The position numbers were made by a program, and so were the translations under genes. From Paragyromitra xinjiangensis (lineage: Eukaryota; Ascomycota; Pezizomycetes; Pezizales; Discinaceae), in assembly GCA_038503065.1 (NCBI GenBank), contig JBCAMK010000013.1, positions 1,837,864 to 1,901,863 of the forward strand: a DNA stretch of 64,000 bases, in the 5' to 3' direction. Shown piece after piece: positions 1 through 64,000 of the stretch. The notes below the pieces were generated by a model. It ran no database searches and was not told the DNA's origin. It saw nothing but the letters and a program-made list of their open reading frames with translations. Numbering within the stretch: position 1 is the first letter of the stretch; the number at the start of each line of letters is the position of its first letter.

Positions 1-1735
1 TATAAAACACGACGAGATACGTTCTTAACATCAGCCCTTTATAGTAACAAAAGCACCTAAATCTTGTCTTATACTCTGAAACGAACCTAACGCAGGGAAA
101 TTCAGGAGTCATATTGGTTCTAGTTAAACCATAGTTCACGGGCTTTCACTTTTTTGAAGTCCGAATATTAGACCTCTAAGTTTAGACGGTCACTCTAGTT
201 ACACTTTACGTTCTGTTTGTGGCTTGCTGATCCAGAGATACTTATACATGCCTGCTGTCACACTGGGGATTCCCACCGTTAGGATGGGGGGTGCCCTAAT
301 GTGCTACCTTCCTATGACGACAACGGTACCGAATAACATGAGCTAGTTGTACCTCTTAGCTAGCGCCTACCAAGCCGGCGGTTTCGTCTTGTTTAATTAT
401 ATGGGGAAAGCCGGGAAGGAGATGATGAACAGAAGAGACGCAACTCCTAGTTAAGGAGAAGCTCGGTGCTTTCCAAGGAAACTAGGATGCGGTGTAGGGG
501 CTGCTGTTTAACGATATAAATACTCGGGTGGTAATTATATGCTCAAAGGTTGTGCTACACAACAGCAGTTCAATCCGCAGCCATGGAAACAAAGTACGAG
601 AGGGGAGCAGCAATAGCTTAATTAGGAATCAAGCTGGCGCTATAGACGTCGTTTCCTTCCTCTGCTTGGAGAGTTTCGTTGGCTTGTAGAGGTTGGTTGT
701 TGGATATGAGTAAGTTGTGTCCATTGTTGAGCTGAACCTGCGGATATTCAATCACCGCTTGAGTTTTTAGTTGAATTAGCATCGATTATTTCCCCTGATT
801 TTGCCCATAGTTTCTAACCAACCAGTTCCAGTACCTAAACTACAAACGCTCGGGTACCGTAATCTAGGCGGGAGGGTACCCCCAACGATAAAAACAGAGG
901 CAAAAAAAAGTAGGTGCCGTGTCATCACAGGTTATCACTCGTTGGAGATTAGGAGATTCACAGATAATTATAGCACTAAAGCTATAATAATAGAAATACA
1001 CGGGGGAAACAAACACCAGCCCCCGCTACTTAGACCCCTAGATATATAACGGAACCTTGTAAGCCATTAATATTGTCCATTACCACTTCGTGACACGTAA
1101 TGCAGCAATGGGCTATAGCTAACAAAAGCCCCATAACACCTAAACCACTAAACCTTACATGCTAGCCGCGCGAAGGATTCCATACTAGATTACAGCCATG
1201 TGACGGGAAAAGATTAAGGGTAGATTTAAGGCTTTGGCGATTTAGAGTAGTTGCTCTTGACCATGATACTGTCAGGCTAAGTATTGGTTTCTCAACTTAG
1301 TTTTGAGATAAACAGTGAAAGTGATAGGACGAGGATACGATTTTAAGTTAAACACTCCTGAAAGCCTTACTTTTAGTGTTCTGCTGTAAGATCTTTAACC
1401 TGCATTGATCTGAGGACGCTTGTTTAGTATTAAGCATGATCAGTTCGACGCGGTGATTTGTTAGCTTAGCTCTGATATGGGTCAGCGCGCTTGTCCAGAG
1501 CTTGCACTCCTTCCAAAAGTATTAGGACCCTATTGAATAAAGTTAAAATTAGAGGACGTGCCGCAGAAAATGCTTCTAAGCTCTAACAAAAGCGTAAAGT
1601 AGAAATACGAGTGATTATCTATGACGCTAATGACTATGTATGAGAGAATACAAGGGATAATGTATAGCCTTGATGGGCATGACGCAGCCTCGTTCTATGT
1701 TGATACACCGCTCAACCGAATTGCTGCCTTGAGTA
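1..1735. other. Intergenic, no gene recognised
   Basis: I see no convincing coding region here. The longest open frame is about 82 codons, with no recognisable motif and no splice context. Base composition is mixed, with many short AT-rich runs. Confidence 0.5.
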
Positions 1736-1975
1736 TGGTTCCGGAAACCTAGAAGGTGTACCAAACTAAGAGGGAGGCAACGCTCTTGGCAGTAGGGTTA
1801 AGTCTAGAATCAAGGGAGATTAAGATTATAGAATGGAAATGGTCATCATTATCTTGTCCACTTGCTGGACGAGCAAATTTTTTCGCCTGCTGCCCTCCAA
1901 AAAATTCCCCTAGCCCTGCTGTCAAGAGCGTTGCCTTCCCCTTAGTTTGGTACACCTTCTAGGTTTCCGGAACCA
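1736..1975. mobile_element. MITE-like element A (about 240 bp, TA target duplication)
   Basis: The two ends are inverted repeats of about 62 bp beginning TGGTTCCGGAAACCTAGAAG. The first 34 bp match perfectly, and I count 4 mismatches over the whole arm. The element is flanked on both sides by TA (1734-1735 and 1976-1977), the target duplication typical of Tc1/mariner-type elements. It has no transposase, so it would be non-autonomous. Open frames of 68 codons on both strands are by-products of the palindromic ends. Confidence 0.8.
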
Positions 1976-2022
1976 TACCATATGCATAATGCACTATCTT
2001 TGAACTGCTAAACAGGTACATA

Positions 2023-2513
2023 CAGTACCTAGACAGATGTGTTCGTGATGCGGTTTCAGCGCACAGACGTTAAAATCTTCCCCAAATTCGTCCAACTTTA
2101 AAAATTCACCAAAAAAACAAGAATAAAGATGAAAGCTTTTAATTTCATGGTTAGGTAGAGCTACCTCAGGAGTTTTTTAAGAAATTTTCCCTAAGCCCCT
2201 ATAATGTATAGTTGTTTTTTAATAATTTTTTGAATTTGACCAAATATTGTCGCCGAGACCAATTCCCTCATAGCAACTGGGGCCCAAGCACCCTTTATTA
2301 AACTTTGAAAATTCACTAGAGCATCAATAGTCATCAGAAAAAATTATATAAAATCTGATTTTAGTAACCAACAGTGTAGAAATTTATTAAAATTTAGCTG
2401 GTATCTTTATCTTTCTCCTCCGATTTAAAATAAAATTTTGACCTTTGGATCGCTATGCCAAGGCGGATTCCGTCACCTGAAACCGCATCACGAACACATC
2501 TGTCTAGGTACTG
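2023..2513. mobile_element. MITE-like element B (about 491 bp, TA target duplication)
   Basis: A perfect 37-bp inverted repeat starts CAGTACCTAGACAGATGTGT at 2023-2059 and returns at 2477-2513. TA lies immediately outside each end (2021-2022 and 2514-2515). The interior is AT-rich with long T and A runs and no open frame of note. Its end sequence differs from element A, which ends only 47 bp away, so this is a different family. Confidence 0.8.
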
Positions 2514-3005
2514 TACTAGCATAAGTGCTCTGCATAGTACATATGTAAAAACTTGAAAAGAAATAGCACTGACCAGTCCACCAAGGTCTCTTTATGCTCA
2601 ACCTTTCTTCTGCCATCTAAATAAGTTTCGTACCGGTCATAACCAGGTTACGATGGTTCTGGGAGGGTGATTGATTGGTGGTTAAGCTCGACGGGTGGAT
2701 CACGCTGGAAACAAGACCGTACAATAAAATAGAAAGTACGCAGAATTGTTGACTAGAGTTTGATAGGAAAAAAATAAAACCCACATCAAGCTTTAATTGA
2801 TGTTTGAAGGTTTTTCTGAACGGGGTTTTTGTGTATGTGGTGAAGGGTTTGCCCCAGTAATCCAAATCAGTACATGTAATCCAAATTCATTGTAATCAAA
2901 ATCTATTGTAAAAATAACCCGAAGCCGAGTAGAAATCGCTGGATTATTATTTTCAAATTTCCGGCAGGCTTTTTACATTTTAACTATATGTACATCTTGC
3001 TCTCG
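2514..3005. other. Intergenic, nothing recognised
   Basis: No supported gene. There is one 82-codon open frame on the minus strand (2617-2865), with no family resemblance that I can see. Confidence 0.45.
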
Positions 3006-3440
3006 CTACACTGGTGTGCCGAGAGCGACCGGTTCAGAAATCGTCACAACTTGATCCCCAACAGCGAGATTCACATCAACGTCCATAGCATCCTCAAATA
3101 CCTCTGGGAGCACCGCCTAGACCACCGCCAATAGGGGCAATATCGTCTAGGACTCTAACAGCTGCTGCCGCCCATCGCCCTCGAATACCTCGCTAAGCAT
3201 GGAACCGCTGGCGGCACTTTCGGTTGCTTTGCTGGCAGGTTTCTTGCCTCCTTTTTGTTCCTCTTGATGCTCAGGGCTGCTGTGCTCCTCTCACCACCCG
3301 AGCCTCTTGGTCTGGGCACGACCTACTTGAGTCGTGGGAGAACGTTTCTGCTCGCCCATCGCCGCCCGCGGCGGCAACATCTGTGTGCCCGCACCCGCGA
3401 AATCCGCCGCCAAGGCTTACCGCTGGCGTCTAGCAGGGAT
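3006..3440 (-). pseudogene. Possible gene relic with three in-frame stops
   Basis: One minus-strand frame reads protein-like sequence for about 145 codons, including an acidic/polar stretch and a run containing DAMDVDVNLAVGDQVV. It is interrupted by TGA at 3291-3293 and by TAG at 3147-3149 and 3117-3119, and it ends with TAG at 3006-3008. All three interruptions could arise by C-to-T changes from CGA or CAG. The segment is a GC-rich island within AT-rich surroundings. I do not recognise the family, and the whole reading may be chance. Confidence 0.3.
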
Positions 3441-4210
3441 GAGGTGGGTCCTCACATTAATGTCTTCTAGTCGCCAAGAACTATATTGTTGTGGGGCTGA
3501 ATGGATTGAGCGGCTGCCACCAGGATCTGTTCAGACGTCATATTGCGGGTGGCTTCAGATCCTGGGGCAACCTTTTTTCAACATCTTCTCTTACGCGCCA
3601 ATTCTCGGCTATACTAGTGTAAACTACGCGTCTCCAGTATGAGGAACGAACTGGTTACTCCGATATTCCTATACCTCGAGCCCTTGGTGGAACATAAATA
3701 GCTCTCCCCCGCAGAAAACTTCCGCCAACACACCATTTCGCCCCCGCTCATCAATTGAACTGAAAGTGGAACAGCTTTGAAACTAATCAGCTTAGAGTTA
3801 GATAGTCTTTAGAACCTATTAGGCTCAGAAGTGGTGGTATGAGGTTTCACGAGGAGCAAGGATTCTATATGGCACAGCGAGATGTGAAGTTAGGAGACTA
3901 ATCAACTTAAATTCAAAGCAAGACTCAAATACAAAAACCAATCAACTCATCCAAGCCAATCAAATCATTTTCGCTACATGGACTGACGAGATAGGAAAAG
4001 AAAAGAGTTCGCGCGTTCCAGACGAGAGCTGCTCTCGCAAAACCAACCTTATCTAACTCGCTGCCAAACAGGTAAAGAAATGACACTAGCCAGAGATACG
4101 AGAGCAACAATGCTAATACAAGAGAAAAAAAAAAAAGCTATCCACCCGTCCAACCACAGAAACAAATGCTATCAGTATCCAACAATCCTTTTTCCCTCTA
4201 CATGCGATGT
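3441..4210. other. Intergenic / 3' flank of the RiPP precursor gene
   Basis: No gene is supported. The part just below 4211 should hold the 3' untranslated region of the minus-strand precursor gene. Confidence 0.45.
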
Positions 4211-5487
4211 CTATTTGTCAAGAACGTCGTTACCGAAATGGATGTACTCCTTGGCAGGCTCGCGCTTGTCGAGGACATCATTGTCAAAGTGAATGTACTC
4301 CTTGGCAGGTTCGCGCTTGTCGAGGACATCGTTGTCGAAGTGGATGTACTCCTTGGCAGCATTGCGCTTGTCGAGGACATCGTTGTCGAAGTGGATGTAC
4401 TCCTTGGCAGGTTCGCGCTTGTCGAGGACATCATTGCCGAAGTGGATATACTCCTTGGCAGGTTCGCGCTTGTCGAGGACATCATTGTCGAAGTGGATAT
4501 ACTCCTTGGCAGCATCGCGCTTGTCGAGGACATCGTTGTCGAAGTGGATATACTCCTTGGCAGGTTCGCGCTTGTCGAGCACATCGTTGTCGAAGTGGAT
4601 ATATTCCTTGGCAGGTGCGCGCTTGTCAAGCACATCGCTGTCGAAGTGGATATACTCCTTAGCTGCCTCGCGTTTGTCGAGAACGTCATTGCCGAAGTGG
4701 ATATACTCCTTTGCGGCCTCTGGGGCGCGCTTGTCAAGGACATCGTTCCCGAAATGGATATACTCCTTCGCGGGCTCACGCTTATCTAAGACATCATTGC
4801 CGAAATGGATATACTCCTTTGCGGGCTCACGCTTGTCGAGGACGTCGTTGCCGAAATGGATATACTCCTTCGCGGGCTCACGCTTATCTAAGACATCATT
4901 GTCGAAATGGATATACTCCTTCGCAGGCTCACGCTTGTCGAGGACGTCGTTGTCGAAGTGGATATACTCTTTTGCGGCATCTGGGGCGCGCTTGTCAAGG
5001 ACATCGTTGTCGAAATGGATATACTCCTTCGCAGGCTCACGCTTGTCGAGGACGTCGTTGCCGAAGTGGATATACTCCTTCGCGGGCTCACGCTTGTCGA
5101 GGACGTCGTTGCCAAAATGGATATACTCCTTTGCGGCCTCTGGGGCGCGCTTGTCAAGGACATCGTTGCCAAAATGGATATACTCCTTGGCCGCCTCGCG
5201 CTTATCTAAGACATCATTGTCGAAATGGATATACTCCTTCGAGGGCTCACGCTTGTCGAGGACGTCGTTATCAAAGTGGATATACTCCTTCGAGGGCTCG
5301 CGCTTGTCGAGCACGTCGTTATCGAAGTGGATGTACTCCTTCGCAGCTTCACGCTTCTCGACGGAATCTGCTTTTTTGTTAGCATGGAGATCTTGATGGG
5401 AATAAAGGACTACAAACCTGGTACTGGCAGAGCCAAGACATTAGAGCCTAGCAAAGCAAGAGAGACGAGGGAGAGTTGATAACGCAT
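4211..5487 (-). CDS. Kex2-processed repeat RiPP precursor (dikaritin type)
   Basis: Predicted 408-residue precursor peptide in two exons, 5487-5418 and 5367-4211. The 50-nt intron has a GTTTGT donor, a GCTAAC branch site and a GCAG acceptor, and joins phase 1 in frame. Exon 1 begins at ATG 5487 and encodes a typical signal peptide (hydrophobic core LSLVSLALLG, then ALPVP). The rest is 22 tandem units of 17 or 19 residues. Each has the core EYIHF followed by D (13 units) or G (9 units), then N/S-D-V-L-D, and a Lys-Arg Kex2 site precedes every unit. The last unit ends in Lys and stop, with no final Arg. Spacers vary (EPA, EPS, EAA, APA, APEAA, APDAA, DAA, NAA). This matches the layout of ustiloxin and phomopsin precursors, whose Tyr-containing cores are cut out and cyclised. 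A UstYa gene lies divergently upstream. The core containing Tyr, His and Phe is not one I know from a described dikaritin. Family assignment is strong; the exact core boundaries are inferred. Confidence 0.9.
5418..5487 (-). other. Exon 1 of precursor: signal peptide
   Basis: 23 codons plus one base encode Met-Arg-Tyr-Gln, a hydrophobic stretch and a likely signal-peptidase site near Ala-Leu-Pro. This exon is needed because the repeat frame has no upstream ATG before a stop at 5441-5443. Confidence 0.8.
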
Positions 5488-6872
5488 TGTGAAGGCTGTG
5501 GGATGCTTGGAGAGGAATAAAGTTTTGGCTTGAGAGTAGAGGAATGAGCTGAGATGCTGTGATGATGAGGTTGAATGAGGGAGAAAAGAAGAGAACGAGA
5601 GCCCTTATATACATAGAGAGCGGGTGGCCCTTGAGGTTGATAGAAGTAAGCAATCACAAGCTGATGGTTAGAAACGTCTTAGGATTCGAAAATGTCTACC
5701 CGTCCGAATTGGCTGGCCTAGGGCAGGGAAGATCTTCACCGAACCGTTTTTCATCAGGAGCGATGATGACCCGGCATCTTGAGCCTGAACCCCACGAGAT
5801 TGCATTCATCACGAAGAAGCAAAACCTACTCAGATGAACCATCATCGCTAGGTTCAATTGGCCGAACCTGTTACTCCCGCTCCATGCGAGACGATAATAG
5901 CAAAGGCTGCAGATCACTACCCGCCGCACACGTACGATCATTACAAATTGTCAATGGCTGGACTTATTGCTTCAACTGGCGCAAGATGACATTGCGAAGG
6001 CGGAATGACAGTTCCTCCAAAGGTCATCTGTTGGATATCTCCCGTCTTGATGATTATTCAGGGCTCTTAGACCCCATTTGCCCCGCACATTGAAGTTGTT
6101 TGGATTTGGTAGGGTTTCTCCATTATCTTCCAATAAACCCTGCCATTGCTTATTGCTGATAATGATAAGCACTCGGGCCATGGGAGAAGTGACCGAAACT
6201 CGGGGGATATGGCCGCCGGGGAAAGGCTGGGGCTTGACTGGCTGGATTCTCGGAGAACAGACGCCCCCACCAACTAACACATTTAGTCCAGGCCCCCTGA
6301 TTTCGGATGTTTCCTTGAATGCTCTCCCCAGCCTAAGTGACTAGAAACAGGGGCTATGACTAGGATCAATTTTGTGGGGTGGCGTCGTGTACGAATATTA
6401 CAAAAGCGCTTGGATGCTTTCTATAGCTTAATTCTGACTGAAATATCGTATACGAACGAATTGCATCTTTGCCTAAAGTGACTGTGCCGTGGTCCCGCAT
6501 TTCAACTATCTCTAACTAGAAACTAATCAATGCACTGTACCATCACATGCAGACATCGGTCGAGCGTTGGGGAAGATGGAGGGATCGACGTAAACATGGA
6601 GGAATTATACACCTCAGAAATGGAGGCGTGGGATCAATCCTTGTTTTAGAAGATAATCTCAAATCTTCTAAGTCTCTCGCGCCATCCATTGAGCAGTTCT
6701 CATACGACCAGGGGCTTAGCCTCAGGTGATGCCAAAGACAGTGCTTCGGTATAACAGCCTTGAAAGCTTGCCAGGCCTTCATCCTCCCTAAAGGGCACTT
6801 CCTACTTCCTATTCAACTATCTTTTTCTACTACTACTGAATTTTTGGAACTGCGTCAACTTCAACTTCGATC
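5488..6872. promoter_or_regulatory. Divergent upstream region between precursor and UstYa genes
   Basis: This 1.4 kb stretch separates the 5' ends of the minus-strand precursor and the plus-strand UstYa gene, so it must hold both promoters. The open frames in it (up to about 104 codons) show no motif and overlap in many frames. I could not identify a specific transcription-factor site. Confidence 0.45.
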
Positions 6873-7979
6873 ATGTTCTTCTCGAAGAAGGGATATCTTC
6901 CCATGAGCAAAAAACGTCCTTCATACCACGACGACGGCACTGAGTCTGGCGAGTCTCTCGTTGGGGATTCAAGTTCTCGGAAGTCAAGTTCTGAGGAATT
7001 TGTTGTCCAGGAGAAACATGTTGTCTCAAGCATTCTTGGTGGCAGGAAGAGCCGTCTTTTGATCTTTCTCAATGTTGCTCTATTCTGTATATCGTTAATT
7101 TTCTTCACGATGGGGTACGGCTATTCTCTTCGCATCCGCCGCAATGTCAACAACACTCTTTTAAAAGAAACTAATTATTATTGTAAAAAAACCTCCTCCT
7201 TCACTATTCCCTAGGCTGGGTTCAAACGGTGTGTACTGACTTAGAAAACAGCCCCGCTTCTTGACCAGGTCCAGATATCACTCACGGATGTGCGAGTTAA
7301 TGGCTCGCTCCTCGATATGGACCACAGTATCTTCCGTCAACCTTCTAGCCCTGAGGTTGACGCTGCGTGGAACCATATTGCGGACCTCCGCCCCAGCTAC
7401 ATCACTACTGAGGATGTGATAAAGCTCGGAAAAGGTGAACGCCATCTAGCGGGAAGTTAGAAAACTCGGATTTCTAACCTTAATTCTTTAGATCCCTCTC
7501 GCACCGCTAGATATCCCGACGATTTTGGCCTTGGCCCCGATAAACACGTTGGTGAACTCGATGTCCTTCACCAAATACACTGCCTCAATGCAATCCGGCG
7601 AGATCTCGATTTCGAATACTATTTCCGGAAAAAATACCCCGATGGTGTCCTTCCCGAATTGCATAAAGTGCACACCTCACACTGTGTGTATATCATCCTG
7701 CAACATTTGATGTGTACGGCATCCACCGACATAGTTACGCAAACTTGGGTAGAGGGGCAAACGCACCCCTTCCCGGACTTCAGCATCAATCGGAAGTGTA
7801 GGGATTTCAACGCTATTCTAAAGTGGCAGGATGAGAATGTTGTTGAAACCGAGGCGTTTATGAAATTGAGGCGCCCAGAGGATCAAGTCCCGGTGAGAAT
7901 GAGTGATGAGTTCAAGAGGATGTTTGGGGTTGAAGACTGGGATAGCCACGATCACGATGACCACGCTCACCATGATTGA
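6873..7979 (+). CDS. UstYa-family (DUF3328) oxidase
   Basis: Predicted 326 residues from three exons: 6873-7182, 7252-7434 and 7492-7979. Both introns have good donors (GTAAAA, GTGAAC), branch sites (CTGAC, CTAAC) and AG acceptors, and the frame is kept. The N-terminus is polar and Ser-rich. One membrane segment lies at about residues 55-73 (LLIFLNVALFCISLIFF), with the catalytic region after it. The two family-defining HxxHC motifs are present: HQIHC and HTSHC. UstYa proteins are copper-dependent oxidases that hydroxylate, dehydrogenate or cyclise dikaritin core peptides, often through Tyr side chains, in the secretory pathway. The position next to a Kex2 repeat precursor makes that precursor the obvious substrate. 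The tail is rich in Asp and His (DSHDHDDHAHHD). Only one UstYa gene is visible, whereas known clusters usually have two or more. Confidence 0.9.
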
Positions 7980-8844
7980 GCACGGCTGAAAAAGGCGGCG
8001 ATATTGGCAAGGGGTGGTGTATGTACGAGTTTGGAATAGTTTACCGTGGGATGTTTCTTTATCCAATTATTTGCCAGCAATGTTTTTAGTAGTAAAGCAC
8101 AGACTCTCATATGTTGAGTAGGCGGGATATTAGTCTAGTGAATAGAACATGATCAATCTCTGCTCTCCTCGTACCGCCATAACCTATAGGGCTGAATGCT
8201 CCTCGTGTGAAGTTGAACTGTAGCCAAGCACATTGCGTGATAAATATCGATACCGAGTTTCACAACCGGGTTGAGCTCATAATCGAATTCTCATTATTTG
8301 AGTTTATGCCCTTGCCCGACAGTTCTAACCAATTAGATCTTACGGTCTGCTATCAAGCGGTTGATATAACCTATTTTTGTACGTATATACTTACCGAATC
8401 CGGGAAAGCAGGTATTACTAGTGGATGTCTTGAATCGTTGGGCTGCATATACGGATAAATAAGCTCTTGTCATCGAGATATAGGATCGAAGAATGCAAAA
8501 ACCGGGGAAGCGGGGGGCTGAGTCGAGTAATCCTCGGACAAGGCTGAATTAGGAAGGTGGTTGCAGTGATACCGCTCTGGAGTCAAGCCATGCTGCTAAT
8601 TCGCCACTATCTCTGACAGGTGTGGTCCGAGCTTCGGCGCGGAGCGGTCGCTGCAAGAGGAGTCTTTCATGTGTATCCCGCCCGCCCGCTCAACAGCCCC
8701 CACTGTAACTACTACCGCGGTAGGTAAAACCAAACAACCCATACCGCCCGTCTTACAAAAGCTGAATTTTGCTTCCGCCACTTACAGCTGGACGGCTCAG
8801 CGTTTTGAATGATGCCTCGAGAGTAGCCAATTCGAATTCAAATA
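7980..8844. other. Intergenic, nothing recognised
   Basis: This is 3' flank of the UstYa gene. Short open frames only, no motif, no tRNA seen. Confidence 0.45.
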
Positions 8845-9083
8845 CCGTAGGGACTCGTGAAATACAGACAGTTGCCAAGAGGGTAGCTTCCTGCCGAGTC
8901 GCCGGATTACGAGAATACTATACCAATTAAAGGGTATACTATACCGATTTAGGGGGTGCGTTGTGTCAATCTGTGAGCTGAAATCCCGACGTGTTGTTTT
9001 TGTGTTGCAAATCGATCTCTAGAAAGGTATAGTCTGGCAAGCTGCCCTCTTGGCAACGGTCTGTATTTCACGAGTCCCTACGG
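8845..9083. mobile_element. MITE-like element C (about 239 bp, TA target duplication)
   Basis: The ends are inverted repeats starting CCGTAGGGACTCGTGAAATA. The first 25 bp are perfect, and the arm is about 45 bp with 2 mismatches. TA flanks both ends (8843-8844 and 9084-9085). There is no coding capacity inside. It sits in the convergent gap between the UstYa and MFS genes, so it has landed within the RiPP cluster without breaking a gene. Confidence 0.8.
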
Positions 9084-10965
9084 TAGACACTGACTACATT
9101 TCAAGATCCCTGCATGGATTTCTCTGTTTAGCATATTCTGCACAGTGATAGGCGCAAGCAATCATCTGCTGTGTAGTACACCTCTGGGGATACTCGCAAC
9201 TAGTTCTGGATTCCTGTGGGCTGTAGGTACACGCGGGGAACTGGTCAAAGTAATGCTAGCACACGTAAGATAGAGAACCATGGGACCAACGTCTTGACCG
9301 AGGATGAAATTGGAAAAATTAAATTAAAAATCAATGTCTAGATTACTTATGCTAGGTACCCCTCGTGTATTCGTATTCCTATGGAAAACGATCTACAAAT
9401 ACCGTCGTGCCTTGATATGCTGAGCGCTTAGAACTCCATGTATCTTGTTTGGGGTAGAAAAATCATCGGGATAATATCCGAGGTACAGAATGAGATGCAA
9501 GCTCTTGGAATGGAAGGCCAGCGGCGAACGGAGGCCGGAGCTAGCCGTTGCAAGAGATATTGGATTATATATTCAAGCATTTCGCTAACCCGGATGAATC
9601 AGGGATTCGAGGTACTGGCATATCCAGGCGACTATACCTGCATGTGCAGATCACTGACATTAAACGGCCCGTCCCTGCATTGCATCGAGAGTGACCCCCA
9701 ATACATGATTAATAAGGCAATGGGAGCCCGTTCATCAAACGTTATTTGTTTAAGAGTGCCCATCTCTTCACCTGGTTATTTGATTTGCCGGTATAAATAT
9801 CTGACAACATTAAAACTAGCAGGGTTAAATTAAAGTTCGGGCGTAAGGCTTTGTGAGACTAAGAATGTTGTACCGTAATAGGATTTGCACGCCTAGGCTC
9901 CTGTAAAACCGTTGGGGAAGCTCAGGGGTCGAGATTCAGAGCTTTAATTGGCTTTCAGCTACTAGGGGAAGACTCCAGCGATGAATTTTGGCTCACCACA
10001 GAACCTCGGCTCATCTTAGAAGACTCTCCCGTAAGCCGTGCTTAGAGGTTGCTGATTATCATGACTTGCCTCGACCCGGTAGGGTAACTACTTTTCGCCC
10101 AACGGATTTGACATTCCTCGTATTTGGGCCGTCCTGGTATCTGGCCGACCGGAGATAGTACCTATATCTTCTAACCTCGAACGAGTTCAATGTGCTCATG
10201 GCCGTTTGTGGTTGGGACTGGGGGTATCTTGGTAAGATCACAACGCGTATCAATGGTATCATACGCCCGTACGTACCATCATCACGGCAAGGCATAGTTT
10301 CGTTTCGTTTCGCATGTGCCTAAATACCTGCCTCAAGCTAATTAATCGGCAGATCACTGCGAATTTACAGAAGTCGAAGCCCAATTATGAGTCGTAAGTG
10401 CAGATGGCCATCGAATTGTAATCAAGGTGGCAGGGGTCGGTTACCCTGTCGTGTCCTGTGGCTGGCCAAAGAGTGTTGTTAGTCAGCTAGATTCCAGTGC
10501 CTAGATCTGGCCACGCTAATTTATTCGCTAGCCAGCTTCCCTACTGGAATGTGAATATGTGAATACTAACCACCGTCTAAGCAGGATGCATCTCCACGGG
10601 CTTATAACCCGAATAAGGGATATTAGCCATTATCTTTACTCTTTACTGCTACACACGTAATATTATTGCAATTTCAAATACTTATGGCGCCACTTCGAAG
10701 CTCCGTTTCTAATAGGCGGGGAACTGCGTGCATACGCCTCCTGCTATCCTTTGGTACTGTTTCAACTCCATAGCATCTTTAGGAGTGAGATGCCATTTCC
10801 GGCGTTTTACGAACGATCATCTTAGATTCGAACCGCCCGGGGTCTTTTGGTTGGGAAAGAGAATATTTCCTATTTAGGTAATATAACTTCAGATCGATAG
10901 TTCCAGTTGCAGTATCATTGCGAGTTTCGTCTTACTAAACAAAGAATAGAGTTCCAAGCACGCAA
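9084..10965. other. Intergenic, nothing recognised
   Basis: Convergent gap between the UstYa gene and the MFS gene. The longest open frame (9438-9833, 131 codons) has no recognisable motif or splice partners. I see no second UstYa copy here: no HxxHC pair in any frame I read. Confidence 0.45.
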
Positions 10966-12862
10966 TTACATCGTGAAATTTTCTACACTAGCATTTCCCT
11001 CTTCCTCCTCGCCATTCAACGGCTCATATCGGTTGTCCGTTTTCAGTCTGACCAGAAACATGATAACCATTACAAATGCAAACAAAACCGCAGACACCAA
11101 AAATGGCAATCCAATCCATGCTCCTCCAAGCTTCATCCCCCAGCGAAATGCAACCGACAAGGCTGGACCTGCAATTAATCCGCCCAATGTATCAAAAACT
11201 GCGATACTGGTGTAGAGCTTCCCGATATTTGATGCGTCGACCATGGAGGTGATGAGACTACGGGCTGCTGCACCAAAACCCGAACCGAAGGTGTAGACCA
11301 TAAGGCCTGTAGAACTTAAAGTTAGTGAAATCTGATATGTGGATGGAATATAGGTTTAGGGCCTACCGATCACCATCGGCGCAGGGGCTGGAGAAATAGC
11401 GATGCCTAAAAAGCCTATGGTCATGAGGACGATACTTGTGCGTGAGATATAGAGGTCCTTTTTGCCGGGAGTCATCTTCCATCGAGCCATCATCAGGGAG
11501 CCCAGCGCTGGCAAAACTGCGAGCAAGAGAACTAGATTGACGCCAGCGCGGAGTGAGAAGAGAAAATTGGCCTACGAGTTATTTTTTAGTCAATAATTAG
11601 GATGTTTGATGAAAGTGCCCCTTCTAAGGATGGCTAAGACTTACCTTAGCTAGTGGCCATTCGTATCTCTTTGAGACATATTGCAAAAGCATTTCCATCG
11701 CTTGTCGACCGATTGTAGTCACAAAGAATGTAAAGATCAAGAGTGTCACATTTATGTCCTTGAGTAGGAAGAGCATAACCTCTCGATAGTTGCTTTCGCG
11801 AGGGCTCTCTTCCGAGCTACTTTTTAAGTTATCCTCCTCTTCATCTTCCTCTTCTTCGGTCGTTGTATTTAATGGTTGGGTATTCTCTGCCTTTGGGCCG
11901 CTTGTTTCAGGCAGCGCAAGGGCAATAGGTATTCCTAAAGATTGAACCCCCAATCCAATGAGCAATGGAGTCCAGACATTACGAGTCATGAGTACAGAGC
12001 CCAACAGCGGTGCTAGAAGCTCGGAAGATAGCACGCATGCTTGTAACTGGAAGAACATGGTCGATCTAGAAGCCAAAACCTCGAGTTAATAGGTGGTAAA
12101 GCTATATCTGAAGACAATCGTACCTCTGTTCCTCTGGGGTCACATCCGCAATTATCATGAGTATGAGTGCTGACCCCATCTGCGACCCGCCTCCGAGCAA
12201 TAGAAACATTGAAGATAGCCATGTAAGTTTAATCGGTAGTGAAAACCAACCTATTCGTTATTGCAAGTTAATAAAGCAACCGACGTTGAGGTAAGAAATG
12301 GTCGTACAAACTAAAAGAACCCAGGCGGCTGAGAGCGTGAGTCCAGCAAGCGTTACAACAAGAATAATCTTCCGTCCAAATCTGTCCGCGAGAACACCAA
12401 AAGGTATTGCGAGCACGACACCTATTTACGCCAATCAGCATACATAGATTTTATCTCGTTCCTGAGTTTGCCAGTACCCGGAATGTTTGAAAACAACGTC
12501 TGAAATCCATTCAACATGGCAATCTCGCCCTGTACTTGATCAATCTTGCAATGTTCCTCTGGAACGTTGCCATTTCCATCAATAAACCCCGGATCATTCT
12601 CTTTGTAGTAATCTAAGCAGATGATAGATTCAAAGAGACGGATTTGAGGCGCTGAACTTAGGTATGCTGCCATGTCTACCGTCACCACCAGGACGAAACA
12701 GAGCAGTGTAGCGTAGAATTGGGGGCTGCTCAGGAACCATCTTCGTCGGGCGCTGAGAAGAGCTGTGAACGGAAAGAACCATCTTTGCTCATTGTTGAGA
12801 GGCGTAGTGAACGAGGGGAGTTCCTCGCTACCGTCAATAGTGGATATTGTAGAGATTGCCAT
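10966..12862 (-). CDS. MFS transporter, likely product exporter
   Basis: Multi-exon gene read from ATG 12862 (Met-Ala-Ile-Ser-Thr-Ile) to the stop at 10966. Exon 1 is 12862-12478, followed by a 56-nt intron and several more short introns. The spliced reading gives a major-facilitator protein with about 12 membrane segments. The conserved loop after TM2 is present (FGVLADRFGRK), as is the DVTPEEQR segment near TM4-TM5, and an unusually acidic linker lies between the two halves (TTEEEEDEEEDN, from about 11880 down to 11810). Fungal MFS proteins of this type export small molecules by proton exchange at the plasma membrane. Its start lies 1.07 kb from the start of the divergent methyltransferase gene, which suggests co-regulation. 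The substrate is inferred from context only, and a vacuolar or nutrient transporter cannot be excluded. Confidence 0.85.
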
Positions 12863-13927
12863 GTCAATAAGGATGATCCGATACTCAAGAACACTGAACT
12901 ACCGGCTATGAATGAGGGGGTCGAAGAAGAGGGGAGCGTACCAAAAAGGTTGACGAGAGGAAGTATCAAGGTTCAGGGCAAACGGTTAGGGTGCGCATTC
13001 CCGTGCCATATGCCGTCGCCCTGGCGAATCCCGAATAGCTGTTGGCACCGCGATTAGAGAGCTCTTACACGTGTCGTGTGCCATTTCTGTGCCCGTTTTC
13101 TCGAATGGGGTGGGGGAACGTGACGGCGGGTACGTACTCTACCCAACTGGCAAGATAGAGTACTCTGACATGAGGTGAATACTGAGAACTGTTTCGTGCT
13201 GGTCTGTAGATTGCATGGCAAGTAATGATTTAGTGTAACCGTCGCTTGTGGGCTGGTTACTGTTCCTGTCTGCTTTAGGGTTCTTACTATTTCTTTGTAT
13301 TTAATTGATTACGGTTCTTGGTGCTGACCGTATCTTTTGGCACTCGAAAAAGAAAAGAAAGAAAAAAAAGGAAAAACCCGGTGAGAGACAAGAGCCAATG
13401 TCCCTGAATCGGGGAACTATTTACCCTTCGGGTCTTCTTACGTTTCCGAGATTTCGCTTATGTGATTGCGGTAGGGATAGTAAGAAGCTTTTGATCCTGT
13501 CAGCACTACCCGTTCGCAAAGCACACTGCACAGGGTGGCGCACAGTGGTGATAACAAATCACAGTAGATCCACATACCATGGGAGATTAAAACTCTCCCG
13601 TGAAACCCTGCTTATTCTTCAGGCTTGGACGCTTACGAAGGATGTTAATTTCGCCTTGCAATTGCATAATTCAACTATCAAGTCGAGTTATTGCTCGTAT
13701 CTCCGGTAAGTCGCATCGCATAAGCATAAGGAACAGATAAAGGAGGCGAATTCTAAATAGGAAGAGCTGAAGAGCCTAGTACTTAATTAAAAGGCGTAAC
13801 GAAACCTTGTAGCCTCTTCGATCTGCCAGAGTGACAAGCGGAAGCTGCGGCAGTACAAAGCTTTCTCAATACTTCCAATTCCCGATTACGCTGTACTCCT
13901 TCTATTGTATAGATACTCCGTGTGCTT
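12863..13927. promoter_or_regulatory. Divergent upstream region between MFS and methyltransferase genes
   Basis: This 1.07 kb stretch holds the promoters of both flanking genes. The open frames here (12719-13057, 13305-13709) lack motifs. No defined operator could be recognised. Confidence 0.4.
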
Positions 13928-14991
13928 ATGGCTATCACGGACGATCCGACGATCTCTCTCCTCTCTTCTAGCTACCTTCACAAACCTGCTCACCTCCACA
14001 CCCATGTAATTCCCCAGTTCCGCTATCGTCTTCAGCTGGTGTCTAAATTCAAAATCCCTCCTGGGTCGAGAGTTCTCGAGCTTGGGTGTGGTCAGGTTAG
14101 TTCACATTCCTCTGGCTGCTTCGGGTTTCGTTGCTGAAAATGAAAAAAACGTATAGGGCGAAACAACACTCGTGCTTGCACACATTGTCGGCCCAACGGG
14201 TCAAGTAGTAGGCGTTGATCCTGCCCGTCTGGATTATGGTAGGTTCTCACTATTTTCGTGCTGAGATGCCACTAATCCTTTCTCTCCAAACAGGCTACCC
14301 AATTACAGTCTCTGCCGCTCGTTCCCATATTCTCAACTCTCCGCTCGGCTCTCGCATCTCGTTCCATGCCCTCAATCCGTTGACTTACCTTGCTACCCTC
14401 CCTCCAGGCGAGCACTTTGACCTGATCATCCTCTCCCATAGCCTCTGGTACTTCCCTTCACACGCTAGCGTTTTAGAGACCCTTTCAGCCCTGCGTCCTT
14501 TTGCCCCCCGTCTTTGCGTGGTGGAGTACAGCTTTTCGTATTCACTGCCGGAGCAGATCCCGCATGTTTTGGCAGCAAAGTGTCAGGCGCTGTTTTACTC
14601 CTTCAAGACCCCCGAGCAGCGAGACGCCACGGAGCCGAATGTACGCTCTGCTCCGTCGCCAGAGGAAACAAGAATTCTGGCAAAGCAGGCAGGTTGGGGT
14701 CTCCGTTCCTCGGAAGAGGGAGTAGAAATTCAGGGAATTGTCACTCCTGCGGATGATGTTGGGGATGGCCAGTGGGAGGTTAAATGGGTTTGCTGCTTTT
14801 CGCAGTTTACGGACGAGATCGAGAGTGTGCTTAGTAGGGTTGACCAATTGAAAGCTAAAGAAGAGGTTTTGGATTTGAGGGAGCAGACGAAGAGGGCGTT
14901 GGAGAAGGTGAATAAAGGGGAGCTCGGGGAGGGAGATGTGAATAGGTGTAAGACTATGGATGTTTGGTGGGCGGATTTTGAGCGTGTGTAG
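13928..14991 (+). CDS. SAM-dependent class I methyltransferase
   Basis: Predicted 315 residues from exons 13928-14095, 14157-14238 and 14294-14991, with intron phases that join cleanly. The SAM-binding motif I reads VLELGCGQ across the first junction to GETTLVLA, which confirms the intron. Motif II follows (VGVDPARLDYG), and a motif III-like LIILSHSLWYF lies further on. The C-terminal third is charged and helical. The start was chosen at ATG 13928; the upstream in-frame GTG would be non-standard. In phomopsin biosynthesis a cluster methyltransferase N-methylates the cyclised peptide, and I infer a similar late step here. The gene runs divergently from the MFS exporter and convergently with the ABC transporter. 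It could also act as a general small-molecule methyltransferase, since the substrate cannot be read from sequence. Confidence 0.85.
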
Positions 14992-15918
14992 AAGATGTTT
15001 TGTAGTTTTGCTTTGGTCGCTATTATTACTCTATAAACGTAGGAAGTGCTTGGGCGCCTCGCTCTTTGTTCTATTCCTTTGCTCTTAGCTCGTAGTAGTA
15101 GTAGTATTTCATTTTACGTATCCAACCCCTCTTCTTAGCTCAGTTAATGTTCCAATTTGCGATTTATCATGTATCATTTGAGAATTAAAAGAAATGGTAT
15201 TCTGCCTTCAAATCCGCTACGTCTTCATAATCTCAATCAATAAACAAGTAATTTAGTACTCCATCCTGTCTGGTTCTTCCCGGGTATCTCTGGGTTGATT
15301 CGGAACAAGACTCCAAGATTGGGTGGGATATGTAGAATTTTTTTTGGTGGTAGATAGCAGTTGGAGTTATTTGTCCTGGCTATTGAATTAGGACTTAATC
15401 TACCTTGGTATGGGGGATGAATGTGTTCTGGCCCATTTACCATATATGGCCGGTAGCAAAGTGAGATAAATCCAACTATTACTCGTGGCTACTACTCATA
15501 GCTATGAGTCTCTTTTATTTTAATGTTATCACTTTACATAGCTAACCGAATTGTAGCTATGCATGAAGGTTTTCGTGCTGAATCACTTGGTACAAGATTT
15601 CTAGGCCCTACACCACCTAACTAACCCCAATAACTAAACCCTCTTGGCCGAGATAATGACCATGGTTTTTTTTGAAGATCTTGAAGCATTATGTTATCCT
15701 GGTCGTGCTCCAAGAAACCCACTGCCTCCACAAACGAATAAAGTAAATACGCGACCAAATATCCAGCTTAAATATTGATAATTATAATGATGGTCCAGAG
15801 ATATAAAATTTATAAATGGAAAAGGCAAAAACTGGGAAACATTTGTCCATAATAGAAATCCAAAGTAAAGAAACCATCGATCCACCACCGGAAATAAACC
15901 AAGTTATCCTTCCTAGCT
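14992..15918. other. Convergent gap between methyltransferase and ABC genes
   Basis: AT-rich 3' flanks of two convergent genes. It contains a short TAG/TCG-rich simple stretch near 15092-15110. No gene is supported. Confidence 0.45.
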
Positions 15919-18900
15919 CTATTTCTTGAACCCTTTAAATAGAGGATTACTCGCCACCAGCTTCTCAGGTGTATCAAAATCTATTAGCACACCCTTATCT
16001 AGAACCGCAATCCTTTCATATTCCAGTGCGGAGCCCAGTCTATGAAGTACGGCAATCACTGTGTGTTCGCGGAACTCCTCTTCCACGATTCGCTGCATTA
16101 GCTTTTCGGTGGCGATGTCAACGCTATAGCAGCGTTAGTTTTCCATTCATTGCGGTAGAGAACAGGGAGACAGGAAGACAAACTTGCTTGAGGCCTCGTC
16201 CAGCAACAAGACCCGCCCCTCGCTCCTTTTGATTATAGCTCTCGCGAGACAAAATAATTGTCTCTGTCCCGCGCTCAGGCCCTCTAGATTCATCTCTCCA
16301 TCTAATCCTCCGAGTTCATTTATTTTATCCCACAGTTCCACCCGCGTTAATATTTGAACTAGCTCCTCGTCGGGGGTACCGCCTTTGAGGTCGAGGTTAG
16401 CCCGAATAGACCCGGGGAAGGCATATGCATCCTGCGGAATGACGTTCAAATGAGAACGGGCATAATGCCGAGAGATTGTTGAAAGGTCGATATCATCAAT
16501 GAAGATAGCTCCAGAGGTGAGATCGAGCATTCGGCAGAGGGCAGTGAGCAGGGATGTTTTGCCGCTGCCGCTGCGTCCGCAAATTGCGACTTTCTGACCC
16601 GCTTCAATTCTTAGGGAGACATCTTTAAGGACCGGAGCTGCTTCTAATCTAATTGTTTCAAGCCAGGCGTCAGCTAATAAGCCCTCTATCGTCAATGGCT
16701 GAAACAGGGATTGGCAAACCTATATGCTGCTGAAATACCCTTCAACTCTACAACACCTTTGCTTGGCCAATTATTTGGTGATTCGGAAATTTCATCCGAT
16801 GTAGTCTCATTCGGTGTCTCTCGCTTAAACGTTTCCAACCTTGCAATAGCCCCCATACTAGTTTCCAGACCTGTCCAAGAAATAACAAGATTTTTCAAAG
16901 TTTCACCAAGCGTTGTGATATTGACCAAAGCAAGACCAACTGCACCGGTACTGAGCATTCCCGCCCGGCCGACAGCAATGCCTATGATAATAACTGCCAA
17001 TGCAGCAACGACTAAATCCAGAACTAGTGTGAGCCATACTTGTACGCAGTATAGCAGGTAAAACGGTTTCTGTGAGGCATCAAGGACCCGGTGGTTATTG
17101 TCCCGGAAGTGAGACTGCCAGCCAAAAGCACGAATGGGCGCAAGCCCACTGGAGGTCTCGAGGAAGTGGGCATATAGGGGAGATTTAGCTTCAAGATCCA
17201 TGAGACGGAGTTGTTTAGAGGTGCGAAGGTAGAATCTCTGGATAATGTAGACAGCAATGGCTATGAAGGGAAAAGCGACGAGTATAAAGGCCGACGCAGC
17301 TGCGATTAGACCTATCTGCACGATAAAAGTAAGGCCCTCTAGCAGAATCAGAGTCAGCTCGGGGAAGTTCACCAAATAAGCGGACGCCCAAATAACACAC
17401 CTGATACTGTGTTCAATAGAGATAGTGGCAATGTGCCATCGATTAAGAGCATATCTTGACTAAATCTGCGAATTCTTTAGCCTCTTCTCATCTCAAACTG
17501 CAAACAACTAGCGTACCTATTGGTTGTAACACCAGTGTCGATACGGCTTATAAAAGGGAAGGGAGCACTATAACGGCAGTCAGCATTTTGCTGGTCCCTA
17601 GGGCTGCGTCGGGCGGTTCACCTCATGACAGTCTGAAGTAACTCGCGATGAAGATTTCTCCCGGATGTTGCTACCACTCCATGAAATAGATGCCTAAAAG
17701 ATATTTAATAGTGTTTAAAGAACTGGGAAACAGAATACGCCATACCAAGCCCAACCGCAAAGCGAAGTAAACGCCATGACGTTAAACGCTGCATAAACTC
17801 CAAGATAGTATCCATTCCTCTCGTTCGGGTGTTCCGTGTTGGAAATTGACCACCATGTGAGCCACTGATCTATAAATTAAGTGGTTAGAATAGTCGAGGA
17901 TACGAAATGGATTAGTGGCCGAACCGGGAAACTTCAGGAGAACAGCAAAACAAATTCCTCCAAGCAAGAAGATGACCGTATGAAGCTTCCCAATCGCTCT
18001 GAAGTAGTACATGTATACATCCCTGTCCCTTGTGTTTACGTGTTTTCCATTGCTTTCATCCTCGGTGGGCTCTGTTGTTTCTGACCCAGGTTGTTGGTCT
18101 TCACCTGAAGTACCTGCTTCATGCTCTGTAGCGCCTTTGCTCTCTTTCTTAGTGTCACAGAGAGACTTAACATATCCATCTGCCGCCATGATTGCTTCGG
18201 GTTTCCCTTGCTCAACTATCCGCCCGTTTGATCCTAGTGCAATAATCCAGTTGGCATAGCGAAGATAGTGGACTAAAACACTCTATTAGCTCTTGGAGAA
18301 TTTATCAAGTGCAAGGTTCATACCCGCATTGGTAGCAAAGACTACGGTTGTCTTAAGGCGTCTTAAAATTCCATCATCTCCCCAAAGCCGTTCGAACAAG
18401 AGGTCCTCAGTAATGCGATCTAAACCGGAGAAGATATCATCTAATAGCAAAATATCTTTCCGGGAGTATAGCCCCCGCGCTAGAGCCTAATATATCAATA
18501 ACGTAAGCAACTTCTCGATATCCATCAGAGGGTCATATCACACCAGCCGTTGTTTCTGTCCTCCACTAAGTTTGGTTCCTTTGCTACCGACCATAGTTCC
18601 ATCACCCTCTGGAAGTTGTTGAATATCCTGCTCCAACACACATGCGTGGATAACAGTTTTGTACCACTTCTCATCAAGGTCCATCGGCCCAATTACATTC
18701 TTCCGCAAGGTGTCATTAGTTAACCATGGTGACTGATCACAAAACGCAATCTGTGTGGAAGACACCGAGACCGATCCTTTCAGGCGTAAAACTTCGCCGA
18801 GCAATCCTTTCAACAAGGTACTTTTTCCGCTTCCTACCGGTCCAAGAACCATCACCAATTCCGCAAAGCCGATTCGGATGTCGATGTCTTGCAAAACAGG

Positions 18901-21092
18901 ATTTGAATCAACACTCCAGCCAAAGTTTCCATCACGAACAACGATTGCCGAGCGAGCGTCGTCGTTGGTTACTGGCTGCAACTCCCTAATGGGTATTCCC
19001 TCCTGTTCGACCCATGAAGAATCCGATGAACTATCTTTTCTGAGGTAGGGTTGAAGAGAGTGTTGCTCTCTATAATCGTGTCTTGCTGTCGTTGTGAGGA
19101 ATTCTTGAATGCGGGTCATGCAACTGACAGCTGCGCTTAATGCTGGTAAAGCTTGAAACAGGTTAATCAACGGAGATGCGAGCAATGAAATGAGTGTCAA
19201 CGACGTGAACATCCTGGGAACGTCTAAGGTAGTTCCGTTTTGAGCGGCTATTGCTGTGAAAGATGCGAAAACCAGAACCGGAGAGAAAATCAAGGTTGCG
19301 TAAGCTTTAGCGAGCAGGATATCTAGTTAGCATTCTTCTCCACTCTAGGGTTAGATTCATATCTTTGCGTACAAAGGCCCACAGAGTATACAACACAGCG
19401 CCGGAATCGTTTTGCACTCTCAATCTCACTGATCCTAAGACCCTGGAGTATGTCGAACAATCGCCTCTCTAGACTTAACATTTTCACGGATTTTAATGAT
19501 CCCAACATGGTAGCAGTGGCATCGACTCTTGTCTGGATTGCCTGGATCCAGACCCTCTGGCAGGTACTAGTTACAGCTGATACCTTACCAATACCAAAAG
19601 TACAGACTAGCCCGAGATGTCAGCAACTCGTACCACGCAATTCAAGGATACGGCGGTCTTCTACAAACCTAGAGAAAGTAGGACCATTGCAAGGCAAGCG
19701 AGGCCGATTTGACGTTCAAGCAGCCAGGTGGCCAACGCTACTTCGAGAATATTCCCCCACGGTTCATTAATAAATTTCAAGCCATTGACTATCCTATCGA
19801 TATCGGCGCTCATCAAGGTGACAGCTACCGACTCCTGCATAGCCGTAGGGTCCAAAACCAGCATCTTGTCGTAGACGACCGAAATGAGACCCCCTCTGAT
19901 CATGGTTATGACTCTGTAGACACGATGCCAGTACCAGGTGTTTGAGGCCTAAGAATATGCGTGAGACATGCGAAGCGGAAGAGCGATTTAAATACGTACC
20001 GCAATACCGATATAGACAAGCCCATATGCAACCATCAGACTGTAGCCTACCGCTTTGTCGCTGTGTCCGGACTCCCCTAAGTACTCGATCACTCTGTTGA
20101 CAAGGAATGGTTGCGCAAATGTGAAGCCAAGCAAACAGAGTCTGGGAAGAACAGGCGCTAACAACGGCCACTTTAAGCTTTTGATGACGACCCAAATCAA
20201 GGCGTATTTCTGTTGTTTGAGGGATGTAGCTAACGAAAGAAAGTAGAATTATTAGCGCTAGGATCCGGGCGAGAATGAGGGTCGTAGGATACGAACAAGC
20301 CTGGGATTCCCAATGTTTACGGAACTCATGTCCTAAGAAATCCGAGGACATGGCAGCATCTGTGGGATATAGGTCCTCCGGTAAGAGAATTTTTCGGTAA
20401 CCATTCTTCAGAAGCCCAAATAGCCATAGAAGAAGAGTCTGGCTAAAGACTCCGCTCGTTTCTTCGGGGGAGCCTTGCACATCCTTGCTAGTCAAATAAC
20501 GCCTTTTGCTCGTAGACTCCAGACCGAGGAGGACAAGTTTCACGGCAACAGTCGCTGTAAAGAGCGCAGAGACGACAGACTCCTGGTCGGCAAGCCAAAG
20601 GGTTCTGGCACGTGCAGCGTCAAATATGAGGGTAAGGAATAGGTAGACACTCAGCAGAGGCGAGGGTCGGATTGCCCTTCGGTGTTCGAGATGGGAAAGC
20701 CAGCATACAACGAACGCGGCGGCCAACGATATTGCAGCCGTGGGAATTGAGGTGCGAGTGCTGAAAGAGCTGCGAGTACACCATAGAACCAGGAAGACGA
20801 GCTGCAGACATCCGTATATAACCGTCGCTATCTGTGTACAACCGCTGTCAGCCAATGCATGTGGACCTTCGAGGTAGCGACTCACCAGTTTAGCTGTGTG
20901 CAAATGCCCATCTCGTACTCTCCTCCCCCGGCCGAGAAGGGTTTTGAGTCGAACGGAGGCCAGCAAGAGAAAGGATGCAGCTGGAGCAATAGATAATATA
21001 CTCTCTTCAAAGAGCAGAGTGAAGTCAAACGACCGACGGCAAGCTTGGACGGCGGGGCCAAAAAGGTCATCAGCCCTATAGGAACAGTCCAT
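15919..21092 (-). CDS. Full-length ABC-C (MRP-type) transporter
   Basis: Large gene broken by about ten short introns, from ATG 21092 to the stop at 15919-15921. Domain order fits an ABC-C protein. There is an N-terminal set of membrane helices (TMD0), then TMD1. NBD1 has Walker A GPVGSGKST near 18840-18810, signature LSGGQKQR at the end of an open frame near 18540, and a Walker B with LLLDD in the next exon. TMD2 follows, then NBD2 with Walker A GRSGSGKTS near 16580-16555, signature LSAGQRQ, Walker B VLLLDEASS, and an H-loop VLHRL. The Asp in place of the catalytic Glu of NBD1 is usual for this family. The C-terminus ends NPLFKGFKK. The frame shifts between open segments are explained by introns with good GT-AG and branch sites. 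Such proteins export or vacuole-load conjugates and peptides. It lies between the methyltransferase and the peptidase, which suggests product export or self-protection. Individual exon borders are not all resolved. Confidence 0.85.
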
Positions 21093-21763
21093 GGCGGGTT
21101 TCTAGTTGACTGACGGTGGTGGTGGGGGTGGTGGTGTATATAGGTTGGTGCACGTGAGGAAGAACACACGAACTACGGGGAAGGCACGCGGGAGTTCAGT
21201 CGAGCACAGCCGCAATCAATTACGGTTATCGAAGTTTTGGGATGAATTCAAGACGACTGATAGAGGGGCAGATTTACATATGGGTGGAGTGGTCTATTGG
21301 CTAAGGCTGACCTTCCAAGTCTCTCCCGGAACCCTTGATGCTTCCAAAGATAGCTGGCAAGATTATCAAAGTATTTAAGGACCGGAGAGCCCTGAGAAAG
21401 CCCCTCTCTGCTTAGTCAGCGGTGGAAATGTATTCAAATTCAGTGGACGAATAAGAGATTCCCCCGTTAGATATTGGTAGCAATCTGTTATCGAACCATC
21501 CCTGCTGCGGCAGCAATACATGTATGCTGCATGCATTCACCTTCTGCAAGTGGTAAGAGGACTGCAAATCCGTCGTGTCACCAACGGAGGTCTCTCGCTT
21601 TCCCGGTCAGCATCCAATTCCTTACTCTGCAGTATTCGCATGTGTGCTGATTATTAAATATCCTCTTCACGGCTCTTGAAATAATCCTCTCATCCCGTGT
21701 TCAGATGAGGCTCCTCCCAGTTTATTGCTCTTGCTCTCTGCTGACTGAAGTCTTCCCATTCTA
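21093..21763. promoter_or_regulatory. Divergent upstream region between ABC transporter and M3 peptidase
   Basis: This 671-bp stretch is shared by two divergent starts. It contains a GGT/GGGGG simple repeat at about 21115-21138, a CACGTG E-box-like site at about 21152, and CT-rich tracts close to the peptidase start. Site function is not established. Confidence 0.45.
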
Positions 21764-24261
21764 ATGGCACGAATATCTTCTTTTGTTTTATCTTCAATTG
21801 CCATCATCTTTGTGCTGCTCACTACTGCATGGACAACTTCTCTCTCTCTCTCGGTCATCATTGAGCCCCTCCGCTCAAAACCCCAGAAACCAACTTCCCA
21901 GACTCCTCTATCGCCACCTGTTACTCCTTTGCGTCTACCGCCACAAGCACCAATTGCATTCAACGATACCCCGATATCGTTCGAAGCGGAAGTGTCAAAA
22001 ACAATCTCACGGTCTCAAAATGTATTGAATGGGATAGCGAAGGAAATCACTCCTGAAACTGCAGCATTCGACAATGTCCTACGTCCTATGGCTCAAGACG
22101 AGAACTTGATGATCTCGTTGAGGAATTTCCTCGTATCTCAACAGCTCGCCTCGCCCCACCAAGAGATTCGAACCGCAGCTATTGATGCGCTGGCCGTTCT
22201 GAACGACTACCTGGTGGAAGCCTCCACGCGGGAAGATATGTTTAAGCTGGTTGATGCGGTGATGCGAAAGAAGGAAGACTTGGACCCGGAATCGCAACGT
22301 TTGTTGGAGGATGAATACCGAAACAATATACGAGACGGTCTACATGTCCCACCGGGCCCCGAACGGATTCATCTGGAGGAGGTCGAGAAGCGAATCAGTC
22401 AGCTATCGTCTATATTCCAGCAAAACCTTATCAATGCGGATGGTGGGCTCTGGTTCACACCTCAGGAACTCGAAGGCTTACCCGGGTATGTCATCTCGCG
22501 TCTCGAAACGGGTACGGGTGAAAACGAAGGTAGACTGTTTCTTACCTTTGAGCATCCGGATGTTTCTGCCGCGCTGCAGTATGTCGCCGATGGCAAAATC
22601 CGGAAAAAGATCTTTACAGCAAACGAGAATAAGTGTCCAGAGAATATACGGGTTTTCGAGGAACTCATCGTGCTCCGGGATGAGGCTGCAAGGCTTCTCG
22701 GGTATCCTAATTGGGCAGCTTTCAGAATCGAGGCTCATATGGCGAAGAATATAACCTTTGTGGATGACTTTCTGGAAGATCTGAGAGCTGGCGTCATCCC
22801 TATTGGGGTTGAAGAGGTGAAGTATCTCAAGCAACTGAAGTCGCACCATTTGGAGTCCGAAGGGAAGAAAATGGATGCAGACTATCATCTTTGGGATCAG
22901 AAGTATTACGATCGCCTCCTCATGGAGCAAGAGTATAATATCGATCATCACGTACTAGCAGAGTATTTTCCGTTGGAAACTACTCTTGAAAGAACACTAC
23001 AAATCTTTGAAGATCTACTTGGGCTGGAGTTCGTCAAGATGACACGTACATTATGGGACGAGCTGATGGACCCTAACGATGAATCGGGAATGGTATGGCA
23101 TGAAACGGTAGATGCTTATAGTGTTTGGGATAACTCCCAAAGTGGGGGCAGCTTCGTCGGATATCTGTATTTGGACCTTTTCCCACGGGTCGGTAAAACT
23201 TCACAAGCAGGCACCCTTAATTTACATCTCGTGAGTTGACGATATCCTTTCTGGCGTTTAGGTGGACTCGATTAATTCTCCCCTAGAAATTTTAATTGAC
23301 GATATCATCAGAGTTATATTGATAAAGACGGTCACCGGCATTACCCATCCACAGCAGTTCTCTGCAATTTCCCCATGCCCACAGCAAAGAAACCCAGCCT
23401 CTTGAAACACGATGAAGTCGTAATTCTTTTCCACGGTAATCTCTCCTACTCCTCTCTTAGTGTTTCTTAGCTTAACTCGTTCTCCTTCTCCCCACAGAAC
23501 TTGGGCACGCAATGCACGACCTGCTCAGCCGTGTGACGTATTCCCGCTTCCACGGAACCCACGTAGCCTCCGACTTTGCTGAATTTCCTAGCAAAATGCT
23601 CGAGAACTGGGCTTGGTCTTCTACCATCCTATCATCGCTAGGCCATCACTACTCCTATATCTCACCTGAATATTTGTCGACCTGGAAAGACGAAAACCCA
23701 CATGCCAACTCACTCCCACCGGTGTCAATACCTGATGACCTCATCTCGAGACTGACAGGGGCAAGGCGGGTCGGTGGTGCACTGAATACATTGCGACAAA
23801 TACACATTGCAAGCTTCGACATGAAGATTCACTCCCCACCCACACATGCATCCCTTTTTGACCCGTCGTTCTCGATAGCAGCACTATATAATGACCTTCG
23901 AGCATCCATCATTCCCGTTTCTGGCCCCAAGACAGACCCTACGCATCTAAATAAGTGGGCACACGGCTATACGACGTTCTCCCACTTGGTGACGGGGTAT
24001 GATGCGGGGTATTACGGGTATCTGTTATCTACTTCCTTTGCGGCAGACGCCTTTATAAACCATTTCTCGCAGGACCCTTTAAATGTAACGGAAGGAAGGC
24101 GTTATCGAGAAGCTATCCTAGAGAAAGGGGGGGCTAGGGATGAGATGGAGATATTGGTGGATTTTTTGGGGAGGAGGCCAAGTACAGTAGCTTTCTATGG
24201 GGAACTAGGGATTGGGAAGGGAGGTACGAATGAGACTGGAAGACAAGGGGAGGGGAATTAG
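21764..24261 (+). CDS. M3-family oligopeptidase with signal peptide
   Basis: Predicted 784 residues from exons 21764-23230, 23312-23435 and 23498-24261. The introns (81 and 62 nt) are supported because the second junction completes the zinc-binding HExxH motif (FHELGHAMH), and the middle exon supplies the conserved KHDEVVILFH lead-in. The third zinc ligand is the Glu in DFAEFPSKMLENW, and the family's C-terminal GYDAGYYGYLLS is present. It is a thimet-oligopeptidase/saccharolysin relative. Unusually for this mostly cytosolic family, residues 1-28 form a signal peptide or signal anchor (FVLSSIAIIFVLLTTAW), which would place it in the secretory pathway beside Kex2. The phomopsin cluster contains an oligopeptidase of this family (established knowledge), so I infer that it trims spacers from the Kex2 fragments of the precursor. 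Its start faces that of the ABC transporter. Confidence 0.9.
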
Positions 24262-27040
24262 CGAGATATATATCAGGAGGAAATTATGGGTGTAACCGTA
24301 TTAGTACGATCTTGGTAAACTAGTAGGAATCAAGGGATCCGAAGGAGGAAGCCTTCCGAACTTGAGAGAAAACGTCTGGCTGGAGAGAGAGAAATGAAAC
24401 TGTAGTAACTGTTGCGGTGCAATACATTTTTGGGAAAGGCGATAAGAGTGGTGTGGAGTGTGTGGAGTGTGTGGAGTGTGTGGAACCATGTAGGGATTGT
24501 AGAGAACGCAAACGAAGATTAGTACTGCATGCGATGTTAATTAGGAGATTCTATTTGTCTTCATGACCTCCGTTTGTTGAGAGGTGCCCTGCTTATTTTG
24601 CTAGGTGGAAGGCTGGCCCGTTTCATTTGCAACGGATTGATCGATATGATGACACTTCTATAGATCAGATTTCTCCAGAGGCCTATTTTATGGCGCGCTG
24701 CTTCAGGCACTCTTCCGGCAAAGATGTCATCCAGCCTGCACGGTATGCTAATCATGAAATATCACTCGATATATCAGAAGTCCTGAAATTTGAAGAATTT
24801 TCTTGTATTAATTTCTGCGCTCTGTTTGTATTCGGGATAGAGTACGGCTCCTCGATTAAGTCTTCCCTGCCTCTGATCTCGATATCCAACAGTATACAGC
24901 TGCAGTCTTACGTGCACCGCAAAAGACACGTGCGCTAATGGCTAGGCCAACATGCTAATAGTGCTATCGGAACTACAACCCCACCCGACAATACCCGCAC
25001 ACCCAAAATCAACACTGGGGTAGAAACTTCCTATTGATAAGGGGTATTATATAAGAGATACGTTACATAACAGATCGGTGAGGAGAGGTGAATTAATTAC
25101 ATGGTAGCGAGATAAGATGTTTATCTACTGATCAGATAAGATTTTACACACCACAACCCCCTACTAGTATAGTAGCTACAGGCAGGGGCAATCCCAGGGT
25201 GAGACAGTTGTTAGTGTAGGTTTCCCTTCTCACTGGTTGGACAATATTAACACGACGGTATGACTTGGGTGTGCCACCAGGCCCAATATCCCGAATTACA
25301 TTGCAAGAATTGTATATTGGCGGAGTAGCAGAGCGAACTAGGCTAGTGGTATTAATGCTCTGACCGTCCTAGGTTTAATTAGTGTTGGGTGTAAAGTCAG
25401 GGTCAGGGTTTTCTGCGAATAGCGCTCCAGCAACAGTGAAGCCCCACTCTCAACAGCCAATGCCCCTAAATTAGCAGAAACTCAAATATATCTCTCCTAG
25501 TAGTAGGCGCTGGAGTGAATGACGTCATCGCCCTGCAGCTGGTACTGGGTGGTTAGTCTAGACCTGTAAGAGTTCATTCAACAGTTAACAGTGTTGGGTA
25601 CAATTATGCTACCTATAAAGCCGACAGTGGTTAGTTTGTAATACGTCCTGGGGTTCTGTTTACCACGGAATACAATCCGTGGCCCACCCATTCCTAAAGC
25701 CGAGACGGCCGGGCTGACAGGCTTTCGGTCACCGACCTGAATGGTATACTACTGGCCCCTAGGCGCGCCCTGTTTGGAAATTTGGAACAGAGTTTGAGTG
25801 AAGGAAATAGAACAAGCAAGAGACGGGCGTTCTGAGCACTGACAAACATAGCACCATTTAATTTCCTTCGGTGGGAGCTAAAGCTAGTGAATAGCACATT
25901 AACCTCGATACAGAATGGGTAGTAGTTTTGGGGGCAATTTGAGACCGGTAAAAGACTTTCTAAGTAGTTGACGGAGTGTTACTATAGATTAGCTTCCATA
26001 AGCAATGGCCTAAGCGGTAAGACTTTAGGCGGGAATAAGAATTTTATGGGTGGTCTAGATTGTTCTTAATTGTGAGCCCTCGTTAGAAGCTTAAGGCGTA
26101 CGTTCGTGGCTCCTAGCGATTGAATACATCAAAGAGGCCCCCTATACGGTGTCAGATTAGCACCTAGAATAGAACAGGATTTATAGTGTAGGTAGATAGC
26201 ATAAATACCTCGTTCAATACCTAGTGTCTTCCGTTCTCAGTGGGATAATCAACTAAATTATATCGATAAACTTACCTGTTAAGTATGCGTAAATGCATCA
26301 ACATGAAAAGAAAGACTAACTTTAGGCTCACCCTCCCTCTTTACCCCTAGTGCGCATACAGATCCGAGGTACATACGTATCTGTCTCAACTTGTGGTGGA
26401 AAAGAAGATGCAAACCGGGATGGCGAGGGAGGCAAGACGCGAATATAGTACGAATGGCGGCGGAAATGGGTTTGTTTATAGGTATCGGTTGGCAGCTTGA
26501 CTGATTGTGGAGGCGGGCCGCACATAGCGTATCCTCATACAGATGTGCAAGAGCTTTTTATTGATGGAATATAAAATGACAGCACGCTCCAAGATCTTTG
26601 TCATGAAATGAATTGTAAAAGCTTATTCTAGTCATGAAAATATCTCCCTTGAAAGATGTCCCGGCACGTACTATAGTGAGGTGAGGACAGATTTCAGGCT
26701 AATCAAGTGCGGAAAGGGGTGAATTCGATCATGCCGCTGTAATCCTTCGTATAATTGTTTGGACTCACTTGTTGAGTTGCCAGCTGCCCACTGAATACTC
26801 CAGTGATAGAAGTGGTGCCAATCCACGAAATGCAATACCCATAAACCTTTTCGAGACCTTTCAATGGAACCATCAATCTTTGCTATAAAGCAAGCCAGAA
26901 TCCCACCCTTCCTTATTTTTACGGCATACAGAACTTATCAGAACGATAAAAACTAACGGGAGCACACTAATTACACGTCTAAAAGACAACTATCATCAGT
27001 TTTTTAAGTTCGAAAACAGAACAAGCTTTTTCATTGTAAA
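24262..27040. other. Intergenic, 2.8 kb, no gene recognised
   Basis: The peptidase 3' flank holds a short tandem GTGTGGAGT repeat (about four copies, 24453-24484). The rest is AT-rich with CCCAACA/TGTTGGG words near 25380-25600 that could be worn retroelement ends, but I could not pair any long terminal repeat. No open frame above 103 codons has a motif. Confidence 0.4.
24453..24484. repeat. Short tandem repeat, GTGTGGAGT-type
   Basis: About four head-to-tail copies of a 9-10 bp GT-rich word downstream of the M3 peptidase gene, in its probable 3' untranslated region. Confidence 0.7.
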
Positions 27041-27733
27041 ATGTCGCGGCCACTACTTACAAATAGGAGCCCAAGAAACGAAAACTCCTGGACTCTGGAG
27101 GAGGATATAATTTTATTTGCTATGAGGATAAACTTGAGGTGCTCTTGGGATGCGATTTCAGAAAAGTTGCCACGTCCACGTACAAATGCAGGTATCAAAG
27201 CACGCTACTGGACGGTGAGAGGTTTGTCACGTGAGTGGTCGGAAGAGTGTGATGAAGCTTTCAGTATCTTGTATGCAATTGCAGGGTTAGTGCTTACTCC
27301 ACTCCTCACCCCTCGCTCACTAATGGGAATATCGTATCTGAAAAACCTGCGTGATTGTAGAATACGCGACCTAATATGGGGGAAATGCGCGGCTGAACTT
27401 GCCATGAGTGTTGATGAGGTCGAAGCAGAACATAAAAGGCTTTGTGGCCAGTGGAAGGCAGGAGAAGACTATTCTGGGGAAGTCCAACTAGCATACGAAA
27501 GGTGGTCTTTGCCTTTTTCAAAATTTAATTGTCTTGACAATAACGTGGCTTGCACATACAGAAACTGGGAGGAGATGTGGAAGCCTATTGCACAGAGGAT
27601 GGGTGTGCCTGTCGAGGCATGTGACCACTTTTGGACTTGCATCAAAAGCCAAGGCCTAAATTCCTGGAACTATTTATATCAGAAGTATTTAGATGAGCAA
27701 GGGATAGTAACTCGGGCATTATATAGCCTCTAA
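27041..27733 (+). CDS. Myb/SANT-like DNA-binding protein
   Basis: Open frame of 230 codons from ATG 27041. Residues about 14-58 carry a Myb/SANT-like helix set: SWTLEEDIILFAMRI, then the Trp of CSWDAI, then NAGIKARYW. The remaining sequence has several further Trp residues and no other domain I recognise. An in-frame stretch at about 27286-27360 has a GTTAGT donor, a CACTAAT branch site and a TAG acceptor and is exactly 75 nt. It may be an intron whose retention does not break the frame, in which case the mature protein has 205 residues. A truncated relative with the same N-terminal pattern lies at 61687 near the telomere. The role is unknown; DNA binding is inferred from the domain. Confidence 0.65.
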   Translation: MSRPLLTNRSPRNENSWTLEEDIILFAMRINLRCSWDAISEKLPRPRTNAGIKARYWTVRGLSREWSEECDEAFSILYAIAGLVLTPLLTPRSLMGISYLKNLRDCRIRDLIWGKCAAELAMSVDEVEAEHKRLCGQWKAGEDYSGEVQLAYERWSLPFSKFNCLDNNVACTYRNWEEMWKPIAQRMGVPVEACDHFWTCIKSQGLNSWNYLYQKYLDEQGIVTRALYSL

Positions 27734-28567
27734 GCCTCTTGTACATAAGTACAGCTACAACTCATCATCCTTTGTAATTGAACACTGTCTAAAAGTACCA
27801 CAAACAGAGATAATTAGCGATAATCACAGGTCTTTTGGGAGCCGTATCACTTTGCTTTACACTTCTCGTGATCTATGTGGGTCACAAAAATACATGTACG
27901 ATGCTTCATTGGCCATATATAGAGGTTGAATACCTATCATAGCGGCGTGGGACTAATCTAATCACGCGATTCATAACCCATCACTCGGTACCAATTATAT
28001 GCACCTCTGAGAGCTTCTGGTACACCCGTACCACTTAAATCTTGCCTTTGGATACTTGCACCTTCCCGCGGGCAATACAAAGCAAAAATCGACTTTTAAT
28101 ACGAAAAGCCCAGCGCGAGGCTCCTACAATGCACTATGAAGGTCTGCCTTCACGCAGGCCTTCCCCTTCTCTCACGGTCACTCGAGCAACGATTTAGTTT
28201 GCCTCCACGAAAAGGTTGCGTATACGTGGCTCAGTGCACGTGACGGAATTGATAACATTGCTTCTTCATTCCGGTGGTGCATACAACGGGAATAACAATC
28301 TGAATAACCCGAAAGAAGACATAACAAAGCATGCATAGTAGCTCATTCGACCCATTGTCGTTCTCTCAGCATATTAGGAAATGAGAAAACATAACCATCA
28401 ACACTTCCTCCCAGGCCTTTAGTAAAGAAAAAAGGGAAATCAAAGGGAGCGCCCATCCTACCAAATCGTTCGTTCCTAAAACCACGATACATTAGTCGTG
28501 AATCCTTCAACGTGGGTCTATCGAGCCGCCAAATACCTCTTATACCCTATAAGGTTAATCGTGTTAA
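27734..28567. other. Convergent gap, no gene recognised
   Basis: 3' flanks of the Myb-like gene and the five-repeat gene. No open frame of note. Confidence 0.45.
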
Positions 28568-30464
28568 CTACGCCTCCACCTCCGGAGAATCTCCCTTGGC
28601 GGCTCCGTTAGCACCATTCGTGGCTTTCGTAGCTTTCGTGGGGCCTGTCGTCAACTGTTTTAATCCCTTGTTCTCGTGACCATCTTCCTTAGTATCCGCC
28701 GCTACAGCTTTGTTCCAGTCATCGGTAACGATGCTAAGATTGTACTCAGTTGAACCGGAGGGGACTATAAGGAAACGTGCCGTCCTATACCCCGTAGACC
28801 CGTCCGCGGTGATTCCATGCGAGACAATGAATGAGTTAGCCTCCAATTTTTTGGTAATAATCTCACACCCGGTGTGAATATCATCCTTCGTGGCGGTCGG
28901 CGGCCATGTAATCGTACCCTCATAGGTGTTGAAATTGAATGGTGGTGGTGGTATGAACACATTGGCCTGGCCATCCTGGACCAAAGGTGTAAGACCCTCG
29001 TTGATGTGGCCATCCTTCAGAGTGTCAGAGGCGACAGCGAGGTTCCAGTCAGTGAACGGATTGTTCCACATGACGGGGTGTGCTGGGTGGAAGCGGATGA
29101 TGAATGTGGCAGTTGAGTACCCGGTGGATGGGTTCCAGGTCATGTGGTGGGGGCATTGATACGACCTGTCTGACAAATATTTGGTGATCTGGCTGCAGCC
29201 AGTGCTGATGTCTTCTTGGGAGGCACTGGGAGGCCAGGCAACCTTACCCTCGTAAATCTTTTGGATGACAATGGCGTTACTATTTGTGGGGACAAGTCCT
29301 TTATTCTGGTGACCATCTTTGAATGTGTCCTTCGCGACGGCAGCATTCCAGTCATTATAGGCGTTGTACATAACCATATGTGGTGGGTTGAAGCGGATAT
29401 CGAATCTGGCGGTACTATACCCAGTCGATCCATTCGCGGTGATGATGGGCTCTTCGCAGGTGTACCATTTGGCTCTCAATGCCGCAATAATCTTTTGGCA
29501 ACCTTCCGTGATATCTTTCTCTGACGCGGTCGGCGGCCAAATCACCGTACCCTCGTAGGTGTTTCCAGCGATAGACTTATCCTTCGTATTATCATCCTGA
29601 TACTCCGGTACGACCCCTAGATTCTTATGGCCATCGTTGATCGTATCCGCATCAACAGCTTTATTCCAAACCTTTTCGATATTCCCGAGCTCCCTGAAGA
29701 TGCCGTAGAACCGGATCTTGAACGTCGCAGTCGTATATCCCGTGGATCCGTCCGCACTGGTTTGATACTCGGATGCATACAAGTTCTCCCTCAAAACCGT
29801 CGCGATGGTTTGGCAGCCAGTCGCAACATCACTCGCCGTCGCAGTAGGTGGCCAAGTAACTTTCCCTTCGTAGTAGTTGGGCAATACGATCTCCTCTAGT
29901 GGATCCTGCGCAGAACGGACGATCCCGTCGTTGATGTGGCCGTCGGCGAGGGTATCGGACTGAACAGCGCGGACCCAGTTGAAGTCAACAATGATCTGAT
30001 TTGAGAGGAGCCAAGGAACGGTAAGGTTGAAGTTGGCAGTTAAGTACCCGGTCGACCCGTCAATCGTAATCGAGGGAACGGGGCATTTATACCCGTCATG
30101 GTGAAGGGAACGCATGATGAGGTAGCCACCAGTGAGGACGTCAATGCGAGAAGCACTTGGGGGCCAAGATACCTTGCCCACATAGTATGCGGGGGGTTCG
30201 GCGGGGCCAGGACCGAAAGGGCCTATCGGGTGATGGGATGGTATGACGGGTCCGGGGTGATAAGGGCTTATCGGATGATGGGTCGGGATTACAGGCCCAG
30301 GACCCCAGGGGTAGGTGTGGGTCGGGCGAACAGGGCCTGGCCCGTACGGGATACTATGGTGCCAGGAGTTAGTATTGATGAACTTGATTGCTAGATATGG
30401 CCATGGAAAGGATTGAATGGCCTTGGGAATTGGATACTCACTTCTGGCCAGCAGTGCAAGACAT
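28568..30464 (-). CDS. Five-repeat protein of unknown family
   Basis: Predicted 602 residues in two exons, 30464-30442 and 30353-28568. The 88-nt intron has donor GTGAGT, branch TACTAAC and acceptor CATAG. I chose ATG 30464 because it splices cleanly; the longer unspliced open frame to 30679 starts with unlikely sequence. The mature protein begins with a short Cys-containing leader, then a Pro/Gly/His-rich segment of about 45 residues (repeats of PYGPGPV, PWGPGPVIPTHHP). Five repeats of about 105 residues follow, starting near residues 62, 168, 272, 374 and 484. Each opens with [YTI]YEGxVxWPPxA and contains DGSTGY (varied in one copy) and [ND/KD]GHxNxG[LV]. No signal peptide or membrane segment is visible, so it is probably intracellular. 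The tail is Ala/Thr/Lys-rich. I do not recognise the repeat family and assign no function. Confidence 0.8.
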
Positions 30465-31297
30465 GATGGAAGAATAGATGCTTGGGATTGTGTTCTTGAT
30501 GAAGAGTGTAAGAGCTTTGTGATTTCGTGTTTGGTAGTGAAGATGTCTTGAGAGTCTAAAGAGCTAGGTAGAATATCTAATGCTCGGAGGAAGCATCCTT
30601 TATATACCAACGAGAACCTGCTGAATCTCGTAATTCGGGGTTCACAACCCCTCACCCAAATCAAGACAACCCGGTGCACTCAATTGCTGTAGTTTGTCCC
30701 TCAGCTGATAATGGTTCTCACGATATATTTGTACCGCCGTGGCTTGCGCTTCAGCTCAAACTAACGTTTTAATCTTCCGAAATGTAGCTGAAGATGTTCA
30801 CTTCTACTATTCACGCGGTTATTGCCGCATACGGCTGTTTCAGAGCGCCATAGTTGTCTGCGTCAAGTAGGGCAAACATCGTTCCCCTCTCCGCGAACTC
30901 TTCCCGCTCGCATCCCATGCCAAAAAGGTTCTTGTTTGCAATTCACGTACTATGGTGGGTGAATCGATAAAGGTGTACCGTACTTTTGCTCCATAATAAC
31001 AACTAACACAAGCTAGTTTCTAAAAAATTTGCTTTGGTGAAATAATTATAAGATGATAAATAAGATACTACCAAAGAGCTTTTCTTAATTAAGTGTTTTG
31101 TGGTGAAGTTATTAATTTTTCAAGTTGTGGGTTTTAGGTGGTGATTTGGCGGAAATACCCGACAAAAAAAGAAAAGTGCAACATCATGAGCCCTCGGCTT
31201 TGGAGGCCCAAGTGTAAGACATGCTATCTCAACGTCAACTGTTTACTTTCTTCATTACCCCTAATTCTTCCCATTGTTCACCATACAATCTCAAGCA
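30465..31297. other. Intergenic, upstream of repeat gene and transposon
   Basis: It contains the promoter side of the minus-strand five-repeat gene and the 5' flank of the transposase relic. The part after about 31010 is very AT-rich, probably already transposon sequence. No terminal inverted repeat could be paired by eye. Confidence 0.4.
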
Positions 31298-33687
31298 ATG
31301 GTACGTCCTACTAAACTCACCATTCAATTACGAAATGCAAGAGCAGTTCTTCAACAAAATCGAACAGCAGAGAATATCATATTAAATGCACCCAAAATCA
31401 CATACTCCGAGTCGTTACCAAAAACCCCTGACGTATGCCGTCAAACCATTTGGAGGAGGGAGAAAAAATTTGCTCAAGCGAAGCTTGATAAAAAGAAAAT
31501 TTGAGGTTCAACTACATAAAACAATAGTTTGTGACTGGCTAACAGGTTTACCATCTACATTATCAGATTTCGAACACGACACATCTTCATCTCAAGTCAC
31601 ATTACAACTATCAACCTCTACCACATTGCCAGATAGTAATATAAATATTGGCGGAATTGTAATAGCACCAACACCAACACCAACAGCAAGTTCAAGTCCG
31701 GAAAACATGATACAAGAAGGTGATCGTTTTTCATATTTTGAAACAAAAGAGCGATGGCCAGAAGGTGCAAGAAAATCACCTACAGCTAGAAAACAAATTT
31801 TGGAGCATGGTAATATACCTTTACCAAAATTGCAAGATTTATATGAAAACTGAAATGATTAAACATTAAATAAAGTTGCTTTTGATTTAACACGAGTCTT
31901 GAGATTAAAATCACAATGCCCAAAAGGACAAGATCTCATTCGATATCAGCATGTTCTTCAATTTATCAACGTTCAACTTATGTTTCCTTCAAAAACACGA
32001 AAAGAACTTGCAAGTCAAGTTGCAGCCGGAGCAAAGAAGGGTCGAAAAGTTGCTGAACGTATCCTTCGCCATGAAAAAGAATGGATTAGACGACAATCAA
32101 TCCCTGCGGGATTTCAAGGGAAAACAAGCAAAGTGATGAGCATGTTGGAAGACGAGGGAACATTATTAGCTGCTCGAAAATATATTGGAGCTGCAGGAAA
32201 AAGTACTTTTTCTCAATTCCAAATACTGCATGTGAGATTGAAGAGACTAATTATATTATATAGATGTTACGGGACAGGGATTAGCCAATGCGGTGGTTGC
32301 ATATTGGAAACAAAAGCGTGATGAAGTAGACAATGAACTTTGTCATCAGCTACACAATGTGATCGCCGGTTTGGAAGATTTGGAAACTACAACACCATCA
32401 CATTTTGATTCAATCACTGGGCTTCCCAACTGCCTCACCGCACGAACAGCAATTAACTGGCTTCATAAACTTGGATATAAGTGGGTTGATATAAAGAAAG
32501 GGCTGTATAAAGACGGACACGATCGAGAGGATGTAGTTGAATATCGTCAAACTAAGTTTTTACCACAACTAGCAACTTTACAACCATCATTAAAGGAATG
32601 GACTTTGAACGATAATGATACTTTTACACCTGTGTCATTAGAGTTCAATGGTCAGTTGCGAGTAACTGTTACCCATGATGAATGCACGTTTAATGCAAAT
32701 GATTGTCGACATCAACAATGGGTTGAAGAAGGTGGTATGCCATTGCAATCAAAAAGTCGAGGAAAAGGAATCATGGTATCTGACTTTTTGACACCTATTG
32801 GTCGTCTTCAAGTACCATCAACTGTCTCTGATAATGAGTTACCAACAGGCCGTCGTTTTGCAACAGAAATTCTTGAATGTGGTGGAGACATTTGGTGGAA
32901 TTGTGCAGATCTTATAAAACAAGTAGTAGAACATACTATCCCTATCTTCGAAGTTGCATACCCTGGTTGTCAAGCTGTTTTCTTCTTCGATAATGCCACC
33001 GGGCACTCAGCATATGCTACAAATGCTTTACGTGCTAGTTCCATGAACTTGACACCTGGAGGTAAACAACCAACAATGCGAGATGGTTTTTTTGATACAA
33101 TTGCAGGACAGCAACTTCAACGCATGAATTTTGCATTTGATGATATATCTGTTCCTCGTTTGTGGCGTGGACAACCAAAAGGGTTAAAACGAGTGTTGGA
33201 AGAACGTGGGTTATGGAGAAACGGGCTATTGTTGAAGTGCAAGTATACAGGTCTTGATGGAAAGAAACATGACTCCAAAATTGGCGACTGTATCAGGCTT
33301 CGTCAAGGCTTATGTTGTGCACGATCTTTGATGGCTATTCAACCAGATTTTCTACAGCAAAAAGGGCTTCTGCAGGAAGCAATAGAAAAACGTGGACACA
33401 TGGTATTGTTTTACCCAAAATTCCACTGTGAATTAAACTTCATTGAATACTATTGGGGCGCTGCAAAACAGTATGCACGAAAAAATTGTGGTTACTCAAT
33501 TGTGGCATTAAGGGTTATCGTTCCTCAAGCACTGGAGTCGGTATCTCCAGCTTTAATATGGAAATATTGGCATAAGACACAGCGAATTATGGCTGGTTAC
33601 CGAGAAGGATATATTTATGGTTCTAATGCTTTCAAAACAATATATAAAAGCCATAGACGGGTCTCTGAATCAAAAAAAGTCACATAG
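31298..33687 (+). pseudogene. Broken DDE transposase (Tc1/mariner-IS630-like superfamily)
   Basis: The coding sequence is spread over one frame from about 31386 to 32202, then an intron at 32203-32263, then an open frame to 33687. The catalytic triad is visible: Asp in THDE near 32675, Asp in FFDNATGH near 32988, and Glu in LNFIEYYW near 33446. The His-x-x-Leu-Asn-x-Ile-Glu pattern fits the DDE_3/IS630 type. The frame is broken by TGA at 31851-31853 and TAA at 31860-31862, both reachable by C-to-T changes. The likely first ATG (31298) is in a different frame from the next segment, so a frameshift near 31500 or an unrecognised intron is also needed. The catalytic half is intact. AT-rich composition differs from the neighbouring genes. 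Confidence 0.75.
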
Positions 33688-33764
33688 GTATGTTTTAATG
33701 GTATTACAAGATTTAAAAATTAAAAAATACTGATAAAAATAAACCAACAGTCCTAAACCCCCAT

Positions 33765-34158
33765 CTACCACATTCCTGTCAAATTCCGTGCCTCCTTCAA
33801 CAACAATCTCAAATGATATTTCCGTGCTTTTCCAACTTCTTCATCTAGTTGCCTCTTCAAATATGTCATAAACCACATCCAGTCCGAATCCTCGCCACGG
33901 ATATAACTGTCGTGATCGAATAATCCACCTATATCCCACGCAATCTGGACGATAAGTTAGTTATATTCATGCCCTTCTATTTATATCATGATGGTTACTT
34001 ACTTCAGGTTCATTGACATAGGACCAGAACCGCCAGCTCCAATTTTGCGTTTCATAAGCATCAATACAGGGAAATTTTCGATAAACTTGCGACCACGTTG
34101 GGAGATCACCCAAGCGGCGTTGTTTCGTGTCTTGATCGCGGGTACGGACAGGTGGCAT
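33765..34158 (-). CDS. Small two-exon protein of unknown function
   Basis: Predicted 111 residues from exons 34158-34003 and 33944-33765. The 58-nt intron has donor GTAAGT, branch ACTAAC and acceptor CCAG, joining in phase 0. The protein is rich in Trp (TWSQVYRKF, NWSWRFWSYVNEPE, DWMWFMTYL) and ends in a basic helix. It lies convergent to, and 78 bp from, the transposase relic, so it may be a second gene of the same mobile element or an unrelated host gene. A further in-frame ATG at 34230 is possible, but 34158 gives a better-looking start. Family not recognised. Confidence 0.55.
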
Positions 34159-35262
34159 CGCTTGTAGTATGATAGAAGTGGTATGATAGGGGTAGTATGA
34201 TCGAGAGATGGAGATATCGTGAAAGTTCATGGCTAATTTTTCTTCTTTATACTTGTATGTCAGTATGCTTTGGCCCTTTGTATTTATGTTCTAGTATCTA
34301 CTTGTATCTCTATTTCGGCAGGCCATACTTGTATCTGTATTCCGCGTCACGCTCGGCAAGCCATACTTGGCAAGTTCTATAGCTAGGGGCCGTCCCCTTC
34401 TCGTCTTTCCGGCCCAGACGAGGAAGTCCGGCCCAGACGAGGAAGTCCGGCAGCTCGTGAAAGTCCACTCGCATTGCTCGTGAACTGGAGAAATCCCCTT
34501 TTTTTATAGACACTCGAGCGCACGCTCGGATCAGTACATTCGTTGATCCGTTCCGTTCCCCTGAATTTCAGCGACCGACCGAGCGAGCAAGCAAGCAAGC
34601 AAGCAAGCAGCTGCGCCCTTCGCAACCCTAACCCACAAAAAACACTCGAGGCTCGGTTGCACTATAGGTCACATATAGGTACACCTTTATCGTTTCACGC
34701 ACTATACGAGGTACGCGTCTGTGCCGTGCTCCTAGAGGACCCAGCAAGTCACCTATTCCTAGGTATAGGCTACTAGATGTGAGCATTGGAATATTATGCT
34801 CTTACCTGGCGGAAGGCGATGAGCTTATGTTGAAGAGCGCAGAGCAAGCTGAATGGCGTGGCAGCAGTACTATACGGATTCTAGAAAAGTGTAGCGAGAT
34901 GTCTCAGTTGCTGAGTTTGAACGGCTGCTGGTTGTTTTGGGTAACAAGGTGGGGTCTAGCTGAAGCTGACTGTCGGGATCCCGCTGTCTCATCTCGCTTA
35001 GACTCGCGTAACCAGCTGGTAGGGGTAGAGTTGTATGGATAGGGCTGAAATACTTCCCCGCATGCAGCCACAGCTACAGAGAGAATTAAGTCTGAGAGCT
35101 GAGTGCTTGAGATGTGTGAATTGTTCTGTGGTTGGTGGTTGTGGGTGGACAGAAAACAAGTGGTAGATACCTTGCTTAGTCATAGTTATCAATTACTACA
35201 TCAGGACTCTACAGCAATAAAGCAGAATCATCTTGTATTACTTTCGAGGTCTACTAAAAAGA
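34159..35262. other. Gene-free stretch with short simple repeats
   Basis: It holds a 20-bp tandem duplication of a GGCCCAGACGAGGAAGTCC-type word (about 34410-34452) and a GCAA tetranucleotide repeat (about 34580-34610). No gene is supported. Confidence 0.45.
34580..34610. repeat. GCAA microsatellite
   Basis: Tandem AAGC/GCAA units, about six copies, seen directly. Confidence 0.75.
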
Positions 35263-35409
35263 CTAAGGCTCATCTACATCTTCACCCTCGTCATATTCAT
35301 CGTATAAAATGTCCCAGGTGTATCTTTGGCCCCGGCTCAAGACACAGGTCCAGTAGTCGTCATACGCTTTAACAGGCACGTTCATCCCATCTGCGACCCC
35401 CTTCCACAT
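35263..35409 (-). CDS. Possible short coding exon, 48 codons
   Basis: Minus-strand frame from ATG 35409 to TAG 35263. It has a protein-like composition: YDDYWTCVLSRGQRYTWDIL followed by an acidic tail YDEYDEGEDVDEP. A stop lies two codons upstream of the ATG, with a possible acceptor AG nearby, so it could be the last exon of a decayed gene. I recognise no family, and the support is compositional only. Confidence 0.2.
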   Translation of the reverse strand: MWKGVADGMNVPVKAYDDYWTCVLSRGQRYTWDILYDEYDEGEDVDEP

Positions 35410-35870
35410 ACAGTGCTATTCACAAAGTCTTGGCACCCCCAACGGTGACCTCGATGCAACGATCAAATAGCTATAGAACGACACAGAGAACAAATAAAAT
35501 AAAATAAAAAATGGCAGTACATTATCAGCAAAAAGCCGGGTCTGCGTCCAGTCACGCCCAGTGCCATAGGCGCACTGGGCGCACTGGGCTCGGATTTTTT
35601 TAGGCACTACTCTAGGCGTACTGACTAGTATGGCGTACGTGTGGGCGCGCTGGACGCAGGTCCTGCCTCGTCCACGCCCAGGCGCAGGCCTGGAAAATCT
35701 GAGCCTGGCATACTGGACGTACAGCCTCCATTGGGCGCGTTGGGCGGCATTGGGCGTACGATGTCACGCTGCTTGTCACGCTGCTTTGTATGGCACTAAA
35801 AGTCTATTCGGCTCTATGTACATGTAGGATGCAATCCCACCCATTATCTTGCTTCCGCTGTTGATCCAAC
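35410..35870. other. Gene-free stretch with GCGCACTGGGC-type duplications
   Basis: GGCGCACTGGGCGCACTGGGC-like words repeat near 35565-35592, and related words recur to about 35760. No gene is seen. Confidence 0.4.
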
Positions 35871-36240
35871 TGCCTCCGAATCGACTCCCAAGCAGACTCC
35901 CAAGCAGCCCCTGAGTCAGCTGTCTCCCTGCCTCCGAATCAGCAACTGAATCGACTCCTGAATAGACTCCGAATTGACTGCTGAATTGACTGCCGAATAG
36001 ACTCCGAATTCCGTGCTTTCCTGCCTCCGAATAGGCTGTTTCCGAGCCTCCGAATCCACTGCTGAATTGACTCCTGAATTGACTCCGAATCGGCTGTTTC
36101 TGAGCCTCCGAATCCTGCTGAATTGACTGCCGAATAGACTCCCGAATCGGCTGTTTCTAAGCCTCCGAATCCCAAGCTTTCCTGCCTCCGAATTGACTGC
36201 CGAATAGACTCCTGAATAGACTCCGAATCGACTCCTGAAT
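35871..36240 (-). repeat. Interstitial block of 11-12 bp subtelomeric satellite
   Basis: Degenerate tandem units of the type GAATTGACTGCT / GAATAGACTCC, with occasional longer GGCTGTTTCTGAGCCTCC inserts. The same satellite fills 62565-62708 near the telomere. A 151-codon minus-strand frame over it (rich in ESIQQSIRQS) is a by-product of the repeat period. Confidence 0.8.
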
Positions 36241-36475
36241 AGGTTTTCTCGGTATAATAGTTGCTTTGGCTGCCCGTACGATGTGATTCTCTACTTTTGC
36301 AAAGTGCTCCCAGGCGCCGTACGACGCATATTCGCCTTTTGAATAGTTGCTGCTTCCCGCCGTACGATAGCCTGCGGGCTCCCGTGGCTCCCAACCACGT
36401 TACACACCGCCAAAAGCTGACCCTGACACGAAACGCTCAGCATGAAAAACCCCTATAATCTGATCAAAATGCTGC
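36241..36475 (-). repeat. Inverted internal copy of the telomere-proximal module
   Basis: Read on the minus strand, this segment closely matches 62878-63125: it starts at the ATTATAGGGGTTTTT boundary, runs through the TCAGGGTCAGCTTTTGGCGG stretch, then enters three 43-bp satellite units. The CGTACG palindromes at 36275, 36318 and 36361 are exactly 43 bp apart, as in the terminal array. Confidence 0.85.
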
Positions 36476-37915
36476 GACGTTACTGAGGGAGCGCCGGTAA
36501 GTAGGATTACTGCACTCGGGCTTCTCCAACAAGGAGTGGGCACGTGACAAGTACAAGTTTGGTGCTTTGCCACTTCTTATTCCAATCTCTTAGTGCACGG
36601 CCCCACCATTTTAATTCTCTCGTTTTCCTCTCATCCATAAGATCCGGCCTATGTCGCAAGTAGAAATTCTCCTAGCCGACTTTAGGAAACGCGTATTTGT
36701 GTGGCGTATGTAGGGGTATGGCTTGCCTTGCTGAAACACGATAAAGAAGAAATCGCTATTTCCGTTAACAAAAAATTACCACTTTTCCATCGTCCTAGAA
36801 TATAAGGGAGGCGAGGCACACAACATGCGGAGGGTTTTGTCTCTACCGTAAAAGTAGCTTCGTGATCTACTATTCACACGAGGTTATTCTGTTGGAGTTG
36901 CTTCCTAATATGGGTGACCTCTCGGGCGTGGCTTCGGGGTCAGAAATGATTGAATGATTGAGAGACAGGCACCCGAGAGAGCTATTTAGATAGAGGCTGT
37001 ATGTTCACCTCTAGCAAACAAGCAATTAAGTCTTCTATTCCTCCCTACGTGCCCCGTTATCACAACAAGTAAAAGGGTTCCTGCACCCGAGTGAGATTTT
37101 GTGAAGTCACCTAATACGCCTACTTGTTGATTTGCGTTGTCGAATAAGAGCTTGTGAAGTGACCGAATGCACGTCTACTTGCTCATTCTCTTATTCGCTG
37201 TATATTTGATGCGTCGTTGGCTACTAATTCGCTGCTCTACTCACCTAAGGCAAAGCGCATGCGTAAAAAGTCTCTCTAGAGCTGCCAAACCCTATAGTGG
37301 TTTTTTTGCTATCATTCATTGCGCGGCTGCGTTTCATGCCTCGCAGCACCCCTTGCATTCAAAGTCATTTAACTGATCCTCGAATATGGCTCCACTCAAC
37401 GCCTCAACGATAAATCTGCCTTTCGGGAAATGCAGCCCTAGGCCTACTCCATATTGTGGCGATCCCCGGGATGAGGGAATTGTGTTGGATAAAAGTTAAA
37501 GAGAAACAGGTGGAGAAGGTTATATATTACGTGGCTCATAGGGTATTAAGAGAAACGGTGAAAAGAAAGAATAATAAAAACTGCCCCTGAATCTAAACTT
37601 AACAAGATTCACAAGCTTTTGGACACAAACGCCCTGTTGAGTACCCGTTTGGATTACCTTGCGAATGAAAAATTGAGCCACCAACCCTAGTTATGTACAC
37701 CCAACCATGAGGACAAAGGAAATGATGAGAAAGAAAAGATGTACAGTTGCTCTGCACGCGGACTCTCAGTTCAAAAAACTCGCGAGAATATAGAAGTAGG
37801 CCGTTAAAGGAATTCGTAAATGTCTTATTGGTAGGTATTAGTCTTTCTGATTATCGTGAGGAAGACGGAAGACGGGAAAAGGACTAAATTTACCTTTTTA
37901 GTCTCGCTTTTTGTT
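36476..37915. other. Intergenic, nothing recognised
   Basis: Mixed-composition sequence with no open frame bearing a motif. It includes the 3' flank of the minus-strand ankyrin gene. Confidence 0.45.
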
Positions 37916-40885
37916 CTACCGGTACCTATAGTCGTCATCCTCAAAGCCTTGACGATACATCGGACTCTGTCTTCCCTACATCATAACACTATTAGGTTTT
38001 ATACAAAGAGGAATGGAAGGGGTGGAAGAGATACCTGATATCCCCCGTAATCAGGTGTCGGGCTCCGTGATAACGGCCATTTTGGTGACATGTCGTTATT
38101 ATCTTCTTCTTGATTGTAATTTGGACTCGCCGCTCTCTTCATCATAACATAGTACACGTTAGTCATCCTGCATGCGATAACTGATCGGGTTTAGGGTACC
38201 TGGTATCCCTCGTAGTCAGGTGTTGATCCACGTGATAATGGCCACTTTGGTGAGGGGTAGCTATTGTCTGCTTCTCGGTCGAATTTCGGACTCCCAGATC
38301 GCTATATCATATCATAACTCTTTGTTACTAGACGCATACGGGAGGAAGCGGGAAATGGAGGGGCAAGATACCTTGTAGTTGTACTCGGGTATTGGGCTCG
38401 GTGGTAATTCAAACACCCTTGGGGCCGCGATCCCGCTGACAGCTTCCTGCATCTGAAAGACCTGATGTGCCATCAAATTAAATTTAGAATTCAGACGTAT
38501 CCCTGGGAGAAGAATCAAAAAGAGGATGAAATATACATTGAAATAATCTTGACCCTGCATTGTTACTGTCCCGCTGTTGGATTCCAACTCTCTATCAGAT
38601 TCCGGGGGCAGGAGAACCCCCGCTTGGGTTAGTGAGTCTAGTTTCAAGCCTAAGCCGGCCAGCCCATCCACTGGTTGCTCTGTTATGTCGCCTTGCCCTA
38701 AGTGGGTTGTGGTGTTGGTATCGTACTCCTGCTGGTTCACAATGTTCTCTAGTTGTTCTGCTATGTTTCTTTGCCCTAATTGGACTGCAGTCTCGGTTTC
38801 ATACTCCTGCTGGCTCACGATGTGCTCCAGTTGCTTTGCTTTGCTTCCATGCCCCGACTGGACTGCCATCGTGGCTCCATACTCCTGCTGGTTCACAATA
38901 TGCTTCATTGAGTCAAGCTTGACCCCCCCATCAACTCCCCTGCCGGGTTCCGGACACAGGGCTCGCGGCACTGCCAAGCTATCTGCTACCTGTATGCCTA
39001 GATCCTCCATCATTCTGGCTCCACGCTCCAGTAGAAGTTTCACTAGTTCTTGGTTCTTCTTTCTCTCCGCAATTTCCAGTGGTGACATCCAAGTCCAGTA
39101 CCCCGCTTCAATGTTAGCCCCGTGATCGAGTAGCAGCGACACTACTGCCACATCCTGCTGAAATATGGCCATGTGCAGCGCCGTCCGTCCTTCCTTGTCT
39201 CTCCCCTCAATGGAGCCCCCGCGTTCCAACAATAGATTGCTCATCCTGACCTCTTCTTTTTCTACGGTAGTTGTGAGTAGGTTGGAGGATACAGACGTGC
39301 TATACGTCAACTCGACGTCGGCGTAGGGACTGGGCGGCTTCGGAGAACGGTACGGAAGGCTGGGGATTGTAACGGTGGTGTTAGACGATGAAATTGTTTG
39401 AGTGATAGATGCTTCCGATGGGCTTGGCGGGAGGCTGGGGGTTGCGGTAATTCCGCCGTATGATGAAATTTCTTGAGTGATAGATGGTTCTTGTGAGCTG
39501 TGCTGCGTGAAGATTGGTAGATCTCTACTAAAATGTGGGCTTTGTAGGTTTGTGATTGGTAGGTCTCCGCTGTATTGCGGTTCCGATTCAACAAAAACCA
39601 TCGTGTTCTGATGTATCGTCATTCCTAGAGTCTGTTCTAGCTCTTGGGGATATCCTACTCCAATTCTGCACCCCCAACTCCGCAGGATTTCCGCAGTTGC
39701 CTCAGATGTTTCTAGACCATTGTCGATGGCTGTCTGCAATGGAGTTTTTCCTTCATGATCCTTGGAATCCGGGCTCGCATTTTGCTCTAGCAGAAACTGT
39801 ACAGTCAACTTCAGTCCGTAATGCGCCGCGACATGAAGCGCCGTTCGCCCGTGCCGTTCTACTGCGTCGATATTTGCTCCACGCGACAATATCTCGTGGA
39901 TCAGCTCTGTGTGGCCGTGCTGGGACGCGTAGTGTAATGCGGTATAACTATCTCTAGCTGTCGCATTGACATCGAATCCTGCGTCTATGAGTAATATCAC
40001 AATCTTAACATGACCAATTCTCGCGGCTACATGTAATACTGTGTCTCCGTCTCCGTTCAGTGCTAGGGGGGTAGTAAAGGTAATGCGTTTAATCAGAGCT
40101 TGTACAAGAGCCAGATTACCATTCCGTACTGGGTTAAACAAAGCTTCTTGAGGAAACTTTGTACAGCCTCCAGGCTCTGCTGCAAGCGTGAGAAGTCGCG
40201 AGAGCGCATTATCTGGATCGTACTCGTCCATCTCAAACATATTTTTGTAGAAGAGGGTCGGGATGGTATCGTTTTCGTCCCGGAGGGCTTCGCGGTACGC
40301 TATATCAAATGCTCTAAGGCCCGCATTAGACTTCAGGCTGATGTCTAGTCCCGGTATCGAGAGGCAAAAGTCCGTAAGGTCTGTAAGGCCCTCCTTACAG
40401 GCCCAATGAAGAGCCGTCATCCCTTCATTGTCCTTGGTGTTGACGTCCGTGGCTTCGTATTCTGCTAAAGTCTCAGCAAGCGTGAGATTACCGTCCATAA
40501 CTGCTCTAATAAATGCAGTTCGCCCGTCCTCATCTTTTTTGCCCATATCAATCCCTTTCCAAATAGTGCCTAGCTTGGTTTTCTTTGGGAAGCCGTATGG
40601 GTCGCTATCCCTATTTTTAAACCATCTCGGGGTATTGTGGAACTGGATAATCGCCACGCTGAGTTCATCGTCAAGCCGAGAATCTGTGATATTGGCGCTG
40701 GAGATGCATGCATGGAAACTTCCAATAAGATCTCCATAAGGTGAACCGTGAAATTTATCCCGAATGAATTTATCGGGCTGGGAATCCGCAGGTGCGCAGC
40801 AACCTACGAGCGTTGCAAAGAAAGCAATGAGATCTTCAGACGAGACCCCACGAGGGATGTCGTTCATAAGATATGTGGAGGACAT
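37916..40885 (-). CDS. Ankyrin-repeat protein with duplicated 3' mini-exons
   Basis: Predicted 925 residues in four exons: 40885-38372, 38301-38200, 38136-38035 and 37975-37916. Residues about 115-400 carry ankyrin units with the usual TALHxAxxxGH pattern, and another pair sits near residue 560 (GRTALHMAI). Between them is a Ser/Pro/Thr-rich region (SITQTISSS, PSLPPSPSE). Three imperfect ~27-residue repeats containing [HN]IVxQQEY follow. The last exons are unusual: two 102-nt phase-0 exons encode near-identical 34-residue pieces, SPKWPLSRxxTPDYxGYQ, preceded by an equivalent PPSPIPEYNYK end on exon 1. The gene then finishes with a 19-residue exon ending in DDDYRYR and stop. Every junction has GT-AG and the frame holds throughout. 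Exon 1 may hide one more small intron near 38480-38545, where the frame encodes a hydrophobic run. Role unknown; ankyrin units mediate protein contacts. Confidence 0.8.
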
Positions 40886-41126
40886 CAGGGAATAGTGTCG
40901 TAATTTGTGTAGTTAAAACTGTAGAAAATGGGCTGCAGGAATAAATCTTGGGGTGGAAAGGTAAGTTGTTCCAGTGTCTAGTAGCCTAGGGGACAAATGC
41001 GACATTAACCCTTAAATACAAATAGCGCCTCAACTTCCAAGCGTTTGGGGTGGTACGACTCCCTCTAGTAAGAAGGTGCAGCTTGAATATATTAACACAT
41101 ACCATTTCAAATGCACACCTAGCCAA

Positions 41127-41155
41127 GCTACACAAATCCAAAGGATTTGTGTAGC
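41127..41155. repeat. Perfect 13-bp hairpin with AAA loop
   Basis: GCTACACAAATCC at 41127-41139 is followed by AAA and then its exact reverse complement at 41143-41155. Function unknown; no RNA gene was recognised around it. Confidence 0.75.
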
Positions 41156-44100
41156 CAGATGCTAGCTGTTACAGTACCTTCATCAATCGGAAGATCTAGT
41201 AAGGTCTAATTGACCCAGCTGATCAAGCTAGCTTGGGTACAAATATGTAGCTGGTGCTTCCGGTAACTATACCGTAGACTCTGGTAAAGTTTTTCATGAC
41301 CCTAGCTGGCCGAACATGTACAGAATATATTTATCTTTCAAGCACTTTCAACGCCACTCAAGAAAAAAACCTAAATGCTATCAAAATCAGATTTTTAACA
41401 TATCATATACATGTTTTACTTGCTAAGGCATAGGGGCTCCAACATGTAGGCGGAAGTTAGTCTATTAATTCCCGGGTATGCTTGGATGGCCCAATAGAAC
41501 AAAAACTACGAGCAATCGTCATGCGAAGGTTCCTTACCCGAATAGCCGCCGCGAAGATCGGATCTCTTGAGTAAGGCAAGGACGCTCGAAAGAAAGGGTC
41601 AACAGGAGAGGGTCTGAGGCCAATCCTACTGCTAGAGCCTTCACCGAACACTCTGAAGAGGCATACTGTCCCGAACTTCCAGTCTCAAGTTTCTCGATCT
41701 TTTTGCCGTGTTTAAGCTAGGTCATACGTACCTAAAAATACAAAGTGCGTATAGCTTGTTTGCCGGTAGCTCTCAAAGCAATAGCCCACTCATCAACCGA
41801 GGCTCGCTTGCGGCTTGCATTTTCGGGCACCTATAGCCTGTCTTGAGTACACCGTACAGTAGTACCCTGGCCAATTAAATAACATGATATGGATAAAACT
41901 TTACAGTACTCGCTCAGCTAGTCGGATGCTACGCACGCACTGCCTTCCTAATTTTGAAACAAATGATTGAGAGCTGTATACTTTGGTGCGCAGTAAATGG
42001 TTTAAAATTAGTCTCTAGTGAGCTTTGGACTAAGATTAAATTTCGGTTGGTCACTGATCTATCCACTACTGAGGACTTTGCTTGCTTCGCTTCACCTGTC
42101 CTATATCCATTACTGTTAGAAATACCATAGAGTCTGCTGAAACCCGTTTCGGCGTTAGTAGGTGGAACATGCATAAAACATATTGATATCCTGTATTTTT
42201 CCAAAACTGGAATGCTAAAAAACCCCTACCGATGTCAAAAATACGGATTATTAACTTTGATGCATGTCTTGCCTACTAGCACCGGAACAAATTTCAGCGA
42301 ATTCTACGGTATGCATATCTTCAGCCCCCTGCTGCTTTCTTTTTCCAACAGCTCATCCCTAAGTATGTTAGAGTGACGGTCGTTGCTTTGTCGCTATAGG
42401 TACTATGCATAAACCTAGGAAATAATTGTGTATCTGTATCTGAGACACTGCAGCTGTTGGCCAGAGAAGAACTTAGACAATTCTACTGCAGATGTTACTC
42501 GCAATATCACGCTTACGAAACGGACTGGCCATGTCTAACGATATGCACGTCTAGTCTATTTTAGAACTTTAACTTGATGACAACAAACCTGTACGTACAT
42601 ATGCATTCGGTAAATTTCTGGGAGATTCAAATTCTTATGGCGCGCAGTATTCCCGGCGAAAGCTTGACCAATGGAACCCCGGGTTTATTGCAACCTGATA
42701 TGCGGGCAGCTTTAGCTCTGGGGTAATCGGCGGGGTAATTGGCAAGGCTGTCTGCGCACAAGCCCAAAATCCTCTATCATATTTATCGTGCGCAGGCAGG
42801 TCTGTCAGGCTGACTTTCGTAGCATGAAGTTAAAGGGGACAACAGACTAACGCTGAACCTAGGCTCACCCCGGAAGAAATGAACTGGAATACTTGGGCGG
42901 CATTAAGCGCAGCTAGAATATTCTCTTTGGGTTGAATGGGTTCTCATCCTATTTGATATAGGGACTCGCGTACCCTCGTATTTTTATAAGCTGCATGCCG
43001 GGACATGTAGAGTATTACGATCCAGCATACAATAACCTGAAAGCCGGTTATCAAACTCAGCTCGGAAGTCGCAAGGTGGGGCTGTGAGCGAATGGAATGA
43101 AGTAGCGAAGTTCCATGGTTATAACAGACATCTGAAACTCATTTGTGCCATGAATTTAGCGCCCCCCTCAACCTTTATTCGGTTTTAGGCTACCAGCACC
43201 AGGTTGGCTACCAAGTGGCCTGTCTGGAATTACGAGTGTCTGAGGAAGATCTTTGATGTGCAAGGGTATCTGCGTCGAGGGATCGTTAAACAGCCTTGCA
43301 AAGGTCTAGTATTGCAAGAATTGAACATGAGTCAGTGTCCGTACGTTTCCCTGTGCATTTTGTCAAATTATAATCGTTTGCGATCTTCCCCACAATCTTC
43401 TACCCTAGAGTACCCAGGAGTCCCCTACGGTAAGCAGCCTCCCCCAGTCAGAACAGTTAATAGTCCTGCCATGTCCAGTTATAGAGTGCTTTGGACTGGA
43501 CTGGCTGCCTGCAGGACAGTGCCTAGCCTCGGCCATTACCTTCCCCGAGTTTCCTTCACAATCTAGTGTGTAGTGAATTATACGGAGATTCCGGTTGCAG
43601 GGTCACCACAAGTTTTTGTTCTCATACCCGGACGGACTACCCTATCGCCACGCCCTACACTATCTTTGTATATCGAAACCAGCTTTCCTTTACTTATCCG
43701 TCCGCCTTAGGGTTTAGCTTTTCCCTCCTCCCCTCCTGTCATATTCATTATTAGGTAATGAAACTCCTATCTTTCGATTAGTGAATCAAGTGATGACTTC
43801 ACTAAAGTAGATAATGCTAGGTGTATATAACCTGATACGTGAAGCAAGGCAAACCACGCTAACTTTTTTTATATAGAGACATATCACAATATTAGTACCC
43901 TAAAGTAATCTTTCTATCCTAAATAAGCTTTTGCGGCTACTAAGAAGCCTCATTCGCCAGCAGTACGCTCCTTGCACACCATCAATATTTTGCCCAGCAC
44001 TACAAGACATTTTCAGCGAGACCCCTCCAAACCGTAAAGCATCACCGCTCTGCTTAAATACAGCTGCTGGAGTGATTACTCTATGGCTTGCCCTACAGTA

Positions 44101-45160
44101 AACCTTAGGGTCCCGCTATATATAGTCGTCTTTGGCTGGACATTAATTAGGATTGAAGGAAAATAACTGTTCAGTTTAGATACGTTATCAATAGTATGCT
44201 AGGAAATATCTGGTGTTCACGAAAGGTTGGGGGTGTAATTATCTCTTTTAATGGGAGGATAGAGGCCAGGCGATTTGATTTCGTAAGCCTAGTGGCTAGG
44301 TGATATCTGCCGAATGTACTCGGGTGTAGGGGTAAGTCTGGTGACAGGTGGCGGTGCGAGTAAGAAATCCCAATTTCTTCTCCCCCCTCCACAACTCCCT
44401 GAGAGGCCTGATAAAAACGTCTAAGGGAGCAAGAATGCTATGTATTAAACACCAAACAAATTTAGTTAGCAAAGTATGAAATTCAAACGAGCTTGAGCCC
44501 ACTGAGAAAATAGCTGCACCGCCACCTGTCGCCAGACTTATCCCTACTGAAACATCAAGATAACTCTAGCTCGAAGCAGTTAAGTAATGCTCCAACACTT
44601 GGGTTTCGGGGACCGGGATTGATTGGCTGTACATTAATAGTGGTTAGCCTAGGGTTAAGACAATTGAAGGGCTACGTTGCTCTTGGGACGATTCCGTCGT
44701 AAACTTTAGCTTCAAAAGGTAGGTGGGGGGTCTTCCCGCAAGAAATTTTAAGGCTCCGAAACATATTTCAACGAATCGCATGGGGAAATACCCATAGAAT
44801 TCACTAGTGCCACCCTGCAAATTTAAAGTGATGGGGCCATAAGTTCTATCAGAAAGTTACGCTAAGACTGAGAATAGTAATTTTATAGATTTTCCGCCTT
44901 CAGCTAATACTTCGTCTTCCTGGATAACCACTCGAAACTAATACCAGTGACTCTCCGGCGAGTGGCAGAGAGTTTAGAAGCCAATCATCTATTTTCACCA
45001 TTGCGACACAGTCACCCCCTCAACTTCCTCTCGTTCAGTATTTTCAGAAGCCTATGCTGTTTACAGCGAATATTAATCGCTAATAAGACCCAAAACTGCA
45101 GATCATTACCACTCCTGCCCCCGTATTGCCTTCGCCAAATCCGTTGCGCTGTTTTACCTG

Positions 45161-45481
45161 TCAGTAACTAGTTTTTGAAATCATCCGGGGGCTTCTCCCA
45201 CCTTCATGCCTAATCTCGCTATTTGTGAATTTAGTACTGGATCTCAACTTCTCCAAGAGATACCAGCAGATACCCCCGGTGAGGCTGTAGCTAGACTCAA
45301 CTAGGGCAATTGTAGATTCTTTTGTAGATTTCATGAATAGCTTTTTGCTGTTCGTCGTGTGATGGGAGTAGTCGTCTTCGTCCGAGCTGGAGTCATAGCG
45401 GTCTTCTAGATCAGACTCATCCTCACCTAGAGAGGTATCGGTAGAGATCGAAAAAAAGCGCGAGCCTTGTTTGTTTTCCGG
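45161..45481 (-). pseudogene. Open frame without start codon, acidic, possible exon relic
   Basis: Minus-strand frame open for 106 codons, from just after TAG 45484-45482 to TGA 45161. It contains the acidic run EDESDLEDRYDSSSDEDDYSHH and then ordinary mixed composition. It has no ATG before its middle, but TTCTAG at its upstream edge could be an intron acceptor. Family not recognised; it could be chance. Confidence 0.2.
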
Positions 45482-48400
45482 CTAGAAGGGATATAGAATC
45501 AGATTGGCGAACGAATCGTCTGCATGAGCTGAGGTTGGGTACTTGCGTCTGGTCGCACGGAGAGTACACAGCGGCTCACTTTCTGCAATTTTCTCGCGTT
45601 AACCTAGTGAGGCTTTGGGTGATCGATAAATTGAATACCTTGCTAATAAATTGCACAATTTTGTCCACCAAAGGGTTCGCCTTTTCCCTCTCCTTACGCT
45701 TTTCGGGAGGGTGTACTCGGGAGTATTTTCGTTTTTTCGGCTATACTAGAGCGTGAGCATACATACTAAGAAGGTGAAATGGAGAGGAAACGTGTAAACC
45801 GGTGATGTGACGCTTGGTGGGGTGCACGTTGGCTCAATACGAATCTCAAAATCCCGTCTTACTCGAAGGGTCTTCATAGTGATAGAAGATGGGAAAGGCC
45901 AGCTAGAGAAGAGTTCTTTCTAGTAAAAGATAAAGTGGAAGAGGCGATTTACAAGGAAAAAGGCAACCTAGGAAACTCTGAGACCGGGGCCTTCTTTATT
46001 AGTACTGCAACTCGCCCCGAAATACCTATTAGATGGAGCACTCAGCGCATGATCAAAGAGTTAGGCCAAATTCCAGTTTAGAGATGTTACTGATGTGGTT
46101 CACCCGCTAGCGAAGGCGCTCTTGACTCCCACCGCAACTTCACGGCAACTTACCTTGATGGTAAATCTAACCTGAGAAGTGTATTTCCAAGTGCATTTAC
46201 TAGCTGTCAGTGCCGGGGGCCCACACAAGATCTTGCTAAGAGACAAAGACCGTGAACATAATCTCCAACTTATTTTTAGCTTTTCAGCCGTACAAAGCAT
46301 CGTACAGCGTGGAGAAAGTGACGAAGTTCAACCTATTGAAGCTTGAATTCAGGTTGGAGAAGGTTCAACGGCTCGCAAACCTTTCCTTGCCAACGAAATT
46401 TTTTCTTCTTGAATACTTCTCTTATCTCCATAGATAGGCAGTTCCATAGTATGTAAGATGCATGAAGCAAAACTCAATATAACGGAAATACATACCTTAT
46501 CTAACTTTACGAATTACCAATCCCAATATCTGAAGTCTTACGTAGACTTTGCGTTGATTCATTCCCGTACCCTATAGAATTTGATCTTGGCTTCCAGAGT
46601 GGGTTCCAACGAACCAGTGGGAGGGAGCGATCCAGTAGAGTAGAGTCCACGTGCGCTGTGGGGTATACGTACAGTAATGCAAAAGATCAAGAAACCGGGC
46701 CTATAAACAGAGGTTCGCCTACACGGAGCAGGCCATGAGTGTCCAAAAGGGTAAGCGACAAAAGGGTTTTAGACACTTACCTAGTGTGTCAGGTAAAGTA
46801 ATGTCTAATTTGTCAGAGCCTGCATGCAGCTTGCTTTTCGGGTGCTTATGATCTACCCCGAGCCCAAGCAGGATTTTCGCCAAGAACAAGTTCTAGCCCT
46901 AACCCTGCATCTAACATTTCTCTACCTTTTTGCCATTCGCCAACACTGTAGCCACATTAACAATCAGCCTGGCAACCTTACTGTTGAGCACTGCGCATTA
47001 AAATTTTATCTTTCCATGATATTCGAGCTCGTTGTGGGAGGTATCCCGATGGCGATGTTTAAACGCAACCACACCCACCCCAATTTACTATTTGATACCG
47101 AAGATTGAGGGATCTAAGGCACGTGAATAGGTAGAGAACTAGTTGCAGCCATCGACCTCAGGAATTCACCACTCAAACGTGCAAACTACATACAAGAGGG
47201 CGGCTTAACGAAAGGCGGAGTTTAGCAAGGCAGTGCGCACATGTCTAACTATTATATCATATCTAAGTTTCTCACACCCCTGAACGAGTGTCAGTGATAT
47301 GTAGAGTATCGTATTTATCGCAAATGGCTTGGTTTTAGCCAACAGGAATAGGTAGATAGTAATTTTGCGGAAATGAAGAGCATTTGTATGTAGAGTAGTC
47401 TATGCCTAACGAGCGTGTTTTGCAACAGGAGATCCTGGAAAATGCACACTACGGTGAGGCTACCGCATATATTTCTTTTTATTTGTTCTAGATCCATCTT
47501 TAGCCTTTAAGTCCCTGATCAACTTAAACTCACTATATTAGCACGTAACAGCTAGCTACGCACAAACGGGAACATAACTCTGCGAAATTTCCTTGAAACC
47601 CACCAACCACATTCCGCATACTCCCGTATATTACGCCTGTCTCTTCTAGTGGATGTACGTCTAAACCTGTACCACTATTTGGGGCCGATATTCCAAACCG
47701 CACCGCCCCCAACAAAACTGCTTAGGAAACATACCGCCGTAATTTCTCATTCGTATTAAACACAACCAGGGTGGTTAGGGTGAAATAGTTAAATAAAAAT
47801 ATTCGTTTTATAGAAGTGATTCGGTGGTTCGGGAACCTACCCTCGGTCCTTCTAGGGTAACTTGGTTAGTTTTGATAAGGTAGATTCTAAACTATTTAGC
47901 CTATCCGTGTTCAATAAAAACTAGATATTACGTAATAGTTCGGCTTAATGCCTGACAGGGCACAGTAAATGACAAAGTGCCGCTGCACAGGCCCCAAACC
48001 TAGACGGAGCCCGTATTCTAGTACATGAAAATCCTTCAGCCTCCAGGACTCCTGATGGCCAGAGCCTGCTGTCAGTACCCGATTAGGAAGCCAATTTCCA
48101 GTACATGTTGTGCAGAAATTCCGGGTGAGTTTTTATGATTGGGGAGATATCAGTTAGCCATTCTCCGAACCTAGAAGAGATAGTATGGCGGCTATACATG
48201 GTGGTGCGATATTCATTTTTGGGTTTAGCAGTAGAGCAGAGCGATGCATACTGTTTTTGGTAGTTAGTTAGTCAGCTTTGCGCCAAGAGCCCCAGAGCCC
48301 CAGAGCTGACCTCTTGGCATATAACTACCCATTTAGGCCTGCTAGCTGTCTAAACAGGTAATAATCTGACGGAAAACCCAGGTTTTCGAAAATCATCTAC

Positions 48401-49856
48401 CCCACAACCAAGAACAATAGAAATAACCGGGTGTTGTCATATCATAGAATGGAAGCGGGAGGAGAACTTGACAGAAAATAACTTTGAGGTGTGATTGTGG
48501 AAAAGTATTCCGAAACCCCCAGCTTATAGGCGCCCTCAATCACAGCTGCAGCTGCAGGCACACGCGTTGGGGAAATTCAAGTGCGCTTATCTTCTTCACA
48601 CCCTAAAGGTTTCATGGAAGCGAGAACTGTTGACCGATTAGGTACAAAAGATCGAAGTCTATAGATCTAGCCACTTTATGATAGGTATCTCTAAGGGTCC
48701 TCTCGTGTACATACCTACGGTAACAGTCTATCCAACCCCTGCTGCCAATCACCACCAGCACCGCTCCCCCGGTCGTTGAACCAATGTATTAGAAAATTGT
48801 ATATTATTTCGATTAAGGGCGGTCACCAGCCGGCGCCCGGAAACTTAGAGAACCCTTTTTTGCGCAGTAATTGGGTTTGTTGGCTGCAGCTGCACATCGT
48901 GGCCCTCGCCCCCTGCTACGCTTTCCTAGGCCACGTTCAAGCGTAAGCACTGTACTTATTCTACTCAGCGCATCATCTTGTTATGCATCATGACAATCAG
49001 ATGGCTTGCGTATGCCTATATACCTAGTGAAAGTGACATGACAAAAGGAGAGGAATGAACGCAAATAATACATGCCCGGATACCCGGAGATCGGATGGTC
49101 AAACCAAGCCTGCAGCTGGGTAATCCGTTTTCTGAGAAACACTCCTCCTAGTTGTAGGAAACAACACGAATAGCGTGTGAATCGATCAAGGTGAATATAT
49201 ATTAATATAAAAAGTTGCGCTCACTAAGAGTTATGAGACCACACTGAGGATAAAATAACTACGAACTATGGAATCGACAGAATCGGTTCCCTTCATATTT
49301 TCAAGGTTGCGCCACGAAGGTTCCTGGCGAGACGCGGCAGCTCGTTACAGAATTTCCTAGGTGTGCTTGGCGTACGCAACTCTTCCTATAGCTAAGTATG
49401 TGACTTGCAATTGTACCAATACAGTAATGCGACTAGGGCGAATATCTTCACAGATGAGGGTGTCAACAGCGGCTCTATTTCTTAAATTAAAGGTAGTTAT
49501 CCAAGGCAAAAGACTTAAGATTGATGCCTATAATTTTTTCAAATTTTTCACGAGATGCTTTAATTTGTGGTTTTGCAAAAAAAGCGTTTTTATGTATTGC
49601 TAGAGCTTGACAAATCGAGCGGTCCTCAACTAAAATGGCTTTTATTACTACCATCGAATCACCCAAATTGCAACCTAAAATCCGAAACTTCAAAAAGGTA
49701 TAACACCGTGATAACACACCTAATTAATAAAATCTCTTTGGGGAGATTTATCTTGCCATCTAATAGATGCTTCACTCAAGCAGTTTCATTAAAAACACAG
49801 CCCTGCATGTTATAATTGGCAAAAGGTGTATCTTTATCGATACACGCACCATACTT

Positions 49857-50211
49857 AATGTGATCTTAGTTTTTTTGTTTTTTGTGTGGGTGAAGAGAAA
49901 GGAGGGTCGGGCGGAAAAACACGTTATACGATGGCCCTGAAAAGCCGATGGGCTTTGTTGCAACCGTGTTTCTTGCGGGCTTCAAGGTTCAGTATATTGC
50001 AGTGACTGGGGATTTATTTCCAGTTGGTTTTATTATATTTTTCGTGAACATTAGTACTTGTACTTTTGTTTTTATATTTTTATATTTTATTTTGGCTGAG
50101 TTTACTCATGCCTTAGGATGAATACCCATAAAGGGTCCTATCCTTTTGTAGCTAGAATTCTAGTTATAATAAAATCATTATTAAAAAAAAAAAAAAAAAT
50201 GTGATCTTAGT
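49857..50211 (+). mobile_element. Poly(A)-tailed retroposon with 14-bp target duplication
   Basis: The 14-bp word AATGTGATCTTAGT occurs at 49857-49870 and again at 50198-50211. Between the two copies lie about 327 bp that end in a run of about 17 A after TCATTATT. A poly(A) tail plus flanking direct repeats is the signature of target-primed reverse transcription. No protein frame is visible inside, so it is a 5'-truncated LINE tail or a SINE. The segment GGATGAATACCCATAAAGGG just before the tail resembles a LINE 3' end, though I cannot name the family with confidence. Confidence 0.8.
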
Positions 50212-52318
50212 GTTCTGATCCAATTGCTGAATTAGTGTTTTTATTGTTATTGTAAGGCAGAGAGAGAAACCTAACCCTGATATAGTTCTCTTTCGCGTTG
50301 AGCAGAGTACCTACTCATTAATATCCAACTTAACACGTTTCCGTGCACGTGGGCAAGTAATGATATCAATTTGATTAGCTTGTTAGCTCAGCCCCAAACC
50401 CGATGCACGATTTTGTAGGGAATTTTTTTCTTTTTCGTCATTACGAGGATGTTAGGGAACAGTGAATATGTAGTCCATCAACTTCACAAGTATACAAATA
50501 ATAATACGGTGCAAATAAGCTAAGATATAGATTGTCTTCCTCGATGCGCTGAGATGGCCTATGCATGAAACTCTGTTATCGAGAAAACCGATGTTGCCAT
50601 CAAACTTCTAGGGTAAGAAGTCTTACTAGCCAGCACATCGCAGGTACTCTACCAGTAAAATTTGATTAATAACCCCTGGTTGCGATCCAAATTCTATCCT
50701 ACCTAACTACAAGGTCTACTCTCGTGTTATATCATCTTGTTCGAATTCGGACTGCAGTGAGGTATCGTATTAGCAAACCACAGCACTTCTCGCCCTCGGA
50801 ATTGATCATGAAAGCCGAAACACTGCGGTTGGCACATAGAGTAGGTGGCCTCTCGTATTGTGTGTGCAACGAATAGTGATCAGCATTGTGTACGGAGGGT
50901 TATGGTAGGCAAAGTATCTAGGTAACATAACATCATACGACGCATAATAATTCTGGGCAATGGCCACAAGATGCATAAATGGGGGCTCAGCTCGTAAACA
51001 GAACCTTGGGTACAGTACCCAGTGGAAGTCCTGTCGCCTTAGCCAGTAGTTGTATGAGCTTACCCTGCGGCCTCAGCTAGGCTCGCCATAAGCGAGATGT
51101 TTCACTATTCTCCAGAATGGAACTTCGGATGGAGTGCATTACTAAAAGGCCAATGACTGTGAGGAGCAAGCGGAGGCGGGTCCGTACCAATAAAACTGCA
51201 ACATGCAATCAACATTATGAATACACTTTACCGAAAATTAACGTTTGCATTGCCTCGAGTATTAAGCTGTCGAGCCCAATACCACAATTGATAATCATAA
51301 TAACAGAGACCACTAAAACCGACAAAGTATTTCAATCACAACCAATTCAGCTGGTTCATTATGCTCTAGCTGTCATCAAACCGCTACAGCTTTTGTTGCG
51401 TGAGTAAAGTACTGGATTGGCTGTGATAGGAACAGGATGCCGTGAAGGCTATCGCGTGACATATGCATGAGATCATTGCATCTTGATTGTTCGCAAGCGC
51501 CTCCATGCGCACCTGCAGCTGGGGCTAGTTCGGGGATGGGATTGGTTGCGCAGAAGTGTAGTAGGTAGCATTTGATGCCCCAGGATATTCTAGATGGAGG
51601 GCTGCGGATGAATTTACGGTGGTGGATTTTATTCATGCTGTAGCAACCCACTGCTGGGCTATTCATGATTCCATAACTAGGAACAAGGCGAGGACGCGAG
51701 TAATGGCTAGACAGATGAGATAGACATTGTTCACCATTGAATTGACTGGATGCTGAAAACTCGGCCCCCTCATCAGGTTTTGGCTGTAGACGGCTGTGGA
51801 TGGGCTAGAAAGGTGCTGTAGTTACTCTGGCACAACCAATTTCAAAATTGTATGATAATAAGTTACGAGAGCTATCATCAGAAAAACTAATATATTATGT
51901 TCACAATAAAGATCAAATCAGAATTTAGTAGATATTTTGTCAACTATCATCAACTTTTGAAATTTCCATGTTAGAAGTATAGGTTCAGGGCATCATGGTG
52001 GTTTGATTACACGTACGCTCGATCTGGTTGTTTTAATCTGGTCCTGCGAACTGATATGTGTCCGGTGGTAACTATAGTTTTCTGGGGCACTACATTTTAT
52101 ATATAAGGGGCGTCAAAACCCCTACATTTGACAGTCTCCAGACTTCGCAAACTAGCCTCTCTCTACTCCAATCGTCCAAACCATAGTTGACAGCATCTCT
52201 CCAAATTGGACAGCTACGACTTGATTCACTCAATCATCCTTTCTATCTCAAATCTAAATCTCAATTGCTTGACCGGAAGCGCTTTCTTAGCTATCAGTTC
52301 GATTTTTCTTTAGTAGCC
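50212..52318. other. Intergenic, upstream of TcA-like gene
   Basis: No supported gene. The last ~250 bp should contain the TcA-like promoter and leader; a TATATATAA stretch is present at about 52098. Confidence 0.45.
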
Positions 52319-55300
52319 ATGTGGAATAGTTCGTCTAGAAAGCAATACGAGAATTTCCGCCGTCTAGTCAGATTATCCAAATGTAGCGATACTTCGGCCG
52401 AACTTACGCAAGGCTACTGCCCCAACTATGCCAGAGTTCTCACGAAGGCTGGTTTCACCTCGGCGACCGCAATTGCAGCTCAACCACTCATGAATTTTGT
52501 CTCCCGTGTCCAGGATGGTATTCCGGAGAACGAGGCTACTGCAATCTACAGCCATGCAACTGAGACGTACAAGAGTAGGACTATAATCTCTTACGAGGCA
52601 ATCCAAGGAACTGGGTTGGCGGCCATTGAAGGTAGCATTTCCACCAGGGAGAGACTGGAGATGGTCAAGCAGACTGGAGAAACGTTAGCCGACTTTGGCC
52701 TGGATCGTTTGTTTGGGGATATGGATCGTGATGCCTGCGATGACTGCAACTCGTTCACATCCCCGGCGGCATACTTGGTGGAGGTTCTGCAGTTCCTCAG
52801 AAGTAATGCTCTCGACCCGAAGTTTAAATATGACGGACAAGAACACGTTTTTGGCACGGTGCTGGAGTGCCTCCTTGCCCGCCGCCCGGATCTTGGAAAA
52901 CTTGAGTTAACCTGCACGAATACTAAAACTGTAGTTCCATATCTGGATTTGGCAAACGAGATCATGGAAGCATTTGTAGTCTATTTGTGGGAACACCACC
53001 ATGAGACTATAGAGAAACCTGAGATCCAACAACATAGGAATCCTAGTCTTATTTGTGGTGATCTTCGATCAGAGCTCCAGGTATGCTAAAACCTTGGGCC
53101 GCAATTTTTAGATGGTCCCTCTTCCAATTACTAACTAACACAATTTCCAAGACAATAAACGACTACGCCTACTCTATCATTTCAGAGGCCATGTGCCCTT
53201 TTGATAAACTTCTCTACCACCAGCCGCTAGATGAGATCCGCATCCTCCTCCTGCATCTCAATACATCCCTTTATGAGCTCCTCGACAGCTACCGCCGAGC
53301 CTTTCACTCTGGAACTACTGTCATACAAGAGGCCGAGACTGCGAGCTCGCTAGAGCTGCATGTTGCAGCCCAAAATCGGGCTATTACCGCCGAATATCTA
53401 GGCCTCACCGAGGGAGATTATGTTGCCTTGACAGGGGAGGATTATCTACAAAATAAATATAATTCTATCGAGGATGATGAATCTTCTTCCCCTGGAGAGC
53501 CTGCGGGTCCCATCAAAAAGAGAACGTGGTGGGAACACTGGGGCTATGATAAAAAGGCTAAAGCTCTGAAGGAAGATACTGGGCCAGATGTTGTAAGGAG
53601 TGAGTTCCTTCGAAGGACGGGATTGAAAGCGTCAGACTTGGTCGAGCTATTGAAGACCGAGTATGTTAACCCATTCGTCCCACGCGGGGAGGGAATCGCG
53701 ATACTCGAGAACAACGAATTTGGATTTGTATCCTTCTGTAAGAATTTGAGCGGGGAGATTAATGAGGAAGATCCGGTAGTGAAGTACAAGGCTCTTATCG
53801 ACTATATGCATTCCCAGCAGATTGAATCGCACTCCATCAGCAAGACGGGAAAGTTTACTCGTGGACAAATCGAAGAGTGGGTCAAACTGAACTCCGACGT
53901 ATTCTCCAAAGTTATTGTGCTGGACAACCCACACAAGTCCGAGGGCTGGCATTCAGGTCATGCCCGTCTAATCCACCTAGACGGAGGGAGACCTGACTCG
54001 AGCGAGTTGATGCGAATTCAACAGTTTGTAAGACTACGAGCAAAGATGGGCTGGACGATCGAGGAGCTAGACAAGACGATTTCGGTGCTATCGAGACTTT
54101 ACAAGGAGCCACCAAGTACTCCCTTGATGATTACAGCAGATCTATTGGATCAGTTGGTTTGCGTAGCGAAACTGCTGCATATGACGGGTCTGGGGGTAAC
54201 AGATCTCCTCACACTTTGGTCAATGATCGACACAAGGGGAGAGAATTGTCTTTATTCGCGATTGTTCCTCACCCACCACCACTTCATTATCGATCCGTTG
54301 TTCAAGCCGGATGAGAACGGGAATTATTTCACTGAGTCAGGTAAACTCTCCGCTCACAGGCGAGTAATCATGGCTGCGCTCGGCCTTACGGAGGATGGAA
54401 TAAATGCGTTCATGAGTGCGAAGCTGTACTCGGAAGACAGCTTGATCGATGGAGACCTTTCAATCAAAACCTTGAGCTTCCTCTATCGTCACAGCCTGAT
54501 GGCCAGACTCCTGAAGATTACCCCGGCTGCCCTGTGCCAAGTAATCGGGGTTTTCGGTGACATCTTCGAAGACCCTTCTCATACCCTTGAGTTTCTAGAA
54601 CAGTGGAGACGTATGAGCGATGGAGGGATCTCTTTTGCACAACTCAACTATGTTTTGAAGGGGATTGATGATCCGTTAAATCCGCTAGGACCAGAAAAAC
54701 TAAAGATCTTGGCCGCGATAAAGTCAATCCTGGATGGAATTGATGTCATCAACACCATGCACCCGGATCTCGAGGATGAAGAACAAGATACTCTAACGAA
54801 GGATGCTCTTACAGCGAAGCTATCCTTGCTCTATGATGAAGCTCAAGTCAAACAGACACACGAGTTCTTAGAAGGCAGTCCCGAGTGGATAGAAAAAAGG
54901 TTTCCTAGTTGGCTAAATCTGACGTTCAGTTTTATCAACGACGAGGAGGGAGAGATACTGTCCTCTACAGATTCTAGCTTGATGAAGAAACGCTGGTGCT
55001 TCATGAAATCACTCATGCCCTACTTGAGACAACAACTCATCGAACAGCTCGTTATCGCCACCATGTCTAGAGAAGTCGGTATACCGGTTGATATGGCAAA
55101 GATGCTACTGTCAGATATCTTGCACCCTGAAGTCGAAGATGAGGGGGTGACCGCTCTCAAAGCTATCGCAGATACGAAGTTGCGGGTCAAGAACGAAGAC
55201 ATAACCGGTTTCGAAGGATACCTAGTGTCCTTTTCTAATAATGCTTACACCTTTATTCATTCGTCTACCACCAATCCTAATCTCCAAATCGATGATATCA

Positions 55301-58300
55301 GCGTGCTGTTTAGTAACTTGGAATCAAAATCCACTGACCTGGTTTATCTTGACGGCGGCCGACCACATCCGTTTAGAGCCACCAACGATTCTGATCATAG
55401 CCTACAGTGGAAAGCGCATCCTTCCCCCATTCATCCAATCCCGCAAGTAACCTTGATACCCCGGCACGCCGAAGAAAAGATATCTCCTGTTTTCGTTCAA
55501 TTAGCGAAGGTAGCTATGGTTATCAAAAACTACAATCTTTCTATGGATGAGGTAAAATACATGACAAGCTATCCGGAAGATTCGCCAATCCTTAAGGATG
55601 GCATTTTGTCATTTGAAGGCTGGAGGCAACTGTTGAGCTACCTTGGGCTGCGCAATAGTCTGCCAAATATGCCTCGCCGGGAGTTAATCCACCTTTTCAG
55701 ATGGGCAGGAAATCCCGAGTACGACGAACCAGACCCCGGAGAGAAGTCACTGTCGGAAAGAATATCGAGCCTGATGGCTATTAAGGAAAATACGATCCAG
55801 TGCCTTTTAACACATTTTCAATTGGATGAACGTGAATTATTCACAAACTGGGAGAATTTGACGAAACTGAAGAAAGCTTCTGATCTTGCGCAAAAGGTTT
55901 CCGTCGATGTGGATACTCTCTTCACTTGGGCAGAGCGACCATTGAACTATGGGGATTTTCGTAAGATAGCCCAGGAAATTCAAGGGTCTATTCGAGGACG
56001 ATATACACCGAAGGAATGGGAGAAAGTAGTCAAGCCGCTACGACATCGCCTCCGTTTGAATCAACAGAATGCCTTGATTGGGTACCTTCTGAATCAAGAA
56101 GAGATCATAAAATGGAAGGTGGTTGACGCGGATTCACTCTTCGAGTTCTTCTTAATTGATGTGCAGATGGGGGCATGTCTCGAGATATCAAGGGTTAAAC
56201 AAGCTATTTTCACAGTCCAGCTATTAATACAACGGTGCTTGTGCGGGCAGGAGGAGAAATATGGAGTTCCGATCCGTACGCTGGACCGAAAGGGGTGGGA
56301 GCAGATGAAAAGTTACCGTACTTGGGAGGGAAATCGGAAGAACTTTGTGTATCCCGAGAATTGGATTGAACCGTCACTGCGTGACGATAAGTCTGAGATT
56401 TTCCAGCAATTTGAAACTGGTACGTATATATGCCTGTTACGCTTCAATTTTACTACCGCTAATAGTTAGCAGAGCTTCTACAGAAGGACCTTAGCCACAG
56501 GAGCATTCGGGATGCAATTAAAAGATATATATCCAAAGTCGATGAAGTGGCAAACCTCCACGTCATATCAGCATGCTCCGACCCTGAGACAAAGGTTGTA
56601 CATATCTTCGCAAGGACTCGTGGAGCACCTTATTTCTACTATTGTCGAACATACAATCCGATAGAAGGGACGTGGAAACCGTGGGAAAAGATGCAAGTCG
56701 ACATTCCGCACTATGAAGACAACAGTGCAAACTCTGCGAATCATGGTGGGGCATTTCTGAAGCCAGTTGTATGGATGGGGCGCTTGATTGTCTTTATTCC
56801 CCGTTTCACCAAACCAATTGATATCGATGGAGAGAAAGGGACTCGATTGAAGGCTATTGGCGAGGTTCGAGAAAAGCCATCTCCACAATCCACAGATTAC
56901 GACTCCTGGGAGCTGAAAGTGGGATGGACCGAATATCAAAATGGCAGATGGACCCCAACGCAATTGACCTCTAAGGCCTTTCGAACACAGTCCGGGCCAG
57001 GGGGTGTAGGAACACTGAGGGAATGCATTTTCACCACTACTTCTTGTAAGGATGATCTCTATCTCACTGCCCAGATTGAAAGGGAGCGTACAGCTTGGTT
57101 CCGATTGAGCAAAGGGCAGTTTGACGCTGTCGAAGCCACAGATCTTTTGGTCCATGAATATACGGCAGCTGTGCCTTGTGTCAATTCTTCAAAACCTGGA
57201 GTACATCGTGAGTTTGGCACGATAGTCGACAAGGACAACATATGTATCTCGACAGTGGACCCATCAGTCAATAACGTCCACCCGTGTCCTAACAATGTCC
57301 ACCACCCGTGTCTCAGCAATCTCGATATACTCCCTAGCACAGTCAACTACAACCGCCGCAACCCCACGTCTACTGTCTTTTCCTCTCCGTCAGGTTACAC
57401 AACGCCATTCTACCATGAGTTTTCTGGCCACCTCCTTCGCCATACTAGTTCTCCCAGCTCTCTTGATGACCTTTACAATGGTTTTCGTTCCGAGGTTTCC
57501 AAGTTCAAGCTCAATGCACTTGGGCATTCGGGCAGCCTCCCTGGCCTTGATGGTACGACTTATCCGGACTACCACGAACTAAAGTCCCCTTATGCGTTGT
57601 ATAACTGGGAGTTGGGGCTACATATACCAATGCTCTTGGTGGACAAACTAAGGAGCTGTCATCAATATGAACTCGCGTTCAAGATAGCCCACTATGTATT
57701 TGATCCAATGAGCCATCACTCGGGTGAGATAGGGAATGACTATTGTTCGAAAGACGATGGAGGGCACTCAGAGATCGATTATCCGAAGAGAAGTTGTGTT
57801 TGGAAGTGGGCTCCATTCAAAGAGATATCGGCACAGAATGTCCTAGGCAGACTGCTCCACGGTCTCAAGGCTAACGGACCTGACACTCCTGGCAGGCAGA
57901 TAAGTGGCTCGAAGGACACCCCCGATGTAATTGCACGCAATAGGCCGGTAGCTTATATGAAGTGGTTTGTGATGAGCTACATTAACATTCTTATCGACTG
58001 CGGAGACCAATACTTCCGCCAGAACACACCCGATTCTATTTCGATGGCAATCCAATACTATACATTAGCCGCGCACGTCTATGGGTCACCAAGACATAAA
58101 ATTCTGAAACGGGGAAAGAAGGATCCGGAAGCCTATGGCTCTCTTGTCGAAAAAGTGAATCTTGTTAGTGATCCGGCGGCAAACTGTAAAACGACCTTCC
58201 CCTTCAGTCACCACACCGCTACGATTGCTACCGCTGGCAGCACCACCGATCCCAGCTTTCTTGGACAGGCTTCGCTATACTTCTCCGTGCCCGAAAATGA

Positions 58301-60607
58301 GAAACTCAGAGAGCTTCGTGTCAAGATAGACGATCGGCTGTACAAGATTCGACATTGCCAGGACATAAGAGGGATTACATCTAGCTTTAATCACCTCATG
58401 CCGCACATCGATAGTGCTGCCATAGCCCAAGCGGCTGCTCGAGGACTCAGCCTCTATAACATTTTGCCAGGCTTAAACGCACCGATGCCCAACCACCGAT
58501 TCCGATATGTCCTTGAAAAGGCTTTCGAGATGGTCCACGAGCTCAAATCATTAGGCAATGCTTTTCTCAAAGCGATGGAGAAGAAAGACTCCGAGTCTTA
58601 CAACCTTATTAGGGCAGGTCATGAGACAAACATACATGCTATGATACTAGGAATAAGAAGGTTGAATCTCGAGGAAGCTAAAAAGGCTTTAGGTAAGTCG
58701 GACACATTTTTCTAGAGAACGGCACTATGCTAACCAAACCTTGGACAGTTGCCCTCAAAGAGAGCCGAAAAGGCCCAGTGTGCCAGCTTCAACATTTCTA
58801 TAAGCTGATTGGCGAGAATGAGAAAAGGCCTCCGTTGGAGAAAGAAGACTTTCAAGAGTTGACTGGACCCGCCGTAGAGGCCGGACGTGACAGCGGTTAC
58901 AGGCTTAACGCTTTTGAGATCGCGGACATCGATAAGGCAAATGAAGCGGTGGAGTACATAGAAAAGCGCAATAGCGCCGAGACCTTGTCGGCCATACTAC
59001 ACGCTCATCCGGCCGTGTCTACCTCTGCTATGCCACTTGGAATGGGACTTTCCATGGGGCTCGGTTCTCTTAAGTTGGGCCAGGCGGCATCTGCATACTC
59101 GCGCGCTATGGCAGCACAAATGGATTTACTTCACTCACAATCAATTGGTGCCGCTAGAAAAAGCTCTTTACTTCGGCAGTATCAAGACCGGGTCCAACAG
59201 GCAAACTCGGCTGGCCACGAGATCAAGCATATTGATAAACAGATCGAGGTTCAGAAGGCTCGCATTGAGATAACCAACCAAGAAATTGAGCTACAACAGA
59301 GGCGTCTGGAGTTAGCCGTCGATACAGATCAATTTCTGCGGGCCAAATATACCAACGAAGATCTCTATATGTGGCGAGAAAAGCAGCTCCGTGATCTATA
59401 CTATCAGACTTATCTTCTTGGGTACGATCTGGCTAAGAAAGCTGAAAATTCGTTCCACTTCGAGCGGGGTCCGGTTCCTTCCTTTGGCTTCGAGCGAGGC
59501 TACCCTGTCACCAACTTCATCCAAGGCACTTGGGACGCAAATAAAGACGGACTATTCTCTGGTGAAGAACTATACCTAGGGCTGAAACGACTCGAGGTAG
59601 CATATAACGAAAATCGCGGCTACGACTACGAGATCACCAAGCAAATCTCATTAAGGCAACTCAATCCAAGAGCGCTACTGGAATTTAGAGAACTTGGAAA
59701 CTGTGAATTTGATATCCCCGAGGTACTGTTTGATATGGACTTCCCCGGACACTATAAACGCAGGATCAAGGCTGTTTCTTTGACAATTGTCCCTCCCCCT
59801 CGGCCATCAATAACAAGCGTAAATTGCACTATGCGGCTCGTTAGGCATAGTTACCGCGTCAAAGTTGCTGCCGACGAGAATTCCTATGCCAAAGGATGGG
59901 CCAACCAAGCCGACGGCAGCTTCCATACGGACGTTATTCCGATCGATCATATCGCAACTAGCAATGGGCAAAAAGATAACGGGCTGTTTCAACCCGCTCC
60001 TAGCGATGAGAGATACGCTCCATTTGAGGGTGCTGGGGCCATTAGCAGGTGGAAACTAGAACTCCCAGCTAATTTTCGAATGTTTGACTATCGAATCATG
60101 ACAGACGTGGTAGTGCAACTTCGCTACACGGCGGTTTATGGAGGAGATACTCTGAAGAGTATTGCCAACGATTATGTCGATTCGTATCTGAAGGAAGTTA
60201 AATCACACAAAGGAGGAATGTGGGCCCTATTTGACGCCAAATATGACTTCACCAGCGAATGGAAGGAATTCCGTAGCAGCCATTCCTTGAGCATGCCAAA
60301 TCTCGACGATAGACTCCCATATTTCGCAAACCGATATTCAAACAGAGTTACAGTAGATGAGATCTTCCTCTTTACATCCACAAAAGTCGACGCTACGAAG
60401 TGGAAGATGATAGTCCCTTCAGGGCCAACCACTACTAGGGAGGTGACATTCAATGTGTCAAATACTAGGGTCCTGAACTGCTATAGCTCGGGGGCAAAGC
60501 TTGATTGCCCACTTGGGAATTGGACCTTGCAACTGCTTAGGCCAGACAAAGGCGACTCCTTACGTGATCTTTGGGTGGTGGTACAATATACGCTGGTGAG
60601 AAGGTAA
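52319..60607 (+). CDS. Tc toxin subunit A-like protein (TcdA/VRP1 family)
   Basis: Four exons, 52319-53080, 53152-56419, 56473-58692 and 58749-60607, give about 2,702 codons with no internal stop or frameshift. The three introns (71, 53 and 56 nt) all have good donors, branch sites and acceptors. The start is the first in-frame ATG. The layout fits the A subunit of bacterial insecticidal toxin complexes. The VRP1-type N-terminus carries an SPAAYLVEVLQFL signature near residue 147, then a long helical shell region. The neuraminidase-like region follows, then a helical pore-forming stretch with heptad-like Gln/Glu-rich coils near residues 2220-2300, and the conserved TcB-binding C-terminal region (pattern around CEFDIPEVLFDMDFPGHY). 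Length is close to bacterial family members. In bacteria TcA forms a pentameric pore for a TcB-TcC payload; no TcB or TcC gene lies in this window. Related genes exist in several fungi and are thought to come from bacteria. No signal peptide is visible. The role in the fungus is unknown. Confidence 0.9.
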
Positions 60608-61686
60608 AGTGAGAACTATTGGGTATTTAGCATTTCATAGGTATGTCACAAAATTATGATCTGATATCAAATTTTAGATATTGAAACGCTTTTACTTAGG
60701 CTATGGACTGTCTTTCCTTCTTTAGGGATCCAGAAAGATCTATCGGCTGGGCTGTTTTTTCTTTTTTTCTTTTTTCTTTTTGTTTTACGGTTGCTAGCAG
60801 GGAAGATATTCTAGCTACAGTGGTAAGTTAACTTGCACCTTCTTGTTATCGCTAAACCCTAACCCTATGGTCATAGGTTCTTTCGTTTCTTCGTGCCCGA
60901 GATTCACAACTCCTTAGCCGGCAAAAGGATCCATCTCATAAATTCCCGGTTTTTTTATTTCTTAGCGCAAACGGACTTGACTATTCCAGACTTAAGGTAA
61001 TCTCTCTTGCACTGAAATTTAACCCTCACCGTATCAAAACTAACATCCGAACCTACAGATACACACTGGGCTTCAATTTTCCTTTATATAATTTTCCTTA
61101 AATGTGCAGATTTGCTTAGATGCTCGCTTCATAGCAGGGTTTCTTTTTTATGGGGATTAGTGGGTCATAATTTCATTTCCCAACCCTTAAGATCTCACTC
61201 TCAAACCTGTATACGCTCCTCGGCGGTGTGAGGACTTCTGATATAAGATAAGGCAAGACATTTCGGGGAGCTACAGACAGGACTTTCCCCCCTGGTTTCA
61301 TCTATTATGTTTCGTGAGCAGTTTTTGTGTCTTAATTTATAATCACTACTCTATCAAGCATAGCTCCAGAACGTGCTACAAATCTCTCCAATTTGAAAGT
61401 CGTTCTGTTGATATGCGGGTATCGAATTGCCAGCCGCGCGCCCATGAAATGCTCAGGCTATAGAAATGAAAGCAACCAACACGAAGTACAACACCCATCA
61501 AAAGGCACCGAATATCCGCATCCTTGGGGATATTCAATTGATTTGTTAAATTTAGCTATAAAACTGGCCTAGATCTGATCTACTCGCTTGTGTTTTACAA
61601 CATACGAAATATTATCAGCAACGCAAAGATAAACAAAATTCCACTCCTCCTTCACAACGCAGAACAGAATCGATATTATCATAAAG
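60608..61686. other. Intergenic, TcA 3' flank to subtelomere
   Basis: It contains a long T-rich tract (about 60748-60786) and one short AAACCCTAACCC word at about 60855 that is too short to be a telomere relic. No gene. Confidence 0.45.
60748..60786. repeat. T-rich tract
   Basis: A run of T with scattered C and G, seen directly. It is downstream of the TcA-like gene and may form part of its 3' region. Confidence 0.6.
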
Positions 61687-61800
61687 ATGGCAACGAACGT
61701 GGTATTAACATCTACAAGAAAACCGGGTGGCACTAGTCACTGGTCATTGGATCAAGATATAGCTCTGTGTGCCCTACAGATAAGAGATGGTGGAATACGC
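61687..61800 (+). pseudogene. Truncated Myb/SANT-like gene at the subtelomere edge
   Basis: ATG 61687 opens a frame whose first 35 or so residues have the pattern of the Myb-like gene at 27041: HWSLDQDIALCALQI here against SWTLEEDIILFAMRI there. Beyond about 61785 the sequence runs into subtelomeric repeat and the resemblance is lost. The remaining frame to 61905 is repeat translation. I read it as a gene cut off by subtelomeric rearrangement. Confidence 0.5.
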
Positions 61801-61889
61801 CCCGTATTCCCGCAACGCAACACTGCCATGCAGCTACCATGCAGGTACCCGCGCCCACATGCCCGCTACCATCCGCAACACCACCCAAA

Positions 61890-62880
61890 TCGACTCCTGA
61901 ACTGACTCCGAATCAGCAGCCAAATCGACTCCCGATCACACGTCTCCCACAGCGCGCGTGGCAGCAGGTTCAGGCGCCTGGCAGACCTCATGGAGGTCGC
62001 TGTCTGCAAGTTGAGTACCTTGGGGACATTTGGATGTATATATACGATTTTTGGTATGCAGAGTGGCGACATTTGGAAGTACTTTTACGATTTTTGATAT
62101 GCAGGTTTGGACTTCGGACCTGTGGCTCTGGCACCTACCCAGGCTGCATGTCCTTCTCGCGACGGCACGAAATGGGTGGATCGAAACCTGTTCCTGGGCA
62201 TAGGCCTGAATTGACTGCTCAATTGACTGCCGAATTGACTGCTGAATTGACTCGGAAGCAGCGGCCGAATCGACTCCCGAATCGACTCCCTCCCACATGC
62301 CTCCCACAGCGCGCGCTGCAGCAGGTTCGGGCGCCTGGCAGAGCTCCTGGAGGTCGCTGTCTGCAGGTTGAGTACCCTGGCGACATTTGTTTGTATATAT
62401 ACGATTTTTGCAATGCAGAGTGGCGACAGGTCTTTGTACCTTTCCGATTTTTGGTATGCAGGTTTGGACTTCGGACCTGTGGCTTTGGCACCCACCCAGG
62501 CTGCATGTCCTTCTCGCGACAGCACGAAATGGGTGGATCGGAACCTGTTCCTGGGCATGTGCCTGAATTGACTGCTCTATTGACTGCTCTATTGACTGCG
62601 GAATTGACTGCTCAATTGACTGCTCAATTGACTGCGGAATTGACTGCTCAATTGACTGCGGAATTGACTGCCGAATTGACTGCCGAATTGACTGCTGAAT
62701 TGACTCGGAAGCAGCGGCCGAATCGACTCCCGAACCTCCTCCGAATCGACTCCCTCCCACATGCCTCCCACAGCGCGCGCTGCAGCAGGCTCGGGCGCCT
62801 TGCAGACCTACTTTTGGTTTCTGTCTGCAGGTTGAGTAGCTTGGCGACAGCTGCTTGTATATATACGATTTTTGCTATTA
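61890..62880. repeat. Subtelomeric tandem units of about 360-460 bp
   Basis: The start word CGCGCG followed by CAGCAGG recurs at 61953, 62310 and 62774, giving one unit of 357 bp, one of 464 bp and a truncated third. Each unit contains a GTCTGCA-GTTGAGTA segment, a TATATATACGATTTTTG segment, a GGTTTGGACTTCGGACCTGT segment and a block of 12-bp satellite. The length difference comes from expansion of that satellite. Long open frames on both strands (389 codons plus, 274 codons minus) are by-products of the repeat and not genes. Confidence 0.85.
62565..62708. repeat. 12-bp satellite, 12 units
   Basis: Twelve consecutive 12-bp units of the type GAATTGACTGCT, varying mainly at the first two and last positions (GA/CA/CT and T/C/G). 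A shorter version occurs at about 62212-62256, and a degenerate one at 35871-36240. Confidence 0.9.
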
Positions 62881-62954
62881 TAGGGGTTTTTCGTGCTGAG
62901 CGTTTCGGGTCAGGGTCAGCTTTTGGCGGTGTGTAACGTGTGCGGGAGCCACGG

Positions 62955-63595
62955 GAGCCCGCAGGCTATCGTACGGCGGGAAGCAGCAACTATTCAAAAT
63001 CGATATATGTGTCGTACGGCGCCGAGGAGCACTTTGCAAAAGTGAAGAATCGCGTCGTACGGCGAGCAGAAGCAACTCTTCAAAAGCCGAAACAGTGTCG
63101 TACGGGCAGTCAAAGCAACTATTCAAAATCAATATATGCATCGTATGGCGGCTGGGAGCACTTTGCAAAAGTGGATATTTGCCCCGTACGATGGCTTTTA
63201 CCGTTTATTGATAGTTGGAGAATTGGCCCGTACGATAGCAAATATCAAAATTCAAAAGTGCAGCAAGCCATCGTACGGGCGATATCTGCTGTTTGCGAGG
63301 TTGCCAAAAGCCATCGTACGGCAGCAAAAGGCTAAATCTGAAGGAGCAGAAAGCTATCGTACGGCAGCAAAAGGCCAAATTCGAAACTGCAGAAATGCGT
63401 CGTACGGCAGCAAAGCGCCAAATCTGAAGAAGTAAAAAGCCGTCGTACGGGAGCAAATAGTCAAATTTGAAGAAGCAGAAAGCTATCGTACGGCGGACTT
63501 CTGCTGGTTGCGAGGTTGCTGAATGGCACCGTACGACAGCAAAACGCCAAACTTGGGGATGCAGAAACGCGTCGTACGACGACCTCTTTATATCA
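62955..63595. repeat. 43-bp satellite with CGTACG palindrome, 15 units
   Basis: CGTACG occurs at 62970, 63013, 63056, 63099, 63185, 63229, 63272, 63315, 63358, 63401, 63444, 63486, 63530 and 63573, with one mutated copy (CGTATG) at 63142. Every spacing is 42-44 bp, nearly all 43. The sequence between palindromes is more variable (AGCAAAAGGCCAAAT..AGAA type), so the palindrome is the best-kept part of the unit. The array ends about 200 bp from the telomere. Confidence 0.92.
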
Positions 63596-63788
63596 ACCTC
63601 CCTCTAGCGAATAAACAGCGACTCTACAGCGACTTCAGCAATGCAGAATAGTGACAGGAGGTAGGTGAAGATCCTTAAATGGGGGGAAGTATCGTGGGAT
63701 ACTTAGGATTTATCGCGGTGAGGAGTGAAGAAGGTAGGCTGCTAAGACTGTTCTGCGATGTTGATCGTAGAGGTGGTTTCGTCTTAGG

Positions 63789-63970
63789 TTTAGGGTTTAG
63801 GGTTTAGGGTTTAGGGTTTAGGGTTTAGGGTTTAGGGTTTAGGGTTTAGGGTTTAGGGTTTAGGGTTTAGGGTTTAGGGTTTAGGGTTTAGGGTTTAGGG
63901 TTTAGGGTTTAGGGTTTAGGGTTTAGGGTTTAGGGTTTAGGGTTTAGGGTTTAGGGTTTAGGGTTTAGGG
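63789..63970 (+). repeat. Telomere, 26 perfect TTTAGGG repeats
   Basis: 182 bp of uninterrupted 7-bp TTTAGGG, exactly 26 units, with one degenerate copy just before (TTAGG at 63784). The G-rich strand reads 5' to 3' toward the window's right edge, as expected for a right-hand chromosome end. Confidence 0.95.
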
Positions 63971-64000
63971 AGGTGCTGAAGAAAGTTGTCGGTGTCTTCT
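63971..64000 (+). other. Residual sequencing barcode, not genomic
   Basis: The first 8 bases, AGGTGCTG, followed by the 20 bases AAGAAAGTTGTCGGTGTCTT, match from memory the reverse complement of the Oxford Nanopore native barcode 01 with its inner flank. The last two bases deviate. Position directly after the telomere repeat fits a read that ran off the chromosome end into the ligated barcode. Confidence 0.85.

Follow-up and report, generated by a model that had tools for sequence, protein, structure and literature searches.

Does a compact group of genes around a repetitive secreted protein encode a cyclised ribosomal peptide, and if so of which kind? The question is raised by a 64,000-nucleotide stretch of Paragyromitra xinjiangensis DNA (the window). 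The first-pass annotation had proposed a dikaritin-type cluster composed of a Kex2 repeat precursor, a UstYa oxidase with both HxxHC motifs, and MFS, methyltransferase, ABC-C and M3 oligopeptidase genes, with no unrelated gene in between. All six genes are present (Table 1): the precursor, once spliced, is a 408-residue protein with 22 KR-delimited repeats, the UstYa protein matches PF11807 (E 2e-54) with both motifs intact, and the remaining four match Pfam families of the kinds named, at the positions given for them. The 8.0–10.9 kb stretch is not gene-packed and holds a palindromic repeat. The locus lies near a chromosome end in a morel-like fungus.

Table 1. Features of the locus, in window coordinates.
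Feature	Position	Strand	Details
Precursor gene	4211..5487	minus	408 aa, 22 repeats; spliced translation and tandem-repeat scan
Precursor exons	exon 1 5487-5418, intron 5417-5368, exon 2 5367-4211	minus	
Precursor–UstYa intergenic region	5488..6872	.	coordinates of flanking genes
UstYa/DUF3328 oxidase	6873..7979	plus	326 aa; exons 6873-7182, 7252-7434, 7492-7979
MFS transporter	10966..12862	minus	six exons, 530 aa, MFS_1 2.1e-24
SAM-dependent methyltransferase	13928..14991	plus	three exons, 315 aa, Methyltransf_31 2.8e-10
ABC-C type transporter	15919..21092, ends approximate	minus	many exons; matches read from pieces
M3 oligopeptidase	21764..24261	plus	about 784 aa; intron 1 allows several models, of which this is one

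The precursor is composed of a hydrophobic N-terminus, signal-peptide-like in its sequence features, followed by KR-separated repeats of the form [XA/XP]-[A/S]KEYIHF[D/G][N/S]DVLD-KR, the final copy ending in K-stop, an organisation typical of the Kex2-processed repeat proteins (KEPs). At the DNA level a 51-bp unit is repeated in tandem 22.1 times (score 1278), and the four matches found in a genome search for the repeat all fall inside this array. The 22 repeat DNAs all differ from one another and YIHF is never altered: comparing all 231 repeat pairs gives 295 synonymous differences in it and 0 that change an amino acid, and Tyr is present in 22/22 copies, so the conservation is beyond chance. 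The K, E, D, V, L, D and K positions are likewise invariant (22/22); the repeat is thus under strong constraint that is common to most of its length, YIHF included, and not specific to YIHF. Homologues of the precursor at E ≤ 0.001 were absent among the 7991 candidates scored (a capped set, restricted in protein length), and Pfam matches to FARP, Mistic and SpvD (E 1.8e-6 to 2.7e-5, two above the family cut-off) were rejected as a repeat artefact, no single stretch passing alone.

Directly after KR, all 22 repeats carry an XA or XP dipeptide whose first residue is E, A, D or N, a feature that the first-pass annotation had overlooked. Of the 21 repeat intervals, 18 measure 17 aa and three measure 19 aa, which corresponds to one extra dipeptide. 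These dipeptides are the STE13 signature known from ascomycete alpha-pheromones. Candidates for the processing enzymes were also observed in the genome, with one P_proprotein match for a Kex2-type protease and two DPPIV_N loci for Ste13.

The UstYa gene is divergent from the precursor gene, head to head, with starts 1.4 kb apart, and the region between them is likely to be a bidirectional promoter. The protein has an N-terminal hydrophobic helix and the motifs H191-x-x-H194-C195 and H225-x-x-H228-C229, of which H191, H194, C195, H225 and H228 never vary, and C229 hardly does, across 42 aligned sequences. It is 77% identical to Morchella importuna LAJ45_05170, a relative that also backs the join of exons 1 and 2. 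A genome profile search, in which the best candidates were scored with introns ignored, gave two PF11807 matches, the one described here and one on contig C12 that carries 9 stops and looks degraded. A PDB search with the M. importuna relative as modelled by AlphaFold (mean pLDDT 74.1) gave no structural match at E ≤ 0.001, and the UstYa of the window has no PDB sequence relative (best E 0.077, a receptor subunit); structure therefore offers no mechanism for UstYa.

The MFS transporter is a probable exporter and, like the methyltransferase, probably belongs to the cluster. Relatives of the methyltransferase were found in three Morchella species; in M. importuna it is LAJ45_05168, apparently on one contig with the UstYa gene LAJ45_05170 (the entries for both name the same longest-contig value, 1,096,648), and the locus tags imply a UstYa-x-methyltransferase arrangement. 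Membership of the ABC-C and M3 genes is uncertain. Pieces of the former, taken from the unspliced gene, match TMD0_ABC, ABC_membrane and two ABC_tran domains. The M3 gene matches Peptidase_M3 in two pieces, retains HELGH, and represents a fast-evolving MepB-type paralogue with a hydrophobic N-terminal segment (signal or anchor); as read, the C1 MepB-like copy in the genome has no such segment. A tree was built from 30 sequences, namely the cluster M3, the C1 copy, all 6 hydrophobic relatives and 22 selected others. There the cluster M3 forms a long branch of unsure placement, and the branch of the C1 copy is likewise long; the 7 sequences with a hydrophobic N-terminus form no single clade, and assignment to a known secretory M3 clade was rejected. 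Five of the 15 open frames listed in the 20-kb left flank were scanned and gave SDR, MFS, sugar-transporter and ankyrin matches, with one lacking a match; tblastn found no UstYa in that flank.

A single DUF3328 protein with two HxxHC motifs is present, which is the class-defining enzyme under the broad definition of a dikaritin in the cited section of PMC12048977, and the oxidatively cyclised peptide of that definition is predicted; of the five-gene definition given there, the methyltransferase plus transporters and peptidases are present by gene type, multiple DUF3328 genes are not (one here, one degraded-looking on C12), and a tyrosinase has no match on the contig. All 26 tyrosinase (PF00264) matches in the genome lie on other contigs, which argues against the dikaritin-like reading; the two S41 peptidase matches are on other contigs too. 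The core, KEYIHF in 22/22 repeats, places Ile at Tyr+1 and not at Tyr+2 as in the EDYXI core of ustiloxins and phomopsins, also an argument against that reading, and the XA/XP dipeptides depart from the ustiloxin, phomopsin and epichloecyclin precursors, which lack a STE13 signature according to the survey in PMC6339444, as excerpted. Since the locus has one UstYa only, its contig gave neither a tyrosinase nor an S41 match, and the core is not EDYXI, the label phomopsin-type applied by the first-pass annotation is too strong and was rejected; the text consulted of PMC7329392 counts two DUF3328 proteins in the ustiloxin cluster and five in that of phomopsin. Nor does the oligopeptidase serve as a phomopsin-type mark, being of family M3, while PMC6514808 names S41 peptidases for dikaritins in the part cited. 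The dikaritin-type proposal itself is partly supported, by the repeat precursor divergent with an intact UstYa, the constrained Tyr repeat, and the UstYa-x-methyltransferase order implied in M. importuna. It is also consistent with the report, in a passage of PMC7329392, that DUF3328 gene frequency peaks directly adjacent to KEP genes.

We therefore favour, with a probability of roughly 0.6, a ribosomal peptide system of dikaritin-like (UstYa-type) character whose precursor is built in the style of alpha-factor. We infer its chemical steps and core limits as follows. The precursor would enter the secretory pathway, where Kex2 would cleave after each KR, K and R would be taken off by Kex1, and one or two XA/XP dipeptides per repeat would be removed by a dipeptidyl aminopeptidase of Ste13 type, yielding a uniform 13-mer, mostly AKEYIHF[D/G]NDVLD. 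The membrane-anchored UstYa, in the same membranes, is predicted to oxidise the invariant Tyr, the likeliest crosslink running from Tyr-O to the beta-carbon of a neighbour in YIHF. Flank trimming, possibly by the M3 peptidase, would follow; the methyltransferase may cap the product, peptide methylation being a guess from one generic SAM-methyltransferase, and the MFS transporter, perhaps with the ABC-C pump, would export or compartmentalise it. The computed [M+H]+ is 1578.743 (linear) or 1576.728 (one crosslink) for the predicted peptide AKEYIHFDNDVLD, and 1520.738 or 1518.722, respectively, for AKEYIHFGNDVLD. Possible trimmed cores have computed masses of 694.320 (YIHFD; 692.304 crosslinked) and 636.314 (YIHFG; 634.298 crosslinked), with shifts of −2.016 for a crosslink and +14.016 for methylation.

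The STE13 signature raises the main rival, in which the repeat gene yields a linear signalling peptide, secreted and akin to an alpha-pheromone or a hormone, that is released by Kex2, Kex1 and Ste13, and the neighbouring UstYa acts elsewhere. Near-invariance of the entire 13-mer, and not of YIHF alone, agrees with such a peptide, as does the dipeptide after KR in every repeat. The precursor, however, has no MF_alpha match in a Pfam scan (E ≤ 0.01) and no homologue at E ≤ 0.001 among the 7991 candidates, and the acidic YIHF peptide is not known to resemble alpha pheromones. The signature is, in the wording of the portion of PMC6339444 at hand, ‘generally only dedicated to’ alpha pheromones in ascomycetes, which weighs against the dikaritin-like reading, and UstYa proteins are used in non-RiPP pathways as well (PMC12048977, same section). 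Set against this are the position of UstYa as nearest neighbour, divergently arranged, and the counts in the consulted part of PMC7329392, where DUF3328 genes lie beside 0/227 alpha-mating-factor and 3/216 putative pheromone KEPs. We regard the linear peptide as unlikely.

A structural or surface KEP, as in Rep1, or an unexpressed repeat is very improbable given strict repeat conservation amid synonymous turnover and the adjacent UstYa, even though Rep1, a repeat protein of like layout, forms amyloid-like fibrils (PMC9769878, as excerpted). Compatible with the dikaritin-like reading is a narrower form in which precursor, UstYa, MFS and methyltransferase make up a minimal RiPP cluster, and the ABC-C and M3 genes are unrelated subtelomeric neighbours. 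The implied UstYa-methyltransferase linkage in M. importuna points this way, as does the lack of Morchella among the named rows of 117 M3 matches listed, yet that listing covers 120 of 805 matches and many rows are nameless; against the narrower form stand also the hydrophobic N-terminus and very long branch of the M3, as a recruited paralogue might show. This narrower form is a serious possibility, at somewhat less than even odds.

If the dikaritin-like reading is correct, a morel-like fungus makes a UstYa-type peptide. Among the papers searched, none linked Morchella with UstYa, and Morchella with Kex2 gave general reviews only; this is not the first RiPP prediction in Pezizomycetes, an antiSMASH ‘Fungal-RiPP’ cluster being listed for Sphaerosporella brunnea in the cited part of PMC10455484. 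Umemura proposed, in the passage available from PMC7329392, that the earliest repeat precursors were linear mating factors, the cyclic forms being later; a mating-factor processing code beside a cyclising enzyme is the kind of intermediate expected under this proposal, which thereby becomes testable. More tentatively, and with the odds rather against it, a Ste13-trimmed pheromone-style precursor cyclised by UstYa may be an ascomycete bridge from linear alpha-pheromones to cyclic dikaritins, with a recruited secretory M3 trimming two parallel congeners (the D and G forms), and the product perhaps acting as a cyclic hormone and not as a toxin.

Among known systems, ascomycete alpha-pheromone precursors share the signal peptide, KR, XA/XP dipeptides and repeated peptide, and differ in that DUF3328 genes are rarely or never nearby (PMC7329392, same counts), whereas UstYa is an immediate partner here. 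Basidiomycete STE13-signature KEPs have like spacers in another phylum; the same source, in part, places DUF3328 near 17/76 basidiomycete KEPs homologous to six STE13-signature putative pheromones. The ustiloxin and phomopsin clusters share a signal peptide, KR-delimited Tyr-containing repeats, a UstYa-type enzyme and a methyltransferase with this locus, which is their opposite in tyrosinase (searched on the contig), EDYXI core and lack of a STE13 signature (PMC6339444, same survey). The asperipin-2a cluster (aprA, aprY, aprT, aprR) likewise shares one UstYa-type enzyme, a precursor gene of the ustiloxin kind and a transporter, and has no tyrosinase among its four genes, as on this contig (PMC6514808 and PMC12048977, in the parts cited); it differs in its core, FYYTGY versus YIHF[D/G], and in having a reductase, while the locus described here adds a methyltransferase, a second transporter and an M3 peptidase.

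The precursor product consists of MRYQLSLVSLALLGSNVLALPVPDSVEKR followed by 22 repeats, whose DNA sequences all differ from one another. Across the 231 repeat pairs the YIHF codons show 295 synonymous and 0 nonsynonymous differences (pS 0.77, pN 0), a contrast that is large even though the pairs are not independent. The KE preceding YIHF and the DVLDK following it are each invariant in all 22 repeats, and because constraint thus extends beyond YIHF, conservation does not delimit the final core. The position after YIHF is D in 13 repeats and G in 9, and the use of several codons for each (two for D, three for G) suggests that the two forms have persisted for some time. All four matches in a genome search with the repeat fall inside the precursor array.

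Every KR site is followed by an XA or XP dipeptide (EP 13, AP 4, EA 3, DA 1 and NA 1), and this spacer is a STE13 signature. Repeat length is 17 aa in 18 of the 21 repeats measured and 19 aa, one dipeptide more, in the other three. Trimming by a dipeptidyl aminopeptidase would yield a single common start, AKEYIHF (SKEYIHF in 2/22), and candidate processing enzymes are present in the genome: DPPIV_N domains at two loci and a single match to the Kex2-type P domain.

Coordinates of features in the window and at two extracted loci (plain numbers, window positions; G000, genome; C12, contig; L003, C12 surroundings; L022, left flank)
Feature	Position	Strand	Detail
Precursor gene	5487-4211	minus	one 50-bp intron
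Second UstYa-family match	G000:C12:1317800-1318402 (L003:4801-5403)		9 in-frame stops; introns possible
Palindrome	1733-1978		arms 68 bp
Palindrome	2021-2515		arms 39 bp
Palindrome	8843-9085		arms 47 bp
Frame right of M3	27008-27733		Myb-like match under cut-off
Frame right of M3	28568-30679		703 aa; internal repeats; no Pfam family matched
Open frame	32251-33687		DDE_3 match under Pfam cut-off
Ankyrin-repeat proteins	38312-40912; L022:3661-5217		
TcA-like gene	52187-60607		four large open frames
TTTAGGG array and contig end	63787-64000		26 copies, then 30 further bases

The UstYa gene starts 1.4 kb from the precursor gene and is divergent from it. Its product matches PF11807 (E 2e-54) and shares 77% identity with a protein from Morchella importuna; across 42 sequences H191, H194, C195, H225 and H228 do not vary, and C229 hardly does. 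A 43-row tree (the window protein plus 42 named ones out of 120 listed matches) places the window and Morchella proteins as the sister group of 14 rows that include Penicillium, Hortaea, Colletotrichum, Beauveria, Cordyceps and Claviceps; support is 99/98 for all 16. C. graminicola and B. bassiana are named among species with ustiloxin/phomopsin-type repeats (PMC6339444). The second UstYa-family match has a visible first HxxHC motif but no apparent second one and resembles a divergent paralogue in decay, leaving the window UstYa as the only intact-looking one of the two genome matches. Within the 10 kb around this second match there is a single short tandem array (22 bp, 1.9 copies), and nothing comparable to the window's repeat precursor. 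MITE-like palindromes with arms 93-100% complementary flank the precursor/UstYa pair on both sides.

The methyltransferase is 64% identical to M. snyderi and M. sextelata proteins, resembles 3bkx (E 2.3e-31) and has a 35% paralogue on contig C11. Together with the UstYa identity, this points to a morel or a near relative as the source of the window. In M. importuna the locus tags of UstYa (05170) and methyltransferase (05168), together with the longest contig of 1,096,648 bases given in both rows, imply the gene order UstYa-x-methyltransferase, as in the window, where x is the MFS gene. For M. snyderi and M. sextelata, a methyltransferase row is listed but no separate UstYa row appears among 120/164 matches listed, which does not establish absence because the M. 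importuna UstYa row represents four sequences clustered at 90%. The ABC-C gene model is partly spliced.

Three M3 loci are present in the genome, and the cluster copy, whose intron 1 allows several models, is 35-50% identical piece by piece to a MepB-like copy on contig C1 and 27% to the third. It carries an N-terminal hydrophobic segment; the C1 copy, read by eye, is without one, although an upstream exon is possible. Its branch length is 3.26, against 1.52 for the C1 copy (also long) and a median of 0.24. A putatively secretory M3 is not unique to the cluster, since hydrophobic segments occur in 6 of the 80 relatives longer than 700 aa among the 117 listed (P0154, P0156, P0161, P0162, P0199 and P0200, from other fungi or unnamed sources). 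These six and the cluster M3 form no single clade in the tree, and none of the 117 listed matches is named Morchella, many rows carrying no name.

The genome comprises 48.2 Mb in 22 contigs, and the window is the final 64 kb of contig C13. The terminal TTTAGGG array is a plant-type telomere repeat, so the cluster would sit ~40 kb from a chromosome end; the bases beyond it resemble an untrimmed Nanopore barcode. Ankyrin-repeat proteins lie one on each side of the cluster, and the frame with the DDE_3 match is probably a transposase. Of the four large frames, three have hits to ABC_toxin_N, Neuraminidase-like and TcA_TcB_BD (E 2.6e-104); by homology this fungal locus is a TcA-like gene of the Tc-toxin kind, which probably came from bacteria.

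In a survey of Kex2-processed repeat proteins (KEPs), DUF3328 is among the 15 closest genes for 1758/7878 (22%), most commonly immediately adjacent, a pattern that the precursor adjoining the only intact-looking UstYa fits (PMC7329392). The combination of a STE13-signature precursor with UstYa is unusual among ascomycetes, though hinted at elsewhere, because the survey places DUF3328 near 0/227 alpha-mating-factor and 3/216 putative pheromone KEPs, as against 17/76 resembling six basidiomycete STE13-type candidates (PMC7329392). No description of the combination was found in the accessible parts of the literature on Ste13 RiPPs or ustiloxin-precursor dipeptidyl processing.

The ustiloxin core is YAIG, and the ether of phomopsins links Tyr and Ile (PMC6514808); in the window precursor Ile immediately follows Tyr, with His at Tyr+2. 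Any choice of the neighbour receiving a bridge in YIHF, if one exists, would be a guess. The STE13 signature, known from alpha-pheromones and some basidiomycete repeat proteins (PMC6339444; PMC9769878), is common to alpha-pheromones and the window precursor, whereas the precursors of ustiloxins, phomopsins and epichloecyclins are reported to lack it (PMC6339444).
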